From: Nymphaea colorata
Taxonomy: Eukaryota; Streptophyta; Magnoliopsida; Nymphaeales; Nymphaeaceae
Assembly (NCBI RefSeq): GCF_008831285.2
Contig: NC_045148.1
Span: forward strand, 8,685,001-8,749,000
Length of the DNA: 64,000 nucleotides
Direction of reading: 5' to 3'
Each line of letters begins with the position of its first letter. Position 1 is the first letter of the stretch. The notes below the pieces were generated by a model. It was not told the origin of the DNA, did no database searches, and saw only the letters and a list, made by a program, of their open reading frames with translations. Both the position numbers and the translations under genes were made by a program. This document shows positions 1-64,000 of the stretch, in pieces.

Positions 1-239
1 TGGCAACTGGCATGTCCATAAGTGAGTTTTTTTTTTCTTCTCTCCCAAACTGTAGGATGAAATGACATAGTTCATACCTGCTTGGGATTCCCCCAAAGAT
101 CTTGAAATTTAGTGTCTAATTGGAACACAAAAAATCTTTAAATTTCTCCATGGGATGAGAAGCTAGGTCTAGTTTTCTTCACTCTTTGGATATCCCCAAG
201 GTCAACTATTAATAATATTTAAGCTTTTTGTGAAAGAAA

Positions 240-540
240 CAAGGTCTAACACAAGTTAATGGTGGAAGTGATTTCATAATGGCAATTGCTAGACTCAAAA
301 ATTATGTGAAAAGACAAAACGCCTCACTTCAGTACAATACTGGTGGATCTTAATTCAAAAATTGATCTTACTACCAAAGGAAGACTTCTTGCTGTAAGTG
401 TGGTATATCGGGTCATATGAAACCTATTTTCCCAAAATTCAAGAAAAGGAAAGATAGAAGAGAAGATATCTCCTGCTGAAATAGTGCATTTAAAGTGGAA
501 GGAGAATCGATTGGAGGCGTGTCTATCTCACAACGTGTAA
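240..540 (+). mobile_element. Ty1/copia gag remnant (zinc knuckle)
   Basis: A short reading at 390-431 gives CCKCGISGHMKPIF, which fits the CX2CX4HX4C knuckle of copia gag proteins except that the last cysteine is phenylalanine. A basic stretch (KFKKRKDRRED) follows, as is usual after the knuckle. No long open frame surrounds it and no LTR was found nearby, so it is a decayed fragment. Assignment to copia rather than another retroelement rests only on this motif and the basic tail. Confidence 0.45.
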
Positions 541-704
541 TGTTCTTCAACCTTTTCTTAGAAGAGGAACACTCTTACCAAAGCTGCAGATTCATCCTCG
601 TGTCATGTATGGATTTTTGCCTCATAGATTTTGAGGAATCTTTTTTATAAGATCCCTTACAGATCTCTTTTTATTTGAATGCACTAAATTATAAGGGAGC
701 TAGG

Positions 705-800
705 TTATGTCACATAGGTACGGGTACTGGTGCGGGTATGGGTACCGGTGCGGATACGGGTACAGACCATTTTTAAAAAACTTGGGTGCGGGGGTATGGC

Positions 801-871
<71 letters not shown>

Positions 872-1851
872 AAAAATTACAAATAGAACCCCATATACAT
901 ATTCAGCCATTACAACTTATATCTAAAAAGCACCTAGCAAGACAGAACCAAAAGACAAGAATGAGAATGTTAAATAAAATGCAGATTTAAGTGGTCATGA
1001 TAAAGGTCAGAACCATGCCAAAGCACAAATATGCACTAAGCAGCACAGGGATAAAATGTCATGTAATCAAATGCCACAATCACAACACAAAGATTCACAT
1101 AGATGGACTTGCAGAGAAGGACATCTAAAGGGTCTATTAGCAAATGTAACCATACACCAAGACAGCGAAAGGGGACACTACAACTACAAAAAAAAAGGAA
1201 CACTACGACGAAAGGGGAAACAAGACAGCGAAAGAAAAATGGACAGCGGAACAAGGGAACAACAAATAGAGAACCAATATTATCGTTAAATCTTTTTTGC
1301 GACAATATGTCATGATAAAGCCAGGACGAAGAAAGAAAAATGGACAGCGGCATGCCAATCGAAAGAAAAATCACCACAACAAGAAAGGGGTGAACGCCGG
1401 TAGAGAAACGCCTCCAATCGACCCCACAAACTCCTTTCTTCTTCTTCTTCTTCTTCCTTCTTAAAACTTAGTACGACCCAAAACTCAGTTCGTCGTCTTC
1501 CCTTCGCCGCTCACCGTACGCCCGTCGCCGCCTGCCAGTCTTTCGGTGAAGGTTGAAGACCGAGGTGAAGGGAAGACGAAGAACAATGGTGGTTTAACTT
1601 TAAAGGTTAATAATTTTAACGTGAAATATGTAAAAAATGTTAAAAAATAAAAAACGATAAAATTCAAAATCAGATAGATTTAGACTCGGTCAACTTTGAC
1701 CGAGTCTAAAAAAGGTCGAACATGACCTTGGGTGCGTTGACCGAACCCAGTGCGGTCAACGCAGCACCCATGCCGCATCCATGGGCGTACCCGTACCGGT
1801 ACCGGTACCGTGCTGGTACTCCTCCTTTGGAGGAGTACCCGTGTGACTTAG
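705..1851. mobile_element. Non-autonomous DNA transposon, hAT-like, 8-9 bp TSD
   Basis: The left end reads TTATGTCACATAGG and the inverted right end reads CTAAGTCACACGGG. Both are flanked by gagctagg (697-704 and 1852-1859), and the repeat can be extended by a base or more on either side. Subterminal DNA is rich in GGTACGGG/GTACCGG repeats, and a CA/TA microsatellite lies just inside the left end. The interior holds short spurious ORFs, a CTT repeat near 1436-1456, and paired GGTCAA/TTGACC stretches near 1690-1760. No transposase is visible. An 8-bp TSD suggests hAT, but 9 or more bp would suit a MULE. Related ends occur at 7590-7664, 18848, 30286, 33769 and 59340. Confidence 0.7.
803..869. 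repeat. (CA)n(TA)n microsatellite
   Basis: About 35 bp of CA repeats run directly into about 30 bp of TA repeats. It lies just inside the left end of the 705-1851 element, the same position as the TA tract next to the related end at 30286. Confidence 0.9.
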
Positions 1852-1859
1852 GAGCTAGG

Positions 1860-2930
1860 TTTATACTGCTAAAACTTCTTTCAATGTGAAAGCTTTTGGA
1901 AATTTTGAATCAAATGTTCTCAATAAAAAAATATCTTACCAATAGTTACAGTATTTCCTAAGCTTAATATGATTGTCACAATTGGAATTGTCTTTTCAAA
2001 ACATTGCATCAAAAAGAGGAATAGGGAAAGCAGAAAATGCAAAAAAGAAAAGGAATAAATCATGATATTTTGAATTGAAAATATCACACTTTTCCGATTT
2101 TCTGAGGAACATGTGAATGCTCAAACCATGGGTGCAAGTCAAGACAGGATTAGAAAATGGGAAAGATAGGGTTGAGGTACATAACCCTTCCCAATCCAGC
2201 CAGTCTCCCCCTCATGGTGTGCCAAATTCATCGATGGCCCCTTGATACTGAGCTACCAGGTGGAGTCCACACAAAGGAGCAGGGGGTCACATAGGCTATG
2301 TAAAAACACCCAAGACTGATTTTCCCAAACTTTTGGGGGATGATCCTTGAGTTAGGTTTTTTCTGCACGAAAATACTTAGATTGCCTAGGGACAGGAACA
2401 AGTACCACATAAAATAGTTCATTCGGAGGGAGCTACAGTTCGCTGGTATTGCTCCTGCATAGAACAACAAGGAAAAGTGTCATGGCAACAGTTTGTGGAA
2501 TAAATGAGCTGATTCATATTCAATTTTTGGGCAAATGGGTTTAGTTGTCTTTCCTTTCCCTCCCAATCTTTCAATTTTTGGAGGGATTGGAATACATTAG
2601 TGTCTCCCTTCCTATCCCTCCCTCCCTTTTCCTTTTCTCTACTTCCAAACATGATTTTGCTTTCTCCTTTCTTTTCCCACATCTTTAAGTGGTTATCCAG
2701 CACAGGAGAGTCTATCCTTTCCATTCCTTTTCCTCCAACCAAACAAGTTGTAAATGGTAAGCAGAAGGGGCACTCACTTAACAGTTTGGCAAACGTAGGG
2801 TCCACCCATAACTTTGTAGGCAAGAAAACAACAAAGTTATGCAGGTATAAGAAAGAGGAGAAACCAGAATTTAAGTAAAGGAAAGGTGCCCACAAGAGAC
2901 TGCTAGGTGAAAAATTGATATCCTATCTTG
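1860..2930. other. Intergenic, no gene recognised
   Basis: ORFs of 80-158 codons occur on both strands, but their translations are low-complexity and match no family I recognise. A C/T-rich tract lies at 2605-2740. Probably old repeat sequence. Confidence 0.5.
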
Positions 2931-2945
2931 GAAGTTGAGGCGCTG

Positions 2946-3440
2946 CTAGATGAACTTCAAGGGACTATTCTATTTTCAATTTTGATGTCCGAGATCGGTT
3001 ACCATCAAAATTAGCCTTTATGGCCCTTGCAGACATTCCTAAGACTGCTTTGAAGACCCACAAAGGACAGTACAAATTTTAAGTAAATCCCTTTGGGCTT
3101 ATGCAATGTACATTGCGAGCCTTAATGAACAAAATATTCCTGGCACTCCTGCATAACAATGTCCTAGTGCTGTGGGTGCACAAGTTATATGTGAAGCCTT
3201 CCAAATGTGTGTTTGGAAGCCCAAAGGATCACACATTTGGGCCAACCGTTGAGTGAGGGATGTAGATTTAAGAAATCATGTTTCTGCTATTAAAAAGTGA
3301 GAGCTACCTAAGGGAATAATGGGCCTGCAGGCATGTTTAGGACTGACAGGGTATCACTGTTGATTCGTGAGAAACTTTGGAGTAATTTCTGCATCGTTAA
3401 ATAAGATGTTAAGAAGGATAAATTGGTGGGGAGTGAGGAT
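2946..3440 (+). mobile_element. Ty3/gypsy reverse-transcriptase fragment
   Basis: Translated pieces in shifting frames follow the order of gypsy RT: LDELQGTILFSI...GYHQN (the start of the palm domain), then PFGLMQCTLRALMNKIF-like text, then KCVFGSPKDHTFGP, then KGIMGLQACLGLTGYHCRFVRNFGV, which matches the connection region after RT. Stops and frameshifts break it, and the aspartate expected after the FS motif is replaced. It abuts the LINE fragment at about 3550. It is a dead relic with no LTRs seen. Confidence 0.75.
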
Positions 3441-3552
3441 GGCAGAAGACATTTCAAAAACTGAAGGACTCTATATTTACCGTTCTTACGCAAGTTATAC
3501 AAATTTTTACAGTTAAAAAACAAGTTATACATTGCTATTTCTTCACAAAAGT

Positions 3553-6500
3553 GATGTGCAGACCATCGCCACATGCGGTGTGCAGACCTGGCCTGCTACC
3601 GCAGAGGGCAATCTGGTCGTCCAAAGGGACGATAATTTGGACATGGAAGGGAAGCATCACACTGCTGGTTAACCCCTCTTCCTTTGTTTCTCTCAATGTG
3701 GATTCTGTCCTAGAACGTCAGGGGAGATGGGCGCATTGTGGCTATGCGAGACCTTCAACTTGCTATTTGGGAGAACTCCATGGATGTTTGTGTCCTCGTT
3801 GACACCCTTCTTTCTGAAGATAGAGTCACAATTTGGCAGCGAAGCATGCCCGATTTTGCTTTTGTTATCAATGCCGCTCTATGGGGAGGTATTGCTCCCA
3901 TTCTTATTTGCTGAGACCCTTCTGCTGTTAGGGCCCACCCAGTTGCCATTGAGCAGGCCTAGATCTTTCTGCATTGTTGTTGCAGGAAAACAGGGAGAGA
4001 GTTCCACCTTTTTGGCATTTATCTTAGTCCGAATCCCAGCTTTTCGGTTCTTGAACTTATGGAGCTTAGTCGCTCTCTAAAATCCAAACACGTTCAAGGA
4101 CCGATCTGCCTTGTGAGTGGTTTCAACTGCATGCGGAATGGAAGTGACAAAACAGGCCGCTTCCAAGTAAACACAGGTGTGATGTTTTTTGTGGGTTTAT
4201 CTCTTCAAATGGCCTCAGCAAGTGGATGATCCCAAGTACAGCTTTACATGGAGTAATAACAGAGCACATGAGAATCTTATTCGTTGCCGTTTGGACTGCG
4301 CTCTCGTCAACCGGGACTGGTAGCGGGCAAGGCTTGTTTCGCTTCTTTAAATGTTGGATGCTTAGAGATGGCTGCAGGGAGGTTATCGGTGCAGCGTGGT
4401 CCTATGAATCCAGGTTGTTGCATGATACACTTAGTTTCGAAGTTAGAGATTACCAAGAAACGTTTGGTGAGATGGAATACTAATGCATTTGGCCACACTG
4501 AAAAATGTCTTGCAAGCCTGGAAAAGGAATTAGACAGACTTCAAGGAGGACTGCAGCATGTGAACGCTAGGGATGGTGGCCAAGAACTTCTTCTGTGCAA
4601 GGAGTTGCAGCAGACCTTGAAGAAGACTATCTACTATGGAGGCAGAAATCATGAGTAGATTGGCTTAGTGAGGGAGATCAAAACACCACGTTCTTCCAGG
4701 CTAGAGCAAAATCCAGATTCAAGAGGAATTCTATCTCCTCCCTTGTCATTGGGGCGAACATGATGATAGACTTTCTTTGAGTATATCTATAGAGCTGATG
4801 AGTCAGACAGGAATATGACGGAGGGCAGTTTGGAGGGACCGTGTGTTTCCCCTGCTGAAGCTGTGCTCCTTGACAGACCCATTCATGATGATGAGGTTAG
4901 ACAAGCAGTCTTCAAATCCCATAGCGACAAGCTCCTGGTCTGCATGGTTTTACGGCAGGTTTCTTCAAAGAGCATGGTTTTACGGCTGGGATGAAGTGCA
5001 ATCCTGAAAAAATCTACTTTTAGCCTATTCCATGTACAACCTCGCTTAGTGAGGGAATGTGTCAATTTTCTTGGATGGAGTGCAAAACCTCTTCCCACAA
5101 CATATCTGCGGCTGCCCCTATTCATCGGCAGATGCACTGAAGCTCTCTGTGTGCCCCTTATTGAAAAGATTGAAGGCAAACTCAGCGGCTGGAAATGAAA
5201 ACTTTTGTCTTATGCTGGACGGATTTGCTTGGTTTGTAGTGTTCTGCTGCAAGTTGTCAGCTATTGGGCCAGAGGCCTCAAGCTATCGGGAGGAATCATA
5301 AAACAGATTGAGAAGATCATGGTGAGCTTTGTGTGGGGTGATTCGGAGGACAGCCATCACCCACACCTGATCAGCTGGAAGACCCTCAGTTTACCCTATG
5401 AGGAAGGTGGTATTGGGTAGACGGGCATCTCCACCCTCGATAAAACATTGCTCATCCAATGGGGTGTTCGAGCTTACAACAGTGAATCTAGTTGGGCCTT
5501 GCTGGTTAGACAGAAATATTTGATGAGGAATAGTCTTTGGTGGCCTAAGGGCAGACCTAGCTCCTTCGCGTTTTGGATGGCTATTGAATGGGCCTGGACA
5601 GAGGTGAGCCATGAACTGTGCTGGCAGATTGGGGATGACACTAGGGCGAGGTTTTGGTTTGATTCATGGGGTTGGGGCTTGCTGCACACACTCCTTGAGG
5701 GTGGAGATTTTGCAGCTATCGACTCATAAAAACATGGCCCAAACCACACATATGTGGTCACTGATTTGCAGAAATGTCGCTACCCATTGGATCAAAACGG
5801 TCATCAGTAACACAAGGCTTAATGAAGGGAAGGATACTTTGCGCTGGGGGGATGTCAATGCAGCCTCCCTCACATCTATGGAGATCTACCAGAGTAACAG
5901 ATCTCATGGCCCTGAGAATGAGTGGAATCCTTACCTCTGGCAAAGCAGGGCCCCCTTAGCGCCTCATGGTTTAGCATGCTGGCCTGCCATGGCAGGCTTT
6001 TCACCCTTGACAAATGCCAAAAGGTTGGGACCATTATTGCAAACCAGTGCCTCTTATGTAGGGTAAGTAAAGAATCGAACCCCCACATCTTTTTGCATTG
6101 TAGCTGGACTAAGAAGGTATGGAGGTGGAGCGGAACAAGATATGATCCATCAAGTTATTAAATGGAAGCCCACCAGCTTTAAAGGGGATGGCTGTCTGAT
6201 GTATGGGATGCTGCCCTTCTGATTACTGTCAGTAGCATCTAGAAGCTCCACAATCGTGTGTGTCGTGGAGCACGTCTCCCTCCCCCCAACAGTTTTGCGA
6301 CATCAATTTGGTCAGACATTTACCAGCTGTGGGAAAGATTGCTGCTTCGCTCGTCTCAACATTTGACAAAGGCACAGGTATGGTTTAAAGCTGGAAGTGA
6401 GCCGGGTACTTACATGAGGGGCCCTGAACGACGATATTCCCTTCATCTGGCCTTCCTCGTTGCAAAGGCCTATTGGAGCCAGCTGGTGGAGAAGATGATT

Positions 6501-6800
6501 CTTGCTATGCCGTACCTATAGGGAGGCATCTACCTCACGTTCGGGCCACGAAGCTGGCGGTACTGTGTCAACAGAATCTTGACTTCTTCCACTGAAGCCA
6601 TGTCTAGGAACTCCACCCTATTCTGCTGCAAAAGGTTGCTGAGCCTATCTTGTGAGAATCCTGCCATAGAGATTTCTGCACTGTTGCTAAATCCTCATTT
6701 TGTAATCACAACTCCCATTGGGAACACCCTACCGAGCAGCTAGGGTGCTCCTCCTGTTTTTGCTTGTACATATTCCATTTTTTGCTAATAAATTGATTTT
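3553..6800 (+). mobile_element. Degenerate L1-type LINE (EN, RT remnant, zf-RVT)
   Basis: In order, the translation shows an AP-endonuclease-like start (about 3690-4480, including a TWSNN and RLDCALVNRDW-like segment), a short piece of RT leader (DDEVRQAVFKSHSDK near 4885), then a jump to the post-RT region (PLFIGRCTEALCVPLIEKIEGKLSGW near 5115) and a WKTLSLPYEEGGIG segment. It ends with the zf-RVT zinc-binding module (CLLCRVSKESNPHIFLHCSW, about 6042-6106). The central RT palm with its YADD box appears deleted, and several stops and frameshifts are present. A short tandem repeat of the GCATGGTTTTACGGC text lies at about 4940-4985. No poly-A tail or TSD could be set, so the ends are approximate. 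Confidence 0.8.
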
Positions 6801-7589
6801 GCAGCGGAACTATTAGAAGATTGTAAAATGACCTAATTTTTTTCATATGATTCAAAAACAAGTCAAACTAACATCAAGTGAAGTCACAACTCATAGCTAA
6901 GTTATATTTATTAATGTAATAACTAAAACTAAAAAGTAAAAGCTATGCCATTAAAAACATTGATCAGGCCATCGTGGTATACAACCTATATGCCTAAACA
7001 GTATACGGTTCTCAACTTCTCATGTTCTGTAGTTCTGTGGACCGTGGTATACACTGCTGAGTGCTGGACTGCAATTGTTATTATTGCTGTATACATTTTC
7101 GCATTTTATTTTATATGCTTGTTCAGTTGTTCTTGAATCTACTATAAAAGTTTCAAAGTTCACTAACAAATATATATTGTCAGCCGTGTACATATGCAGC
7201 CGTGTATATATACTTTGCAACTGATATAGAGATATATTGTCATGTTATAAACTTACAATATATAATATAAGCTTTTGTATATGTGCATTATGCAGCCAAC
7301 CAGCTGTGGTCAGTGTTGTTGTTTTGAAGTTTTAATTTCAAATTTTCAATTTCTGCTTCTATGATTCTATCATTTTTGTTATACTCTATGTTAGACTGTT
7401 AGTATGTTATATTACTAAATTACAATATATAATATATTATATAAAATATATGTTGCTCGGATATTTTCATATGCAATACAAGTATGCAAGTATGTTATAT
7501 ACATTAATAACTAAATTGTAAATAATAATAACATGCTCATGCGGTTATATATATAATAAATTAATATAATAATAATAATAAAATACCCT
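6801..7589. other. AT-rich sequence, likely element interior
   Basis: Strongly AT-rich with many ATAT, TATAC and AATAAT tracts and no credible gene. The composition resembles the AT-rich DNA next to the related ends at 30286 and 59340, so it may be the interior of the element ending at 7664. Confidence 0.4.
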
Positions 7590-7664
7590 TGCCACACTGC
7601 CGCACCTAAATTTTTTGGGATGTGCTCGGCACCCGCACCGGCACCCCTGTGACATAGGTTTTCA
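7590..7664 (-). mobile_element. Terminus of the CCTATGTCAC element family
   Basis: Read on the minus strand it begins CCTATGTCACAGGGGTGCCG and continues through a GC-rich stretch, then CCAAAAAATTTAGGTGCGGC and GGGTATTTTATTATTATT. The element at 59340 has nearly the same order of motifs on the plus strand. The opposite end and a TSD were not found. Confidence 0.6.
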
Positions 7665-8440
7665 CCTTAGTAACATTTGCTAGTTTCTATGTTTTCTTAG
7701 ATGACACTGATTTTATGGAGGCACGAGAAACCAAAATTGTTACCCCTCATTGGAAAAAATGCAATTAGGACATGACCACTGAAAGGGGGAAAGTTTTGTG
7801 GTTGATAATTTTTGGGACATGAGAGTCCACCTTAACTTGCATAAAAAGCGGTATTGTGATGACAAAAATGCATGGATATAACAAATATTTATACCTTTGA
7901 CAAAATCATGTAACACAGAGGTAGACTCCCATTTCTTCATAAAGGGTTGTTGTAAGAAGACAATTGACTTACCTTACATGATGACTCAAAATGTCAAATT
8001 GTTTTCATTAGCATGACTTTGCATTTTCATTTCCTTCTTGGAGAACTTTCTCAAAGACTCAAAGTTTGAAGGAGAATGTTAAGGAAATTATACTATATTT
8101 TTCTGCCTTTATAAGCATATGTAAATGCTTAAACACACAGATAGGCAAACATCACATGAAAGTGGTGATCTTCTGGGGTGAGCCCCTTTTCATGAGAAAT
8201 TCTTCTGCAGTTCACCCTATGTATGGTACTTTTTTAGGCATTTTTTGATTGTGGATCTTGTCTAAATTTTAGAATTCAGTTCCCAGAAGTATCATGATGT
8301 AAATGAAATGAACCTTGGTTGATCTAAGTGTGTGAATGCAGTGTAGTTTCGTCAAATATGCAATTTGTGATGCACCATATTTTTTTCCTTATATCTCCTG
8401 TTGATGCTATCTCTAATGTCTACCCTTCAATGAGTTGCAG
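7665..8440. other. Intergenic, no gene recognised
   Basis: ORFs are at most 66 codons and resemble nothing known. AT-rich. Confidence 0.5.
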
Positions 8441-8441
8441 A

Positions 8442-8561
8442 CAAATGGTGGAGAGCAGGCAGATTTTGTTGCAAACTTCTTGGGGAGAAATAATTTCTGT
8501 AATGTGAAAGTAGTTACTGATTTTGCAGGAATTCCACGGTTTGTGACTGGATTTCGTTCAT
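8442..8561 (+). pseudogene. Possible orphan coding exon of unknown gene
   Basis: Directly after a TTGCAG acceptor-like site at 8436-8441 the frame reads TNGGEQADFVANFLG..., continues with VVTDFAGIPRFVTGF and stops at TAA (8559-8561). The 39-residue reading has ordinary protein composition, unlike the surrounding AT-rich DNA. I do not recognise the family, and no upstream exon could be linked. It may be the last exon of a broken or captured gene, or chance. Confidence 0.25.
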
Positions 8562-8745
8562 AATGCACACAACAATGAATTCCTAAATCCTGCTTGGTGC
8601 ATGCTTGGAAGATATGTTGTTCTCTTAAAGGAAGTGCATTTTAATTGCGTTTTCTTCAAATTACTATTTCAAGTGTAATTATCATTTCCTCTTTTTATTT
8701 GTCCAATTTTTTATGTTCTTTGTCATATGGCAGAAAGTTTACTAG

Positions 8746-8746
8746 C

Positions 8747-8818
<72 letters not shown>
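8746..8818. repeat. (TA)n(GA)n microsatellite
   Basis: A TA repeat of about 26 bp passes directly into a GA repeat of about 45 bp with one interruption. Confidence 0.9.
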
Positions 8819-8819
<1 letters not shown>

Positions 8820-11800
8820 TGCCCATTGTTAACATGTTGCAACTTCTAGAAAAAAACCGTGTATTTTGTATTTGAGCATGGGAGTTCTCACCGGTAACTG
8901 TTATGTAGTGGCCGATGTGTGGCTTCTTGCCCGGATGTCTGAACCAATCAGATTCCTTGTAGATGTTATGTGGGGTATTATGCTACTTGATTTGGGACGT
9001 GCAGGCAAACGATTTTTGTTAGAAGAATGTTCTTCAATTGGCCGAATACTTTTGTGATTATTGACGTCAAATCGAGCATGGGATACTAGTGTCTCCTGTC
9101 AATTTGACTAAAGCCTTCATCATCAAGCAGAGCAGATGGAGGGTGCAGACTTCACAAGGTTGAACTATGCGAGGATGATTTGAGGTAGATGGGATGATTT
9201 CTAGTGAGGACAATTATAAATGTGGGTGGATGACGAGCATTGGTGGCGATTAGGGTGACAACAATGACCAGTGGTTGCTCTCGCTTTCTACATGAGCTAA
9301 AATGTGAAAAATTAAGTGGACTATATAAACCGGTAAATAGCCGAATCTCATATGCTAGATTGATGGGATTCGTCATATCAAACGGTGAATAAGTCGAAAA
9401 TGTGGACCAAACTGCTTCTTGATAAGAGTACAATATCCTCCAAAGGAGAGAGAGAGAGGGAGAAGTAAATGAGTTTCCCTCGTTTTAAAAAACAATTTGA
9501 CTTCTATATTTTCAACTGTATTTATACTATTTGATCTCCTTAGAATCCATGGGTTAAATAATTTTCACCCAAGTCTTGTATAGAAAGAATCTAATGTGTG
9601 TATGTGTATATGTACAAGGAAAGGTAACATTATGGCCATCTGCCCCTCTTATCCCATTTAGATGGGTCAAGAGAAATGGGGGATGGTTATGGCCAAAAAT
9701 GAGAGAGTGAGCAACATCCAAGGAAGAAAAAGGAAGAGAGTGAGACCACACAGGAAGGAGGAATGTGACTAAAAGTTGGGCTGGGTGTCTCAAAATAAAT
9801 AAAATAAAACTTTCTCTCCATTAAGGTAAGCATGTTTTGACTTGGTTCAGCTAAAGATCACAATTTTAAGTTTTGAGAGCTGATTTGAGCTACATGGTAG
9901 CTGACTTTAGATTGGGATAACCATGGTGAGCTCACTCTGTCTACTCTTAGGGTTTTGTAAAGTTGAAAAATGGTTAATTGCTCAAATGTTAGGCAGTTCT
10001 TGAAATTTTGGTACAGAATTTATGCTTTCCAAGTTTAGATGCCAAGATGTAAGGGTAAAATGATAAATTTCAGCTTGAACGACCTAGGTATCTGGGTCTA
10101 GATGTTCAATGCTGGTGTAATGCTTGTTTGGCTCAGAAATAGCCTTTTGTTCTTGAAATTGGTCTTCTATTGTTAAGGGGAAAATATCCCTAATGTTTCT
10201 GAAATTTCAAGTCTAGTGGTAGTTCCAATTTACAAGTTATATCAAGAAAGATGCAATCATGAATGGTTGATTTAACGATTGAGAATTTGATTTTCTAAGA
10301 GGCTTGCATAGAGAAATTTGTGAAAAATAGAATGCAGAAAAATGTTGACCAGATTATCTTAGTTTCTTTCCATTTTCCATTTTCATATTCTTATTGATGA
10401 CGTAATGCTCTCTAATTTCTTAGACATGTTAGACTTGCTCATGACACAAGAACATATATGTCTATCATTTCTTTAGTTTCTGCCTCAACCCACTCCTGTA
10501 GGCCTTTGAAAATGGCCTAGGTTCAGAAGCGTAAACATGCATTTTGCCGCAAAGTTTTTCACAAGGCAATGCTTCTGCATTTGCATTTAATAAATGTTCT
10601 CGTTCATAAAGTTGATGGTTTTCATCATTGTCGATGACAAGTTGTTGATCATTTTCGAGGGAATAATTGGATAATACAGTAAAATGTGTAACACAAAATC
10701 ACAAAGAAAGGACTCCATAGGTGCCATGGATGGAAAACAGAAGGGACTGCTACAACAGCCCTGTTCTCTACCATGGTTGCCGACGCGAGAGAGAGAGAGA
10801 GAGAGACTAGAATTTGGTTGTCGATTTGGGCATCCAATGAAGCAGTAGCAACTGTGACAATGTTTTCGCAATCTGGTACTGAAAATCCTTTTTGTGTGTG
10901 TGTGTGTGTGTGTGTGAGTGATGGAAGAGTGAATATTCGTCCAATATCCCTTGCCTTCTAAATGGGGGTACCATTGTCATTGGTAGAAAACAATATTTTT
11001 CCTTTTTCCAAACGAATCTCTTCCATCAGATTTTGTTATAATCTGCAGTATAGACCGTTCCTTACAACTTTAGTAAATATAGAAACCAGATAGATGGATC
11101 TTATAAACCCAAAATTACTGCTAAGAAAGACCAACTTCTTGTGTTTAGGAGAAGCAAATGGAAAAAAAATGGAGCAGCAGCAAGGAGGAGGAGGAGGAGG
11201 AGGAGGAGAAGAGGGAGCAGCAAGTTTGAAAGCCTCATATTCGTCACAGTAGTAACATTTATAAAAGATGCAATAAGTTTTGTCTAAATGCTAGTGTTAT
11301 ATTATTGTAATGGTGGTAGCGTCTTATAGAATTTGACACAGCATTTTATAAGATGCTTTCCTAGTACAATTACTACAATAAAGTAGTATAGCTGATGTAA
11401 TAGTCTAATGATGGTGTTCTTTAGATGCTAATTTTAAACCATGATTCCCTTAAGGTTACATGTATGTCACCATTAAAACAATAGAATAGGTAGTTGTAGT
11501 TTTAATAGCCTGACACAGATGATAGCCTATAATGCGTACACTATACAATTACTATAATATAGTTGTGTAGTCAAGTACAGTTGCACAATGCTAATATACT
11601 GACAAAGTTGTATACACTGACAAAGTTGTATAGAAGCTAACATTGCACGGTAATGCATTCAAGTTTACATGTACTTCGCTGCTAAGTAGACAAATCTTCT
11701 ATAGCTAAATGGAAATGTTGTTCAGTAGTAAATACAAATAATCTGAACTAAAATGATACTGTTTGACATTTTGACTTTAAAATAATGGCATCATTTTTAC

Positions 11801-13319
11801 AGATGGTACTCGAGCACAATATGACTAAGAGGATTACAGACTATGGATGTAACAAGCTATTGTCTCTTTCACTGGATGCGGTTGTAACTAATCAGCATCC
11901 ACTCAGATTAAGTCAGGCTTCAATAAAATTTCCTTCACTTTCCACCCTTCAAATGCCTTCCCTACAATGTCTAGCAAATGATGTACGTACTCACAAACCT
12001 GCATGGAGTCTATAAGTTTCTTTTTACAAATAGTTTTATGTACTTTGCATTTGTGTTTACAAGATGTCATGTCTATGAGCATATCGCTGAATGTTTCAAG
12101 GGGAAGGAAGTGAGGAGAGTGAATTTGTTGCATTTAATACACATGTAAAGAGAAATCAAGAAGATTTTTTGAAAAAAGTGGCATATACTAAAAAAAAGTC
12201 AGCTAGGGGCATATCCAAAATGCGTTTTTATTGCAGAAACAAGCCAACGGCATCTCTGAAATGCCCATTCTTCATGTATTGTGTCGTTATCTGAAGTTGT
12301 GTGTAAACAACCTCTGGTCCACTTAAATCCTTCGTATGGTGGATTGACTACACTCTTCTGTTGGTCCCTCAGCACCAAAGCGCGTGTTGAACATCCCTAG
12401 CTCAGTGTTGCAGCCGCTTCACACAGCATCAGCCTGCTTTCTCTTGATATGGTTCTAACACCTTGGCATGCTTTTTAGCCACGGTAGTACAGCAGCCAGA
12501 AAATGTGTAAATCTTAGTGGCATCTTGCAACAATTTGATCTGCATTTTTGCTAAAAAGGCCTTGCATAGAACCAGGGCTATTGAAGAAATAGTCTCTTTT
12601 CTAAAGAAATTTGTGGTTAGTCGCTTAAGCTACAAAGACTAAAGAGTACCGCCAAACAACCCATCGACATTAGGTCCTTGCCGAGCAGGCGATCCACAAC
12701 CTTATCCATCAAAGTCACCAATGACCAATCTGGGGCGGTGCATCATGTGCCCCTTGTAGCGTCAATAAGATTGTTGCTTGGACTCAATGAGGGCAAGTGT
12801 AAATATATGTGCAAACTGCTGATCCTGGTGGTTTTGTTGTTCCGGAGATGAACTGAGCTCAATGGGCATGGCTCCAAACCGTATGCCAGCCCGTTGGTAA
12901 AGGCTTGTCTCATTTTAATAACGACCTTATATTTAATGAAAACAATGTGGAAAGGAGGTTTGCGAGCCAAGTTATTTTCATGCAAATACGACTTTTCAAA
13001 CTATACTGGAAACTTTTTGAACTTCAGAACTTAAATATCTTCAAAGGAAATCAATTTAGTCGCCTCATGTGGGGTAAATGATTTAATATGTTAAAAGATG
13101 CTTACCGTTAACCACGAGTTTAGACGAGTAGAGCAACCATTTATCACATTTGGCTTGCCAAGCGCTTCATATGAGTTAAAAAGGGCTTAAACGAAGGGAA
13201 AGTCCAGGCACAAGTAACTTACACTTCTTCTCTACCATGCTCAACTGTAAATCGAGTGCAGGATTGGTTATTGTGATATCTTGGAATACAAAGAACTTGA
13301 TTGATTATCTTAGGGTACG
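8819..13319. other. Long intergenic stretch, no gene recognised
   Basis: No ORF here exceeds 94 codons and none matches a known family. Visible simple repeats are a GA tract (about 10788-10806), a GT tract (about 10890-10917), a GGA tract (about 11185-11205) and an 18-bp direct repeat of ACTGACAAAGTTGTATA (about 11598-11633). The stretch at 11780-12020 looks slightly less AT-biased but carries no recognisable domain. Confidence 0.5.
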
Positions 13320-13393
13320 CAAAGTACCAGCCCCTCAGGATAACAAAGTTACCAGCCCCTCAGGATAACAAAGTTACCAGCCCCTCAGGATAA
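13320..13393. repeat. 25-bp tandem repeat, 3 copies
   Basis: The unit CAAAGTTACCAGCCCCTCAG plus GATAA is repeated at 13320 (24 bp, lacking one T), 13344 and 13369. The last two copies are identical. It lies about 640 bp downstream of the WDR75 stop codon. Confidence 0.9.
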
Positions 13394-13922
13394 TAGTTCA
13401 AGATTGACAATTTCCACATCATTTCCAGGGGTTACGGTTCAGCAAGGACATTAATCACCAAGCGAGGAAACATTTTTTTTCTGGATGAATAATCTGGTAT
13501 TTCATCCAAGTATTGTGCTTATACTCCAGCTAGAAGACAACAAACGAGGAGAAAAAGAAACGCCGATTCAAGTGTCAAGTTCAAATGCAGATACTATATT
13601 AGACAATAATTAGTATTCTCGAATAATTCTCTTCATTGCAAAATCTTAATTAGTACATTTAGGGTAAAAAGTGCAAACACATACCATTATACGTGATATC
13701 CACTGGGCCATTCACTTTAGTCCACAGCCTCAGTTAAAGCCGTACTGCTTTTCACAGATGGAGTCAGGGCCATCAGTAATTTCAATCCGAGCAGGAAAGA
13801 GCCCAGAGGTACTGCCACCTAACGCACCATCCATAACATCTCATGGATTTCTCCAAATTGCAGAACTGATGCATGCCTTCACCACATTCGTTTTTTCTAA
13901 TCTGCCAATGCTATTACGAAAG

Positions 13923-14058
13923 CCATAATCCAGAAGGTTATCCTCATTTGCCAAGAGGGACTATCGACATTGCAGGTGTGTCCTCCTCTGCCATAATCCA
14001 GAAGTTTATCCTCATTTGCCAAGAGGGACTATCGACATTGCAGGTCTGTCCGCCTCTG
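13923..14058. repeat. 68-bp tandem duplication over the WDR75 stop codon
   Basis: Units 13923-13990 and 13991-14058 match except at a few positions. The gene-side unit contains the last 10 codons and stop of WDR75 (stop at 14029-14031) plus 3'UTR. The distal unit duplicates this beyond the stop, so the encoded protein is unchanged. Confidence 0.9.
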
Positions 14059-17000
14059 CAATAGCGACGCTAAAAATTTTGGGCACAATTTGGGAAGAGG
14101 TGGTAGAATATGAGAAGGTCCATCAAACAGTCTCTCCCAAGGTTTATCAGAAGGCATAAATGGGACACTGTCCAACCTCGGCTTTTCACTGTCAACAGGT
14201 GGAAGCTTTCCATAGATAGACTCGTAACCATTTTCACCTTCAAAGGTAGCAACATTATTAGCCATGTTGATCATACTTGCACTTTTCTCATGCAATAGCA
14301 TGTTTTTATCATGCATTGTATGCATGTCCATGTTCTCAGCACTTGGCCAGGAGCAATCTCAAATATTAATAAAAAACTAATTTCTAAGTTTAAGCAACCA
14401 TGTGAACTAACAGTATGCTGCATTAACATCCTCAACATGCACTCTACATTAAGCTGGAATCAACTTGCTTTACTTCCTTTGCCATTTACTATTTGATTTG
14501 GAAATCCAATTTATGCACAAAAAAGGTAAAAAAAAAATAGTGGGAAAGATGATGTAATCAAATTATCACTTCCATCACAGAAGGAAAATATTGCCACAAA
14601 TTTAAAGCAATGCAAACATGGAAACAAAGCTGATAGAAAAACAGCACATGAATGAGTACCTTTTTCTTCTTGGACAGCAAACTGTTGTGCATGTTTAGCT
14701 GTGATCTGATCTTCCTTGCTGTAGGGGTTGAAAACTAGGTACTCATGGTCACCATTTATATATGTTAAAAGTGATGCACAATTAGTTTTGGAACTCTCCC
14801 CAGCAAATGTACGTGACACGACAAATGAAAGTCCACCTCCTCTTGCCTAGGTTATGTTAAAGAATAAAGATTTACTTGCTCAAATGAAACAAGTAACAAT
14901 GTTTTATCATACAATAAAGTTTGGCATATATAAGACGTTACCTTCCTGACAGACCACATAGAAATAGGAATTGGATCTTCTGTGTTGAACAGCAAAATCA
15001 GTCCATCCCAGCCACTTGAAGTTTCAACAGTTGCTGTATTTTGAGAAACACTAGGAACAAGGACCAAAGCTGCAAATTGTGAATTGTCTGCATTACATGC
15101 TACAGCTGCAAAGAAGCACACATTAACTGGTAATAGTGGTAATAGAACAAAGGCATCATCAAAAGGAAACAGCACCGTGACTGCCAAAAACAAAAATAAG
15201 CTTGGTCTTCTCATTATATGTAAACTCTCTCTCTCTCTAAAAAAAAAAATTCTTCCCAGACCATGTTAATAAATTACCTTCTATCACCAACTGATATGAC
15301 CAGGCCAATGAAAGTTTTTCCAGGTTCCACACCGACAGTTGGGGCTTTGAACCATGGCATATTGCCACAAGATTATGTGTCTTTGGTACAAAATGAAGTG
15401 CCACAGCTGGCTGAGCAACATACAGGAGAACTTTTTTATTAGTACACTTTATATTAGAAAAAAAAGTACATGAACTTACATAGAAAGATGTAAAACTTAC
15501 ATGTATGTGTGTGTGTGTGCATGTTGTGAGTATGACGGTCTGTCTGTCTATTCTCAGATGTTACCTTAAGAGTCTCACCAACTACAGCGATGAGGGTATT
15601 TGTGCCTGCATCCCACAATGTAATGCTAGTTTCTGCAGCAACTGCTAAGACAGACCCATCCTCAGAAAATCCAGCAGCAGTCATAGGTTTCTTTCTGAAT
15701 GGCCAGCCAGAAAGATAATGTACATGAGCAGCATACCAAACTAAAAGCCTTCTAAAAGAAAAAATTGCTATTCCCATGGTGCACAACCAACTTTTGAAGA
15801 TGTTTCTCAAGTGCAGTCATAGGAATACTATACAAACTTTTGGATGTTTTAGAATGAAACAAATCTACTATAAATATCTTCCATTGTTTAAGGGGCAATA
15901 GTTCCCATTTTAGATTTATAGTTTGCCAATGAGTTACAATGGTTTGATAACAGCTGATTGGTCAGTCGTGTCTGATCGCATCTAAAAAGCCACTCACAGG
16001 GACCTTGCATTCAAATTCTTGTCAAGATACCATGTTTCATGTTGCTAAGTCAGTGGATGCTGAGTAAGCCCCTAGCAGATATAGTATGCCAAAGTAATAA
16101 AAACAATAAAAATAAAAATAAAAGAAAGAAAGAAGACAGTACAATTAACACGAGATCAAGTAATTGTGATAATGAAACAGGATGTGCACTTCAAGAGACA
16201 TGTTTCTACAAATTACAAGATAGTAGAAGCAAACTGCTAATTCATTGAGGCAAAGGTGGGTGAATGATGCACAATAAGTGCTGAAGTGCTCAAAATTTAC
16301 TGCTAAGAGATAAGAATGAAATCCCAAAGCTTTTGAAACTCAATATGTGGCAACAGACTTGTTGACATGCTTTTCTGATAATAGTGTAAGACAAATGGCT
16401 TAATTTCAAAGATCAAGGCATCATCAAAGTGCAGTTCTGAATGAAGTTAGGAATTACGCCTTTTTCAGATTAAAGGAGGAACATACTTATACGAACCAAT
16501 GGACTGGCATTTCCACCCATATTTCTGAGAGGTTTTGTCACTATCAACCTGGCTGCTTCTGATCCAAACCTGAAAAACATAAAGTAATAACATGACTATG
16601 CAACCAAATAAATGACAATGGGGAAACCCAATACAAAGACATCCTACAAGTTCTGCCACCAGATGCCCCGCATAAGAAGGTACCTTGAAGTTACCACCAT
16701 AAGAAGTGCTTACTGCCATTGAACAAGAAGGATGAAATGCAAGGGCAGAAATTCCAGCATCACTGAACCCAAAAGACCCATAATGACAGTAAAGTCAATA
16801 ACAAAAAATGAACAAATGAAATTTGCATAGCAATAACTAAAGCGCTCCATCATGTAATCTACAAAGAGACACACAAATGAGCATGCTCAGGCCACCAACA
16901 GCTGGTTTTAAAACTACAGCACTATAATTTTTGGGCATGATCCTGCAAGATAATGCAAAGTAGTAATGAACAATATTTAATGTATTTTATGTTAAGGGAC

Positions 17001-19194
17001 AGCCACCTGATGCATACACCTGCTGAACCACAGCAAAACTTAAACAACGAGAAGAAACACAGAAACTGGAAACCTGAACGAAATTATGGCAGAAATTATC
17101 GTAAGATAGTTTAAAAAGTTAGACACTTGAAACGTTACAACAGTGACATGCATTATGTATGCACCCGTGTATCATTATGCTCCCTGGTGTGACACAGTCA
17201 CTTATGTAATCATGTTTCTCAAAAAAGCCACTGAATTGTTGCTTTAAAACAAAAAACAAAAAAAACTCTTTTTTCCCTTTCTTTAATGTACAACAAAAGA
17301 AAACATTATCAGCTGCCTACATTGACTATCTTGTTGCCCATAGCTAGTTGAAAGCCAATCAAGCATAAAAAAGACTGAACTTGGGACAGTTAAAAAATTG
17401 GTGATGAACCAACAACAAAAGAAAGGTGGAAACCTTTGCAATCAACAGATTCTTAGGCTTCACCAACATCACAGGATCCACAACTTAAAAAGACAATAGG
17501 AGCGAACTCCAATTGGCATGAAGGCAAAGTCCAAAGCAGCACCCACAAGCAAATGAACGGAAAAAGAAACATCAGATGGTATCATGGAAATAAACTTATA
17601 AAGGAAGACCATGAAAGTTGGAACACCAATTGAAATGAAGCTAACTATGAAGTATGAAGAAAGGATTGAATCTAAAAACAATGGCACCTAGTTCAAAAAC
17701 TTTATTTCTGGAAGGAAGAACAAACAATTTAAACCAACATTTTCACTTTTAGATGTATATTCAAGACCTACCCATGAGGTTCATAAATGACAGTTGATAA
17801 AGCATATTCTTCTTTTTGTGGTCTGTGCTCCCAAAATTTGAGGCAGACAAGGCCACCAATTTTCTCTTCTGGAAGCCTAACCTCCACTGTGCCCATTATC
17901 GAGGCATCTGATGAGACAGAAAGTAGAGGAAGAACTACCTGAAATCAACAAAAAACTTGTCTCAGCATAAGTCCTTTGGTGATTTCTCAATGTTGAAGTA
18001 AGAGGAAGAGAAAATATGCCACAGAGTAGAGCTATAGAAGGCAAGGCTGTGATGGCATGGTTAAAGATGAAAACACATTTACACATGGAGGGTTTGAAGC
18101 ACAACAAGGCTACACACTTTCATAGAAGATAAACAACTGCCTGATAATGAAATTGTCATAATATAGAATATTTTTTATTCTATCAATGTGATGTTTACGG
18201 ACAACCAAGGAATAACAAGCAGTGATTACTATATCCGTGCACAATCCTATGCAATTCATATTTAAAGCAGGGAATCAACACTGCTGTGCCCCATACAACA
18301 GAAGTGTAATGATAACATATTAATTTGACTATTCTGACATGTTCTACATATCAAGTGTCAAGTCCAAACAGGCGCAATTTGTTTCATTACCATGACATCA
18401 TCGCCAGGTTGATAATTCCTTTCGCAAACCTGAACCTGCAAGAATCATGAATGAAAACAATAACCTTGAAGATCTAAACAACAAATTGTCAAGATCTCAT
18501 GACAACATAGAAATATCATAACTTCAATTAGACAAACAGCATGCAAAACCTTTTCTCTTGTCAAATTGTTAATACAATTTCAATGATCATTTCCTGCACA
18601 AACCTCTGAAAGCTCACGATTGTGGAAGAGGTGATAGAATTGTACATGATAGCTTTCAGTTAGCAGAGCGAGAATGCCAGCAGCAGAACTCACAACAAAC
18701 TTGTTCCCCCACGGGCCCTTGTAGACCTCCGGAATCGGATAAGAAGGCTAGATACAGAATAAGGTAAAAGTTCAGAATCAGATGTAACTATACTGTTTAA
18801 CTAAAGGATTCATTTCTTAAAAGCCGTACATGGTCTCTTGTTTAAAAACCTATGTCACACGGGTGAGAGAATGTTAAAGAAAAGGTGCAGGGGGCGGGCC
18901 TACTCTGTGTGGGTGTGTTTGAGTGTGTGATTTAATATGTTACAATTTTTTTTTTGTTCAGAATTAAATTTTATTGAAGGCCATTTTAGTCCACTTATAT
19001 TTTATGATGAATAAAGTTTCATGTTTTTTTTTAAATATGGGCAGACCATGTCATCCTTTAAAAAGGACAACAGGCAGTCAGTGCAGTTGTTCTTTTTAAA
19101 GGATGACATGGTCTGCCCATATTTTAAAAAAACATGAAACTTTATTCATCATAAAATATAAGTCGACTAAAATGGCCTTCAATAAAATTTAGGA

Positions 19195-19245
<51 letters not shown>

Positions 19246-22200
19246 TGTGACTGCTGAAAAAGTCCTTTTGAAGGACGTGGAAGAGAGAGAGGAGGGAAAA
19301 ATTGGCTGGCAAAGTAAAAGGAAAAAGAAAAATAGAGGAAAAAAGAAAGCAGAAAAATAAGAGACAAAAAAGGGCAGGTGCAGACTCGTGACCACACTCA
19401 TGTGTGTATCAGATCCACACCTATGCCTGCACCCACACCAACATTGTGGCTTCCTTGTTGAAGAGTCTATCACAGTTAAAAACTGAGAAAAAGAAAAGGG
19501 CAAGAAAAGGTACCTTAATACCAGTGATGGGCTTTAAGGATTCCATTGAAGGCATTTTGAGAAGGTGGATTTGATTATCTGCACATGAGACCTGAGGGAA
19601 ACAAAGGAAAGTGGTTCAGGAACAATGCCTTTTGGGATGCTTCTGAATTAGCCAATTAGGAAAAGAGCACATCCACATGAACTGAATAATGGTTCAATAC
19701 ACATCATCATTAGAAAACCTGCATATAGCAAACAAAGAAAAGCATTATAGCGAAACAAAAAACTTCGAGTGGAGAAATCTGACAAACCTCAGCAATTTAC
19801 AAGCGGTTCAAATTTCCAGCTAACTACTTTTTCTTTCTTGACAATCAGACATTCTGCCTTTCTGGATATTGCGACTCAGCAAGCTAAGTTTGCAAGTCCC
19901 ATGAATCTTCAGAAATTCAGCTAGGCATCAACTTTTATTGGATCATATTGGATAAATGGACAACTCATATAAAAAATTCCCTTTCAGGTCATGATGCCAT
20001 ACTTTACCACATTTTATCTACACATGCAAAACTGTAACTTCTAATTTCATTAGATTATGGAATTCCAGAAATTTGTTTACCAAATTTCAGAATTTTCCAA
20101 TAGATCCCTTGTCAATCACTGGATCATAATTTGTGCAATTTTAATTCAATTCTAAAAATTCATTTCTTCAAACAATGTAGAAGTGTAAATTCTCTCTCAC
20201 TCTCTCTCTTCTCCCCAACCCCACCCCCCTTTTTGTCATTTACAAAGGACCATATTTATATATTGAGAAGACCATTGGAATATTTACCAGCATATGAATT
20301 TGGAGCCAAGAGATGAAAGAGCATTAGTTCTAAACTTCCAATTGAAATTGCTGGGAGATAAACTCCCAGCAAGAGCTTAGTTACTGGGTTCACAATATAT
20401 TCTTGAGCATGAGATCTTCCAAAAATGTGATATCATGCTCAAGTCCTGTAAGTCAGTAACCTGATCTGAAAAATCCGTTATGGAAAGCATAAGTTCCAGA
20501 TTGTTCCAATAGCAACCATGCACCTTGTCAAAGTTCAAAAAATAGCACATGGCAATGGAAGAAGACCTATGGGGTTTTTCTATGAGGAAATGGATAGGCA
20601 AAAGAACAAAATAGCTGCCAATTTGGACCATAATGATAAAAAACACAAAGTCAGATGGGCTGCAATTGACAGAAGCAATGTTTAGAATCTCACCAAGTCA
20701 ACTTGTTGACTCGGCTTGACTCGGCCGCCTACCAGGATGTCCAAGGAAGAGACTCGGCTTTATCTAAAACTTAGAAAGACTTGCCCAAAACCCGTTTGGC
20801 TTGCCTATAACTCATTTTACTTGCTTAGTCAATTTGTTTCATTTTCCCACCACCTGTTTAAGTTGCTCAAAATTTGGTCACAGATTTTATATTCACGTTC
20901 ATGCATGTTTCTGTTGAGTTGTTCTTCATTGATATATTGATGCTTGATACTAATAAATGTTGAAGTATGCAACTATAGAGTAGCTTAACTGTCCGATTTC
21001 TGGTTATTGCATAAGTAAATATAACTTAGGTGATGGCTTAACTTGATGTTTGACTTCCAAACTATAGAAGTAATCAACCCTTACACGAGTCAATAATGTA
21101 TGACTTATTAGGTTCCAAAACATTGGATAGAAGATGGAATGTACAACTTCATCAACCCTTGCATGCAGCAAATATCATTCGACCTAGCATTTTCATTATG
21201 ATGACAATTTCAACAACGATAAAGAGATTATAAATGGATTATATAATTGCGTAGACAAGCTGGTGGCAGATCTCCATGTTCAATTAACTATTCTTCGACA
21301 ATTGGATACGTGTACAGAAATGCAGGGGTTATTTGGTACTTTAGAGCAAGGACCATTGGAACAAGGGAAAAATCATAAGTTTATTAATATTAAGTCATTT
21401 ACAAATACTTTTTGAAACCTTGTTAATGCAATTTACATCAGACTTCTTATATTATTTTACATGGCTAGTAGCTGATTGGTGGAGGTCCTTTGGAAAAGAG
21501 ACTACTGAATTCATGCACTTAAAGTATGAACTTTAAAGTTTAAATCTAACATTCAGTGTGTTGAGTTGTGAATCTAATTGGAGCACTTTCAGGCATGTGT
21601 TTGTGTCATGTTACATTTCTAAGTGCTCATCATTTTAAATTAATAGATTGGAAGTTGACACTCAATTACCAAAGGTGCACACAAAAACGTAGAAATAGGT
21701 GACCATTTATGTCTTTATGTCACTGTGACTAGACCAGGCATTAGCCTCGTTGTTGGGAAACGTGTTGTGATAACAAGACTGCCATTTACATTGCAAATAA
21801 TCCAGTATTTCATGAGAGAACAAAGCACATAGAGGTGGATTGTCATCATCATCGGGATCTTATACAAGGAGGTGTTGTGTCTATGATCATGTAGCTTCTG
21901 ATGATCAGGCAGCAGATATGTTAATACGTGTTGTTCCTTCTCTCTCTCTCTCTCTCTCTCTCTCTTCCCCCATCGTACTCAACATTACCAGATTTGTAAG
22001 AAATAACATATGATATCACCATTTAAATGGGAAATAGTGTGGTAAAAGAATGAATTGTGGATGTGAACTAAGACAAAGCAATCATAAAATAAAAAACTTA
22101 CAGATGAAAGCCCAGCAACAGGGGATTCAACAAAATATAGAAGTTGGGATCCTATACGTGGGAGAAAATTCTTCTTCTCTGTATCTAATTGCCAACAAAC

Positions 22201-25200
22201 AAGAACTCCTTCCTTTCCACCTGTAAGATAAATTAGAAGATAAACAGAACGGCCAAAAGTGCAGCCTAGTACAGAAAAGCAAATGTGTAAATCATATAGG
22301 CCGTAATCAGAGGTTTCTCTACCTGAAAACAGATATGCTCCATCAGAGGAAAATGAAAGAATTTTCACTTCAGTTGGATGCCAATGCCATGTAGAACAAG
22401 AATCAGCATCATCATTGTCTCTCACACCAGGCTCCTCTTCCTCAACATTAGCCACCCTTTTATTACGATAACTTCCATTCTGAGAAAAGGTTCTCTTTCC
22501 AAACCCTCTCCATATCAAAATTCTTCCTGTGATATCACCACCAGCAACAATCCTTTCATTTGGATGAAATGCTAGAACTGTCAATTGTTTGGTATGGTGT
22601 AGCTTTATCTTCCTGACCTCACATGGACTGAAGTCTTTGGTCGGGAACTTCCATATGAGGAGTTTGTTCACACTGCATGTACCAAAGAAATCTCCAGAGC
22701 TGCTACCTACCAGAGGTTCAACTTCTGATGACTACAATATGAGAAGCAGGTGTCAAACAATTTGAGGGCCAGTATAACCACAGTTGTCATAAGAAGGGTA
22801 GTTTACCAGTGAAACAAAACACAGAGAATACACATGAACTGAGAGAACTAAACCTGCTTGTTTTCGCTTAACTTGTATTAGATGGATTCCCTTAGAGTTA
22901 GGTTGAGGGATATTTTCTTTCTTCAACATGCATTCGCTACAAAAGCTATCATTTCCAAACCAACTAGGCTTAGTATCAACCTTCATTGAGATGAAAAATG
23001 TGGCTGCATGCTTGAAAGAAGAAACATGCACTAACATTTGAAAGGAACAAACATCCTTAATAATAGTTTATTCTCCAAAACACAAAAAGGATTCTATGTA
23101 TTTCTGTAGCACATGCATCAAAGAATAACTGGTGGACAATTTGAATGCTGTAGAATCTTTTTATAACGTCCTGCATTTTCTCTCATGCACAAAACAAACA
23201 TACACATGTACATAAGACAGACATACACACACATGCACGCATGAGAGAGAGAGAGAGAGAGAGTATGCTAACCTCTGTTAAGATCCCTTCAATCACACGG
23301 GATTTTGTCAAGTTAACCACACGAACTTGACCCTTCCTTGCTTTCTGCTGCCCACTGCCATTACTAATGGGAGCAGCATGTTCAACAGAAATAAATGCAT
23401 ACAAACTTGAAAACTTATTGCCATTATCAGATAAAATTGATATCATAGGAACCACCTGCAAGAACAAGCAAAGTAGAAGACAAATTTCATAATCAGTTAT
23501 ATAGAAGACAAATTTCATAATCAGTTATAAGTTTGTAACTATGAGCATGATCCCTTGCAAAAGTGGGATCTTTAAAAAAAAATGTATAACAAACACATAT
23601 AAACCAGAATATCTCAGTAAAAGCAACCTTTAACAAATGAACTATATAAATGCAACAGGATCAGCATTTCAATTACAAACATCATAAGGTATTACCAACC
23701 AAGGCTCAGTTGGTGTATTACATCAATGTCTACCAGATCCAATGATGTGGGGATTTAGTATTCATTCTGATTTCTGCAGATTCTATCTAACACATCAGTA
23801 GCTTTCCAAGGCATGCATGGAAGATGGATAGATTTAAACTAAAGTAAACACCACATTTTAGTTTAATTGACAGCAACTTTGTCAAATTCATACTGCTGTC
23901 ACAAGTATGCCTTGTTTCCCCAAAAATCACATTAAAAACAGTAAAAATAAAAAGAACAAATTACAAAAAAAATACTTAACATTTGGGAAATAACAAATTA
24001 CAGTTCAACTTGTAAAAGATAACTAATAAGCATTCAACTTTTGAGAGAAATTCACAATGAGTTGTCTGCCAAAAGAAAAAATTATGTTCTCATATAATAA
24101 ACATCCCTCACATAAACAACCACCCTTCTGTTGGCTGAAGAAAATTTATTTCCAAGAGGGGCATTTTGCCACTTCATAAAAAAAAATAGTGTTTTCTTTT
24201 GGTAGCAAGCCTTTGAAATTTCTCTTAAACCCTCGAAGACCTACTTTTTAGAAGGATGTGGTGCTTTTTTGTAATTTGTACAAAAATATTTTGTAATTTT
24301 TTTGTGCTTTTTGCAATTTTTTTGAATAAGTAAAAACAAAAGCATGACATTTTGAACTACCACCAAAAGGAAATGTCGTGTTTTAATCCCAATATTTCTG
24401 TGAGTTTTTGTCAAAAAAGATATTTTAATATATTTGAATTTTTTTTTGTTTCTTTCAACATTTTAGTAACTATTTTGAATCGTTAACAGTGTTTTTGTAA
24501 GAAAATTAGTATAAAACACACAATTCCATAATTTTTCGATTGTGATATATTTATTTATTGTTTCTATCTCCTAATAGTTTCTCAACAAAAAACAAAGTTT
24601 CCAGTTAATACCTGACAACCCATTGATAAAAACACGGAGACTAGTATAGGAGACAATGGTTCATACATCTTTGTGCACCTAAGACACATGGGTATGAAGG
24701 AAATGTCCCTGTACTCATCTCAGGATGCCAGTATGGTGGGGCAGGTACAAGGACATATCCCCACTACAGCTTTTTCTGTTAAAACTTAAAAGAAAAAAAG
24801 AATGGATGGAAGGTTTTCAGAAAGGGAGGGAAAAGAGAGAGAAAGACTGAAATAATCAGAATACTTTCAACAAACCAAGGGGTCACGATCAAGGCAAACT
24901 ATTTGTTTACTCCATTGAGGGGTATTTTATTCTCTTGAAAATAAAATTGGGTTTCCATTTTTTCAACTTAGTCTCGATTGCATGAATTTGTTAAAATCAA
25001 TGGCATAAACAATTTATGAGGGTTTTGTAGCTACCAGTTATATATATGTGTACATGTGTATGTGTGTATACCAGCTATATATATATATATATATATATAT
25101 ATGTTCATGTGTATGTGTGTGTGTGTGTGTGGAAAACTGAACCTAAGCCTAGGCATCGGGCCTGGCCCGATTAAATTTAGAAACATATTTTTTAATATAA

Positions 25201-26534
25201 AATAATATATAAATATAATTAATTATAATAAATATTATAAATATATATAATTATAAATTACTAAAAATTAAAAAAATAAATTATCGGGCTTATCGGGCCC
25301 ACCCTAGCCGACCAGATAACGAATCATGCTAGCCTGGGCAATGTTGTAAAACGCGTATCGTAAGCCGTATCGATCGGGCTTTAAGATATGTCGTATCGTA
25401 ACGTATCGTAAATTTTAAAAAAATAATAATAATAAATCAGAAAAAAATTTTAAAAAATCAGAAAATTCATAAAAAAATCAGAAAAAATTAAAAATAATAA
25501 TTCTTCATAGAAAACATGTTTTAGTCTTTTAGAGAATGATAGACTTATTATTTTGCTAAATGCTATAAACTTGCGCGTTCACGCGAACGGTTCATCATTC
25601 ATACTTCATAGACATCAAAATTCATAACAATATTATTCTTTTTCATCTTCATCTTCATGGTTTAAAAAAAAAACCCTTTCCTCCCAATGGGAATCAGCCA
25701 CCCATGCACAAATCCATGGTTTAATAGATGATTTCACGGTGAAAATCGATGATTTCACAATAAAAATCGATGATTTCCCTCTAAGGCAGTACAATCTATA
25801 GATTAGAAATGCAGAAGGGGTGGGTTTTTATAAAAAAAAACTCGAAAAAATGGGGTTCAAACCCCCTTTTTAGAAATCAGCCCGTATCGTACGATACAGG
25901 CCGTATCACACGTATCGTACGATACAGGTACGATACACCCCCATTTACGATACAGGGGGTGTATCGTATCGTATTTTGTAAACGATACGATACGTATCGT
26001 ACGATACGTACAACACTGAGCCTGGGTACCTTTTTCCCTGCCCAGTACCGGGTACCCGGCTTGGCCCGGCCCGATGCCCAGCCTTAGCTGAACCATGATT
26101 CCAGCTATCCTATGACATTTGAAGACATCAAATCCAAGCCGTCCATCATCTTTTATGCATGGTGTGTAAATATGAATTTTTTTATTTTGTTTTTCTGTCG
26201 CATGATGGAGGAAGGGGGGGAAGGAGGACCCCCCCCCCCCCCTTCTTTTTTTTTCCTCCTCTCCCCTTTCCTCCACACACATAAGGTAGAGACAAGGGGT
26301 GATCTGCTGGCTCCACCCCTGCCGTCACAAGCGGGGCTGCCTCAACACCGCCTGGCAGTGGGGCTCATGTTGGAAAAAGAGGAGGATGGGGGAGAGAAAG
26401 AATGGGGAGGGAAGAGAGGCATGGGGAGAGAGAGAGAGAGAGGGAGAGGGGGGTTGATCTAAGTCATCTGATTCTAAATAGGATGGCCCAGATGTCTCTG
26501 AATGTCTAATTTAACTAAAATCAGCATTCAGGCA

Positions 26535-26611
<77 letters not shown>

Positions 26612-29562
26612 CTGGTAACTACCAGATTTGATCGGAACCGTATCCAATGTTGATCATGGAGACCTTGAAAACTCTAAACCTTTTTAATGTTCCCAAATTT
26701 AGCTGCATCTTCCATCTGTTTCTCAAGCAACTGACATGGGTACAATGTTTTTTCTTATTTAACGATTGTATTTTATAGGATTGCAGCATTGCCAATCCAG
26801 GAAATGGATTGAGAAAGACCATAAAAGAGCATATCTGTATTACATGGGTTTTCTTGTTTTAGACCAAAATTTTTGTGTAACACTGTAAGAAAATAGACAG
26901 AACTTCATAAAAGATTAGGACATCCTGTTAAAAGATTATCTCCTTTCTCCTTTGTTAAGAAACTTTGAAAAGAACTTTTTTTTTTTTTGGGTGAAGATTT
27001 TATCTTGAGAAAAATGGAAGCACTCCTATTTGGTTCAAGAAATTTTTTCTCCTTTCAACCCTTCGCATTGATACATTTGGATGCATGGAGACCAACACTA
27101 GTGGCATCAAAAGGAGGTGTTTTCTCTTATGTTATTTTTCATTGTTGACTTTACTTGATTCACATGGATATACTTCTAAAATTCAAAAAAAAAAAAAAAC
27201 TTTCATAGTTTTAAATTTTTTCACAAAATGCTCTAAAACCAATATAGTGCTAATGTCATTATGCTTAGAACTGGCTAAAGAGGAGGATATCTTATCAATG
27301 AATTTAGGAAACATTTAGAAAATAAAATAAAATAAAAACATACATTAAACAAATTGTCCAAAAACACCTCAATAAAATGGTTCTAAAAAACAATTTTGGG
27401 CTGAAGGTATCCTTATAGCTGTTTATCTAATCACACAATGCCTTCCCTTATTCCTTCAAAACCTTCCTATTAACAAATCTTTGGAAATTGATCTTGATTG
27501 TAATAAACAGAGTATTTGGTTGTAAATTTTTTTATCAAAATCATAAACTTTCTAGCCAATTTGGCTTTGCTGGAAATATATCTCAAAATTCAAATGAATA
27601 TTTTTTTCTTGATGCGCCTGTTATGGTTGATGATTATTATCATGATGTTGATTCTGACATTTTACTTTCTTTGATAATGCCACAAGCAAAAGTTTAGTAT
27701 GTCATATTTAGAATTTTTAACTTATTTCTTGATATTAAGGTAACCCACTCATCAAGAATATATCTCTTCTCTCAAACTAAATTAGCCTCTAGTGTTGATA
27801 CAGTTAAGTGGTGGATACTCCTTAAGCTCTTAACATGAAAATGAAGATTAGTGATGGAAGATTTTTTACAAATGCAAGTCCTCACAAACAACTTATTGGA
27901 GCTATCTCTTAGGTTCTTACCATCACTAGACCTGATATCTCACACTGTTCACATGGTTAGCCAATTTCAATATGCAGCAACTACAGTTCACATGGAACTC
28001 CTACGTATTGTCAAATAGGTTAAGAGTAGTCTCACCAAGGGACCCTTCTTGTCCTCATCATCTTTCGAGCTCACAGCTTATGCAAATGTTCACTAAGGAG
28101 GCGAGTCTGACAATCATCATTCTACAACTTTAATATTGTTTGGGAAATTTATTATATCGTCGAGGTGCAAAAAGCAACAAAAGATCATTCTTTCATCAAT
28201 TCAAATTGAATACTGGATGATGGCTACAGCTACTTATGAGCTACACTAGATAAAAGGTCTTTCTAAACATAGTCACAAATAACGTTTCGGTCCTTCGAAG
28301 TTTTAAACAGTGAGTTTTTCCTTAGGTATAATACGGCTAGCTTTAAAAAAGGGAAAAATACGATAAAAATACGACAAATTTTTAAAAATTTAAAAAAACT
28401 AAAAATGGGGAAAAAATAAAGTGAGAAATTAATAACACAAACATCAAAAAATAAGTAGATTTGCAACAAATAAAAAATACAAAATGAAAAAAAACTGTTT
28501 GGCTTTAAAAAACATGAAAAAAATGAAAAAAGTAACAAAAAAAACGTTTTTTTATATTTTTAAAAATGTTTTTTTTTTAGTTTTAAATGGCAATTTATTT
28601 GTCACTTTTTTCTTCACGTTTTTTGTGACGCTGCTTCTAAATGACAGAGGTGTCTATTTGAGTTCACAATTCAAGTTTTGCAGTGACAATAAGAGTGCTA
28701 GCTACATTGCTTATAACCATACATTTCACGAAATAATCAAACACATTGAAATAGATTCAATCCATTATGCTGGGGAAGAATTTTTAAAGAACGTTATTGA
28801 GTTGCCACTTGCCATTCATCACATCAAAGTATCAATTGATTGATTCCTTAACAAAAAACCCTTTGTACTCCTCATTTAGCTTCCTTCTTGAAAAGGTTTT
28901 CATTATCCAACAATAAATTTAAGGGGGTATATTAGTATACATATTTCTTTATTTCTCTCTTGTGTTTTTCTTTTTTTCTTTTTTTTTTTCTTTTTTATTT
29001 GTTTGGTCTAATCAAGCTTCATTAGATTTCAACTAGCCATTAAGCTAGTGCCAATGGCTTTAAATAGTACTGTTCTCTCCTTCTAATTTATAAATTGTAA
29101 ATAAGGGATATTGTCCCATTGGATTTTAAGATTCTTATGAAGCCTTTGTGTGTTAATACAATTATTGATTATTCAGTTATAAAGTTTTACTTTTCTTGAC
29201 ATTATTATCAAGTTACACTATGTAGGCTCCAAAGTTTACTCCTTGCCTAGGCTCCATTAGCACTTTTAGAAACATCTATGTTGTCAAGGCACCTGGGCAC
29301 TGCCTGGTGCCCAGGCAGAGCCTATGCCTATGCGAGCCTAGGAAAAAAAGGTGACCAATCTTTTTTTTTTCATTTTTTTTAGTTATGTTAATATGTCAAG
29401 TTATTTTAACTAACTATTACTAATATTTAAAAGGTGGAGTAGTAATATAAAAATCATAATAACTTAAACAATAAAAAATTAGTTGTTGACTTCATTGAAT
29501 ATGAAAAATCAATAGAAGAAGTTTAACATTACTCATTAAATGTAATCTAATACAAGTAACGG

Positions 29563-29602
<40 letters not shown>

Positions 29603-30351
29603 GAACCTAATCTCTAGAAGAAGGAATGTAAATCCGTAGGAAGGCTTTAATCCACCTGGACTTAAACAAAGACATAATATAATAAAAAAAAAACCACCAG
29701 TACATAATAGTATACATTTAAGTACATAACAGTAACAATACATATAAGTACATAACCATACTAATGTATAAATATAATAGGCATCACAATATTACATATT
29801 ATATAACTGATAACAGGCTAACAATATATACATATTAGGTTGATGCAATACTTTATAACAGATCGTACGTATAATATGTATTACAATATATATAACAGGA
29901 ATAACAAATTGTATTACAATACAATTTACATAATAGTATATACATATAAGTTTATAAGTTGTAACAGGTATACATGATATAAGTATGTAACATAACCATA
30001 CTAACATAATATAATAAAAAAAAGTTAACAGTACATAATATTGTACATATAAGTACACAACAGTAACAATACATATAAGTACATACCCATACTAACAAAT
30101 ACATATAACAGGTATCACAATACTACATAATACATATTATATAACAGGCTAACAATATATACATATAAAAGGTTGATGCAATACCATATAACAGGTATAA
30201 CGCACTGTACATGACAGTATATACATATAAGTTTATAACATGTATTACAATGAAGAACAAATTGTATTACAATGCATATAACCTATGTCACATGGGTGCG
30301 GGTGCTGGTGCGGCAAGGTCCAAAAAAAAACCTCGGTGCGGGTACGGTGAG

Positions 30352-30414
<63 letters not shown>

Positions 30415-33263
30415 AAAAATTAAATAAAAATTAATAAATACCCACTACAAATCAACAAGGATTAGATCATTAGAGTTTTAAGAAATGTTCCATCAACTGA
30501 TTCAACAATTAAAAAAATAAAATGAAATTCATCATTCTTGTATTAATCTCTTCATCACTCGTAATTTATTGAAGGCTGTTGCAGTGTCTCAAAAACAACA
30601 GACAAGCAACATAGGATGAGTCAAAATGCCATAAACTTCAGGGCAGCAGGTTCAAACCAGCAGCTAAATAGTAAGAATGTTTGTAATGAAGTCTACAAAC
30701 TAGTATCATTAAAGATAAAAGGTAGAAGAATAGTCTTCGCAAAGTATGTTTCTCAAACACAGAAAGAAAGTGCTCATTGTATATGTGCACTAAAAAGTAG
30801 AAACTCTATCGCTGTTAAACTCTGTGCGTTGGATTTTCTATGCCTTCGATTTTTTTTTTTGTGCACTAGAAACTTAGAAACTTATTCTTAAATGTTCTGT
30901 TCGTTTCTGATTTTTTTTTCGTTTCTGTTTAATCATCATTTTTTTAGTTCGATTCTGATTTCTGCATAAGGGGTTAATATCTTAATATGTATTATGTTCT
31001 CTTTATTTCTGATTTGAAGTTAATATGTTCTCTTTATTTCTGATTTGTAGGTAAGTAATACTTAATACTTAATACTAATAGTTAAAAATTAAGTTCTCCA
31101 ATCTGTTATTGTAGAATGTAGACAATCGGCTAAGGCCTGACTAACATGAATCAGATTTTTTATTTTGGTTCTAGAGTTCTCCAATCTGTTATATGTTATT
31201 GACTTATTGTAGGCAATTGGATGAGGGCTGATTTATAAGTTATTGTAGTTGTTTTTGTACAATTGTTACTTTGTTAGTTTGTTTTACTTTTACATTATCA
31301 TTTACGTATGATTTTTTTAAGGTAAAATAAGATTTAGATTTTGTGGCTTCAGGACCTCAAGTGTTTGATACTTGATAGCTGCAAAAAATGCCTAGATCGA
31401 AGGATTTATTTTGGTCCCATGCACTTCAAAGTCATGAAGAGAAGTTGATTTGCAAGTTTTCTTTTGAGCAATACACAGGAGGAATTACTCGATTTAAGCA
31501 TCATTTGGCTGGAATTCATGGCAATGTTGTTGTCTTATTAGTTTCTCATTTATTTTATTTTTTCTAACGTTTAGGAAATTTTAGTATTTTTTGTTTTTTA
31601 AAAATTACCATGTTTTTCCCCTTTTCCCCTGTATTTTTCAAGCTCGCCGTTATACATGACGTCGCCGTTTAAAACTCTGAAACATTACTTGTGACTATGG
31701 TGTATACATATAACAATATACATATAACAACATAATCAACATAACAATACATAAAAATATGTAATCAATATAAAATAAAGTACACAATAATATATACACA
31801 ATTAAGAAACTTTAACTGAAAGGGAAGGTGAATTTTCACTTTTCGTTAGACTAGGGGTGTTGGTGCCTAGTGAAGCCTAAGCGCCAACCTAGGCACCAAC
31901 ACATATCCCGTTGCCTAAATGGTGGACTTAGACGATGGGTGTGGACTCATGCTTAGTCCACGCCTAAGCGAGGCCTTAACAACATAGAGAAACATAGCTC
32001 TATATCAATATTGTAATTGTTTCATCTCACACCAGTTGATATGTTGCGTATCAATGGCAAAAATGAAGTGATAATTCTCAAGATCAGTGGTAGTCAAGCT
32101 CTATAATACATACTCGTAAATATAATATTTAATATATCCTTGTGCATCTATCTACTTTTGTATATACACATACATTTCTCACTATTCATAATTATATCCA
32201 ACGCCTTACTTTTTTTGGCATTTTAGATATTTTAATTTAAACCTCCATATTGATCTTGTTTTAGTCAATTGAGTTGGACATGTCAGACTGCCTAATCCAG
32301 ACTAGCTTTTGAGGGCCTTAACCAAACCTATGCTTGACTTCCCAGTTGACAGCTTAGCTTGAGTATGCATGAATGAGTTGGATGTAGAAGAACTAGAAAT
32401 CAAGAACAACTCAATATGGATGACTTGCTAGAATTAAAACAGAAACTATAATCAAGAGTTAGGAACACATGGGCAGAAACGGATCAGCTTTAGGCAGGAC
32501 TAGGTGGCAGACCCAAAAAAGCCTATGTGGAGCCAAAATGACAAAAACTATAAGGAGAAAAAGAAAGAAGGAAGAAGAAAAATAGGAGAAAGGAGAAAAG
32601 TGGCAGTTTTGAAATTCCACCTACCCAAGCAACATACTAAAAGACATAACAACAATGGAATAATATTTTTAGCATTAAAAGTTAGAAAAATGTTTGAGAC
32701 ATGCAAGTGCCTCAGCCTTGGCATTTAGCCAGCCAACCAGCACCTACGTGGACTTTTGACCACATAGATCACTCATCACCATTCGTATGGTAAACATGAC
32801 GCAGCAGAAGATGCTTATTTCATGGCGAAAAACAACAAAATAGAACAATATAGAGCAGCCATAGCATATACACCACTCTCACCATGAAATAGATAGGAAT
32901 GTTAACATCCACCGTCTTAATCAACTCTCCTGAAGCAAAGTTCCAATATCTCAGGGTACCATCCAATGACGACGTCCAGCAGTTGTATAGAAGCTTACCT
33001 GCAGCACCGGCTGCAGGTACAACAACAACAGAAGTGACAGGTGCTGTATGACCTTCCAATTCTGATATCTGCAAATTAAGAGTTCCAAATCACTATAAGA
33101 CACTTACTCCAAAACCAGAGGGTAGACTAAGTTTGAACATTACCAACAAACTTGTAGTTGTGCTGTAGATTGAAACGATATTGCCCGTACAAAGAAGCAA
33201 TTTCTTTCCATCACCAGAAAAAGCAGGACACCGAAATACTAAATTTTGTCCTCCAGTTAACAT
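14029..33263 (-). CDS. WDR75: WDR75/UTP17-like WD40 protein, 16 coding exons
   Basis: Nucleolar U3 snoRNP (UTP-A/t-UTP) subunit for pre-18S rRNA processing. Coding exons in gene order: 33263-33144, 33068-32883, 23455-23273, 22731-22323, 22220-22102, 19591-19514, 18747-18604, 18435-18391, 17938-17772, 16762-16684, 16569-16487, 15694-15565, 15410-15278, 15105-14942, 14846-14660, 14357-14029. All introns are GT-AG, the phases agree, and the sum is 2556 bp (851 aa), close to the family length. WD-type segments include [13 protein letters not shown] (exon 2), [14 protein letters not shown] and [20 protein letters not shown] (exon 4), [16 protein letters not shown] (exon 10) and [15 protein letters not shown] (exon 12); the C-terminal part has [19 protein letters not shown]. 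The start at 33263 follows an in-frame TAA. Intron 2 is 9427 bp of nested transposons, while intron 1 is only 75 bp. The family call is from remembered homologues; the exon model is inferred without transcripts. Confidence 0.9.
18965..19191. mobile_element. Foldback (near-perfect inverted repeat) in WDR75 intron 6
   Basis: The left arm (about 18965-19070) and right arm (about 19087-19191) are reverse complements over about 105 bp with only a few mismatches and a 2-bp length change in a T run. The loop is about 16-20 bp (CAGGCAGTCAGTGC). The ends read TAAATTTTATTGAAGG and CCTTCAATAAAATTTA. No transposase or clear TSD was found. It is either a foldback MITE or an inverted duplication. A GA microsatellite follows immediately at 19198. 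Confidence 0.9.
19198..19241. repeat. (GA)n microsatellite
   Basis: About 44 bp of uninterrupted GA inside WDR75 intron 6. The minus-strand SLSLSL ORFs over it are artefacts. Confidence 0.95.
21766..21930 (+). mobile_element. Ty1/copia RNase H fragment in WDR75 intron 5
   Basis: The frame reads [20 protein letters not shown] followed by [16 protein letters not shown], the conserved C-terminal part of copia RNase H. It lies opposite in strand to the host gene, within its 2510-bp intron 5 (19592-22101). No LTR was recognised. A TC microsatellite follows at about 21938-21965. Confidence 0.85.
23475..23530. repeat. 28-bp tandem duplication beside WDR75 exon 3
   Basis: AGAAGACAAATTTCATAATC plus TTATAT-like sequence occurs twice in tandem (start 23475 and 23503), about 20 bp from the exon 3 acceptor, in intron 2. 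Confidence 0.85.
25144..26086. mobile_element. hAT-like element, outer member of a nested pair
   Basis: The ends TAAGCCTAGGCATCGGGCC and (inverted) TAAGGCTGGGCATCGGGCC match at 17 of 19 positions. The flanking 8-mers actgaacc (25136-25143) and gctgaacc (26087-26094) differ at one base, as expected of an old TSD. The interior is AT-rich between GC-rich GGGCC ends. The same family occurs at 41264-41607 and 63763-63920. It is split by the 680-bp element at 25339-26018, so its own length was about 255 bp. Confidence 0.85.
25339..26018. mobile_element. hAT-like element inserted inside another hAT-like element
   Basis: Perfect 8-bp TSD agcctggg at 25331-25338 and 26019-26026. The ends are CAATGTTGTA and (inverted) CAGTGTTGTA. 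Subterminal regions carry many copies of CGTATCG/CGATACG on both sides, the pattern expected of hAT transposase-binding repeats. The TSD is built from the outer element's GCCTGGG sequence, proving it inserted later. No transposase is encoded. Confidence 0.9.
26100..27700. other. WDR75 intron 2, unassigned part
   Basis: Holds a G/C homopolymer cluster near 26213-26245, a GA tract near 26428-26450 and a long TA then GA microsatellite at about 26537-26611. A poly-A tract lies near 27187. ORFs of 67-116 codons look spurious. Confidence 0.6.
27700..28935 (+). mobile_element. Ty1/copia RT-RNase H fragment split by a MITE
   Basis: In shifting frames it reads [11 protein letters not shown], then [35 protein letters not shown] and [20 protein letters not shown] up to about 28259. 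The order resumes at about 28670 with [20 protein letters not shown] and [10 protein letters not shown]. This is the standard end of copia pol. The gap is exactly filled by the hAT MITE at 28268-28633. A purine-rich AAGGGGGTA at about 28921 could be the polypurine tract before a decayed LTR. It lies opposite in strand to WDR75. Confidence 0.85.
28268..28633. mobile_element. 366-bp hAT MITE inserted in a copia RNase H gene
   Basis: The ends CATAGTCACAAATAACG and (inverted) CAGCGTCACAAAAAACG form an imperfect terminal inverted repeat. The flanks tttctaaa (28260-28267) and cttctaaa (28634-28641) match at 7 of 8 positions. The interior is A/T-rich with AACG/CGTT words. Removing it rejoins the copia RNase H reading, which independently supports the boundaries. 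Related copies: 44367-44723 and the end at 31699. Confidence 0.9.
30286..30411 (+). mobile_element. Left end of a CCTATGTCAC-family element
   Basis: CCTATGTCACATGGGTGCGG is followed by GGTGCGGGTACGG-type repeats and a TA microsatellite of about 55 bp (30356-30411), the same arrangement as at 705-870. No matching right end with a TSD was found nearby. Confidence 0.65.
31388..31537 (+). pseudogene. hAT transposase BED zinc-finger remnant
   Basis: From an ATG the frame reads [13 protein letters not shown], then [20 protein letters not shown] and GIHGN. This matches the N-terminal BED zinc finger of plant hAT transposases (C-x2-C...GG-x-R-x-K-x-H-x-H-like spacing), except that the second cysteine is serine. 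No further transposase follows: the frame runs into the CATAGTCAC-family end. It may belong to the 29276-31987 element or to the nested one; the sequence does not decide. Confidence 0.7.
31545..31699 (-). mobile_element. End of a CATAGTCAC-family hAT element
   Basis: Read on the minus strand it starts CATAGTCACAAGTAATG and continues into a GTTTTAAAC word, as at 28268 and 44723. The other end and the TSD were not located. Confidence 0.55.
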
Positions 33264-33289
33264 GTTTCTTTACGTATTTCTGAACCGAG
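33264..33289 (-). other. 5'UTR segment with probable 5'UTR intron acceptor
   Basis: On the minus strand, CCCTTCCTTTCACAG, a strong polypyrimidine tract plus AG, ends just before 33289, 26 nt upstream of the WDR75 start codon. No TATA box is evident in the next 130 bp. The first non-coding exon and promoter may therefore lie further to the right, beyond the element-derived DNA. Confidence 0.45.
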
Positions 33290-33399
33290 CTGTGAAAGGA
33301 AGGGAAAAAAAGGGGAGTGAGTCTCATACATCTGCTATTGAATAGGGAAACAACAGAGTTTCTGAACCAACAGGGCGTCACTCTAGCTACCTTCCTTCC

Positions 33400-33769
33400 C
33401 TAAAACAGTTGGTGGAGAGAAAGCAGCGGACGGAGAGAGAGTAGCGGACGCCGGTGGAGGAAGAAAGCAGCGGACGGAGACGTCGGGGAGAGCAGCGAGA
33501 CGGAGACGTCGGAGAGAGCACACAGAGAGAGCCGCGGGAAGGGCACGATTTCGTGCCCTAAATCGAATTTTACATACTTAAAAATTTTAAAAAAGGACCA
33601 AAATGTCTACGGTGCGGTTTGACCGCACCGGACTCGCGTTTGATGCGAGTCGAGTCGAGTGTGCTTCATCTGATTGACCGATTCTTGGTGCGAATCCGGG
33701 TCGCACTCACACCCGCGTGTCGTCGATGAGGGTGCGGGTCTAAAAATGGTGCACCCATGTCACATAGGC
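33400..33769 (-). mobile_element. Partial element ending in CCTATGTCAC, upstream of WDR75 exon 1
   Basis: The right boundary reads (inverted) CCTATGTCACATGGGTGCAC. The interior has GGTTTGACCGCACC and GAGTCGAGTCGAG words and a purine-rich stretch of repeated GCAGCGGACGGAGA. The layout resembles the right half of the 705-1851 element. Its left end is not visible before the gene's first coding exon. Confidence 0.5.
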
Positions 33770-35670
33770 ATAGGTATGGGTATGAAGAAGCGGGTATCGG
33801 TATGGCATTTTCGTTAATCTTGATATGATGGTACGATGATAATTATATATTTTTTAATTCAAAAAAAATTAAAAAAACAAATGATATCATCATGTTCCTT
33901 TTAGTTCATACATATAATGTCACAAAAAAAACATAAAATGTTCCTTTCATAATTCTTACATATAATCTCATAAAAAAACAGCATATAACAACAACAATCA
34001 TAAACTAAGCTGCATAATTTATAAGTTGTAATCAAATTAACAAACATGTTGAAAACTGGACAAGGGCATACGCAAAAAAATTAAAGAGATATGACTCCTC
34101 ATTGGTACGAAACAACATAGAGAAGTTATATAATTTGCGGCCTCAAAGTCATGGCAGGCAATAAACTTATCCCAACTTCTTGTTCTCAAACAGCTTATGA
34201 TTGGTACTATGTTATTGAATAAGAACTCAAACACAATAAGAGCCCTCAAAGTCATAACAGTCATAACCTTATCCCAACTTGTTAAACTAGTGTTTCATAG
34301 GAAGACGTGCACTCGTTAGTAGAATGTCTTGAGGAATCTCATCAACAAACACAAAGGGAAAAGGATTACGAGGAAGTAAACTAACTAATTGAAGCACATA
34401 TTAGCAGGAACCAGAGAAACGAGTACTTTTTCCCAAATGCTAATCAACACACTAGAAGAATCGACGTAAACTCAAACCCATAAAACTTAAACCCTAACTA
34501 CAGCCAAATGGAAAAACTTGATGTTGTCGACTCGCCGCCCGTCACCCACTCGCCATCCGCCGCCGTCCGTTGGTAGTCGCCCAAGCTGTCAAACCCCCAA
34601 CAGTTGCAACAACCCTAAAAACCACTGAATGGAGAAACTTGTCGTCGCCCACTCACCATCCGTCGCTAGTCGTCGTCGGTCGCCAGCCACTATCCGTCAC
34701 CAGTGGCTGCCAAAGCTCTCGCCAGACTTCAGTCAAGCACCGACCGGAAGTCAAAAGAAGATCAAGAGGGAGAAGACACTATCGGGTTACTTTTTACATT
34801 TTATTGTGGTTTGGATCTCGTTCTGACCCAAAACTAGATCCATACCCGTGTACCTATTTTGGCGTATCCATATGGCTACGCGGGTCATTTGAGTGTACGA
34901 TGGTGACATTGCCAAAGAAAATATCCTGCAAGTTCATTTAGAGCAAGATGCATGCAGAAAACACAAAAATCGGCCATTGAAAATAACTGTATTCATGCAC
35001 ACCTCCTACATGTTTCTCAAAAGCCTTTCCTTCATCAAAGCAACACAACTCATGGCAGCAGATGAATAAAATTAAACATAGCTCATGGCAGCAGCCAACT
35101 AAAAAGGAAGCTGCAGAAAAAAGCGATGTGGTCACAAAAAAGTTATGCAATAAGTAAAGATCCATAAAATAAAACACAGCTCATGGCAGCAGACAACTAA
35201 CATTATCGCCGACTTAGACCATTTTCTATGATGGATGTTGACAAAGAAGGCAATATTTGGAGAATAACTCTAACCTTGGCACACAATCCCTCTCTCAAAT
35301 ATACTTGTAGGCATGAAAATTAAGACATCTAGATGAAAGCGTATAGAGAACAACACAAAAAAAAAATCATGGCATCGTCCACATAGAAGACCCTCATTGC
35401 TTGGTTGTAACAAGCTAGAAAAATCAAGTTTTTCCAGTGTATTCCAACCTAGCTTTTGTCTCACGATTTCATGACCTAATCTTGACACTAATATTGGTAC
35501 TAGACCTACACTAAAATCACAAGCACAGTTATAGACATGTATACAATGAGAGGAAAATGCACAGCTGCTGAAAAAACAAAAAGCTCCTTCCTTTATCAAT
35601 GGGAGAGATAACGAGAGAGTTGGCCAAAACTTCTACCTAAACCCGTGTCACAAAGAGAGACTTGGCTGAA
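33770..35670. other. Upstream of WDR75, repeat-rich, no gene recognised
   Basis: GGTATGGGTATG-type repeats begin at 33770 and CGTC/CGCC-rich text lies at 34525-34700, as in other element interiors. A degenerate direct repeat of TCAAAGTCATGGCAGGCAAT type occurs at about 34143 and 34247. The word CTCATGGCAGCAG recurs three times between 35050 and 35195. A WDR75 first exon could hide here but cannot be identified from sequence. Confidence 0.4.
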
Positions 35671-35675
35671 ACTTC

Positions 35676-36091
35676 TGTTGGATAGTGGCCACTGAGCCCT
35701 ATCCGGATAGCTCGTAACTGCAAGGTAGTTATGAGATTTACTCAACAACCTTTATCACAAGGTAAAGTTTCATCTCTATCTAGCCTTTTTTCCTAAAACC
35801 TCTCTCACGCTAACTGCCCGCTAGGCTTTAAGGGAAACCTAAGGGGCTGACCTATTTAGTCACAGCAAGTCTTTGTGTTAGGGTTTAATCTCTCGTTGAT
35901 TACCTTAGAGGAGCCCCTTAGAAGGAAACCCCTAAATCTGACAGTATCCACTTGCTCTTCGACTTCTTCTTCCACCTTTGTTTTCATCTTTTCCATCTCT
36001 GTTGTTAGCTACTTGAAGGACAATACTAGAGCATCCAGTAATGAATCAGTTGAGGAGAGTGAGACGTCGCTCCACTGCCTTCACTCCAACA
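35676..36091 (+). repeat. 5' LTR of the copia element
   Basis: 416 bp, TGTTGG...CCAACA. It carries a stretch of about 70 bp (near 35795-35862) that is missing from the 3' LTR. Elsewhere the two LTRs differ by scattered substitutions. Confidence 0.93.
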
Positions 36092-36092
36092 G

Positions 36093-36106
36093 TGGTATCA
36101 AAGCGC
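36093..36106 (+). other. Primer-binding site of the copia element
   Basis: TGGTATCAAAGCGC starts 2 bp after the 5' LTR and matches the usual copia PBS complementary to initiator methionine tRNA (TGGTATCAGAGC) with one change. Confidence 0.85.
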
Positions 36107-38887
36107 AGGAGATCAACATCTGGCATAGAAATGACATTAAAAGTTGGAGCCTCAGAACAAGCTAAAACTGAATGAGACAAACTTCCATGCATGGAAATGT
36201 AGGATTATGTTGGTCTTGACTTTGGAAATGCTCGTTTACGTGATCAACCAGTCTTTCTCACTTTAGGAGACAAACCTATAGATGAGGAAAGTCTGAACAC
36301 ATCAAAAAGAATTGCAAGACAAAAAATCTCAAACAAGAAAGACAACAATGGTCAGGGCAACAACAAGAGGAGGAAGCCGCAAGGGGACTCCGATAGAGAA
36401 GTCATTTGTGTAGTGTCAGAATGTTTGTTTGCATATGGAGATCTGACTGGTTGGTGGATTGATTCAGGAGCTACTCGTCACATTGCAAAGGCAAAGGAAG
36501 ATGTGATTCGCATGAAAGAACTGAGTCTGGGAACACAAAAGGTCTACATGGGAAACAACTTATATTTGATGTTATGAGAATTGAGGCATATCGACTAAAT
36601 GTTGGGGGTATCGTGTCGTACTTAAAGAGGTTTTAATGTTCCTTCTATGAGGAGGAATCTAGTGTCTGTTGGCGCACTGATTGGGAAAGATTTTGAAGTT
36701 CGTTTTATTCATAGGAAGGTAATAGTGGGAAAACATGGAAAGACCATGTTCGATGGGAAATTTGTAAAAGAACATGGTATGTTCAAACTTAATGATATGA
36801 ATGAAGCTTCCAGTTTTGCTTATTTCGACTGTACAATGAATGTGAATGTAAACTTATGGCATGAAAGGTTAAGTCATACAAACATAAAAAAAGATGAAAA
36901 CTCTAGCACAACAAAATTTAATACTTGACATAAATATAAATGATTTCACGAAATGCGAGTCATGTGTATATGGAAGGATGACAAGAAAACCATTTCCGTC
37001 TAAAGTAATTCGAGCCACTGAACTATTGAAAATAATCCATACTGATATCTGTAGACATTTTAGAGTCCAAACTCATAACGGCAAGTTATACTTCATCACA
37101 TTTATTGACGACTTCTCAAGGTTTGGCTATATCTACTTGATTAGACACAAATCAGAAGCACTTGAGAAATTCAATGAATATAAATCTGAAGTCGAGAGAC
37201 AACTTGGGAGATGTATTAAAGTTGTAAGGTCTAATCGAAGAGAAGAATCTACTTCTAATGAATTCCTTGAATACTGTAAAGACCTTAGAATTAATATTAG
37301 TAGGCTAGAACACCACAACAGAATGATGTGGCTGAGATGTCTTGAACATGGTAGAGTCCATGTTGGCAAGAGCATAATTACCAAAAGTAATTTGGGGTGA
37401 ATGTATGTTAACAATTATGTATACAATAAATCGAGTGTCATGCAAAGCAGTCCCAACCACTCTTTATGAAAGATGGACTAGTGTAAAACCAATTATGAGA
37501 CATCTGAGGATATGGAGATCTGTAGCACACGTGAAAATTTTATATCAAAAAATAAATAAACTAGATAACAGATCAATCAGATGTGTATTTATTAAATATA
37601 TAAAAGGATCCAAAGGCTACATATTATATCATTCGACTATAGGACTTATAGAAAGCAAAGATGCATAGTTCTTAGAATAACTCAATAGTAAAGATATTGA
37701 TCGAGTTGAATATCAAAATGATACACTGGATGATCTGATTCATTCAGAGGAACAGTCATGTAATGAATAGACTGGAGGTTAGTTTAGTAATGAATCAACT
37801 GAGCATAAATCATTTGAGGAACAATCTTATAATGAACCGAGTAATGAACAGACTGGAGGTTAGTTTAGTAATGAACCAACTGAGCAGAAATCATTTAAGG
37901 AACAATCTTATAATGAACCGACTGAAGATCAGTTAGGTAATAAACCAATTGATATGAGTACCTTGTCATCTCAGATATTGTCAGGTCATAAAAGACCTAG
38001 AGCTCTTCCTTCATATTTGAATGATTATTATATATAATTGGTAGAGGAACTATGCTATTTAGCAGACATTGACGAAATGTCTGACAATCTGACATATAAC
38101 GAAGCCATAAGCTCGCATGAATCGTCGGATTGGATGAATGCTATGGATGAAGAAATTGAATCTATAGAAAAAAAATAGTCTAAAAATTAGTAGATCTTCC
38201 TAATGATAAAAGATTCATTGGATGCAAAGTGCTAAAAAAGAAGTATAAAGTTGACAGATCAGTTGAAAAATTCAAATCTAGACTGGTGGCGAAAGGTTTT
38301 TACCAAAAGGCAAGGAATTAATTACTTAGCTATTCGCCGGTTGCAAAGTTTGTATCAATTAGAATAATTTTAGCTATCGCAGCATTTTATGACTTGGATA
38401 TTTGTCAGATAGATGTGAAAATAGCTGAATAAATCATTGTATGGATTAAAGCAGTCGCCTAGGCAATGGTATTTTGTTTTTCACAAAGCAATTACAAAAC
38501 TTGGGTTCATTGCAAACCAAGTAGACCATTGTGTATATGTTTAGAAAAGTGAGAGCCTTTTCTATATCCTATCATTATATGTTGATGGCATTTTATTAAC
38601 AAGAAATGATAACGACATGTTATTCAAAACAAAGACTTGTTAAACAAGAACTTCAAAATGAAGGACTTGGGTGAAGCATCCTATATATTAGGAATAAAGA
38701 TCATTCGAGATAAAAACTCAAAAATCTTGAGTTTAAGAAAAGAACAATATATTGATTATATGTTGAAGAAATTTCATATGTTACACTGCAAAACCAATTG
38801 GGACTCTTATAGCTAAATGAGCAAATTTGAGCAGGAGTGATTGTTCAAGTGAAGGATAGCGAAAATTAAATGTTTCATATACACAAG

Positions 38888-39076
38888 CTGTTGGCAGTAT
38901 GATGTATTTAATGTTTTGTCCTATCAAGCCGATGAGCTAACTTTAAAGGAACAAAAAGACTGAAATTGTCCTATCAAACTGTTGGCAGTCTAATGTATTT
39001 AATGTTTTGTCCTATCAAGCTGATGAGCTAACTTTAAAGGAACGAAAAGACTGAAATTGTCCTATCAAGCTGTCGG
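38888..39076. repeat. 91-bp tandem duplication inside copia pol
   Basis: Units start at CTGTTGGCAGTATGATG (38888) and CTGTTGGCAGTCTAATG (38979), with a partial third at 39070. It lies between the RT and RNase H remnants. Confidence 0.85.
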
Positions 39077-39805
39077 CAGTCTGGATGGCCTCACTGGCAA
39101 GCAGTTAAAATGATTTTTCAGTACATTAAACAAACGAAAGGACTGAAATTGTCATATCAAGCCAATGAGCAAACTTTAGTTAGCTATTCCAATGTGGATT
39201 TTGCAGGATGCAAAGACGATAATAAATCTACTTCTGGATATGTATTCCTCTTTGAAAGTGGAGCGATAGCCTGGTCCTGTAAGAAACAGTGATGTGTTGC
39301 TCAGCACATTCAAGAAGCAGAGTTTGTCGCATGTAATGTTGCAACTACTTTTGTTGTTTGGATAAATCGGTTCTTGAAAGACCTGAAAATTATATCTTGA
39401 TCATGAACCAGTTTAACTATACTCTGATAATCAGACAACAATATCTCTAATGAAGAATGAAGTTGTTAGCTTATAGAGTAAACATATAATGGTGTAATAC
39501 TATTATGTTCATGAAATGATCGAGAAAAATGAAATCTCGGTTGATTATTTATCTACCAATGTTATGGTAGTTGATCCCTTAACTAAGAGAATATCAGAAG
39601 ACTTGTTTTCAAAACATGTAGCCCGTACGAGGTTAAGATATATTTGAAAGGTTGTGAAGGAAAAACTATTAAATAGAAAACCTCGCTCCAAATCTTGAAC
39701 AAAGTTAAGACGAAAAAATCAGTTATGAAAAACCACGTAACTAATTAAATAAAGAAAACCCACATATAGTGGAAGCAACTAGCAGTCTCATGGCCAAGTA
39801 GGAGA

Positions 39806-40151
39806 TGTTGGATAGTAACCACTGAGCCCTATCTGGATATGTCGTGACTGCAAGAATGTTACGAGATTTACTCAGCATCCTTATCACTAGATAAAGTTTC
39901 ATCTCTATCTAGCCTTTTTTCCTAGCAAGTCTTTGTGTTAGGGTTTAATCTCTGGTTGATTACCCTAGAGGAGCCCCTTAGAAGGAAACCCCAAAATATG
40001 ATAGTATCCACTTGCTCTTCGACTTCTTCTTCCTCCTTCATCTTTGTCTCTTCCATCTCTGCTGTTAGCTACTTGAAGGACAGTACTGGAGCATCCGGTA
40101 GTGAATCAGTTGAGGAGAGTGAGACGTTGTTCCGCTGCCTTTACTCCAACA
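39806..40151 (+). repeat. 3' LTR of the copia element
   Basis: 346 bp, same termini as the 5' LTR. It lacks an internal block of about 70 bp between CCTTTTTTCCT and AGCAAGTCTTTG. Confidence 0.93.
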
Positions 40152-40450
40152 ACTTCTACGCCTAAACCTCCATCGCAGAGAGAGAGAGAGAGAAAGAGAG
40201 AGAAGAGGAAGGGTCCCTCACCTAAGATGCCATAGAAAGAGAGACTCAGCGAAAGCTTCGATGCCTAAACCCCGTCATTGATGCAACATGGTGCATCTTT
40301 GATGGAGCGAGGCAAAAGACAACAATTGTTGAAATTGGACTCGTCAGCGGTGTTGCTCAAAGGGGAAGAAGACACCAGACTCCAGAGAGAGAGAGAGAGA
40401 GTTGCGCATGTCACCCGAAGCACAAAAACAAGAATGCATGCGAAGTAGTT

Positions 40451-40607
40451 GGATACGTCCAGGTTTCAAAATTTTAACTCGGGAGTCTATAAAGAGCGTT
40501 TTCCACGTAAGAATTTCAGATTTTTAGAAAAACTTTCCAGGGATAAGATAGTTTTTATCGCCCATCAAACGCCCGTCAGATTTTTACGATCTTTTTTTGG
40601 ACGAGAG
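40451..40607. repeat. Dispersed direct repeat, copy 1
   Basis: About 157 bp from GATACGTCCAGGTTTCAAAA to TTTGGACGAGAG, repeated at 40969-41104 with about 26 bp missing there. The shared core includes TTTCAGATTTTTAGAAAAAC and GATAAGATAGTTTTTATCG. No coding sense. GA repeats precede it (40177-40202, 40384-40401). Confidence 0.85.
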
Positions 40608-40968
40608 CTTTGACACGAAGGCCCAACTCAAAGGTGGATCCACAATCCCACATGAGAGGGACCCCCATAAAAGGGCATTTGAATTCATTGGAACATGCTG
40701 GAACAAGATACTTTGTTTCATTTTGTTATTGTTGACACAAAAGTTGGACAATGCACGGATGGGACAAGGCCGACACAAGAACATGGAGTATACAAGCCTA
40801 TCCCCAATAGTCTCCAAACCCTGGAGCACCTTCCCAACGAAACCCTACCTCTCTCCCAAAATCGCTTCCTGGACATCGGGCCGATAAAAATGTTCAATCC
40901 TAGCCCATTAATAATCTGGCCTCGGGTTAGAGTTTATGCCCAAAACTAGAACACATGGGAAATAGTCA

Positions 40969-41104
40969 GATACGTCCATATTCCAAAATTTTAACTCAGG
41001 ATCGTAAGAGTTTCAGATTTTTAGAAAAACTTTCTAGGGATAAGATAGTTTTTATCGGCCATCAAACGGCAATTAGCTTTTTACCATCTTCCTTTGGACG
41101 AGAG
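40969..41104. repeat. Dispersed direct repeat, copy 2
   Basis: Second copy of the 40451-40607 repeat, same orientation, 361 bp downstream. It could mark two LTR-like or satellite-like ends of an unknown element, but no terminal motifs were seen. Confidence 0.85.
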
Positions 41105-41263
41105 GTTGATTTTCACCTGGCTCGAGTGGACCCAGACCCAGTTGCAACTCCCACATGCTCATGTCAAGTCCAGCATTTTACCTTTAATCCCGGGAAGAAT
41201 CCTTTCCGTCTCCATGAACTCTATACGTAATATGAGGTCATGAAACACGGCCTCGTTTGGACC

Positions 41264-41607
41264 TAGACCTAGGCAACGGGGCCGGGTACCCAGTACCTGG
41301 CCCGGTCGGGTCCAGGCTCGGGCTGAGAAAAGCCCGGGCCTGATGTGCGGTCCGGCTCGGCCCGTTTATAAATTTAAAAATAATTTTTAATTTTTTTAAA
41401 AATTTAATAATATGTATTTTATTAATAAAAATATATTTTATATTACTTTTAATTATTTTATAATTAAAAAATTATTTTTTATTACCAAACGGGCCGGGCC
41501 GCGGGCCGAGACCCGAGCTATCGGGGCGGGTTTCGGGCCCGACGAGCCGACCCAGGCCGGGTTTTATCGGGCCGGGCTGGCCCGGCCCGACCTATTGCCC
41601 AGGTCTA
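41264..41607. mobile_element. 344-bp hAT MITE with perfect 8-bp TSD
   Basis: The ends TAGACCTAGGCAACGGG and (inverted) TAGACCTGGGCAATAGG are flanked by tttggacc at 41256-41263 and 41608-41615. GC-rich GGGCCGGG arms surround an AT-rich centre. Same family as 25144-26086 and 63763-63920. Confidence 0.93.
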
Positions 41608-41615
41608 TTTGGACC

Positions 41616-42564
41616 CAATAAAAAGATGTTTCTTTTAACGTTAAAATCTTTTGGCGTCCCAATTGATGCTTTGATTGCACCTAGTTAGACCAGGTTTTAA
41701 ATTTTGACTAGATGCTTCTAGTGAACGCGACATTTAAGTTAAAAGATGCACAAGTGCAGCTCAACACCCCAAAATCCAAAATCCAGGAGGATAAAAGAGG
41801 TCTTATTCTAGGTGATAGAAATTAACCTCATGGTCACCTATAAGTGCGTGAGATCAGATCTGACCTGGGTTTCACTGACCGATTCAGATCTGGATTGGTT
41901 AACATAGGCCCCGTCAAGTTACAATCCTAAATCATACATGATTTAGACCACGAAATCAGATCCAAACTCATGAAATGTTATTACTGCGCTGATATATGTC
42001 AGAGACCACTAATTCAAATCTGGATCTGGATCTGGATCTGGTACTAGGGATTCAAATCTGGAGAAATTTATGTCCAGCCCACAGAACGGACGTGAAGGAA
42101 TCTTATTTGGGTTGCTTTGTGCGCTGATCCAAATGGGGGAGAACTGAGAAGCAGCTTTAAAAGAAGGGGAGAGATGGTGAGCAAGTTGCCTAGAAACCAG
42201 GGAGACGGGGTGTCATCCTTTTAATGTTTCCTAACAAGTTCAAGGTCGCGTCCTTTTTCCTTTTTGGTGGTTCTAAAACTTTGAACTTTAGGAAAAGGGC
42301 CATCAATCAGCCCGGAAGGCGGGGAGAGTGTCCGACTAAATCTGCCCTGCAAACAGCTTTAATCATCGGACCTACTTTTTTGAAACATACAAGCAAATCA
42401 TCAACAAGAAAAGTGGCTCCCTTTTCCCATCATTCTCTTTATCTTAAACACATTCCTAGCAATCTCTTTCTCTCTCTCATCCCCAATCCTGCCTTTTTCT
42501 CTCTCCTCCCAACTGATGGGCAATCTAACCAGTCCCCTTGGATCCTCAGTCCGAGTCTTAGAGA
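41616..42564. other. Intergenic, no gene recognised
   Basis: An open frame of 131 codons (42224-42619, +) has no recognisable domain and ends inside repeat-like sequence. A short (GGATCT)n tract lies near 42013-42040. Confidence 0.4.
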
Positions 42565-42936
42565 CAGTAGCAAAGCTAGCGTGGGGCTGGAATGCAACTG
42601 CCCACCTCAACTTGTTTAAACCTTTATAAAAGTTTTATTAACATGTGTTTGACTCAGACCCCTACGCTACTGTTCTGTAGCTCTATATGCACTCAATTTA
42701 TTGCAATAATAAGATGTATCAGTGTCCCTCAACTTAAACTTTCTAACTCCGCCATTGACAGTGGTGTAGCCACATGGTGACTGGTGTGGCAGTTTCACAC
42801 ACCAGTTTTTTAAAAGTTCTTTATTTTTAAATGAGAACCTTAAATATTTATCCTTATATATATATATATATATATACCATCAAATTTGAGTATTTTTAAA
42901 CAAGTACCCCCAGCCAATTTTTCTGGCTCCGCCAAT
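42565..42936. mobile_element. Two adjoining CAGTGGCGGAGCC-type elements
   Basis: CAGTAGCAAAGCTAGCGTGG (42565) pairs with (inverted) CAATGGCGGAGTTAG ending at 42757. CAGTGGTGTAGCCACATGG (42759) pairs with (inverted) ATTGGCGGAGCCAG ending at about 42936. The CAGTGGCGGAGCCAG terminus is common in plant DNA transposons. No TSDs could be fixed, so the boundaries are approximate. Confidence 0.45.
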
Positions 42937-43028
42937 ACTTATAGAGTTTTTAACATAATAGTAATAGTATTGAGGAGTGTTGACCTCGACATTAGGAGTA
43001 AATCGGGTCTTCTCCCCCTCCCATCCCG

Positions 43029-43062
<34 letters not shown>

Positions 43063-44366
43063 ACTGTTCGCGCTTATAAGTATAAATATGTGTGTGTGTT
43101 AAATAGAGGTGGTTTACGCATTAATAGCATTTTAAAAAAACTGATTTCTATGCTGAAACATGGTCTCTAACATTGTCTTACCATTAGCCAACAACTTACA
43201 TAAACTAATAAAACCTAATTAACTCCAGGCTACAAGGACTACTCGCTGGCGCAGTTAGGCAGGAGTAAAAGTTGAAGTATTAGGTTGATCAGGTGGGCAT
43301 CAAATCTGAGACCGGATTTCATATCTAGATTTGGATTCTTTCAGTAAGATCTGATTATACAATGATAAGGGAGCAAACATGCTTAGACAAATCATATTCT
43401 GGACGAAGATCTATTTCAACCACTATCACAAAAAACACGTCTTTCTTAAAAAAAAAACGTCGGAAAATAAAAAAACATGAAAAAACACGTATTATACGCA
43501 TATTATACCTCATATAAGGACTTCAGAAAATAAAAAAACACGTATTATACACATATTATACAGGACTTCATTTGATCACAAGGACAAGATTTAGCATGAC
43601 CTGCAATGCATCTGATCCACTGTCACCTCTCAGTCTCTTGGCATCTGAAATATCACTTGGATATTATGAGTAAAACATGGAACTAATTTCCTTGACTCAA
43701 AATTCATAAAAATTCAAGCTCTTAGAAAGTGAGACGAGGAAAAGCTCGAATTGCCAACACAAACCGGATCCTTTGGCATCCCTAAACGCAATGAAGCTTC
43801 CTAATGTCCGCAGGAATGAGAACAGTGTGCCTGTTCATGTGAGGACAATGGTAAGTGATGAGCTATTGTCGCATGTGGGGCAGTTATATCGTCTCTTCTC
43901 ATTAATTAATCCCCCCGTCAATGTCCTCTTGCCTACTTGTATAAACTATTCTTTATTGACTGCAAAATAGAGTAATGAATTTAAAGCATTTGTTTATATG
44001 CCGTGTTTGCTAATACGTAAGCATCGAACGTTAACCAAATCTCTATAAACAACATACATGAATCACTCTTGCTAAACTTGTAGCCATATATTTGGACAGT
44101 GCCAACTCCCTGTGCACCCAAGTGCCAGGACTGGTCACCAACCGTTTGAAGTGAGCCATCAAGATCTTCTGTTCCTTTTATCTTATTAAAGCTTACATAA
44201 AAATAAGTGAACCAAATGACCAAAGTTTTTTTTTTTTATTAACGAGAAACATACCAATTTTATTATTATTTTTTAGACAGAAGCGTGGGACAAGGGGTGT
44301 TAGGCGGCTAGTATCTGTTTTGAATCATTTGGGTTGTAAAAAAGGAGTACGGTAGGTAAGTTGAAG
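42937..44366. other. Intergenic, no gene recognised
   Basis: A TC microsatellite lies at about 43034-43061. AACACGT-rich text at 43430-43510 resembles the CATAGTCAC-family interior. Short ORFs only. Confidence 0.45.
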
Positions 44367-44723
44367 CAAGCCTACAAAAAACACGTTATTTTTGAAAAAA
44401 AATGCAAAAAAACGTGAGAAAATGAAACTAAAAAGACACTTTTTTTTTTGAAAAAACGTGAAAAATGAAAAAACACGTTTTTAACGTTTTTTTCACTTTT
44501 TTCATTTTTTAAATGTCAAATAGTTTTTTTTCTTTTTTATTTGTTACCAATCTATTTATTTTTTGATGTTTGTGTTATTATTTTCTTATTTATTTTATTT
44601 TTTATTTTTAGTTTTTAATTTTTTTTTTTAAATATCATTTTTTCTGGTATTTTTCAAGTCTATCGTATTATACCCGAGAAAAGCCTCACAATTTAAAACT
44701 CCGAGACGTTATCTATGACTATG
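44367..44723. mobile_element. 357-bp hAT MITE of the CATAGTCAC family (probable)
   Basis: The right end (inverted) reads CATAGTCATAGATAACG, like the ends at 28268 and 31699. The left end CAAGCCTACAAAAAACACG is more diverged. The flanks agttgaag (44359-44366) and agttggag (44724-44731) match at 7 of 8. Length and the A/T-rich AACGT interior agree with the 366-bp copy at 28268. Confidence 0.7.
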
Positions 44724-45468
44724 AGTTGGAGTATAGTAGAGCGCGTTATTCGAAAGGAGACTTGTATTCTAAGAAGATGGGAGTTTCGACTTACCTGTTG
44801 GGTGATAGGATGAAATACTCTTCTTTCTGGCTTAACATTGAAAATGTTAAAGACCTTACTAAACTGAACAAACCCAAGTTAATGGAGGACAAGAGCTTGA
44901 TAAATAGAGGTGCATCTTCTGACATGGATCAGTTCAGTAAACAGAAAAAAGTAGCAATGTTGGTTTAGCAGAAAAGTAACAATATCCACATCCAAAAGCA
45001 ACATGCCTCGGATCTGAGCCTAAGACCGAATCCAATGCGCTTCCTCCAAACACCTTTAACCCATGTTTCCAGGATCAATTTAGCCTCTAAGCTTCCATAC
45101 TTAATTCCTCCTTTTCTCTTCTTTTCAACCATGGAGAGCAAAACCCGCATTCACCAGTCCCTTTTCAACAGAAACTTAAAAGGGAAACACCGTGATGTCA
45201 TCTGCAGCCGTTGGATCGAGAAAAGGGACGGTGGTCGGACCAGGTCCCCGGCCCTTGCACAGTTGCACCCACCTCTCCCGGAAACTTCCCATACCTCTCT
45301 TTTTACCAAAACGAGATCAGAAACTCCCCAGTTGGGCTGAGCACCCGTTGCACCCTTGCCTTGTAAAAACTGCCCCTCCCTCCCTTCACATCCCGGCAAC
45401 TTCCTCGAAACAGGAGCACTAGTCTTTCGATCCCCTGCTCTGACGGCGGCCTACCAGCTTTGCTTCTC

Positions 45469-45476
45469 CTATTTAA
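45469..45476 (+). promoter_or_regulatory. TATA-like box of the first EF-hand gene
   Basis: CTATTTAA lies about 200 bp before the ATG at 45670, after C-rich promoter-like sequence. The position fits a 5'UTR of about 160-170 nt rich in CTT/TTC. Confidence 0.4.
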
Positions 45477-45669
45477 CGGCCCCCTCACCTCCCTCCGCCA
45501 CCACCATCTTCTTCCATTCCTCTGATTAATCAGCATTCTCTCTTGTTCATCGATTCCTTCTTTCCTTTCGTTTTTTTGCTTTCAGGAACAGAAAAGAAGG
45601 AGAAGTGGTTGGTTGGTCTTTGTTTTCTTCTTCTTCTACTGCTTCCTTCCTTTTTTTGTTGGCAGCAAG

Positions 45670-46001
45670 ATGGCGAGGTTTGAGGACTTCTTGCCTCAAA
45701 TGGCGGAGAAGCTGGGGGGGAGGGCCTCATGGAGGAGCTCTGCAGCGGTTTCAGGCTGCTCATGGATCCGAGGAGGGAGCTGATCACCTGCGAGAGCCTG
45801 AAGAGGAACGCTGCGGCGCTGGGGCTGAAGGGGATAAGCGACGAGGAGGCGGTGGGGATGGTGAGGGAGGGAGACTTGGACGGCGATGGCGCGCTTAACC
45901 AGATGGAGTTCTGCGTCCTCATGGTCAGGCTGAGCCCCGAGTTGATGGAGCGGTCGTGGAGCTTGCTGGCTCAGGCTCTCATGGGCTGCGACCATGACTG
46001 A
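45670..46001 (+). CDS. KIC/PBP1-like EF-hand protein, frameshifted copy
   Basis: Plant single-EF-hand calcium sensors of this family bind the kinesin-like protein KCBP or the kinase PINOID. From ATG 45670 the frame reads MARFEDFLPQMAEKLGG and is then lost in a run of seven G (45714-45720). One more G would join it to the following frame, which runs MEELCSGFRLLMDP...DLDGDGALNQME...FCVLMVRLSPELMERSW to the stop at 45999-46001. The intact paralogue at 62938 has exactly the length that an eighth G would give here. The EF loop keeps D, D, D, N and E at the ligand positions. The ATG at 45729 could still give a 90-aa protein with the EF-hand. A sequencing error in the G run is as likely as a real mutation. 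Single exon. Confidence 0.85.
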
Positions 46002-46139
46002 CTATTTTTAGACATACAACGCTTTCTGGCTTCTGTGGCTCTTCGTGTCTCATGTCATGTTGTAATTCTGCAAGGAAACTAGAAGCTTTACTTGCTTTTT
46101 CTTCGCTAATTGGAATGCGCAAAGATAGTTAACATAAGT

Positions 46140-46145
46140 AATAAA
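46140..46145 (+). terminator. AATAAA polyadenylation signal
   Basis: AATAAA 139 bp after the stop codon of the EF-hand gene, followed by TTTGTGTCGTATA. Position is typical for a plant 3'UTR. Confidence 0.55.
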
Positions 46146-46149
46146 CTTT

Positions 46150-47341
46150 GTGTCGTATATAATATGCTCTTCACATCCCAATTTTTTTTAACTTTTTATG
46201 ACAAAGAAAGCAGTCTTTGGGTGAGATAGAAATAGACCTAGCGGAGATAACGCGTCTTATATAATGGGATTCAAGAACCATAGTAAGTGCTAAAAGTTGG
46301 CTTATTTTTGAGATCAAACTTTGTTTTTTGGTTAAAATTTTATGCTACAATTGTAATCTACATTTGCTTTTGAGTTTATATTATGTAAGTAGTACAAAAT
46401 TTTTGTGTGTAAGTATGGTTAATGATGAAAATACCATTGATAAATAAAAAAAGAAAACCTTTTTGTAAGGACAAAATAAATCTCAAAAAAATAAAAAAAC
46501 TGAACATCTTTTATTTTCTTTTGGTGTATGTGGGTCGAGGGCAACTCACTCTCCAAGTGAAGACCTCAATCCAGCATTGTTTTTTCCAGAGCAGTTTATA
46601 CGTTCAGGTCTCGAACACAGACGTAAACCTTCAGGGCTTAAACCAAAGAAAATGCCCTTGTGCATATGAAAAGAGAAAGAACTTCTTATAGGGATCAAAA
46701 TGGAAGTGAAAAAAAGGCTTTTAAAATGACAGAGATATCTTTTACAGAGCCTGGGGTCGAACATGTGGATAGGTGTTCTGGGCTGGAGTAGAACCGACTC
46801 AACGGCGAAAGCGGCAGCCTTATTGATGCAGCAGACAAGATCAAGGCGTCTCAAATTTTTCGTTTTAATGCAATAAAGTCTAGTACGCAAAGTACTGGGC
46901 CTTGAGACTTGACATAAAGTTTTAATTTTTAGTATTTTTTTCACAAACACTTCCTTTGTGGTATAAGGTTTATCGGCAGAATGGTAACTAAAAAAGAATA
47001 GGGCTCTTGATTGACTCTGGTGAAAGCACATAGAAGTGCTAACTGGGAAAGAGGTTTGTGCTCTGATAAACACTTCCCTACTTTCTTCCTTGCTCCTCTC
47101 TTTGTTCATCCTCAGCAATCAGCCAATCCTCCCTCCCTTTCTAATAGTCAATGGATCTGATTTGAATGTATCATTTACCATACCTAATTAATTGGATGTT
47201 TATAAATTCAAATTCCAATGCAAACGAAGAAATATATATATTTTATACCTGAATCCAATTTTTTAATTCTCAATCTGAATCGAACTTTTATTTTCACATT
47301 GAATCCGTACTGTACTATGTTATGTTAAGGACTGATTTTTA

Positions 47342-47390
<49 letters not shown>

Positions 47391-48300
47391 GAAAACTGAA
47401 AGGTTTGAACAACCAAACCATTAAAAATAGTATTTCATATATTTATATTTTAAATATTGGAGCATATTTATAGAACACTAGAACACAGTGTTTGGTGAAT
47501 TTATTATCGTCTAAAGGCTCCCTTACTTGAAAGAGTTGACTCATGAATTCGACCTTGACTCGTTAAGCAAAAGACTCGGCTCGAACTCATTCACGAGCCG
47601 AACCCTAACGAGACGAACTCGAGTAGCTCGACCCATTGTTAACTACTACTACTACGAGGGCAGAATCTCCACCACCTTTGCCCCTTCGTCGCATGCGTGG
47701 ACCTCCTCATGTGTATGAACTTGAGCTTTGACCCATGAAGAATCCTTGTTAGAGTCCTCCAAGTCACGCTACTTTTATGGTAAATCCAATTTGACATTAA
47801 AATTCAACTTTATCAGTTCTTAAAGTTAAAAACAAAAGGGGTCTTAAAAGGGCGGAAAAGAGGTGCTTGGTCAAACTTAACTCCCCTAGTTGAAAAAAAA
47901 AAAAAGAAAACATCAGCGGTTGTCATCTAAGGCAACTCATAGCGTGGACCTGAGCCGCTCGAACGGGCTGAAAGGGTGCGCATGGTTCAGTAATTTATTA
48001 TTTAACTTAAAACGGAACAGGCTACTGAGCTTTTATCACGCCAACTTCACCTTTTTTTATGATAATTAAACCTGCCTTTTTTCAAGTTGTGGCTGTTACA
48101 TCGACAAGTCGAACTCCAGATTTCATACCTGCTCATAAAATGTTAAAATAAAATTCCAACTTTACTTATCTCGTCATAGGATTCAATAAAAGTCCAGATT
48201 TAATTACCTCGTCATAGAATCGAATAGAGATACATATTTGATTACCTCCCATAAAGTAGAATAGAAATACATGTTTAATTACCCGATAATAAAATAAAAT
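46150..48300. other. Intergenic, repeat fragments only
   Basis: The longest minus ORF (46546-47118, 190 codons) has no recognisable domain. A TA microsatellite lies at about 47346-47386. GAGTCGAG/GCTCGA-type text at 47530-47640 resembles the element at 61870. A degenerate repeat of about 60 bp (ATTACCTCGTCATAGAAT) lies at 48120-48300. Confidence 0.5.
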
Positions 48301-48778
48301 TCAAGTTAGTGGAGAAGTGAGTGATTTTTCTTTCGCCCCAAGGTCTCGCGCTGGCTTTAAGATGCCCTTAGTTTTGTTTTTGTAGATGTTATTTTTTTGA
48401 ATTGCAAATGACAGCATGCACGACACTCAAGTTAAAGGTCGTAGCATAAGCAATTCTAAACCTTTTCAGGGTAGGAAGAAGAAGTGTGATTTTTTGACCA
48501 TCACAAATTCTAGAGGATCATAGAATAAAATTCAAGTTAGTGGAGAATTTCTTCGTCCAAGTGAGTGATTTCTTTTTCGCCCCGAGGTCTCGGGCTGGCT
48601 TCAAGGCGCCCTTAGTTTTGTTTTTGTAGATGCTATTTTTTTGAACTGCAAATGACGACATGCACGGCACTCAAGTTAAATGTTGTAGCATAAGCAATCC
48701 TAAACCTTTTAGGGGTACAAAGAAGAAGTGTGATTTTTTTGTCTTTCACACACCAACCATCACAGATTCTAGAGGCTG
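48301..48778. repeat. Tandem duplication with a period of about 231 bp
   Basis: Copy 1 (from 48301) and copy 2 (from 48532) share TCAAGTTAGTGGAGAA, GGTCTCG-GCTGGCTT, CCTTAGTTTTGTTTTTGTAG and TAAACCTTTT in the same order, with scattered substitutions and small insertions. No coding sense. Confidence 0.88.
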
Positions 48779-51120
48779 ACTTTCCAGTAGCACAGCAGCT
48801 ATGTCGTTCCAAGGCTCAAACTACAGGTACAAACTGACATCGGCATAACCGTTCATCAAAAATCAGCTCAACTTCTTTAAGAAGCGCTCATAAAAAATTA
48901 TAATTTGCCCTTATGAAAATTTTAAAACATATGTTTGCACCCTTGAAAAAAATTTGGAAACTTTTTACCCCAAACAAAAAAACGTTAGCTTGGCCACTGT
49001 GTGATGGGCGTCTTTTTTTTTTTATAGTGTTGTATTAGAGGCAGTTAGCATCTCGTAGATCTAAATTTTTAATAATTTAAAATTTTTAGAAGTTTATGAG
49101 CTATCAAGTATTATTAGTAGAGTTAGGCTTCAACGGTCGAAGAGAACATCGCGGTTCCAGTTTAGTGAGCTCGGTCAGGTCCTTCTCGACACTTGAACTT
49201 ATTGGATTCGAATCGGATATCTACTTTTTCAGATATTTACATGTTCAGAATCAAATGAGAACAAAAAAAAAATATTTGAATCTGAATTCAAAATCTGATT
49301 TTACAATCTGAATCCAATTTTTAAACCGACTCTAACTGATTTTAAAAATGTAAAAACTATTGGATATATTATATTTATTTAAAAATAAATCCGATCCAAA
49401 TCAAAATCCAATCGAATATTTATACATATTAGAATCCATATCCAATCGAATGTCATTTTTTAAATCTAAATCTGATCTAATTTGTTAATCAGATATTATT
49501 ATTTTTTTTCTCGTATCCAATTTTTTCAAAACAGCCAATTCATAAGCCATAACTTTGAATAGACCTTCAACAAGGGGAATTCTAATTCCAATGTGAACTT
49601 GCTTGGAAAACGAGGGTCCCCACCTTTTTATTAGAAAAGAACAACAAATAGAATCAAATGTACAGGAGACAGATCACCAAAGGCAAGCGTGGTACCTTGA
49701 GGGATTGAGGAATAGGAGGAAGGATAGAGGTTTAGGATCTCTTGTTGATTGATGGACATGTACAGCAGAGCGATCAACATAGGAACTCTAATTGAGCAGG
49801 GAGGTGTTAGCGAGAGTCGACTGGTCTTGAGCACGGTGAAGTTTTCTCTTGTGATAAATGCAGATACGATGCGAAAATTTGGTTAATGCATCTCAGTAGC
49901 AGGACCAGGTAAAGCGGCCAACAAAAATGGTTGTACAGCCGGAAACCCTGCTCTCAGATTATGCGTGGGGCTTTCAGATTATATGCTGGAAATAGCGGTG
50001 ATGTTGCAACCAGGCTATTCATGGAAACCTGAAGAATACCTCTGTCAATGCAGTTAGAAGCATGTATGTAGCGCGTGCGAGGAGGCCTTCAAGAGGATGA
50101 AGTGGGGGCAGGAGGAAGCCACTCTACAGCATCCAGTCTGCATCAGGTGTTCTTTGTTACACAGTAGTCCGAGGCTTGAAAACGATCCCCTTCTTATTCA
50201 AATACTAACTATCAGAAGGAGGAGAGGCGATCTAGACTTGGATCTTGAATGGAGAAAGACTTGTGGAGATCTCACACGTCAGAGATTGTAATGAAACAAG
50301 GTAGAAGTTTGTCTCCTCTCCAAATGGTTTTGGATAATCAAACAGTGATTGGATCAAAGAGATCTGTGCTAACCACTAGTAAACTCGGGGGCAGATGGTT
50401 GAAGGAAGACAATCCCCTTTCAAGCACCAGTGGGAGGGACTAGGAATTGATGGGATAGAATTAGTATGAAGGATTCTCCCTGAAGATGGATGCGTAAGAT
50501 GATGAGCAGATGTGGATGGCTGATGTTTTTCATCCTCTGCAACCCTTGTTTTTTGGTCTCTTGTAAATTCTCTCCAACTTACTGGCAAAAGAAGGTGGGG
50601 AGCCTATCTCCCACTAACAACCGTTTATTGGAACTTAGTACATAGAAATTTGATATTTAAATGCGGGACAGATAATGGCAATTGCAGGGACTTGTCAGGT
50701 GATCTTTCTGTTCTGGTTGAACAAAAGGTAACCATGGAAACAGGGAGAAGCAAACCGATTTCATCCATCCAGAAAAATTGGATAATTTTCATTTTTGGCA
50801 TCCATCGATGCAGAGCTGCATTTAAATCTGTCATGCATCTGAGACGAAGAAGAAGAGGAAGAAGCAATGACATTGATACGGATTAATTCAGATCTAATTT
50901 GGTTTTGTTTGAGACAATTGGTTTACATTTAGAATTTTTTATGCTTATTTGGTTTTTGGATCAGGATCTTAACCAGGAATCGTCAAACATCGACATTTTT
51001 TTTTCTTTTTTGGCTTTGAATACGTTATAGTTCTCTAAAATTTAAGTCCAGAGATGATGATTGTTAAATTCTTTACATCAACTCCTCCGTTTGAGCTCTT
51101 CCTTCCTTGAGTCCCTTTTC
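48779..51120. other. Intergenic, MITE-like fragment and unknown DNA
   Basis: 49190-49510 contains GAATCCAAT/GATCCGAT-type words and a GTCATTTTTTAAATCTAAAT block also found at 58258, placing it in the TAGGGATGTCAA family. 49600-50900 has several ORFs of 64-82 codons on both strands with no family resemblance. Confidence 0.45.
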
Positions 51121-51321
51121 TATTCCCTCACACTCATAGTTGGGGTAGATGCTATTGTATGTTGTCTGTGAGTGCCCTGTCTTTTTACATACAATTCTCA
51201 AAAGTCCACTCTCCACAATCCATTAGGTATACTCCACATAAATCTTGTATTCCTTAACATCTTTCATTTTCGCAAATACAACTGGGCCCACATGGAAGGC
51301 AAGCACACTAAAAAGCAAACA

Positions 51322-51327
51322 TTTATT
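51322..51327 (-). terminator. AATAAA polyadenylation signal of FQR1-like gene
   Basis: TTTATT on the plus strand gives AATAAA on the gene strand, 158 nt past the stop codon at 51485. Confidence 0.5.
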
Positions 51328-51484
51328 TGTCAACTAAAAATGCAAACTATCTTCTTTACGCAGATGACAATGCCGGGTTACAGACCCCTAATGGAAGTCA
51401 TCTTATTCCTTGAAAAATAGCTATAGCCCTTCACAGAATGAAGAAACAAATAATAGATGTTTGGAGTTCCAAACAGGGAGAACA

Positions 51485-54408
51485 TCAAGCAGCTGCCTTG
51501 AGCTTCTTTGCGATGCCAGCAATGTACTTGCCCTGGTGAAAAGCCTGCTCTAGTTCGAGCTCTGATGGTTGCCTAGAACCATCACCAGCATAGGTTCCTG
51601 CACCATAAGGGCTGCCACCTTTAACCTTTTCCATCTCAAACATGCCAGCTCCAAATGTGTATCCAATGGGGACATATAACATCCCATGGTGGACTAGTTG
51701 CGTTATGGCCGTCAATCTGCATAATCAAGGCAAAAGTATGTAAAAGAAAGCCAGCTGAACGAATAAGTTAGCGCCAGGACATGCATCACTCAAATTAGCA
51801 TTTCACTAAAAGTAAAGAGGGTTCGGCTTAACAGAAAAAATGCTACGTACGCAGTAGTCTCTTGCCCACCACCCTGGGATCCGGTGCTGAAGAAAATGCC
51901 TGCTGGCTTTCCTGCAAGTTCCTGGGTCCTCCATAGCCCGCCAGTTGCATCAAGAAAAGCTTTGAATTGGGCTGCCATCATCCCAAATCTAGTTGGGAAG
52001 CCGAATATGAGAGCATCAGCATCTGCAAGTTCCTTGGGGGTGATGATCGGCGCATCACCTTTAGGCGGTGCACCCATTTTTGCAAGAATATCATCTGAAA
52101 GCGTCTCTGGAACCTGAAAACACAATAATGATCAATTTAGTCACAACGAGTTGCTCAACATTAATCATACCCTCACTCTGGACTACAAGAAGGTACCTGC
52201 CACAATTTGGCTTCCACATCTTCTACGGATGAAGCTCCCTTATTTATCTCTTCAGCAAGCTTCTGAACATGTCCATACATAGAATAGTACCTACACGACA
52301 ATAACACAGCACATCATCACAGTGCCTTTGAGTAGCTTGTTGATAACTATCAAGGGCTTGAGTTCAGCCACTAGGATCCATGGGCAACTTGCTTGCAATT
52401 CAACATTTTCCATTAAATCATTGGGTATAGGCAAAAATTCGTAGCACAATAGCTTCAGCTATCTGCCTATCTCCATCTAAGAATTAGTACCAGCTAAGTT
52501 CCTCAAGAAACCTTTTACAGCAACCAACTTTCAGTGGGACCACAAAGTGTATAGCCAATCTTTGCCATAAACTTGAAGTATAGAAGGAAAATTCACTACG
52601 TCATCATATGGTAGAAGCCTCGAGGGAAGGAGCAGACATGATCTATTGAGTTTCACGGCAAACCTAGTGTGCTCGGATGACATGAAACTTATCCCTGCAT
52701 GCAAAATCAGTCCAACTTATGTTGAAACATGCCACTGCTAGTAGCTATCATGAAGCTGAACATGTGAGGCAAAGAGCCAGTCACGAAATTGCTTCCTTTG
52801 TAAAGAAAACAAGACTTCCTTTGTAAAGAAAACAAGACAGCCAATGGCTCTATTGATATGAGTAATCTCCATAATAAAAAAATAGCGGAAAAGTGAACAT
52901 GTTCTGTATATTTTCTCGTTTACACTTGATATGATATACAGACGTTTTACGATCCGATAAGCTTTGAAGATCATGCGACTTAGGCGTGTCAATAAGACTC
53001 CGCCCTCCAGTCACTTCATAGCAGTGCAGCTACGATTTCCAAATTGAGGTTGCGGAGACGATAAGTTTGAAAAGGGACCTAAAAGCTTTCAAGAGACATG
53101 GACGAGAAAAAGCAGGGGAAATGCTATAGGGGATCAGTCGCCGGTTCAACGAATTCAGACTCATGAGATCTGTATTTTTAAAGTATAAGCTTAAATCATA
53201 CGCTTAGACGGACCACAAAAGGCAAGCTGATAGATGATAGATGGGGCCAAGCTATATCCACACTTCTCACGCATGTGGATGAAAAAAACATAAATTCTGT
53301 TTTTCTTGCAGGAAGACAAAATATTTTCTACAGTGGCCAAAAACGGTCAACGCTGAAAAAAAAAAAAAAAAAACAGTGGACTTCTCGATTCCCACCCGAA
53401 AGGAGAAGACAGAAGCCAGAAAAGGAAAACAGAGAAAAGTGAATCGGCTACCCTCCCCTCCAGTATTGATATTAGTCAAATTCAAATGAACATACGGGAA
53501 GGAGAAGACATAATAAAGAAAAAGCAAAAAAGAAGAGCACTGTTTATACAGCCTTTAATCCCTCCATGAAATTGACGTCAGCAGATTAGTTATCATTGGA
53601 AAAGAAGACAAAGCTACATGTGATGCGAAAGCTGAAAGAACCATAAAAGCATATGTGTCCAATTTTCACCAAGAATTCTGGAAAGACATTTGGCAAACCA
53701 ATAAGTGGAATGCCAACAAGTCGGAAAGGTACAGCTTCTCAATTATTTAGTTAAATGAAGCAACGAAGGCGAGGGAGTAGCACTGGTTGGGATGCAATTC
53801 AGAATTACGACCAGGAAAAACGAGAAGATAGAGGCGTCCAAAGAACACGGCAAACATTGGTTTCGAACTGCAATCGAGATGCCCCTCTTCCTATTAGGCG
53901 CGTCTTAGGATTCAAAGCATTCAACTAACAAAAGCTTCACAGATGAACAGGTTAGGGAAGATCATTCCTCAACGAAAAAAGGGCTGTCAAGGTCCACCCC
54001 ACACGGACTGGGAACAAGAACTCAAGAAAGAGCTCAAAAAAGTTTGATTGCAAAAGGATCAGATAGGAAAACCAAATTCAAACGAGAGAAATGGAAATAT
54101 GTAGGGAATCTTGAACGAAAAGAATCCCACTCGTTAAGAAATGTTCTGAAACGTTCGCTACTAAACGAAAAACCATTGAAACTCGTCCGAAAACAATAGA
54201 ATCCCTGAAAATCTACATCTCGGAGCGTCAGATTGAAAATCTCCGAAAACTCCTCAAGTAGTCCACAAAAACCCAGCAAAACTCAGCCGAAAGCTCGTCC
54301 GAAGCTACCCGAACGGGCGAGAAGAGAAAGCAGAAGACGATTATGATGACGAAGCACGAAGAGGAAGAGCAACTGAAACGCTTACACAATGTAAACCTTC
54401 GTCGCCAT
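51485..54408 (-). CDS. FQR1: FQR1-like NAD(P)H:quinone reductase, 4 exons
   Basis: Flavodoxin-like FMN enzyme of the WrbA/FQR family, which makes a two-electron reduction of quinones with NAD(P)H; Arabidopsis FQR1 is an auxin-induced protein. Exons in gene order: 54408-54386, 52290-52197, 52113-51851, 51716-51485 (612 bp, 203 aa, almost exactly the family length). All splice sites are GT-AG, and exon 1 encodes only MATKVYI plus part of a codon. The FMN phosphate loop reads YYSMYGH, followed by [47 protein letters not shown] and a C-terminal [21 protein letters not shown]. No signal peptide or membrane helix. Intron 1 is 2095 bp, the others 83 and 134 bp. The gene looks intact. Paralogues within the FQR family cannot be told apart here. 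Confidence 0.95.
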
Positions 54409-54504
54409 TGGAGGACGTGTGAGGGCTCCTTCTTCTTCTCGTCCAAAACCAAGTGAGAGCGAAAGCAAGTACCGTGCGATGGGAGGGAGGGAGGGAGGAA
54501 GGGA

Positions 54505-54514
54505 CATTTATAAC
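54505..54514 (-). promoter_or_regulatory. TATA box of the FQR1-like gene
   Basis: The gene strand reads GGTTATAAATGTCCC, about 100 nt before the ATG, followed by a CCTTCCTCCCTCCC pyrimidine tract and a GAAGAAGAAGGAG leader. Spacing fits a 5'UTR of about 70 nt. Confidence 0.6.
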
Positions 54515-54519
54515 CAACC

Positions 54520-57500
54520 ATCAGCCTGCACGCTCTGACCTGCATTTGCTTAAAGCCTGAGGCTATCTTCGTCATTTGCTCGTTTAATGACGCCATTACT
54601 TCGTAACCTCTCTCTGAGGATCGCGTCATCTCTTTATCAATTTCTGTCGCTTAACGTTTTTTTCCCGATAAGTTACATCAAATATGATAAAAGTAAGCCC
54701 AACCACTACGTCCAGTAATTATCTACGGCCGTCTAACAACTTGGACTTTCAGCTATCATCCATATTCAACTAATTGGAAATTACTTAAATGAATTTAAAT
54801 TCAAATTCGAACTTATATTTGAAAAGAAAAATTATATTGCCAATGCATAACAATCAGAATAAATAATCCATCATCAAAATAAAGTGGGCACCAGCTGAAC
54901 TAAAAAATAAAATTAGAAATTTTTGGTTAGGTTGTGTTTGATAGTCTCAAATATTACATTCGATGCTGCATTAAAATGTAAATGTGTGTTTTGAAAGATT
55001 CTTAGTTTAAAATTCACCTTACATATAAAAAAAAACTGTGGATTTGAGGACAAGGAGGGAGGGGTGTTCAACCTTTTTAACTCCAGGGAATCTCATATCA
55101 CCATGGATCTCGGATATGCCCTGTGAAATAAACACTCCCTTAGAAAACCTAATCAAGTTTTGTACAAATATTAAAAGAGTTATACATGTACTCTTCAATC
55201 TTTTGAATATCAAGGGGGCTTATGCCCCTCTGGTACATTCTTGCAGGAGAGCTCCATCCGATATTTCCTTTTAATACCTCCCAAATAAACAAGGTTACGA
55301 GTTGAATAACTGATTTCTTAACATAATTAGCAATATGTTAGGTCTTATATATATATCTGTTAGTGTTAGATTTACGAGGAACAATCTAGAATACTGAAGT
55401 AATGCACATGAATTGTTGATAAAAAGGAAAAAAAATGACATTTTAGTTGTTTAATATTAATATCACAACTTTCGCTCCTTGTTTCTTTTTTAACGATTAA
55501 TATCGAAAAAATCAAAGATAAAAAATTATAAGGGGTTCTGACAGAGCGACCATCAATGCATGCGTTAACCATTGAGCAAATCTAATTTCTTTATAAGGAC
55601 CCAATTGCTACAGCGTTGCAGTCCAAATATCCATTAAAATCGGATGTCTATGGGATTTACATACGTAATTCTAAGCCGCATTAATTTGAAAGTAATTATT
55701 AACGGAATCTTGTTTCTCTAGCGGACCGAATAGTTTGCGGAACCACATCGTTCGACTTTTCAAATTTAGATTTGAACCGTCAAATCCATGTTCGCATTTA
55801 CAAGTTTGAATTCCCGGTTTTTGTCCCATCCTCACGCCGTGTTTGAACCTACACGTCACCGCATGAATCCGCGATCCAGAATAAACTTCAGAACACGACT
55901 TGTCCAAGGTTTGTTTGTCCCAACGGATTCTGGGTGGGGCGAGCCTGACTTGTCTTGGCTTCAAAGGCCGGCGCTCAAGGTTCGGACTTTTCTGAGTCGT
56001 TCATCTTGATCCGGACACGGCGAAGGCGAACTTTTGAGCCGTTCGATTCAGCTCAGGCATTGACGTCGAGTTGAGCTAAGCGTGACGACCGTGCCTTGCG
56101 ATAGTCTGACCTTTGAAATTTAAGAGAGAAAGCGATGTACGTAAGCAAAGGCCGGCCGGACTTTTGATAATGGAGAAATTTCCCGAATCAGAATATTCAG
56201 GAGACGGCTAAGATAAGACTTAACCAAGTAGGGCACGTATAGAGGGGGCCGCTTAGCCATGGCCACCATGGTCAATAAAAAAAGATTTATATTAAAAAAA
56301 ATATAATTTTTTAATTACGTCGTGTATTTTTTGGATTTAAATTTAATTTAGTTCTACCAAAATCTAAAAGCTAAACTGTCGGCCTGCCCTCCCCTGGGCA
56401 AAAAGTGTTAAAAGGTTCACTATTCAATCACTCTTTAATGTTAGAAAGTTTTTTTTTTTTTTTTTCTTTTTTACTTTAAAGGTTTTGTATAGTTGGTGAG
56501 GTTTGAATCAGTTGGTTTTCTACTAACACTATCAGTGCTTTAACTACAAAAAGAGTGATGTGTACTACTTTGAATGAGTTGAATTGAATAGAGTAATCAT
56601 AAGTTCACTTAAGTCTTAAGTCTTAATATAGCAAGAGAAAGGTTTTTTTTCTTTTTTTTTATTAATTAACATTTTTCTTTAAACAAGTTTCTTAGCAGAA
56701 ATGATGAGAAGTACAAAACCCGTTCCCCTCCAAGTTTTTCTCGCATGCATCGAGTTTGAGTGCAAATTGGTATATTTCATATAACCCCAAGAACATAACG
56801 TTTACAGGAATCGAAACAAGGATGCGATCTTCCACTGCCTCTCTGCCCAACCAGCTACATATGTTTGTATATTTATAAAAACAAAACAAAAAGGAGCTGT
56901 TACTTCTAATTAGCAAAAGAATTTTTTAGAGTTACATATGTTTTGTGTATGATGCATTAAATATATAAGTAACGATTTTTTAGACATTGAGGCAGTGGTG
57001 ACTTGGGTCTAATGGAGCTGGTCTATACAACACATCCAATCATTAAAAGTCAAACCGAGCCCAGTTGGCCGAGTCGCGAGCCGACTCGTGGATCTTCCCA
57101 ACCACGCATTCAGACTGTGGATGGGCGACCGACCAAATCCTTCCTATCAGTTTGAAACAAAGGGAAGGACGAACATTTACATGACTTTAACTTGTCAATT
57201 GTCACATCATGGATTGGAACACTGATAGGGATGTACAACGACCACAGTCAGTCAGAATGAGCTAAACCTGAAGTCAGGTATTGTTGGGTTCAAGCTCAAC
57301 TCCAGTTTGATGGGGAGGCGCTTGACTCGATAAACCCAGTTTGAACTCGAGTTTTAACCCTGCGTTCCTTGATTCATATTATTTTAAAAACACAAAACAA
57401 ATGTTAAAATCATAAAAAATTACCAATATTATCCATAAAAATTAGCAAACAAGGAAGACACAGTGAGGTCGAGTTTAAACAAGCCGAGCTCATGTACCTC

Positions 57501-57980
57501 GAACTTTAATTAGTTTATTACTCAAGTGTTAACCCAATATCGAGTTCGACTTTAAAAAAAAAAACGAGTCGAGCTTACAAGATCAAGTTGGAGTCAAGCT
57601 TGAGTTGGCTCTATTTGAATTAGTGTTTTAATCCAACTTTAAGTGGTTGCTAATGATAATAAAAGAGTTCATTTTTTTTTATCCTTGTATGATTGTGATT
57701 TATTGCTATTGTTGATTTGTTTTGTTATTTCTTTCCCCAGAATCCAGTGTTTGAATGGAAGAGTGGGTCTGTTGTCACATGCCTTCGTCTTTGTATCACA
57801 AATCCTTGGTTTTGACAAGCTAGCACAGGTTTCATGAGGTTAGCAGTCGAAACTCTACCAACCTCCTTAGCACTAATTGATACAAGCAGTACTCTTATAT
57901 GGGCCAAGTGTTACCGATCAAGACAACGGGCAAGGACAGCCGATTTTTGACCCTCAAAGATTCTCCTTTTATTCTAAAGT
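54520..57980. other. Intergenic, no gene recognised
   Basis: ORFs are short and unrecognised. T-rich tracts lie at 56448-56470 and 56643-56660. 57240-57620 has GAGTCGAG/CTCGAAC-type words like the 61870 element. 55740-56070 is less AT-rich but shows no domain on either strand. Confidence 0.5.
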
Positions 57981-57987
57981 TTCAAGG

Positions 57988-58390
57988 GATGTCAATAGAT
58001 CAGATTCGAATAAATATATTCTTAATCGTATACACTTTTTTAGATATTCATATACTAGTATACTAGGATTTCAATTCAGATTCGAATATAAATTAATAAA
58101 AATTAAATCGGAATTCAAATCCAATTGTAATGTAATTTTTACATTCGCATTTGAATCCCAACAAAAATTTTGAACTGAATCCAAACTATTTTCAAAACAT
58201 AGGGTGATGGACGTAGGGTTCCACTAGATATTTATGTGCATCCGGATTCGAGTCAGATGTCATTTTTTAAATCTAAATTCAATGAGATTTATAAGTCAGA
58301 TATTATACTTTTTTTCTCCTATCTGTTTTTTCACAAAAAGATTCGACCAAATATGCAATTCAAATCAAATATATTAATATCCCTACATAC
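57988..58390. mobile_element. TAGGGATGTCAA-family element fragments
   Basis: It begins AAGGGATGTCAATAGATCAG and ends TTAATATCCCTA, the two types of end seen at 60597-61004, with GATTCGAAT-type interior. A break near 58200 suggests a deletion or a join of two copies. No TSD was found. Confidence 0.6.
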
Positions 58391-58728
58391 TCTTTTTTTT
58401 TTTTTAATGATTCTCTTCATAATGCAGTCATCATTAGTCTTGCCACTGGAAAGGAAAGCCATGTTTCCAAAAGTAAACGAAATATGGGTTTGGTAATCCA
58501 GTGATGTTTGCTAGTTTTGTTGCCTATGGAGGCATTCCTCTCATTCGTTTGTAGTAAATTGTATTTCTTATCTTGTCTACAATCACGGGTTTAATAATTC
58601 TTGGACAAGACCTTTAACCACCTAGCCAAGGGGTTGAAGGCTGTCAATGCAGCTGTCATTCCCAGCCGCATTTCGGATGTTTCTTTATGTCTAAAATCAT
58701 GCATAAGATGAAAATATCCTATATTTTT

Positions 58729-59094
58729 GCATATCAACATATTCATTTGACATATTTTCTGCTCTTTTAGACTCTTATATCCTAAGTTTTTGCATATCAA
58801 CATATTCATTTGACATATTTTCTGCTCTTTTAGACTCTTATATCCTAAGTTTTTGCATATCAACATATTCATTTGACATATTTTCTGTTCTTTCAGACTC
58901 TTATATCCTAAATGTTTGCATATCAACATATTCATTTGACATATTTTCTGCTCTTTCAGACTCTTATATCCTAAATTTTTGCATATCAGTATATTCATTT
59001 GACATATTTTCTGCTCTTTTAGACTCTTGTATCCTAAATTTTTGCATATCAGCATATTCATTTGACATATTTTCTGCTCTTTTAGACTCTTATA
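58729..59094. repeat. 63-bp minisatellite, nearly 6 copies
   Basis: Units start with GCATATCA at 58729, 58792, 58855, 58918, 58981 and 59044; the last is partial. Copies differ at a few positions (for example CTCTTT-T/C-AGACTC). Because 63 is a multiple of three, one minus-strand frame stays open as repeats of a 21-residue unit (MNMLICKNLGYKSLKEQKIC). No gene context supports translation. Confidence 0.95.
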
Positions 59095-59339
59095 CGAAGT
59101 GCCATGAGTTGCTTATCAAGCAAAAGATATGGAAGTTCAGTTATTGATGATGTTGTCATTATCTGATGCTTTATTATATTTCCTGTTAGAGCATGTGGAA
59201 CGCAATGTCATTTGACAGGTACACCAGTCATGTTTGCATATCTTTGGCTTTTTGAGTTTTTGATATTATTTTTTAGGCAAAGTTTAAAGCAAACCAAGGA
59301 CAAACCCCATGAAATGTACAAAGCAACACTCTCTCCTCA

Positions 59340-59561
59340 CCTATGTCACCAGGGGTGTCTGACGGAGCGGCACATTCCAAAAAATTTAGGTGCGGCGGTG
59401 CAGCGAGGGTATTTTATTATTATTATTTTTAATTTGTTATATATATAACATAATAGGCATGTATATATTATTATTAGAATTTAGTTAATAATGTATACAA
59501 CATACTTGAATAATTGTATTGCATAGGAAAATATTATAACAACATATATTATACAACACTG
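59340..59561 (+). mobile_element. Short CCTATGTCAC-family element, candidate TSD
   Basis: It starts CCTATGTCACCAGGGGTG and continues with CCAAAAAATTTAGGTGCGGC and GGGTATTTTATTATTATT, as at 7664 (reversed). tctcctca precedes it (59332-59339) and recurs at 59562-59569, but no inverted terminus precedes the second copy. The right boundary is therefore uncertain. Confidence 0.55.
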
Positions 59562-59569
59562 TCTCCTCA

Positions 59570-60596
59570 CACTCATACTTAAATTCGAACCCGATTCATC
59601 ACAAATCGTTCGTATTGGATCATCAAACCATTAGGTAGGTTCACCACGGCAACTGTATTGAAGTTAATTTACCCTCTTTTACTAACATTCAAACACTAGT
59701 TCAAAGTAGGTGTGAAACTGAGACGGGCCTTGACATTGTTTTTGCATGATCAGGATAAATTGATGTTTTCCAATTTATACTTAAGAATGTGCTTTAACAC
59801 CTGTTTAGATTACTCAAATTCAGCATTAAAAACAAAAATATTAAAAGCAGGTTTCTTATTGCTTAAGTGGAAAATCACACCGGGACTGACATTGATCATT
59901 TTAGGATTTGAACATGAGTCCCTATAAAGGGTGGACCACCTTGCGTCCAGTACACTACCATCCCTCGGGTTTTTTTTTTTTTTTTTCTTTTTAAGGATGA
60001 GTAGTTCCTAACTCGAGAATGTGACATCCAAATGGTCTAAGGCCAATTTTGGCATAATTTGCATGATTGGGCCTCCATGAGCCAATTCGACTCGAATTGA
60101 ATTCGCAGAAACCAGTCTTATCCAATGGAAAATTAAGGAATGCAATCTGTTGTTTTTAAAAAGCTTTTATCAATATTTTGACAATTCTTTTACTTTTAAT
60201 TTGACTTTTTATATGTTTTCCATGCATTTTTTTAAAGAAATAAGTTCCTAAGTTTCTTTGCTTATTCTGAGTCGATTCAGCTAGGTCGTTGAATCAGTAT
60301 CCAAAGCATTTCATTTAAACACAAGGCTTCGCGATGTTGTTTTCCATATGCATATGTAAGAAATTAAATTTCTTCTTCGATGAGTATTTCATCTTACTAC
60401 TCAATAAAAAGGCCAATATTGTGATGGTGCTGCCTTTGGAAAAGGCTGATAGTAGTTCTAGCTTTTGACTAAGATGGCAGTAAGGAAGTAGCTCACCGGT
60501 CTAAGTGCCCACAGTATCATACACATAGGAATCCAATCTTAGCAGTGAATCCAATAAATAAATTACTAAAAAATATGTTATTTAAAAGGTTGCACT
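59570..60596. other. Intergenic, no gene recognised
   Basis: Only short ORFs. A T-rich tract lies at about 59970-59993. Confidence 0.5.
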
Positions 60597-61004
60597 TACG
60601 AATGTCAATGTATCTGATTTGAATCAGATATTTGACGAAAAAATCATATATGAAAAAAATTAATATTTGATTAAGAAATCAGATCGGATTTAGATTTAAT
60701 AAATGACATCCGATCAGATCGGATATACATAAATATCCCATTGGATTTAGATACATATTCAGATTGGATTCATTTTTAGACAAATATCTAGTATATAATG
60801 CTATTAAATTTTTAAAATTGGTAAAATCTGGTTCAAAATTCAGATTCGGATCGGATTTGGATTGTAAATTTGGGTTTTGGATTCTGATTCAGACATGACT
60901 TTTCTTTATTCAAATTCAAATATGAATCCAAACATGTGAATATCCGAAAAAATGGATATGATTAATGATATATCTGCTCCGAATCCGATCTCTTGACATC
61001 CCTA
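60597..61004. mobile_element. 408-bp hAT-like MITE, TAGGGATGTCAA family
   Basis: The ends TACGAATGTCAATGTATC and (inverted) TAGGGATGTCAAGAGATC are flanked by gttgcact (60589-60596) and gatgcact (61005-61012), 7 of 8 matching. The interior is built from alternating GATCGGAT/ATCCGATC and GAATCC-type words. Relatives lie at 49190-49510 and 57988-58390, and perhaps 47150-47330. Confidence 0.8.
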
Positions 61005-61869
61005 GATGCACTTTAATCAATTTTAGCCGTATCTGATTTTGACATGTTATACAAAATAAAGCCAAATCTAAAATCTAATTGATTAGTATTCAGTTTGAAC
61101 CAGGACGACATCCAAATTCAAATATGGAGTCCAAACCATTTATATGCGTATTTGGATCTTAGTATCAATTTCTGAACCCAGCATCTCTTACACAAGTAAA
61201 CCGGGAGATCCAGGACTTGAATTAACCCCTGAGGAGAAGCAATAAAACTTATCATTTCATAGTGAAATTTCAACATTAAAACCTATTATTGTCCAAATTC
61301 TAATTAATCAGTCTGACAGCTCGATCGGGTCAGTATCGGTGTCGGCCTCCAATTGGTTTTGCAGATTGATATCAACTACCAAACCCCCGATTCGGATCTG
61401 ACTTCTAATGCCTTTTGGTTTGAAACTGGTTTGATTACTTCCGAATTTCTAATCCACCAAACCCGATTCAGATCCAATTTCTACTGCCTTCTGGGAATGC
61501 ATCTCACAGTACCCAAGGGATGAACCAAGACTAACTTAGATTAATTTGAAAAGAAAAACCATTATCACCCTAATATCGTTTCTGCGACCACCCTAAAAAG
61601 TTGAAGCTTTCTAACAACTTGTCTCGGTAAAGTAAAAGGTCTGCTTTTGGTGCTTCAGAGTGTCGCTTTTGCTGTATTTTAAGAAGCAGATCAGTAACTT
61701 TTTTTTTTTTTTTTTTGCAGCACAAAAAGTTGATGCATTTGAAAGGAAAACCCGTGTCATGACATATGCACCAATTCCGTTGGATGCCACATATCTATCG
61801 ATTGGATAGACTGTGGTAATAATAACACTAAACCCAATCACTTTCCCTCTAGAGGGGCATAGTGAGGGC
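61005..61869. other. Intergenic, no gene recognised
   Basis: No credible ORF. A T tract lies at about 61700-61718, and CCGATTCGGATC-type words near 61380-61460 may be further MITE debris. Confidence 0.5.
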
Positions 61870-62355
61870 TAGGGGTGAATACAGAGTCGAGTCGAGCCCG
61901 AGTTTAGTCGGCTCGAGCTTGGCTCGACTGATGAAACCTTGAGCTCGCTCGAGAATAGCTTGACAAAAGCAGTTCAAGCTCGACTCGGCAGTTACATGAT
62001 GAGCTCGACTTCAACTCTATTAAGGCTCGACAAACTCATTTAAATAGAACTAATATTAATCTTTATGTGTTGAGTTGGAGTTCGAGCTCGATTAAGGCTC
62101 GACAAACTCATTTGAATATAATTGATATTCATCGTTACGTGTTGAGCTCGACAAACTAGTAAACTCGTTTGAATATATCGACTTGATTAAGGCTCTACAA
62201 ACTCGTTTGAATATATTGACTCAGGTCGAGGATAGCTCGAACTCAACTTGATTATTTTAACAAGTCGACTCATGAACTCAAACTCGACTCATTAAGCAAA
62301 TGACTCGGCTCAAACTCGTTAACGAGAACGAATCAAGCTCCTTTGTTCACCCCTA
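61870..62355. mobile_element. 486-bp MITE with TAGGGGTGAA ends
   Basis: The left end TAGGGGTGAATA and the inverted right end TAGGGGTGAACA bound a block of GAGTCGAG, GCTCGAGC and CTCGACAAACTC words that repeat internally (AAACTCATTTGAATATA-type units near 62035, 62105 and 62170). A TSD was not established. Confidence 0.7.
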
Positions 62356-62593
62356 CCCTAGACTGAGGGCAAGGAAATGGCCTTGGGGTTTTAATGTGCG
62401 CTGGGCAGGAGATAGGAGAAAAAAGAAAAATTAAAAAGGAAATCACTATTATTATTATTATATATTTTTTTTTAACTCAATAGAATGTGAAACGAAACTA
62501 ATGTAATGGTAGAAGAGAAATGTGATGGTAGAAGAGAAGGGAAGGAATCGTGAGAGTATCCACAGGCACAAAAACAGAGAGATACAGAGAGAG

Positions 62594-62938
62594 CTACTTC
62601 TGAAACTGATCCGATCTCGAGCTCAGCGATTCCTGTAAGAAGCTCCACGACCGCTCCATCAACCCTGGGCTCAATCTGACCATGAGCACGCAGAACTCCA
62701 TCTGATTGAGAGCACCATCGCCGTCCAAGTCCCCCACCCTCACCATCGCCGCCGCCTCCTCATCGCTCATCCCCGTCAGCCCCAGCGCCGCCGCATTCCT
62801 CTTCAGGCTGTCGCAGGTGATCAGCATTGTCGTTGGATCCATAAGCATCCTGAAGCCGTTGCAGAGCTCGCTCATCAGGCCCTCTGCCCCCAACTTCTCC
62901 GCCAGCCGAGGCAGGAAATCCTCAAAATCTTGAACCAT
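62594..62938 (-). CDS. KIC/PBP1-like single EF-hand calcium-binding protein
   Basis: Intact single-exon ORF of 114 aa. An N-terminal FEDFLPRLAEKLGAEGLM helix leads to SELCNGFRMLMDP, then a degenerate first EF-like helix-loop (LITCDSLKRNAAALGL) and the canonical EF loop DLDGDGALNQME with acidic or polar ligands at 1, 3, 5, 9 and 12. It closes with FCVLMVRLSPGLMERSW. This is the layout of Arabidopsis KIC and PBP1, which bind the kinesin-like KCBP or PINOID in a calcium-dependent way. It is about 80% identical to the frameshifted copy at 45670 and convergent with it. Which family member it corresponds to cannot be told here. GC content is higher than its surroundings. Confidence 0.92.
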   Translation of the reverse strand: MVQDFEDFLPRLAEKLGAEGLMSELCNGFRMLMDPTTMLITCDSLKRNAAALGLTGMSDEEAAAMVRVGDLDGDGALNQMEFCVLMVRLSPGLMERSWSFLQESLSSRSDQFQK

Positions 62939-63170
62939 TTTGGGATTAAGACGCCTCTCGTTCTGAAGAGGGGAGATTCTTGTGGTTTCTGTTGGGAAGG
63001 AGAAGGCATCAACCCTGCTCGACTCTTATAGAGGAAGGAGGAAAGACAGAAACGAATCGATGGTAGAAGGAAACTGCATCCATTGGTGATGATTCCAAGG
63101 AAACTACACAGAGAAAGAGAGAAGAGGAAGAAGTCGGCAATTGACGACTTCCACAATTCTTAAACGCAAT

Positions 63171-63177
63171 GTTTATA
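63171..63177 (-). promoter_or_regulatory. TATA-like box of the second EF-hand gene
   Basis: The gene strand reads CGTATAAACATTGCG, about 235 nt before the ATG at 62938, and would imply a 5'UTR of about 200 nt. Confidence 0.45.
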
Positions 63178-63189
63178 CGAGAAAGGGAT

Positions 63190-63754
63190 TTTCCTTGACG
63201 GCAGCAAGGCGAAGAGAAATTTCCATTGGGCCGAAGAGTCTTTGTCAGAGATTGACGTGCTGCCATTGACCATTTCTTCCTTGGGGCATAAACAAATGGG
63301 CAGTCGGAGGGATACTCTTGTTCGAAAAGGAAAAAATTTAGAGTGCCTCTGATACGGCAGCACCTGCTTTTCCATGGAAAACTTATTACAGTACGACCTA
63401 GAATGGAGTGGCCTGTTTCACAAGGAATGAACACCATGAGTACTCAACTCTGATGTTGTTCAACTTGAATTCTTTTCAAGTAGTTTCACTTAGAGCTCAC
63501 AGAAGGTGCTTTGATGTGGATAGATCGGAACTTTTCCGTGGAGGTGTAAAATTACATCTTCTGTAGACCAACCTTGCTTTACCAATCGCAGGTGATCAGC
63601 GTGTTCCAGTTTGCATTGTACACGCCACACGGCTTTGAATTTGACTGTTAAGGGGATGATGACTGGATTCAACTGAGCCAAGACATAACTGGTCGCCCGA
63701 AAGAACCCAACCAGCATAGTTGGCAAACTCGTCCATCGGACTCGTGAGTCATCC
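63190..63754. other. Upstream of EF-hand gene, no gene recognised
   Basis: Minus-strand ORFs of 71-142 codons overlap here but none matches a known family. Confidence 0.4.
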
Positions 63755-63762
63755 GAATTGAC

Positions 63763-63920
63763 TAGGCCTGGGCGGCGGGCCCGGCGCCGCCGGGTCAGGC
63801 CGGGCCACCCCCGGGTCGGGCCGGCCCAATCGGATTTGGCCCAGGCCGAGCCCAGGCCAAGACCTGGGCTATCGGGCCAGGCTCACACGCCCGACAGGCC
63901 CGGCCCAATGCCCACCCTTA
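63763..63920. mobile_element. 158-bp hAT MITE of the GGGCC family
   Basis: The ends TAGGCCTGGGCGGCGGGCC and (inverted) TAAGGGTGGGCATTGGGCC are flanked by gaattgac (63755-63762) and aaattgac (63921-63928), 7 of 8 matching. It is almost entirely GGGCC/CCGGG words and lacks the AT-rich centre of its relatives. Confidence 0.85.
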
Positions 63921-64000
63921 AAATTGACTATGATAGTTTATTTTCTAGGTCCCATTTAGGAATCACCTGACTTGGCAGGTTATCAATTAATTTCATGTTT

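What the first reader, a model, noticed from the sequence alone, without database searches (positions are those of the whole stretch)
23456..32882. Stack of nested, precisely delimited transposons in one WDR75 intron
Intron 2 (9427 bp) contains at least four hAT-like insertions with readable ends and 8-bp TSDs, plus a split copia fragment. Insertion order can be read: copia before the 28268 MITE, and the 25144 element before the 25339 element. The 29276 element hosts at least one later end. Meanwhile the exons on both sides remain intact with consistent phases, so a housekeeping gene tolerates the load. The intron boundaries and TSDs are seen directly; the tolerance is inferred.
Basis: partly seen in the sequence, partly recalled or inferred. 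Interest (0 to 1): 0.7.

Follow-up and report, generated by a model that had tools for sequence, protein, structure and literature searches.

The report
Nested transposons in a plant intron
A long intron of a plant gene thought to be needed for ribosome building is packed with old jumping-gene insertions, some sitting inside others, which is a common and well understood way for plant introns to grow.

Summary
The minus-strand gene encodes WDR75: exons 1-3 read open, join in phase and match the WDR75 propeller model. Intron 2 is GT-AG, 23456-32882, 9427 bp. In a blind TIR+TSD scan two of them (25144, 29276) beat all 12 simulated controls and the 28268 element ties the best control; it has a relative near 44.4-44.7 kb. 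The 25339 element is not among that scan's hits, but all 11 copies of its repeated 7-mer in 64 kb lie inside it. The 29276 element holds foreign sequence with an end of the 28268 family and a weak BED zinc-finger fragment; its left limit and TSD are unresolved. By my limits, partly set by eye, about two thirds of the intron is transposon. The nesting order is sound; the copia label is likely, not proved (Pfam gave no support). Tolerance of the load is untested: no RNA, no related genome, and the source assembly could not be searched. Ordinary; low interest.

The parts
33144..33263 (-). WDR75 exon 1 (coding part, 120 bp, begins ATG)
   Evidence: open frame and GT donor
32883..33068 (-). WDR75 exon 2 (186 bp, phase 0)
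   Evidence: exons 1-3 together match PF23869 WDR75 first propeller, 56 bits over cut-off 45, and human WDR75 7mq8_LH, E 1.7e-10
23273..23455 (-). WDR75 exon 3 (183 bp, phase 0)
23456..32882 (-). intron 2, 9427 bp, GT-AG
25144..26086 (.). E1, hAT-like element interrupted by E2; TSDs 25136-25143 and 26087-26094 (7/8)
   Evidence: (best score in the window)
25339..26018 (.). E2, 680-bp hAT-like MITE with CGTATCG-rich ends, inserted in E1; TSDs 25331-25338 and 26019-26026 (8/8)
   Evidence: not among the hits
26620..29250 (+). degenerate copia-like remnant (limits approximate, read by eye), split by E3
   Evidence: piece 28634-28840 resembles a second RNase H-like piece at 21763-21852, 60% of 30 aa, 1 match from 39 pieces; integrase- and RT-like reading of the left part is by eye and recalled; no retrotransposon family in Pfam for ten pieces
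28268..28633 (.). E3, 366-bp hAT-like MITE inside the copia-like remnant; TSDs 28260-28267 and 28634-28641 (7/8)
29276..31987 (.). E4, 2.7-kb hAT-like element carrying foreign sequence; TSDs 29268-29275 and 31988-31995 (8/8)
30283..31699 (+). E5, later insertion(s) inside E4: left end CTATGTCACATGGGTGCGGG (a family with several ends in the window), right end of the E3 family; whether one element or two is unresolved
31388..31552 (+). fragment of a BED zinc finger, as found near the start of many hAT transposases (recalled), within E5
   Evidence: PF02892 zf-BED E 0.0013, 19.2 bits, just under the curated cut-off 20.6

Best explanation
Intron 2 of a plant WDR75 gene has grown by successive ordinary transposon insertions. 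A retrotransposon remnant, probably of copia type, and hAT-type DNA elements landed there, and later hAT-type elements (E2, E3, E5) landed inside the earlier ones. Each hAT-type insertion was a cut-and-paste event that duplicated 8 bp of target. They are removed with the intron from the transcript, so the protein is unaffected. Shown: intron limits, element limits, TSDs of E1-E4, nesting order, open flanking exons. Inferred: that splicing works and that the load is neutral or nearly so.
For: E1 and E4 beat all 12 controls and E3 ties the best. 8-bp TSDs 8/8 (E2, E4) and 7/8 (E1, E3). A relative of E3 near 44.4-44.7 kb and E1-type ends at 41264-41607 (TSD 8/8) and 63763-63920 (TSD 7/8) show that these are repeat families. 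E2's 7-mer is confined to E2, 11 of 11. Exons 1-3 are open, in phase and match WDR75. [quoted passage not shown]
Against: E2's inverted end is only about 10 bp and it was not among the blind scan's hits. E1 with E2 taken out aligns weakly with the 41264 and 63763 elements: 60% and 56% of aligned columns, no better than with their reverse complements at 61% and 62%, so it does not show an unbroken E1 before E2. Copia: 1 of 39 pieces matched anything else in the window, and none from left of E3 did; no retrotransposon family in Pfam for ten pieces. E5 has no clear TSD.
Confidence: 0.93

Rival explanations
1. The stack is partly an assembly artefact: repeats were joined wrongly inside the intron, and the real intron is shorter or different.
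For: Long AT runs (26534-26588, 30358-30411) and a poly-A run at 29563-29600 are places where assemblies can fail.
Against: The TSDs pair on both sides of each of the four main elements, which a random misjoin would not be expected to produce, and there are no N in the window. No reads were available to test it.
Confidence: 0.04
2. Some sequence in the intron has been recruited for a function (an enhancer, a small RNA source or an alternative exon), so the stack is kept by selection rather than merely tolerated.
For: None found here, and no test for conservation was possible. The inverted repeat at 25883-26008 (about 71%) could fold in the transcript, but that is usual for MITEs (recalled).
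Against: The six stop-to-stop frames of 100 aa or more that lie wholly in the intron gave no Pfam match above a cut-off; the best was E 0.016 for an unrelated family. The only plausible domain is the truncated BED fragment. E3 and E5's right end have relatives elsewhere in the window.
Confidence: 0.03

Closest known systems
hAT-superfamily non-autonomous elements (MITEs) of plants
   Same: 8-bp TSDs and short inverted ends (beginning TA in E1, CA in E2 and E3, CT in E4), little or no coding sequence; the family traits are recalled, not looked up
   Different: nothing found beyond the sequence itself; no transposase catalytic region seen here
Ty1/copia LTR retrotransposon remnants in plant introns
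   Same: integrase-like to RNase H-like order by eye, with one RNase H-like match
   Different: 5' part not seen, many stops, split by a MITE; LTRs not demonstrated; no Pfam support
TE-expanded introns of plants with larger genomes (Chloranthus, grapevine, spruce)
   Same: long intron made largely of TEs in a gene with intact exons (PMC8626473 and PMC4108047, passages)
   Different: here DNA elements cover more than the retrotransposon remnant, by limits partly set by eye; no genome-wide comparison made

Membership tests
hAT superfamily (E1-E4) | 8-bp target-site duplication | tested here: met
   8/8 for E2 and E4, 7/8 for E1 and E3
hAT superfamily (E1-E4) | short terminal inverted repeats | tested here: met
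   for E1, E3, E4; E2 only about 10 bp, seen and not among the hits
hAT superfamily (E1-E4) | mobilised by a hAT transposase | not testable with these tools
   no autonomous partner seen; only a BED fragment in E5, E 0.0013 and under the curated cut-off
Ty1/copia (26620-29250) | pol domains in the order integrase, reverse transcriptase, RNase H | tested here: inconclusive
   one RNase H-like piece matched a second window locus, 1 of 39 pieces; order read by eye; no retrotransposon family in Pfam for ten pieces
Ty1/copia (26620-29250) | paired LTRs | not tested
   5' part not seen; a 3' LTR start near 28935 is a guess by eye
WDR75 (host gene) | WDR75 first beta-propeller | tested here: met
   PF23869 56 bits for exons 1-3 and 56.4 bits for 21985-22731, cut-off 45; best PDB match human WDR75 7mq8_LH
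WDR75 (host gene) | second beta-propeller downstream | tested here: inconclusive
   PF23769 23.1 bits at 15454-15816 and 13.9 bits at 17771-17944, both under cut-off 27; 1 of the 7 pieces gave a WDR75 match

The most novel reading that the evidence does not exclude
E5 is one internally deleted, transposase-bearing relative of the E3 MITE family (BED fragment plus an E3-type end), so this one intron would hold both a MITE and a remnant of its parental element, the latter inside a different hAT-like element.
Probability: 0.35. Interest if true: 0.15.

Novelty: new member of a known kind. Interest (0 to 1): 0.1.

Why it matters
It is a clean worked example of intron growth by nested insertion in a gene of ribosome assembly (the role of WDR75 is recalled), useful as an annotation check. 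It does not change how intron growth is understood.

Tried and rejected
Loose TIR+TSD scan: 14 hits in the window against 2 to 13 in six controls, so loose hits were not used as evidence; only stricter scores and family relatives were. Search for a TSD of E5: the only 8/8 pair among the limits tried (CATATAAC, implying a right end at 31706) lies in sequence that repeats this word and does not pair the inverted ends; with a right end at 31700 the best listed is 6/8, so E5 is left unresolved. Alignment of E1 without E2 to the elements at 41264-41607 and 63763-63920: identity no better than with their reverse complements, so no support for an unbroken E1; the right limit of E2 used there was one base short (26017 for 26018). 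Pfam on seven downstream minus-strand pieces: one weak WDR75 match, under its cut-off; the reading of the downstream exons is by eye only. Pfam on six long frames of the intron and ten pieces of the copia-like stretch: no transposon or retrotransposon family. Copy counts in the source genome: not obtained. Insertion ages: not attempted.

Full report
The window is AT-rich (37.7% GC, no N) and carries a minus-strand gene. Exons 1 to 3 (33263-33144, 33068-32883, 23455-23273; 120, 186 and 183 bp) have GT donors and AG acceptors at the two introns between them and join in phase 0 into 163 open codons. This product matches the Pfam model for the first propeller of WDR75 (PF23869, 56 bits, cut-off 45), and its best PDB match is human WDR75 (7mq8_LH, E 1.7e-10), with other WD40 proteins close behind. 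The piece 21985-22731 matches the same model (56.4 bits). Further downstream, open WDR75-like pieces can be read by eye to about 14.0 kb, but Pfam support there is weak: PF23769 at 23.1 bits for 15454-15816 and 13.9 bits for 17771-17944, the only WDR75 match among the 7 pieces; cut-off 27. The organism is inferred to be a plant from the gene and repeat types; no call names it.

The four element starts it named are exact. E1 is 25144-26086, E2 25339-26018 within it, E3 28268-28633, E4 29276-31987. Their 8-bp duplications match at 7, 8, 7 and 8 of 8 positions.

Is this more than chance? In a blind scan for paired inverted ends plus an 8-bp duplication over the whole window, 8 hits were found and the best four were E1 (16.5), E4 (12.5), 41264-41607 (10.5) and E3 (10.5); 12 order-2 Markov controls gave 0 to 7 hits each and a best score of 10.5, reached in one of them. 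E2 was not among the 8 hits. A looser scan gave 14 hits against 2-13 in six controls and is no evidence. Independent support: E3 has a relative at about 44461-44723 (74% over 297 columns) and shares an end with 31530-31699 (66% over 189). E2 holds all 11 CGTATCG words (either strand) of the window, against 0 to 3 per 64 kb in ten Markov controls. E1-type ends recur at 41264-41607 with TSD 8/8 and at 63763-63920 with TSD 7/8. That 8-bp duplications and such ends mark the hAT superfamily is recalled; no call classified the elements.

Order of insertion. E2 lies between two perfect copies of AGCCTGGG inside E1, so it came after E1. A comparison of E1 with E2 taken out against the two other elements was uninformative. 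E3 splits a degenerate copia-like stretch. Of 39 stop-to-stop pieces of that stretch searched apart against the rest of the window, one matched: the piece to the right of E3 resembles an RNase H-like piece at 21763-21852, 60% of 30 residues, E 8e-9. The left part reads as integrase-, reverse transcriptase- and RNase H-like by eye, but ten pieces scanned apart gave no retrotransposon family in Pfam. The copia label is thus likely but not proved. E4 has perfect duplications outside 30283-31699, where a different left end (30283) and an E3-family right end (31699) lie; repeats of E4 type occur on both sides of them (families D6, D11 and D14). A BED zinc-finger fragment sits at 31388-31552 (E 0.0013, under the curated cut-off). 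No clean duplication flanks this inner sequence, so one or two insertions remain possible.

By the limits used the elements cover 6318 of 9427 bp (67%); the copia-like limits in that sum are by eye. E1 and E4 alone, with their duplications and what lies inside them, cover 3687 bp (959 + 2728), 39% of the intron.

How it works: ordinary cut-and-paste and retrotransposon insertions into an intron, spliced out with it. The literature seen agrees that this is common. In Chloranthus long introns are prevalent, LTR elements appear to be their main contributor, and genes with long introns showed higher expression than those with short ones, declining above 40 kb (PMC8626473, passages). [quoted passage not shown] The listings were seen as listings only. 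Splicing and tolerance were not tested here.

Noticed in passing
window 41256-41615: A further hAT-like element, 41264-41607, with a perfect 8-bp TSD (TTTGGACC) and E1-type ends, outside the given region.
   Followed up: partly
window 63755-63928: A short GC-rich element, 63763-63920, with E1-type ends and a 7/8 TSD.
   Followed up: partly
window about 44370-44731: A relative of the 28268 MITE; its left limit and TSD are unclear.
   Followed up: partly
window about 705, 1848, 7650, 18848, 30283, 33766: Several ends resembling CTATGTCACATGGGTGCGGG (partly by eye), one of them about 0.5 kb upstream of the WDR75 start codon; the first two flank a stretch with the same 9 bp, GGAGCTAGG, on both sides.
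   Followed up: partly
window 21763-21852: A second copia-type RNase H-like piece, apparently within another WDR75 intron.
   Followed up: no
window 45684-46001 (+) and 62594-63025 (-): Two open frames with similar protein sequence in opposite orientation (EF-hand-like by eye), perhaps a local inverted gene duplication.
   Followed up: no
window 58714-59094: A 63-bp tandem repeat, 6 copies, 95% matches, lying in long open frames on both strands.
   Followed up: no
window 36203-37400: A better preserved retrotransposon pol region (rve integrase core E 4.7e-11 in 36888-37400; Pol_BBD E 2.3e-05, under its cut-off, in 36203-36577), about 3 kb upstream of the gene.
   Followed up: no
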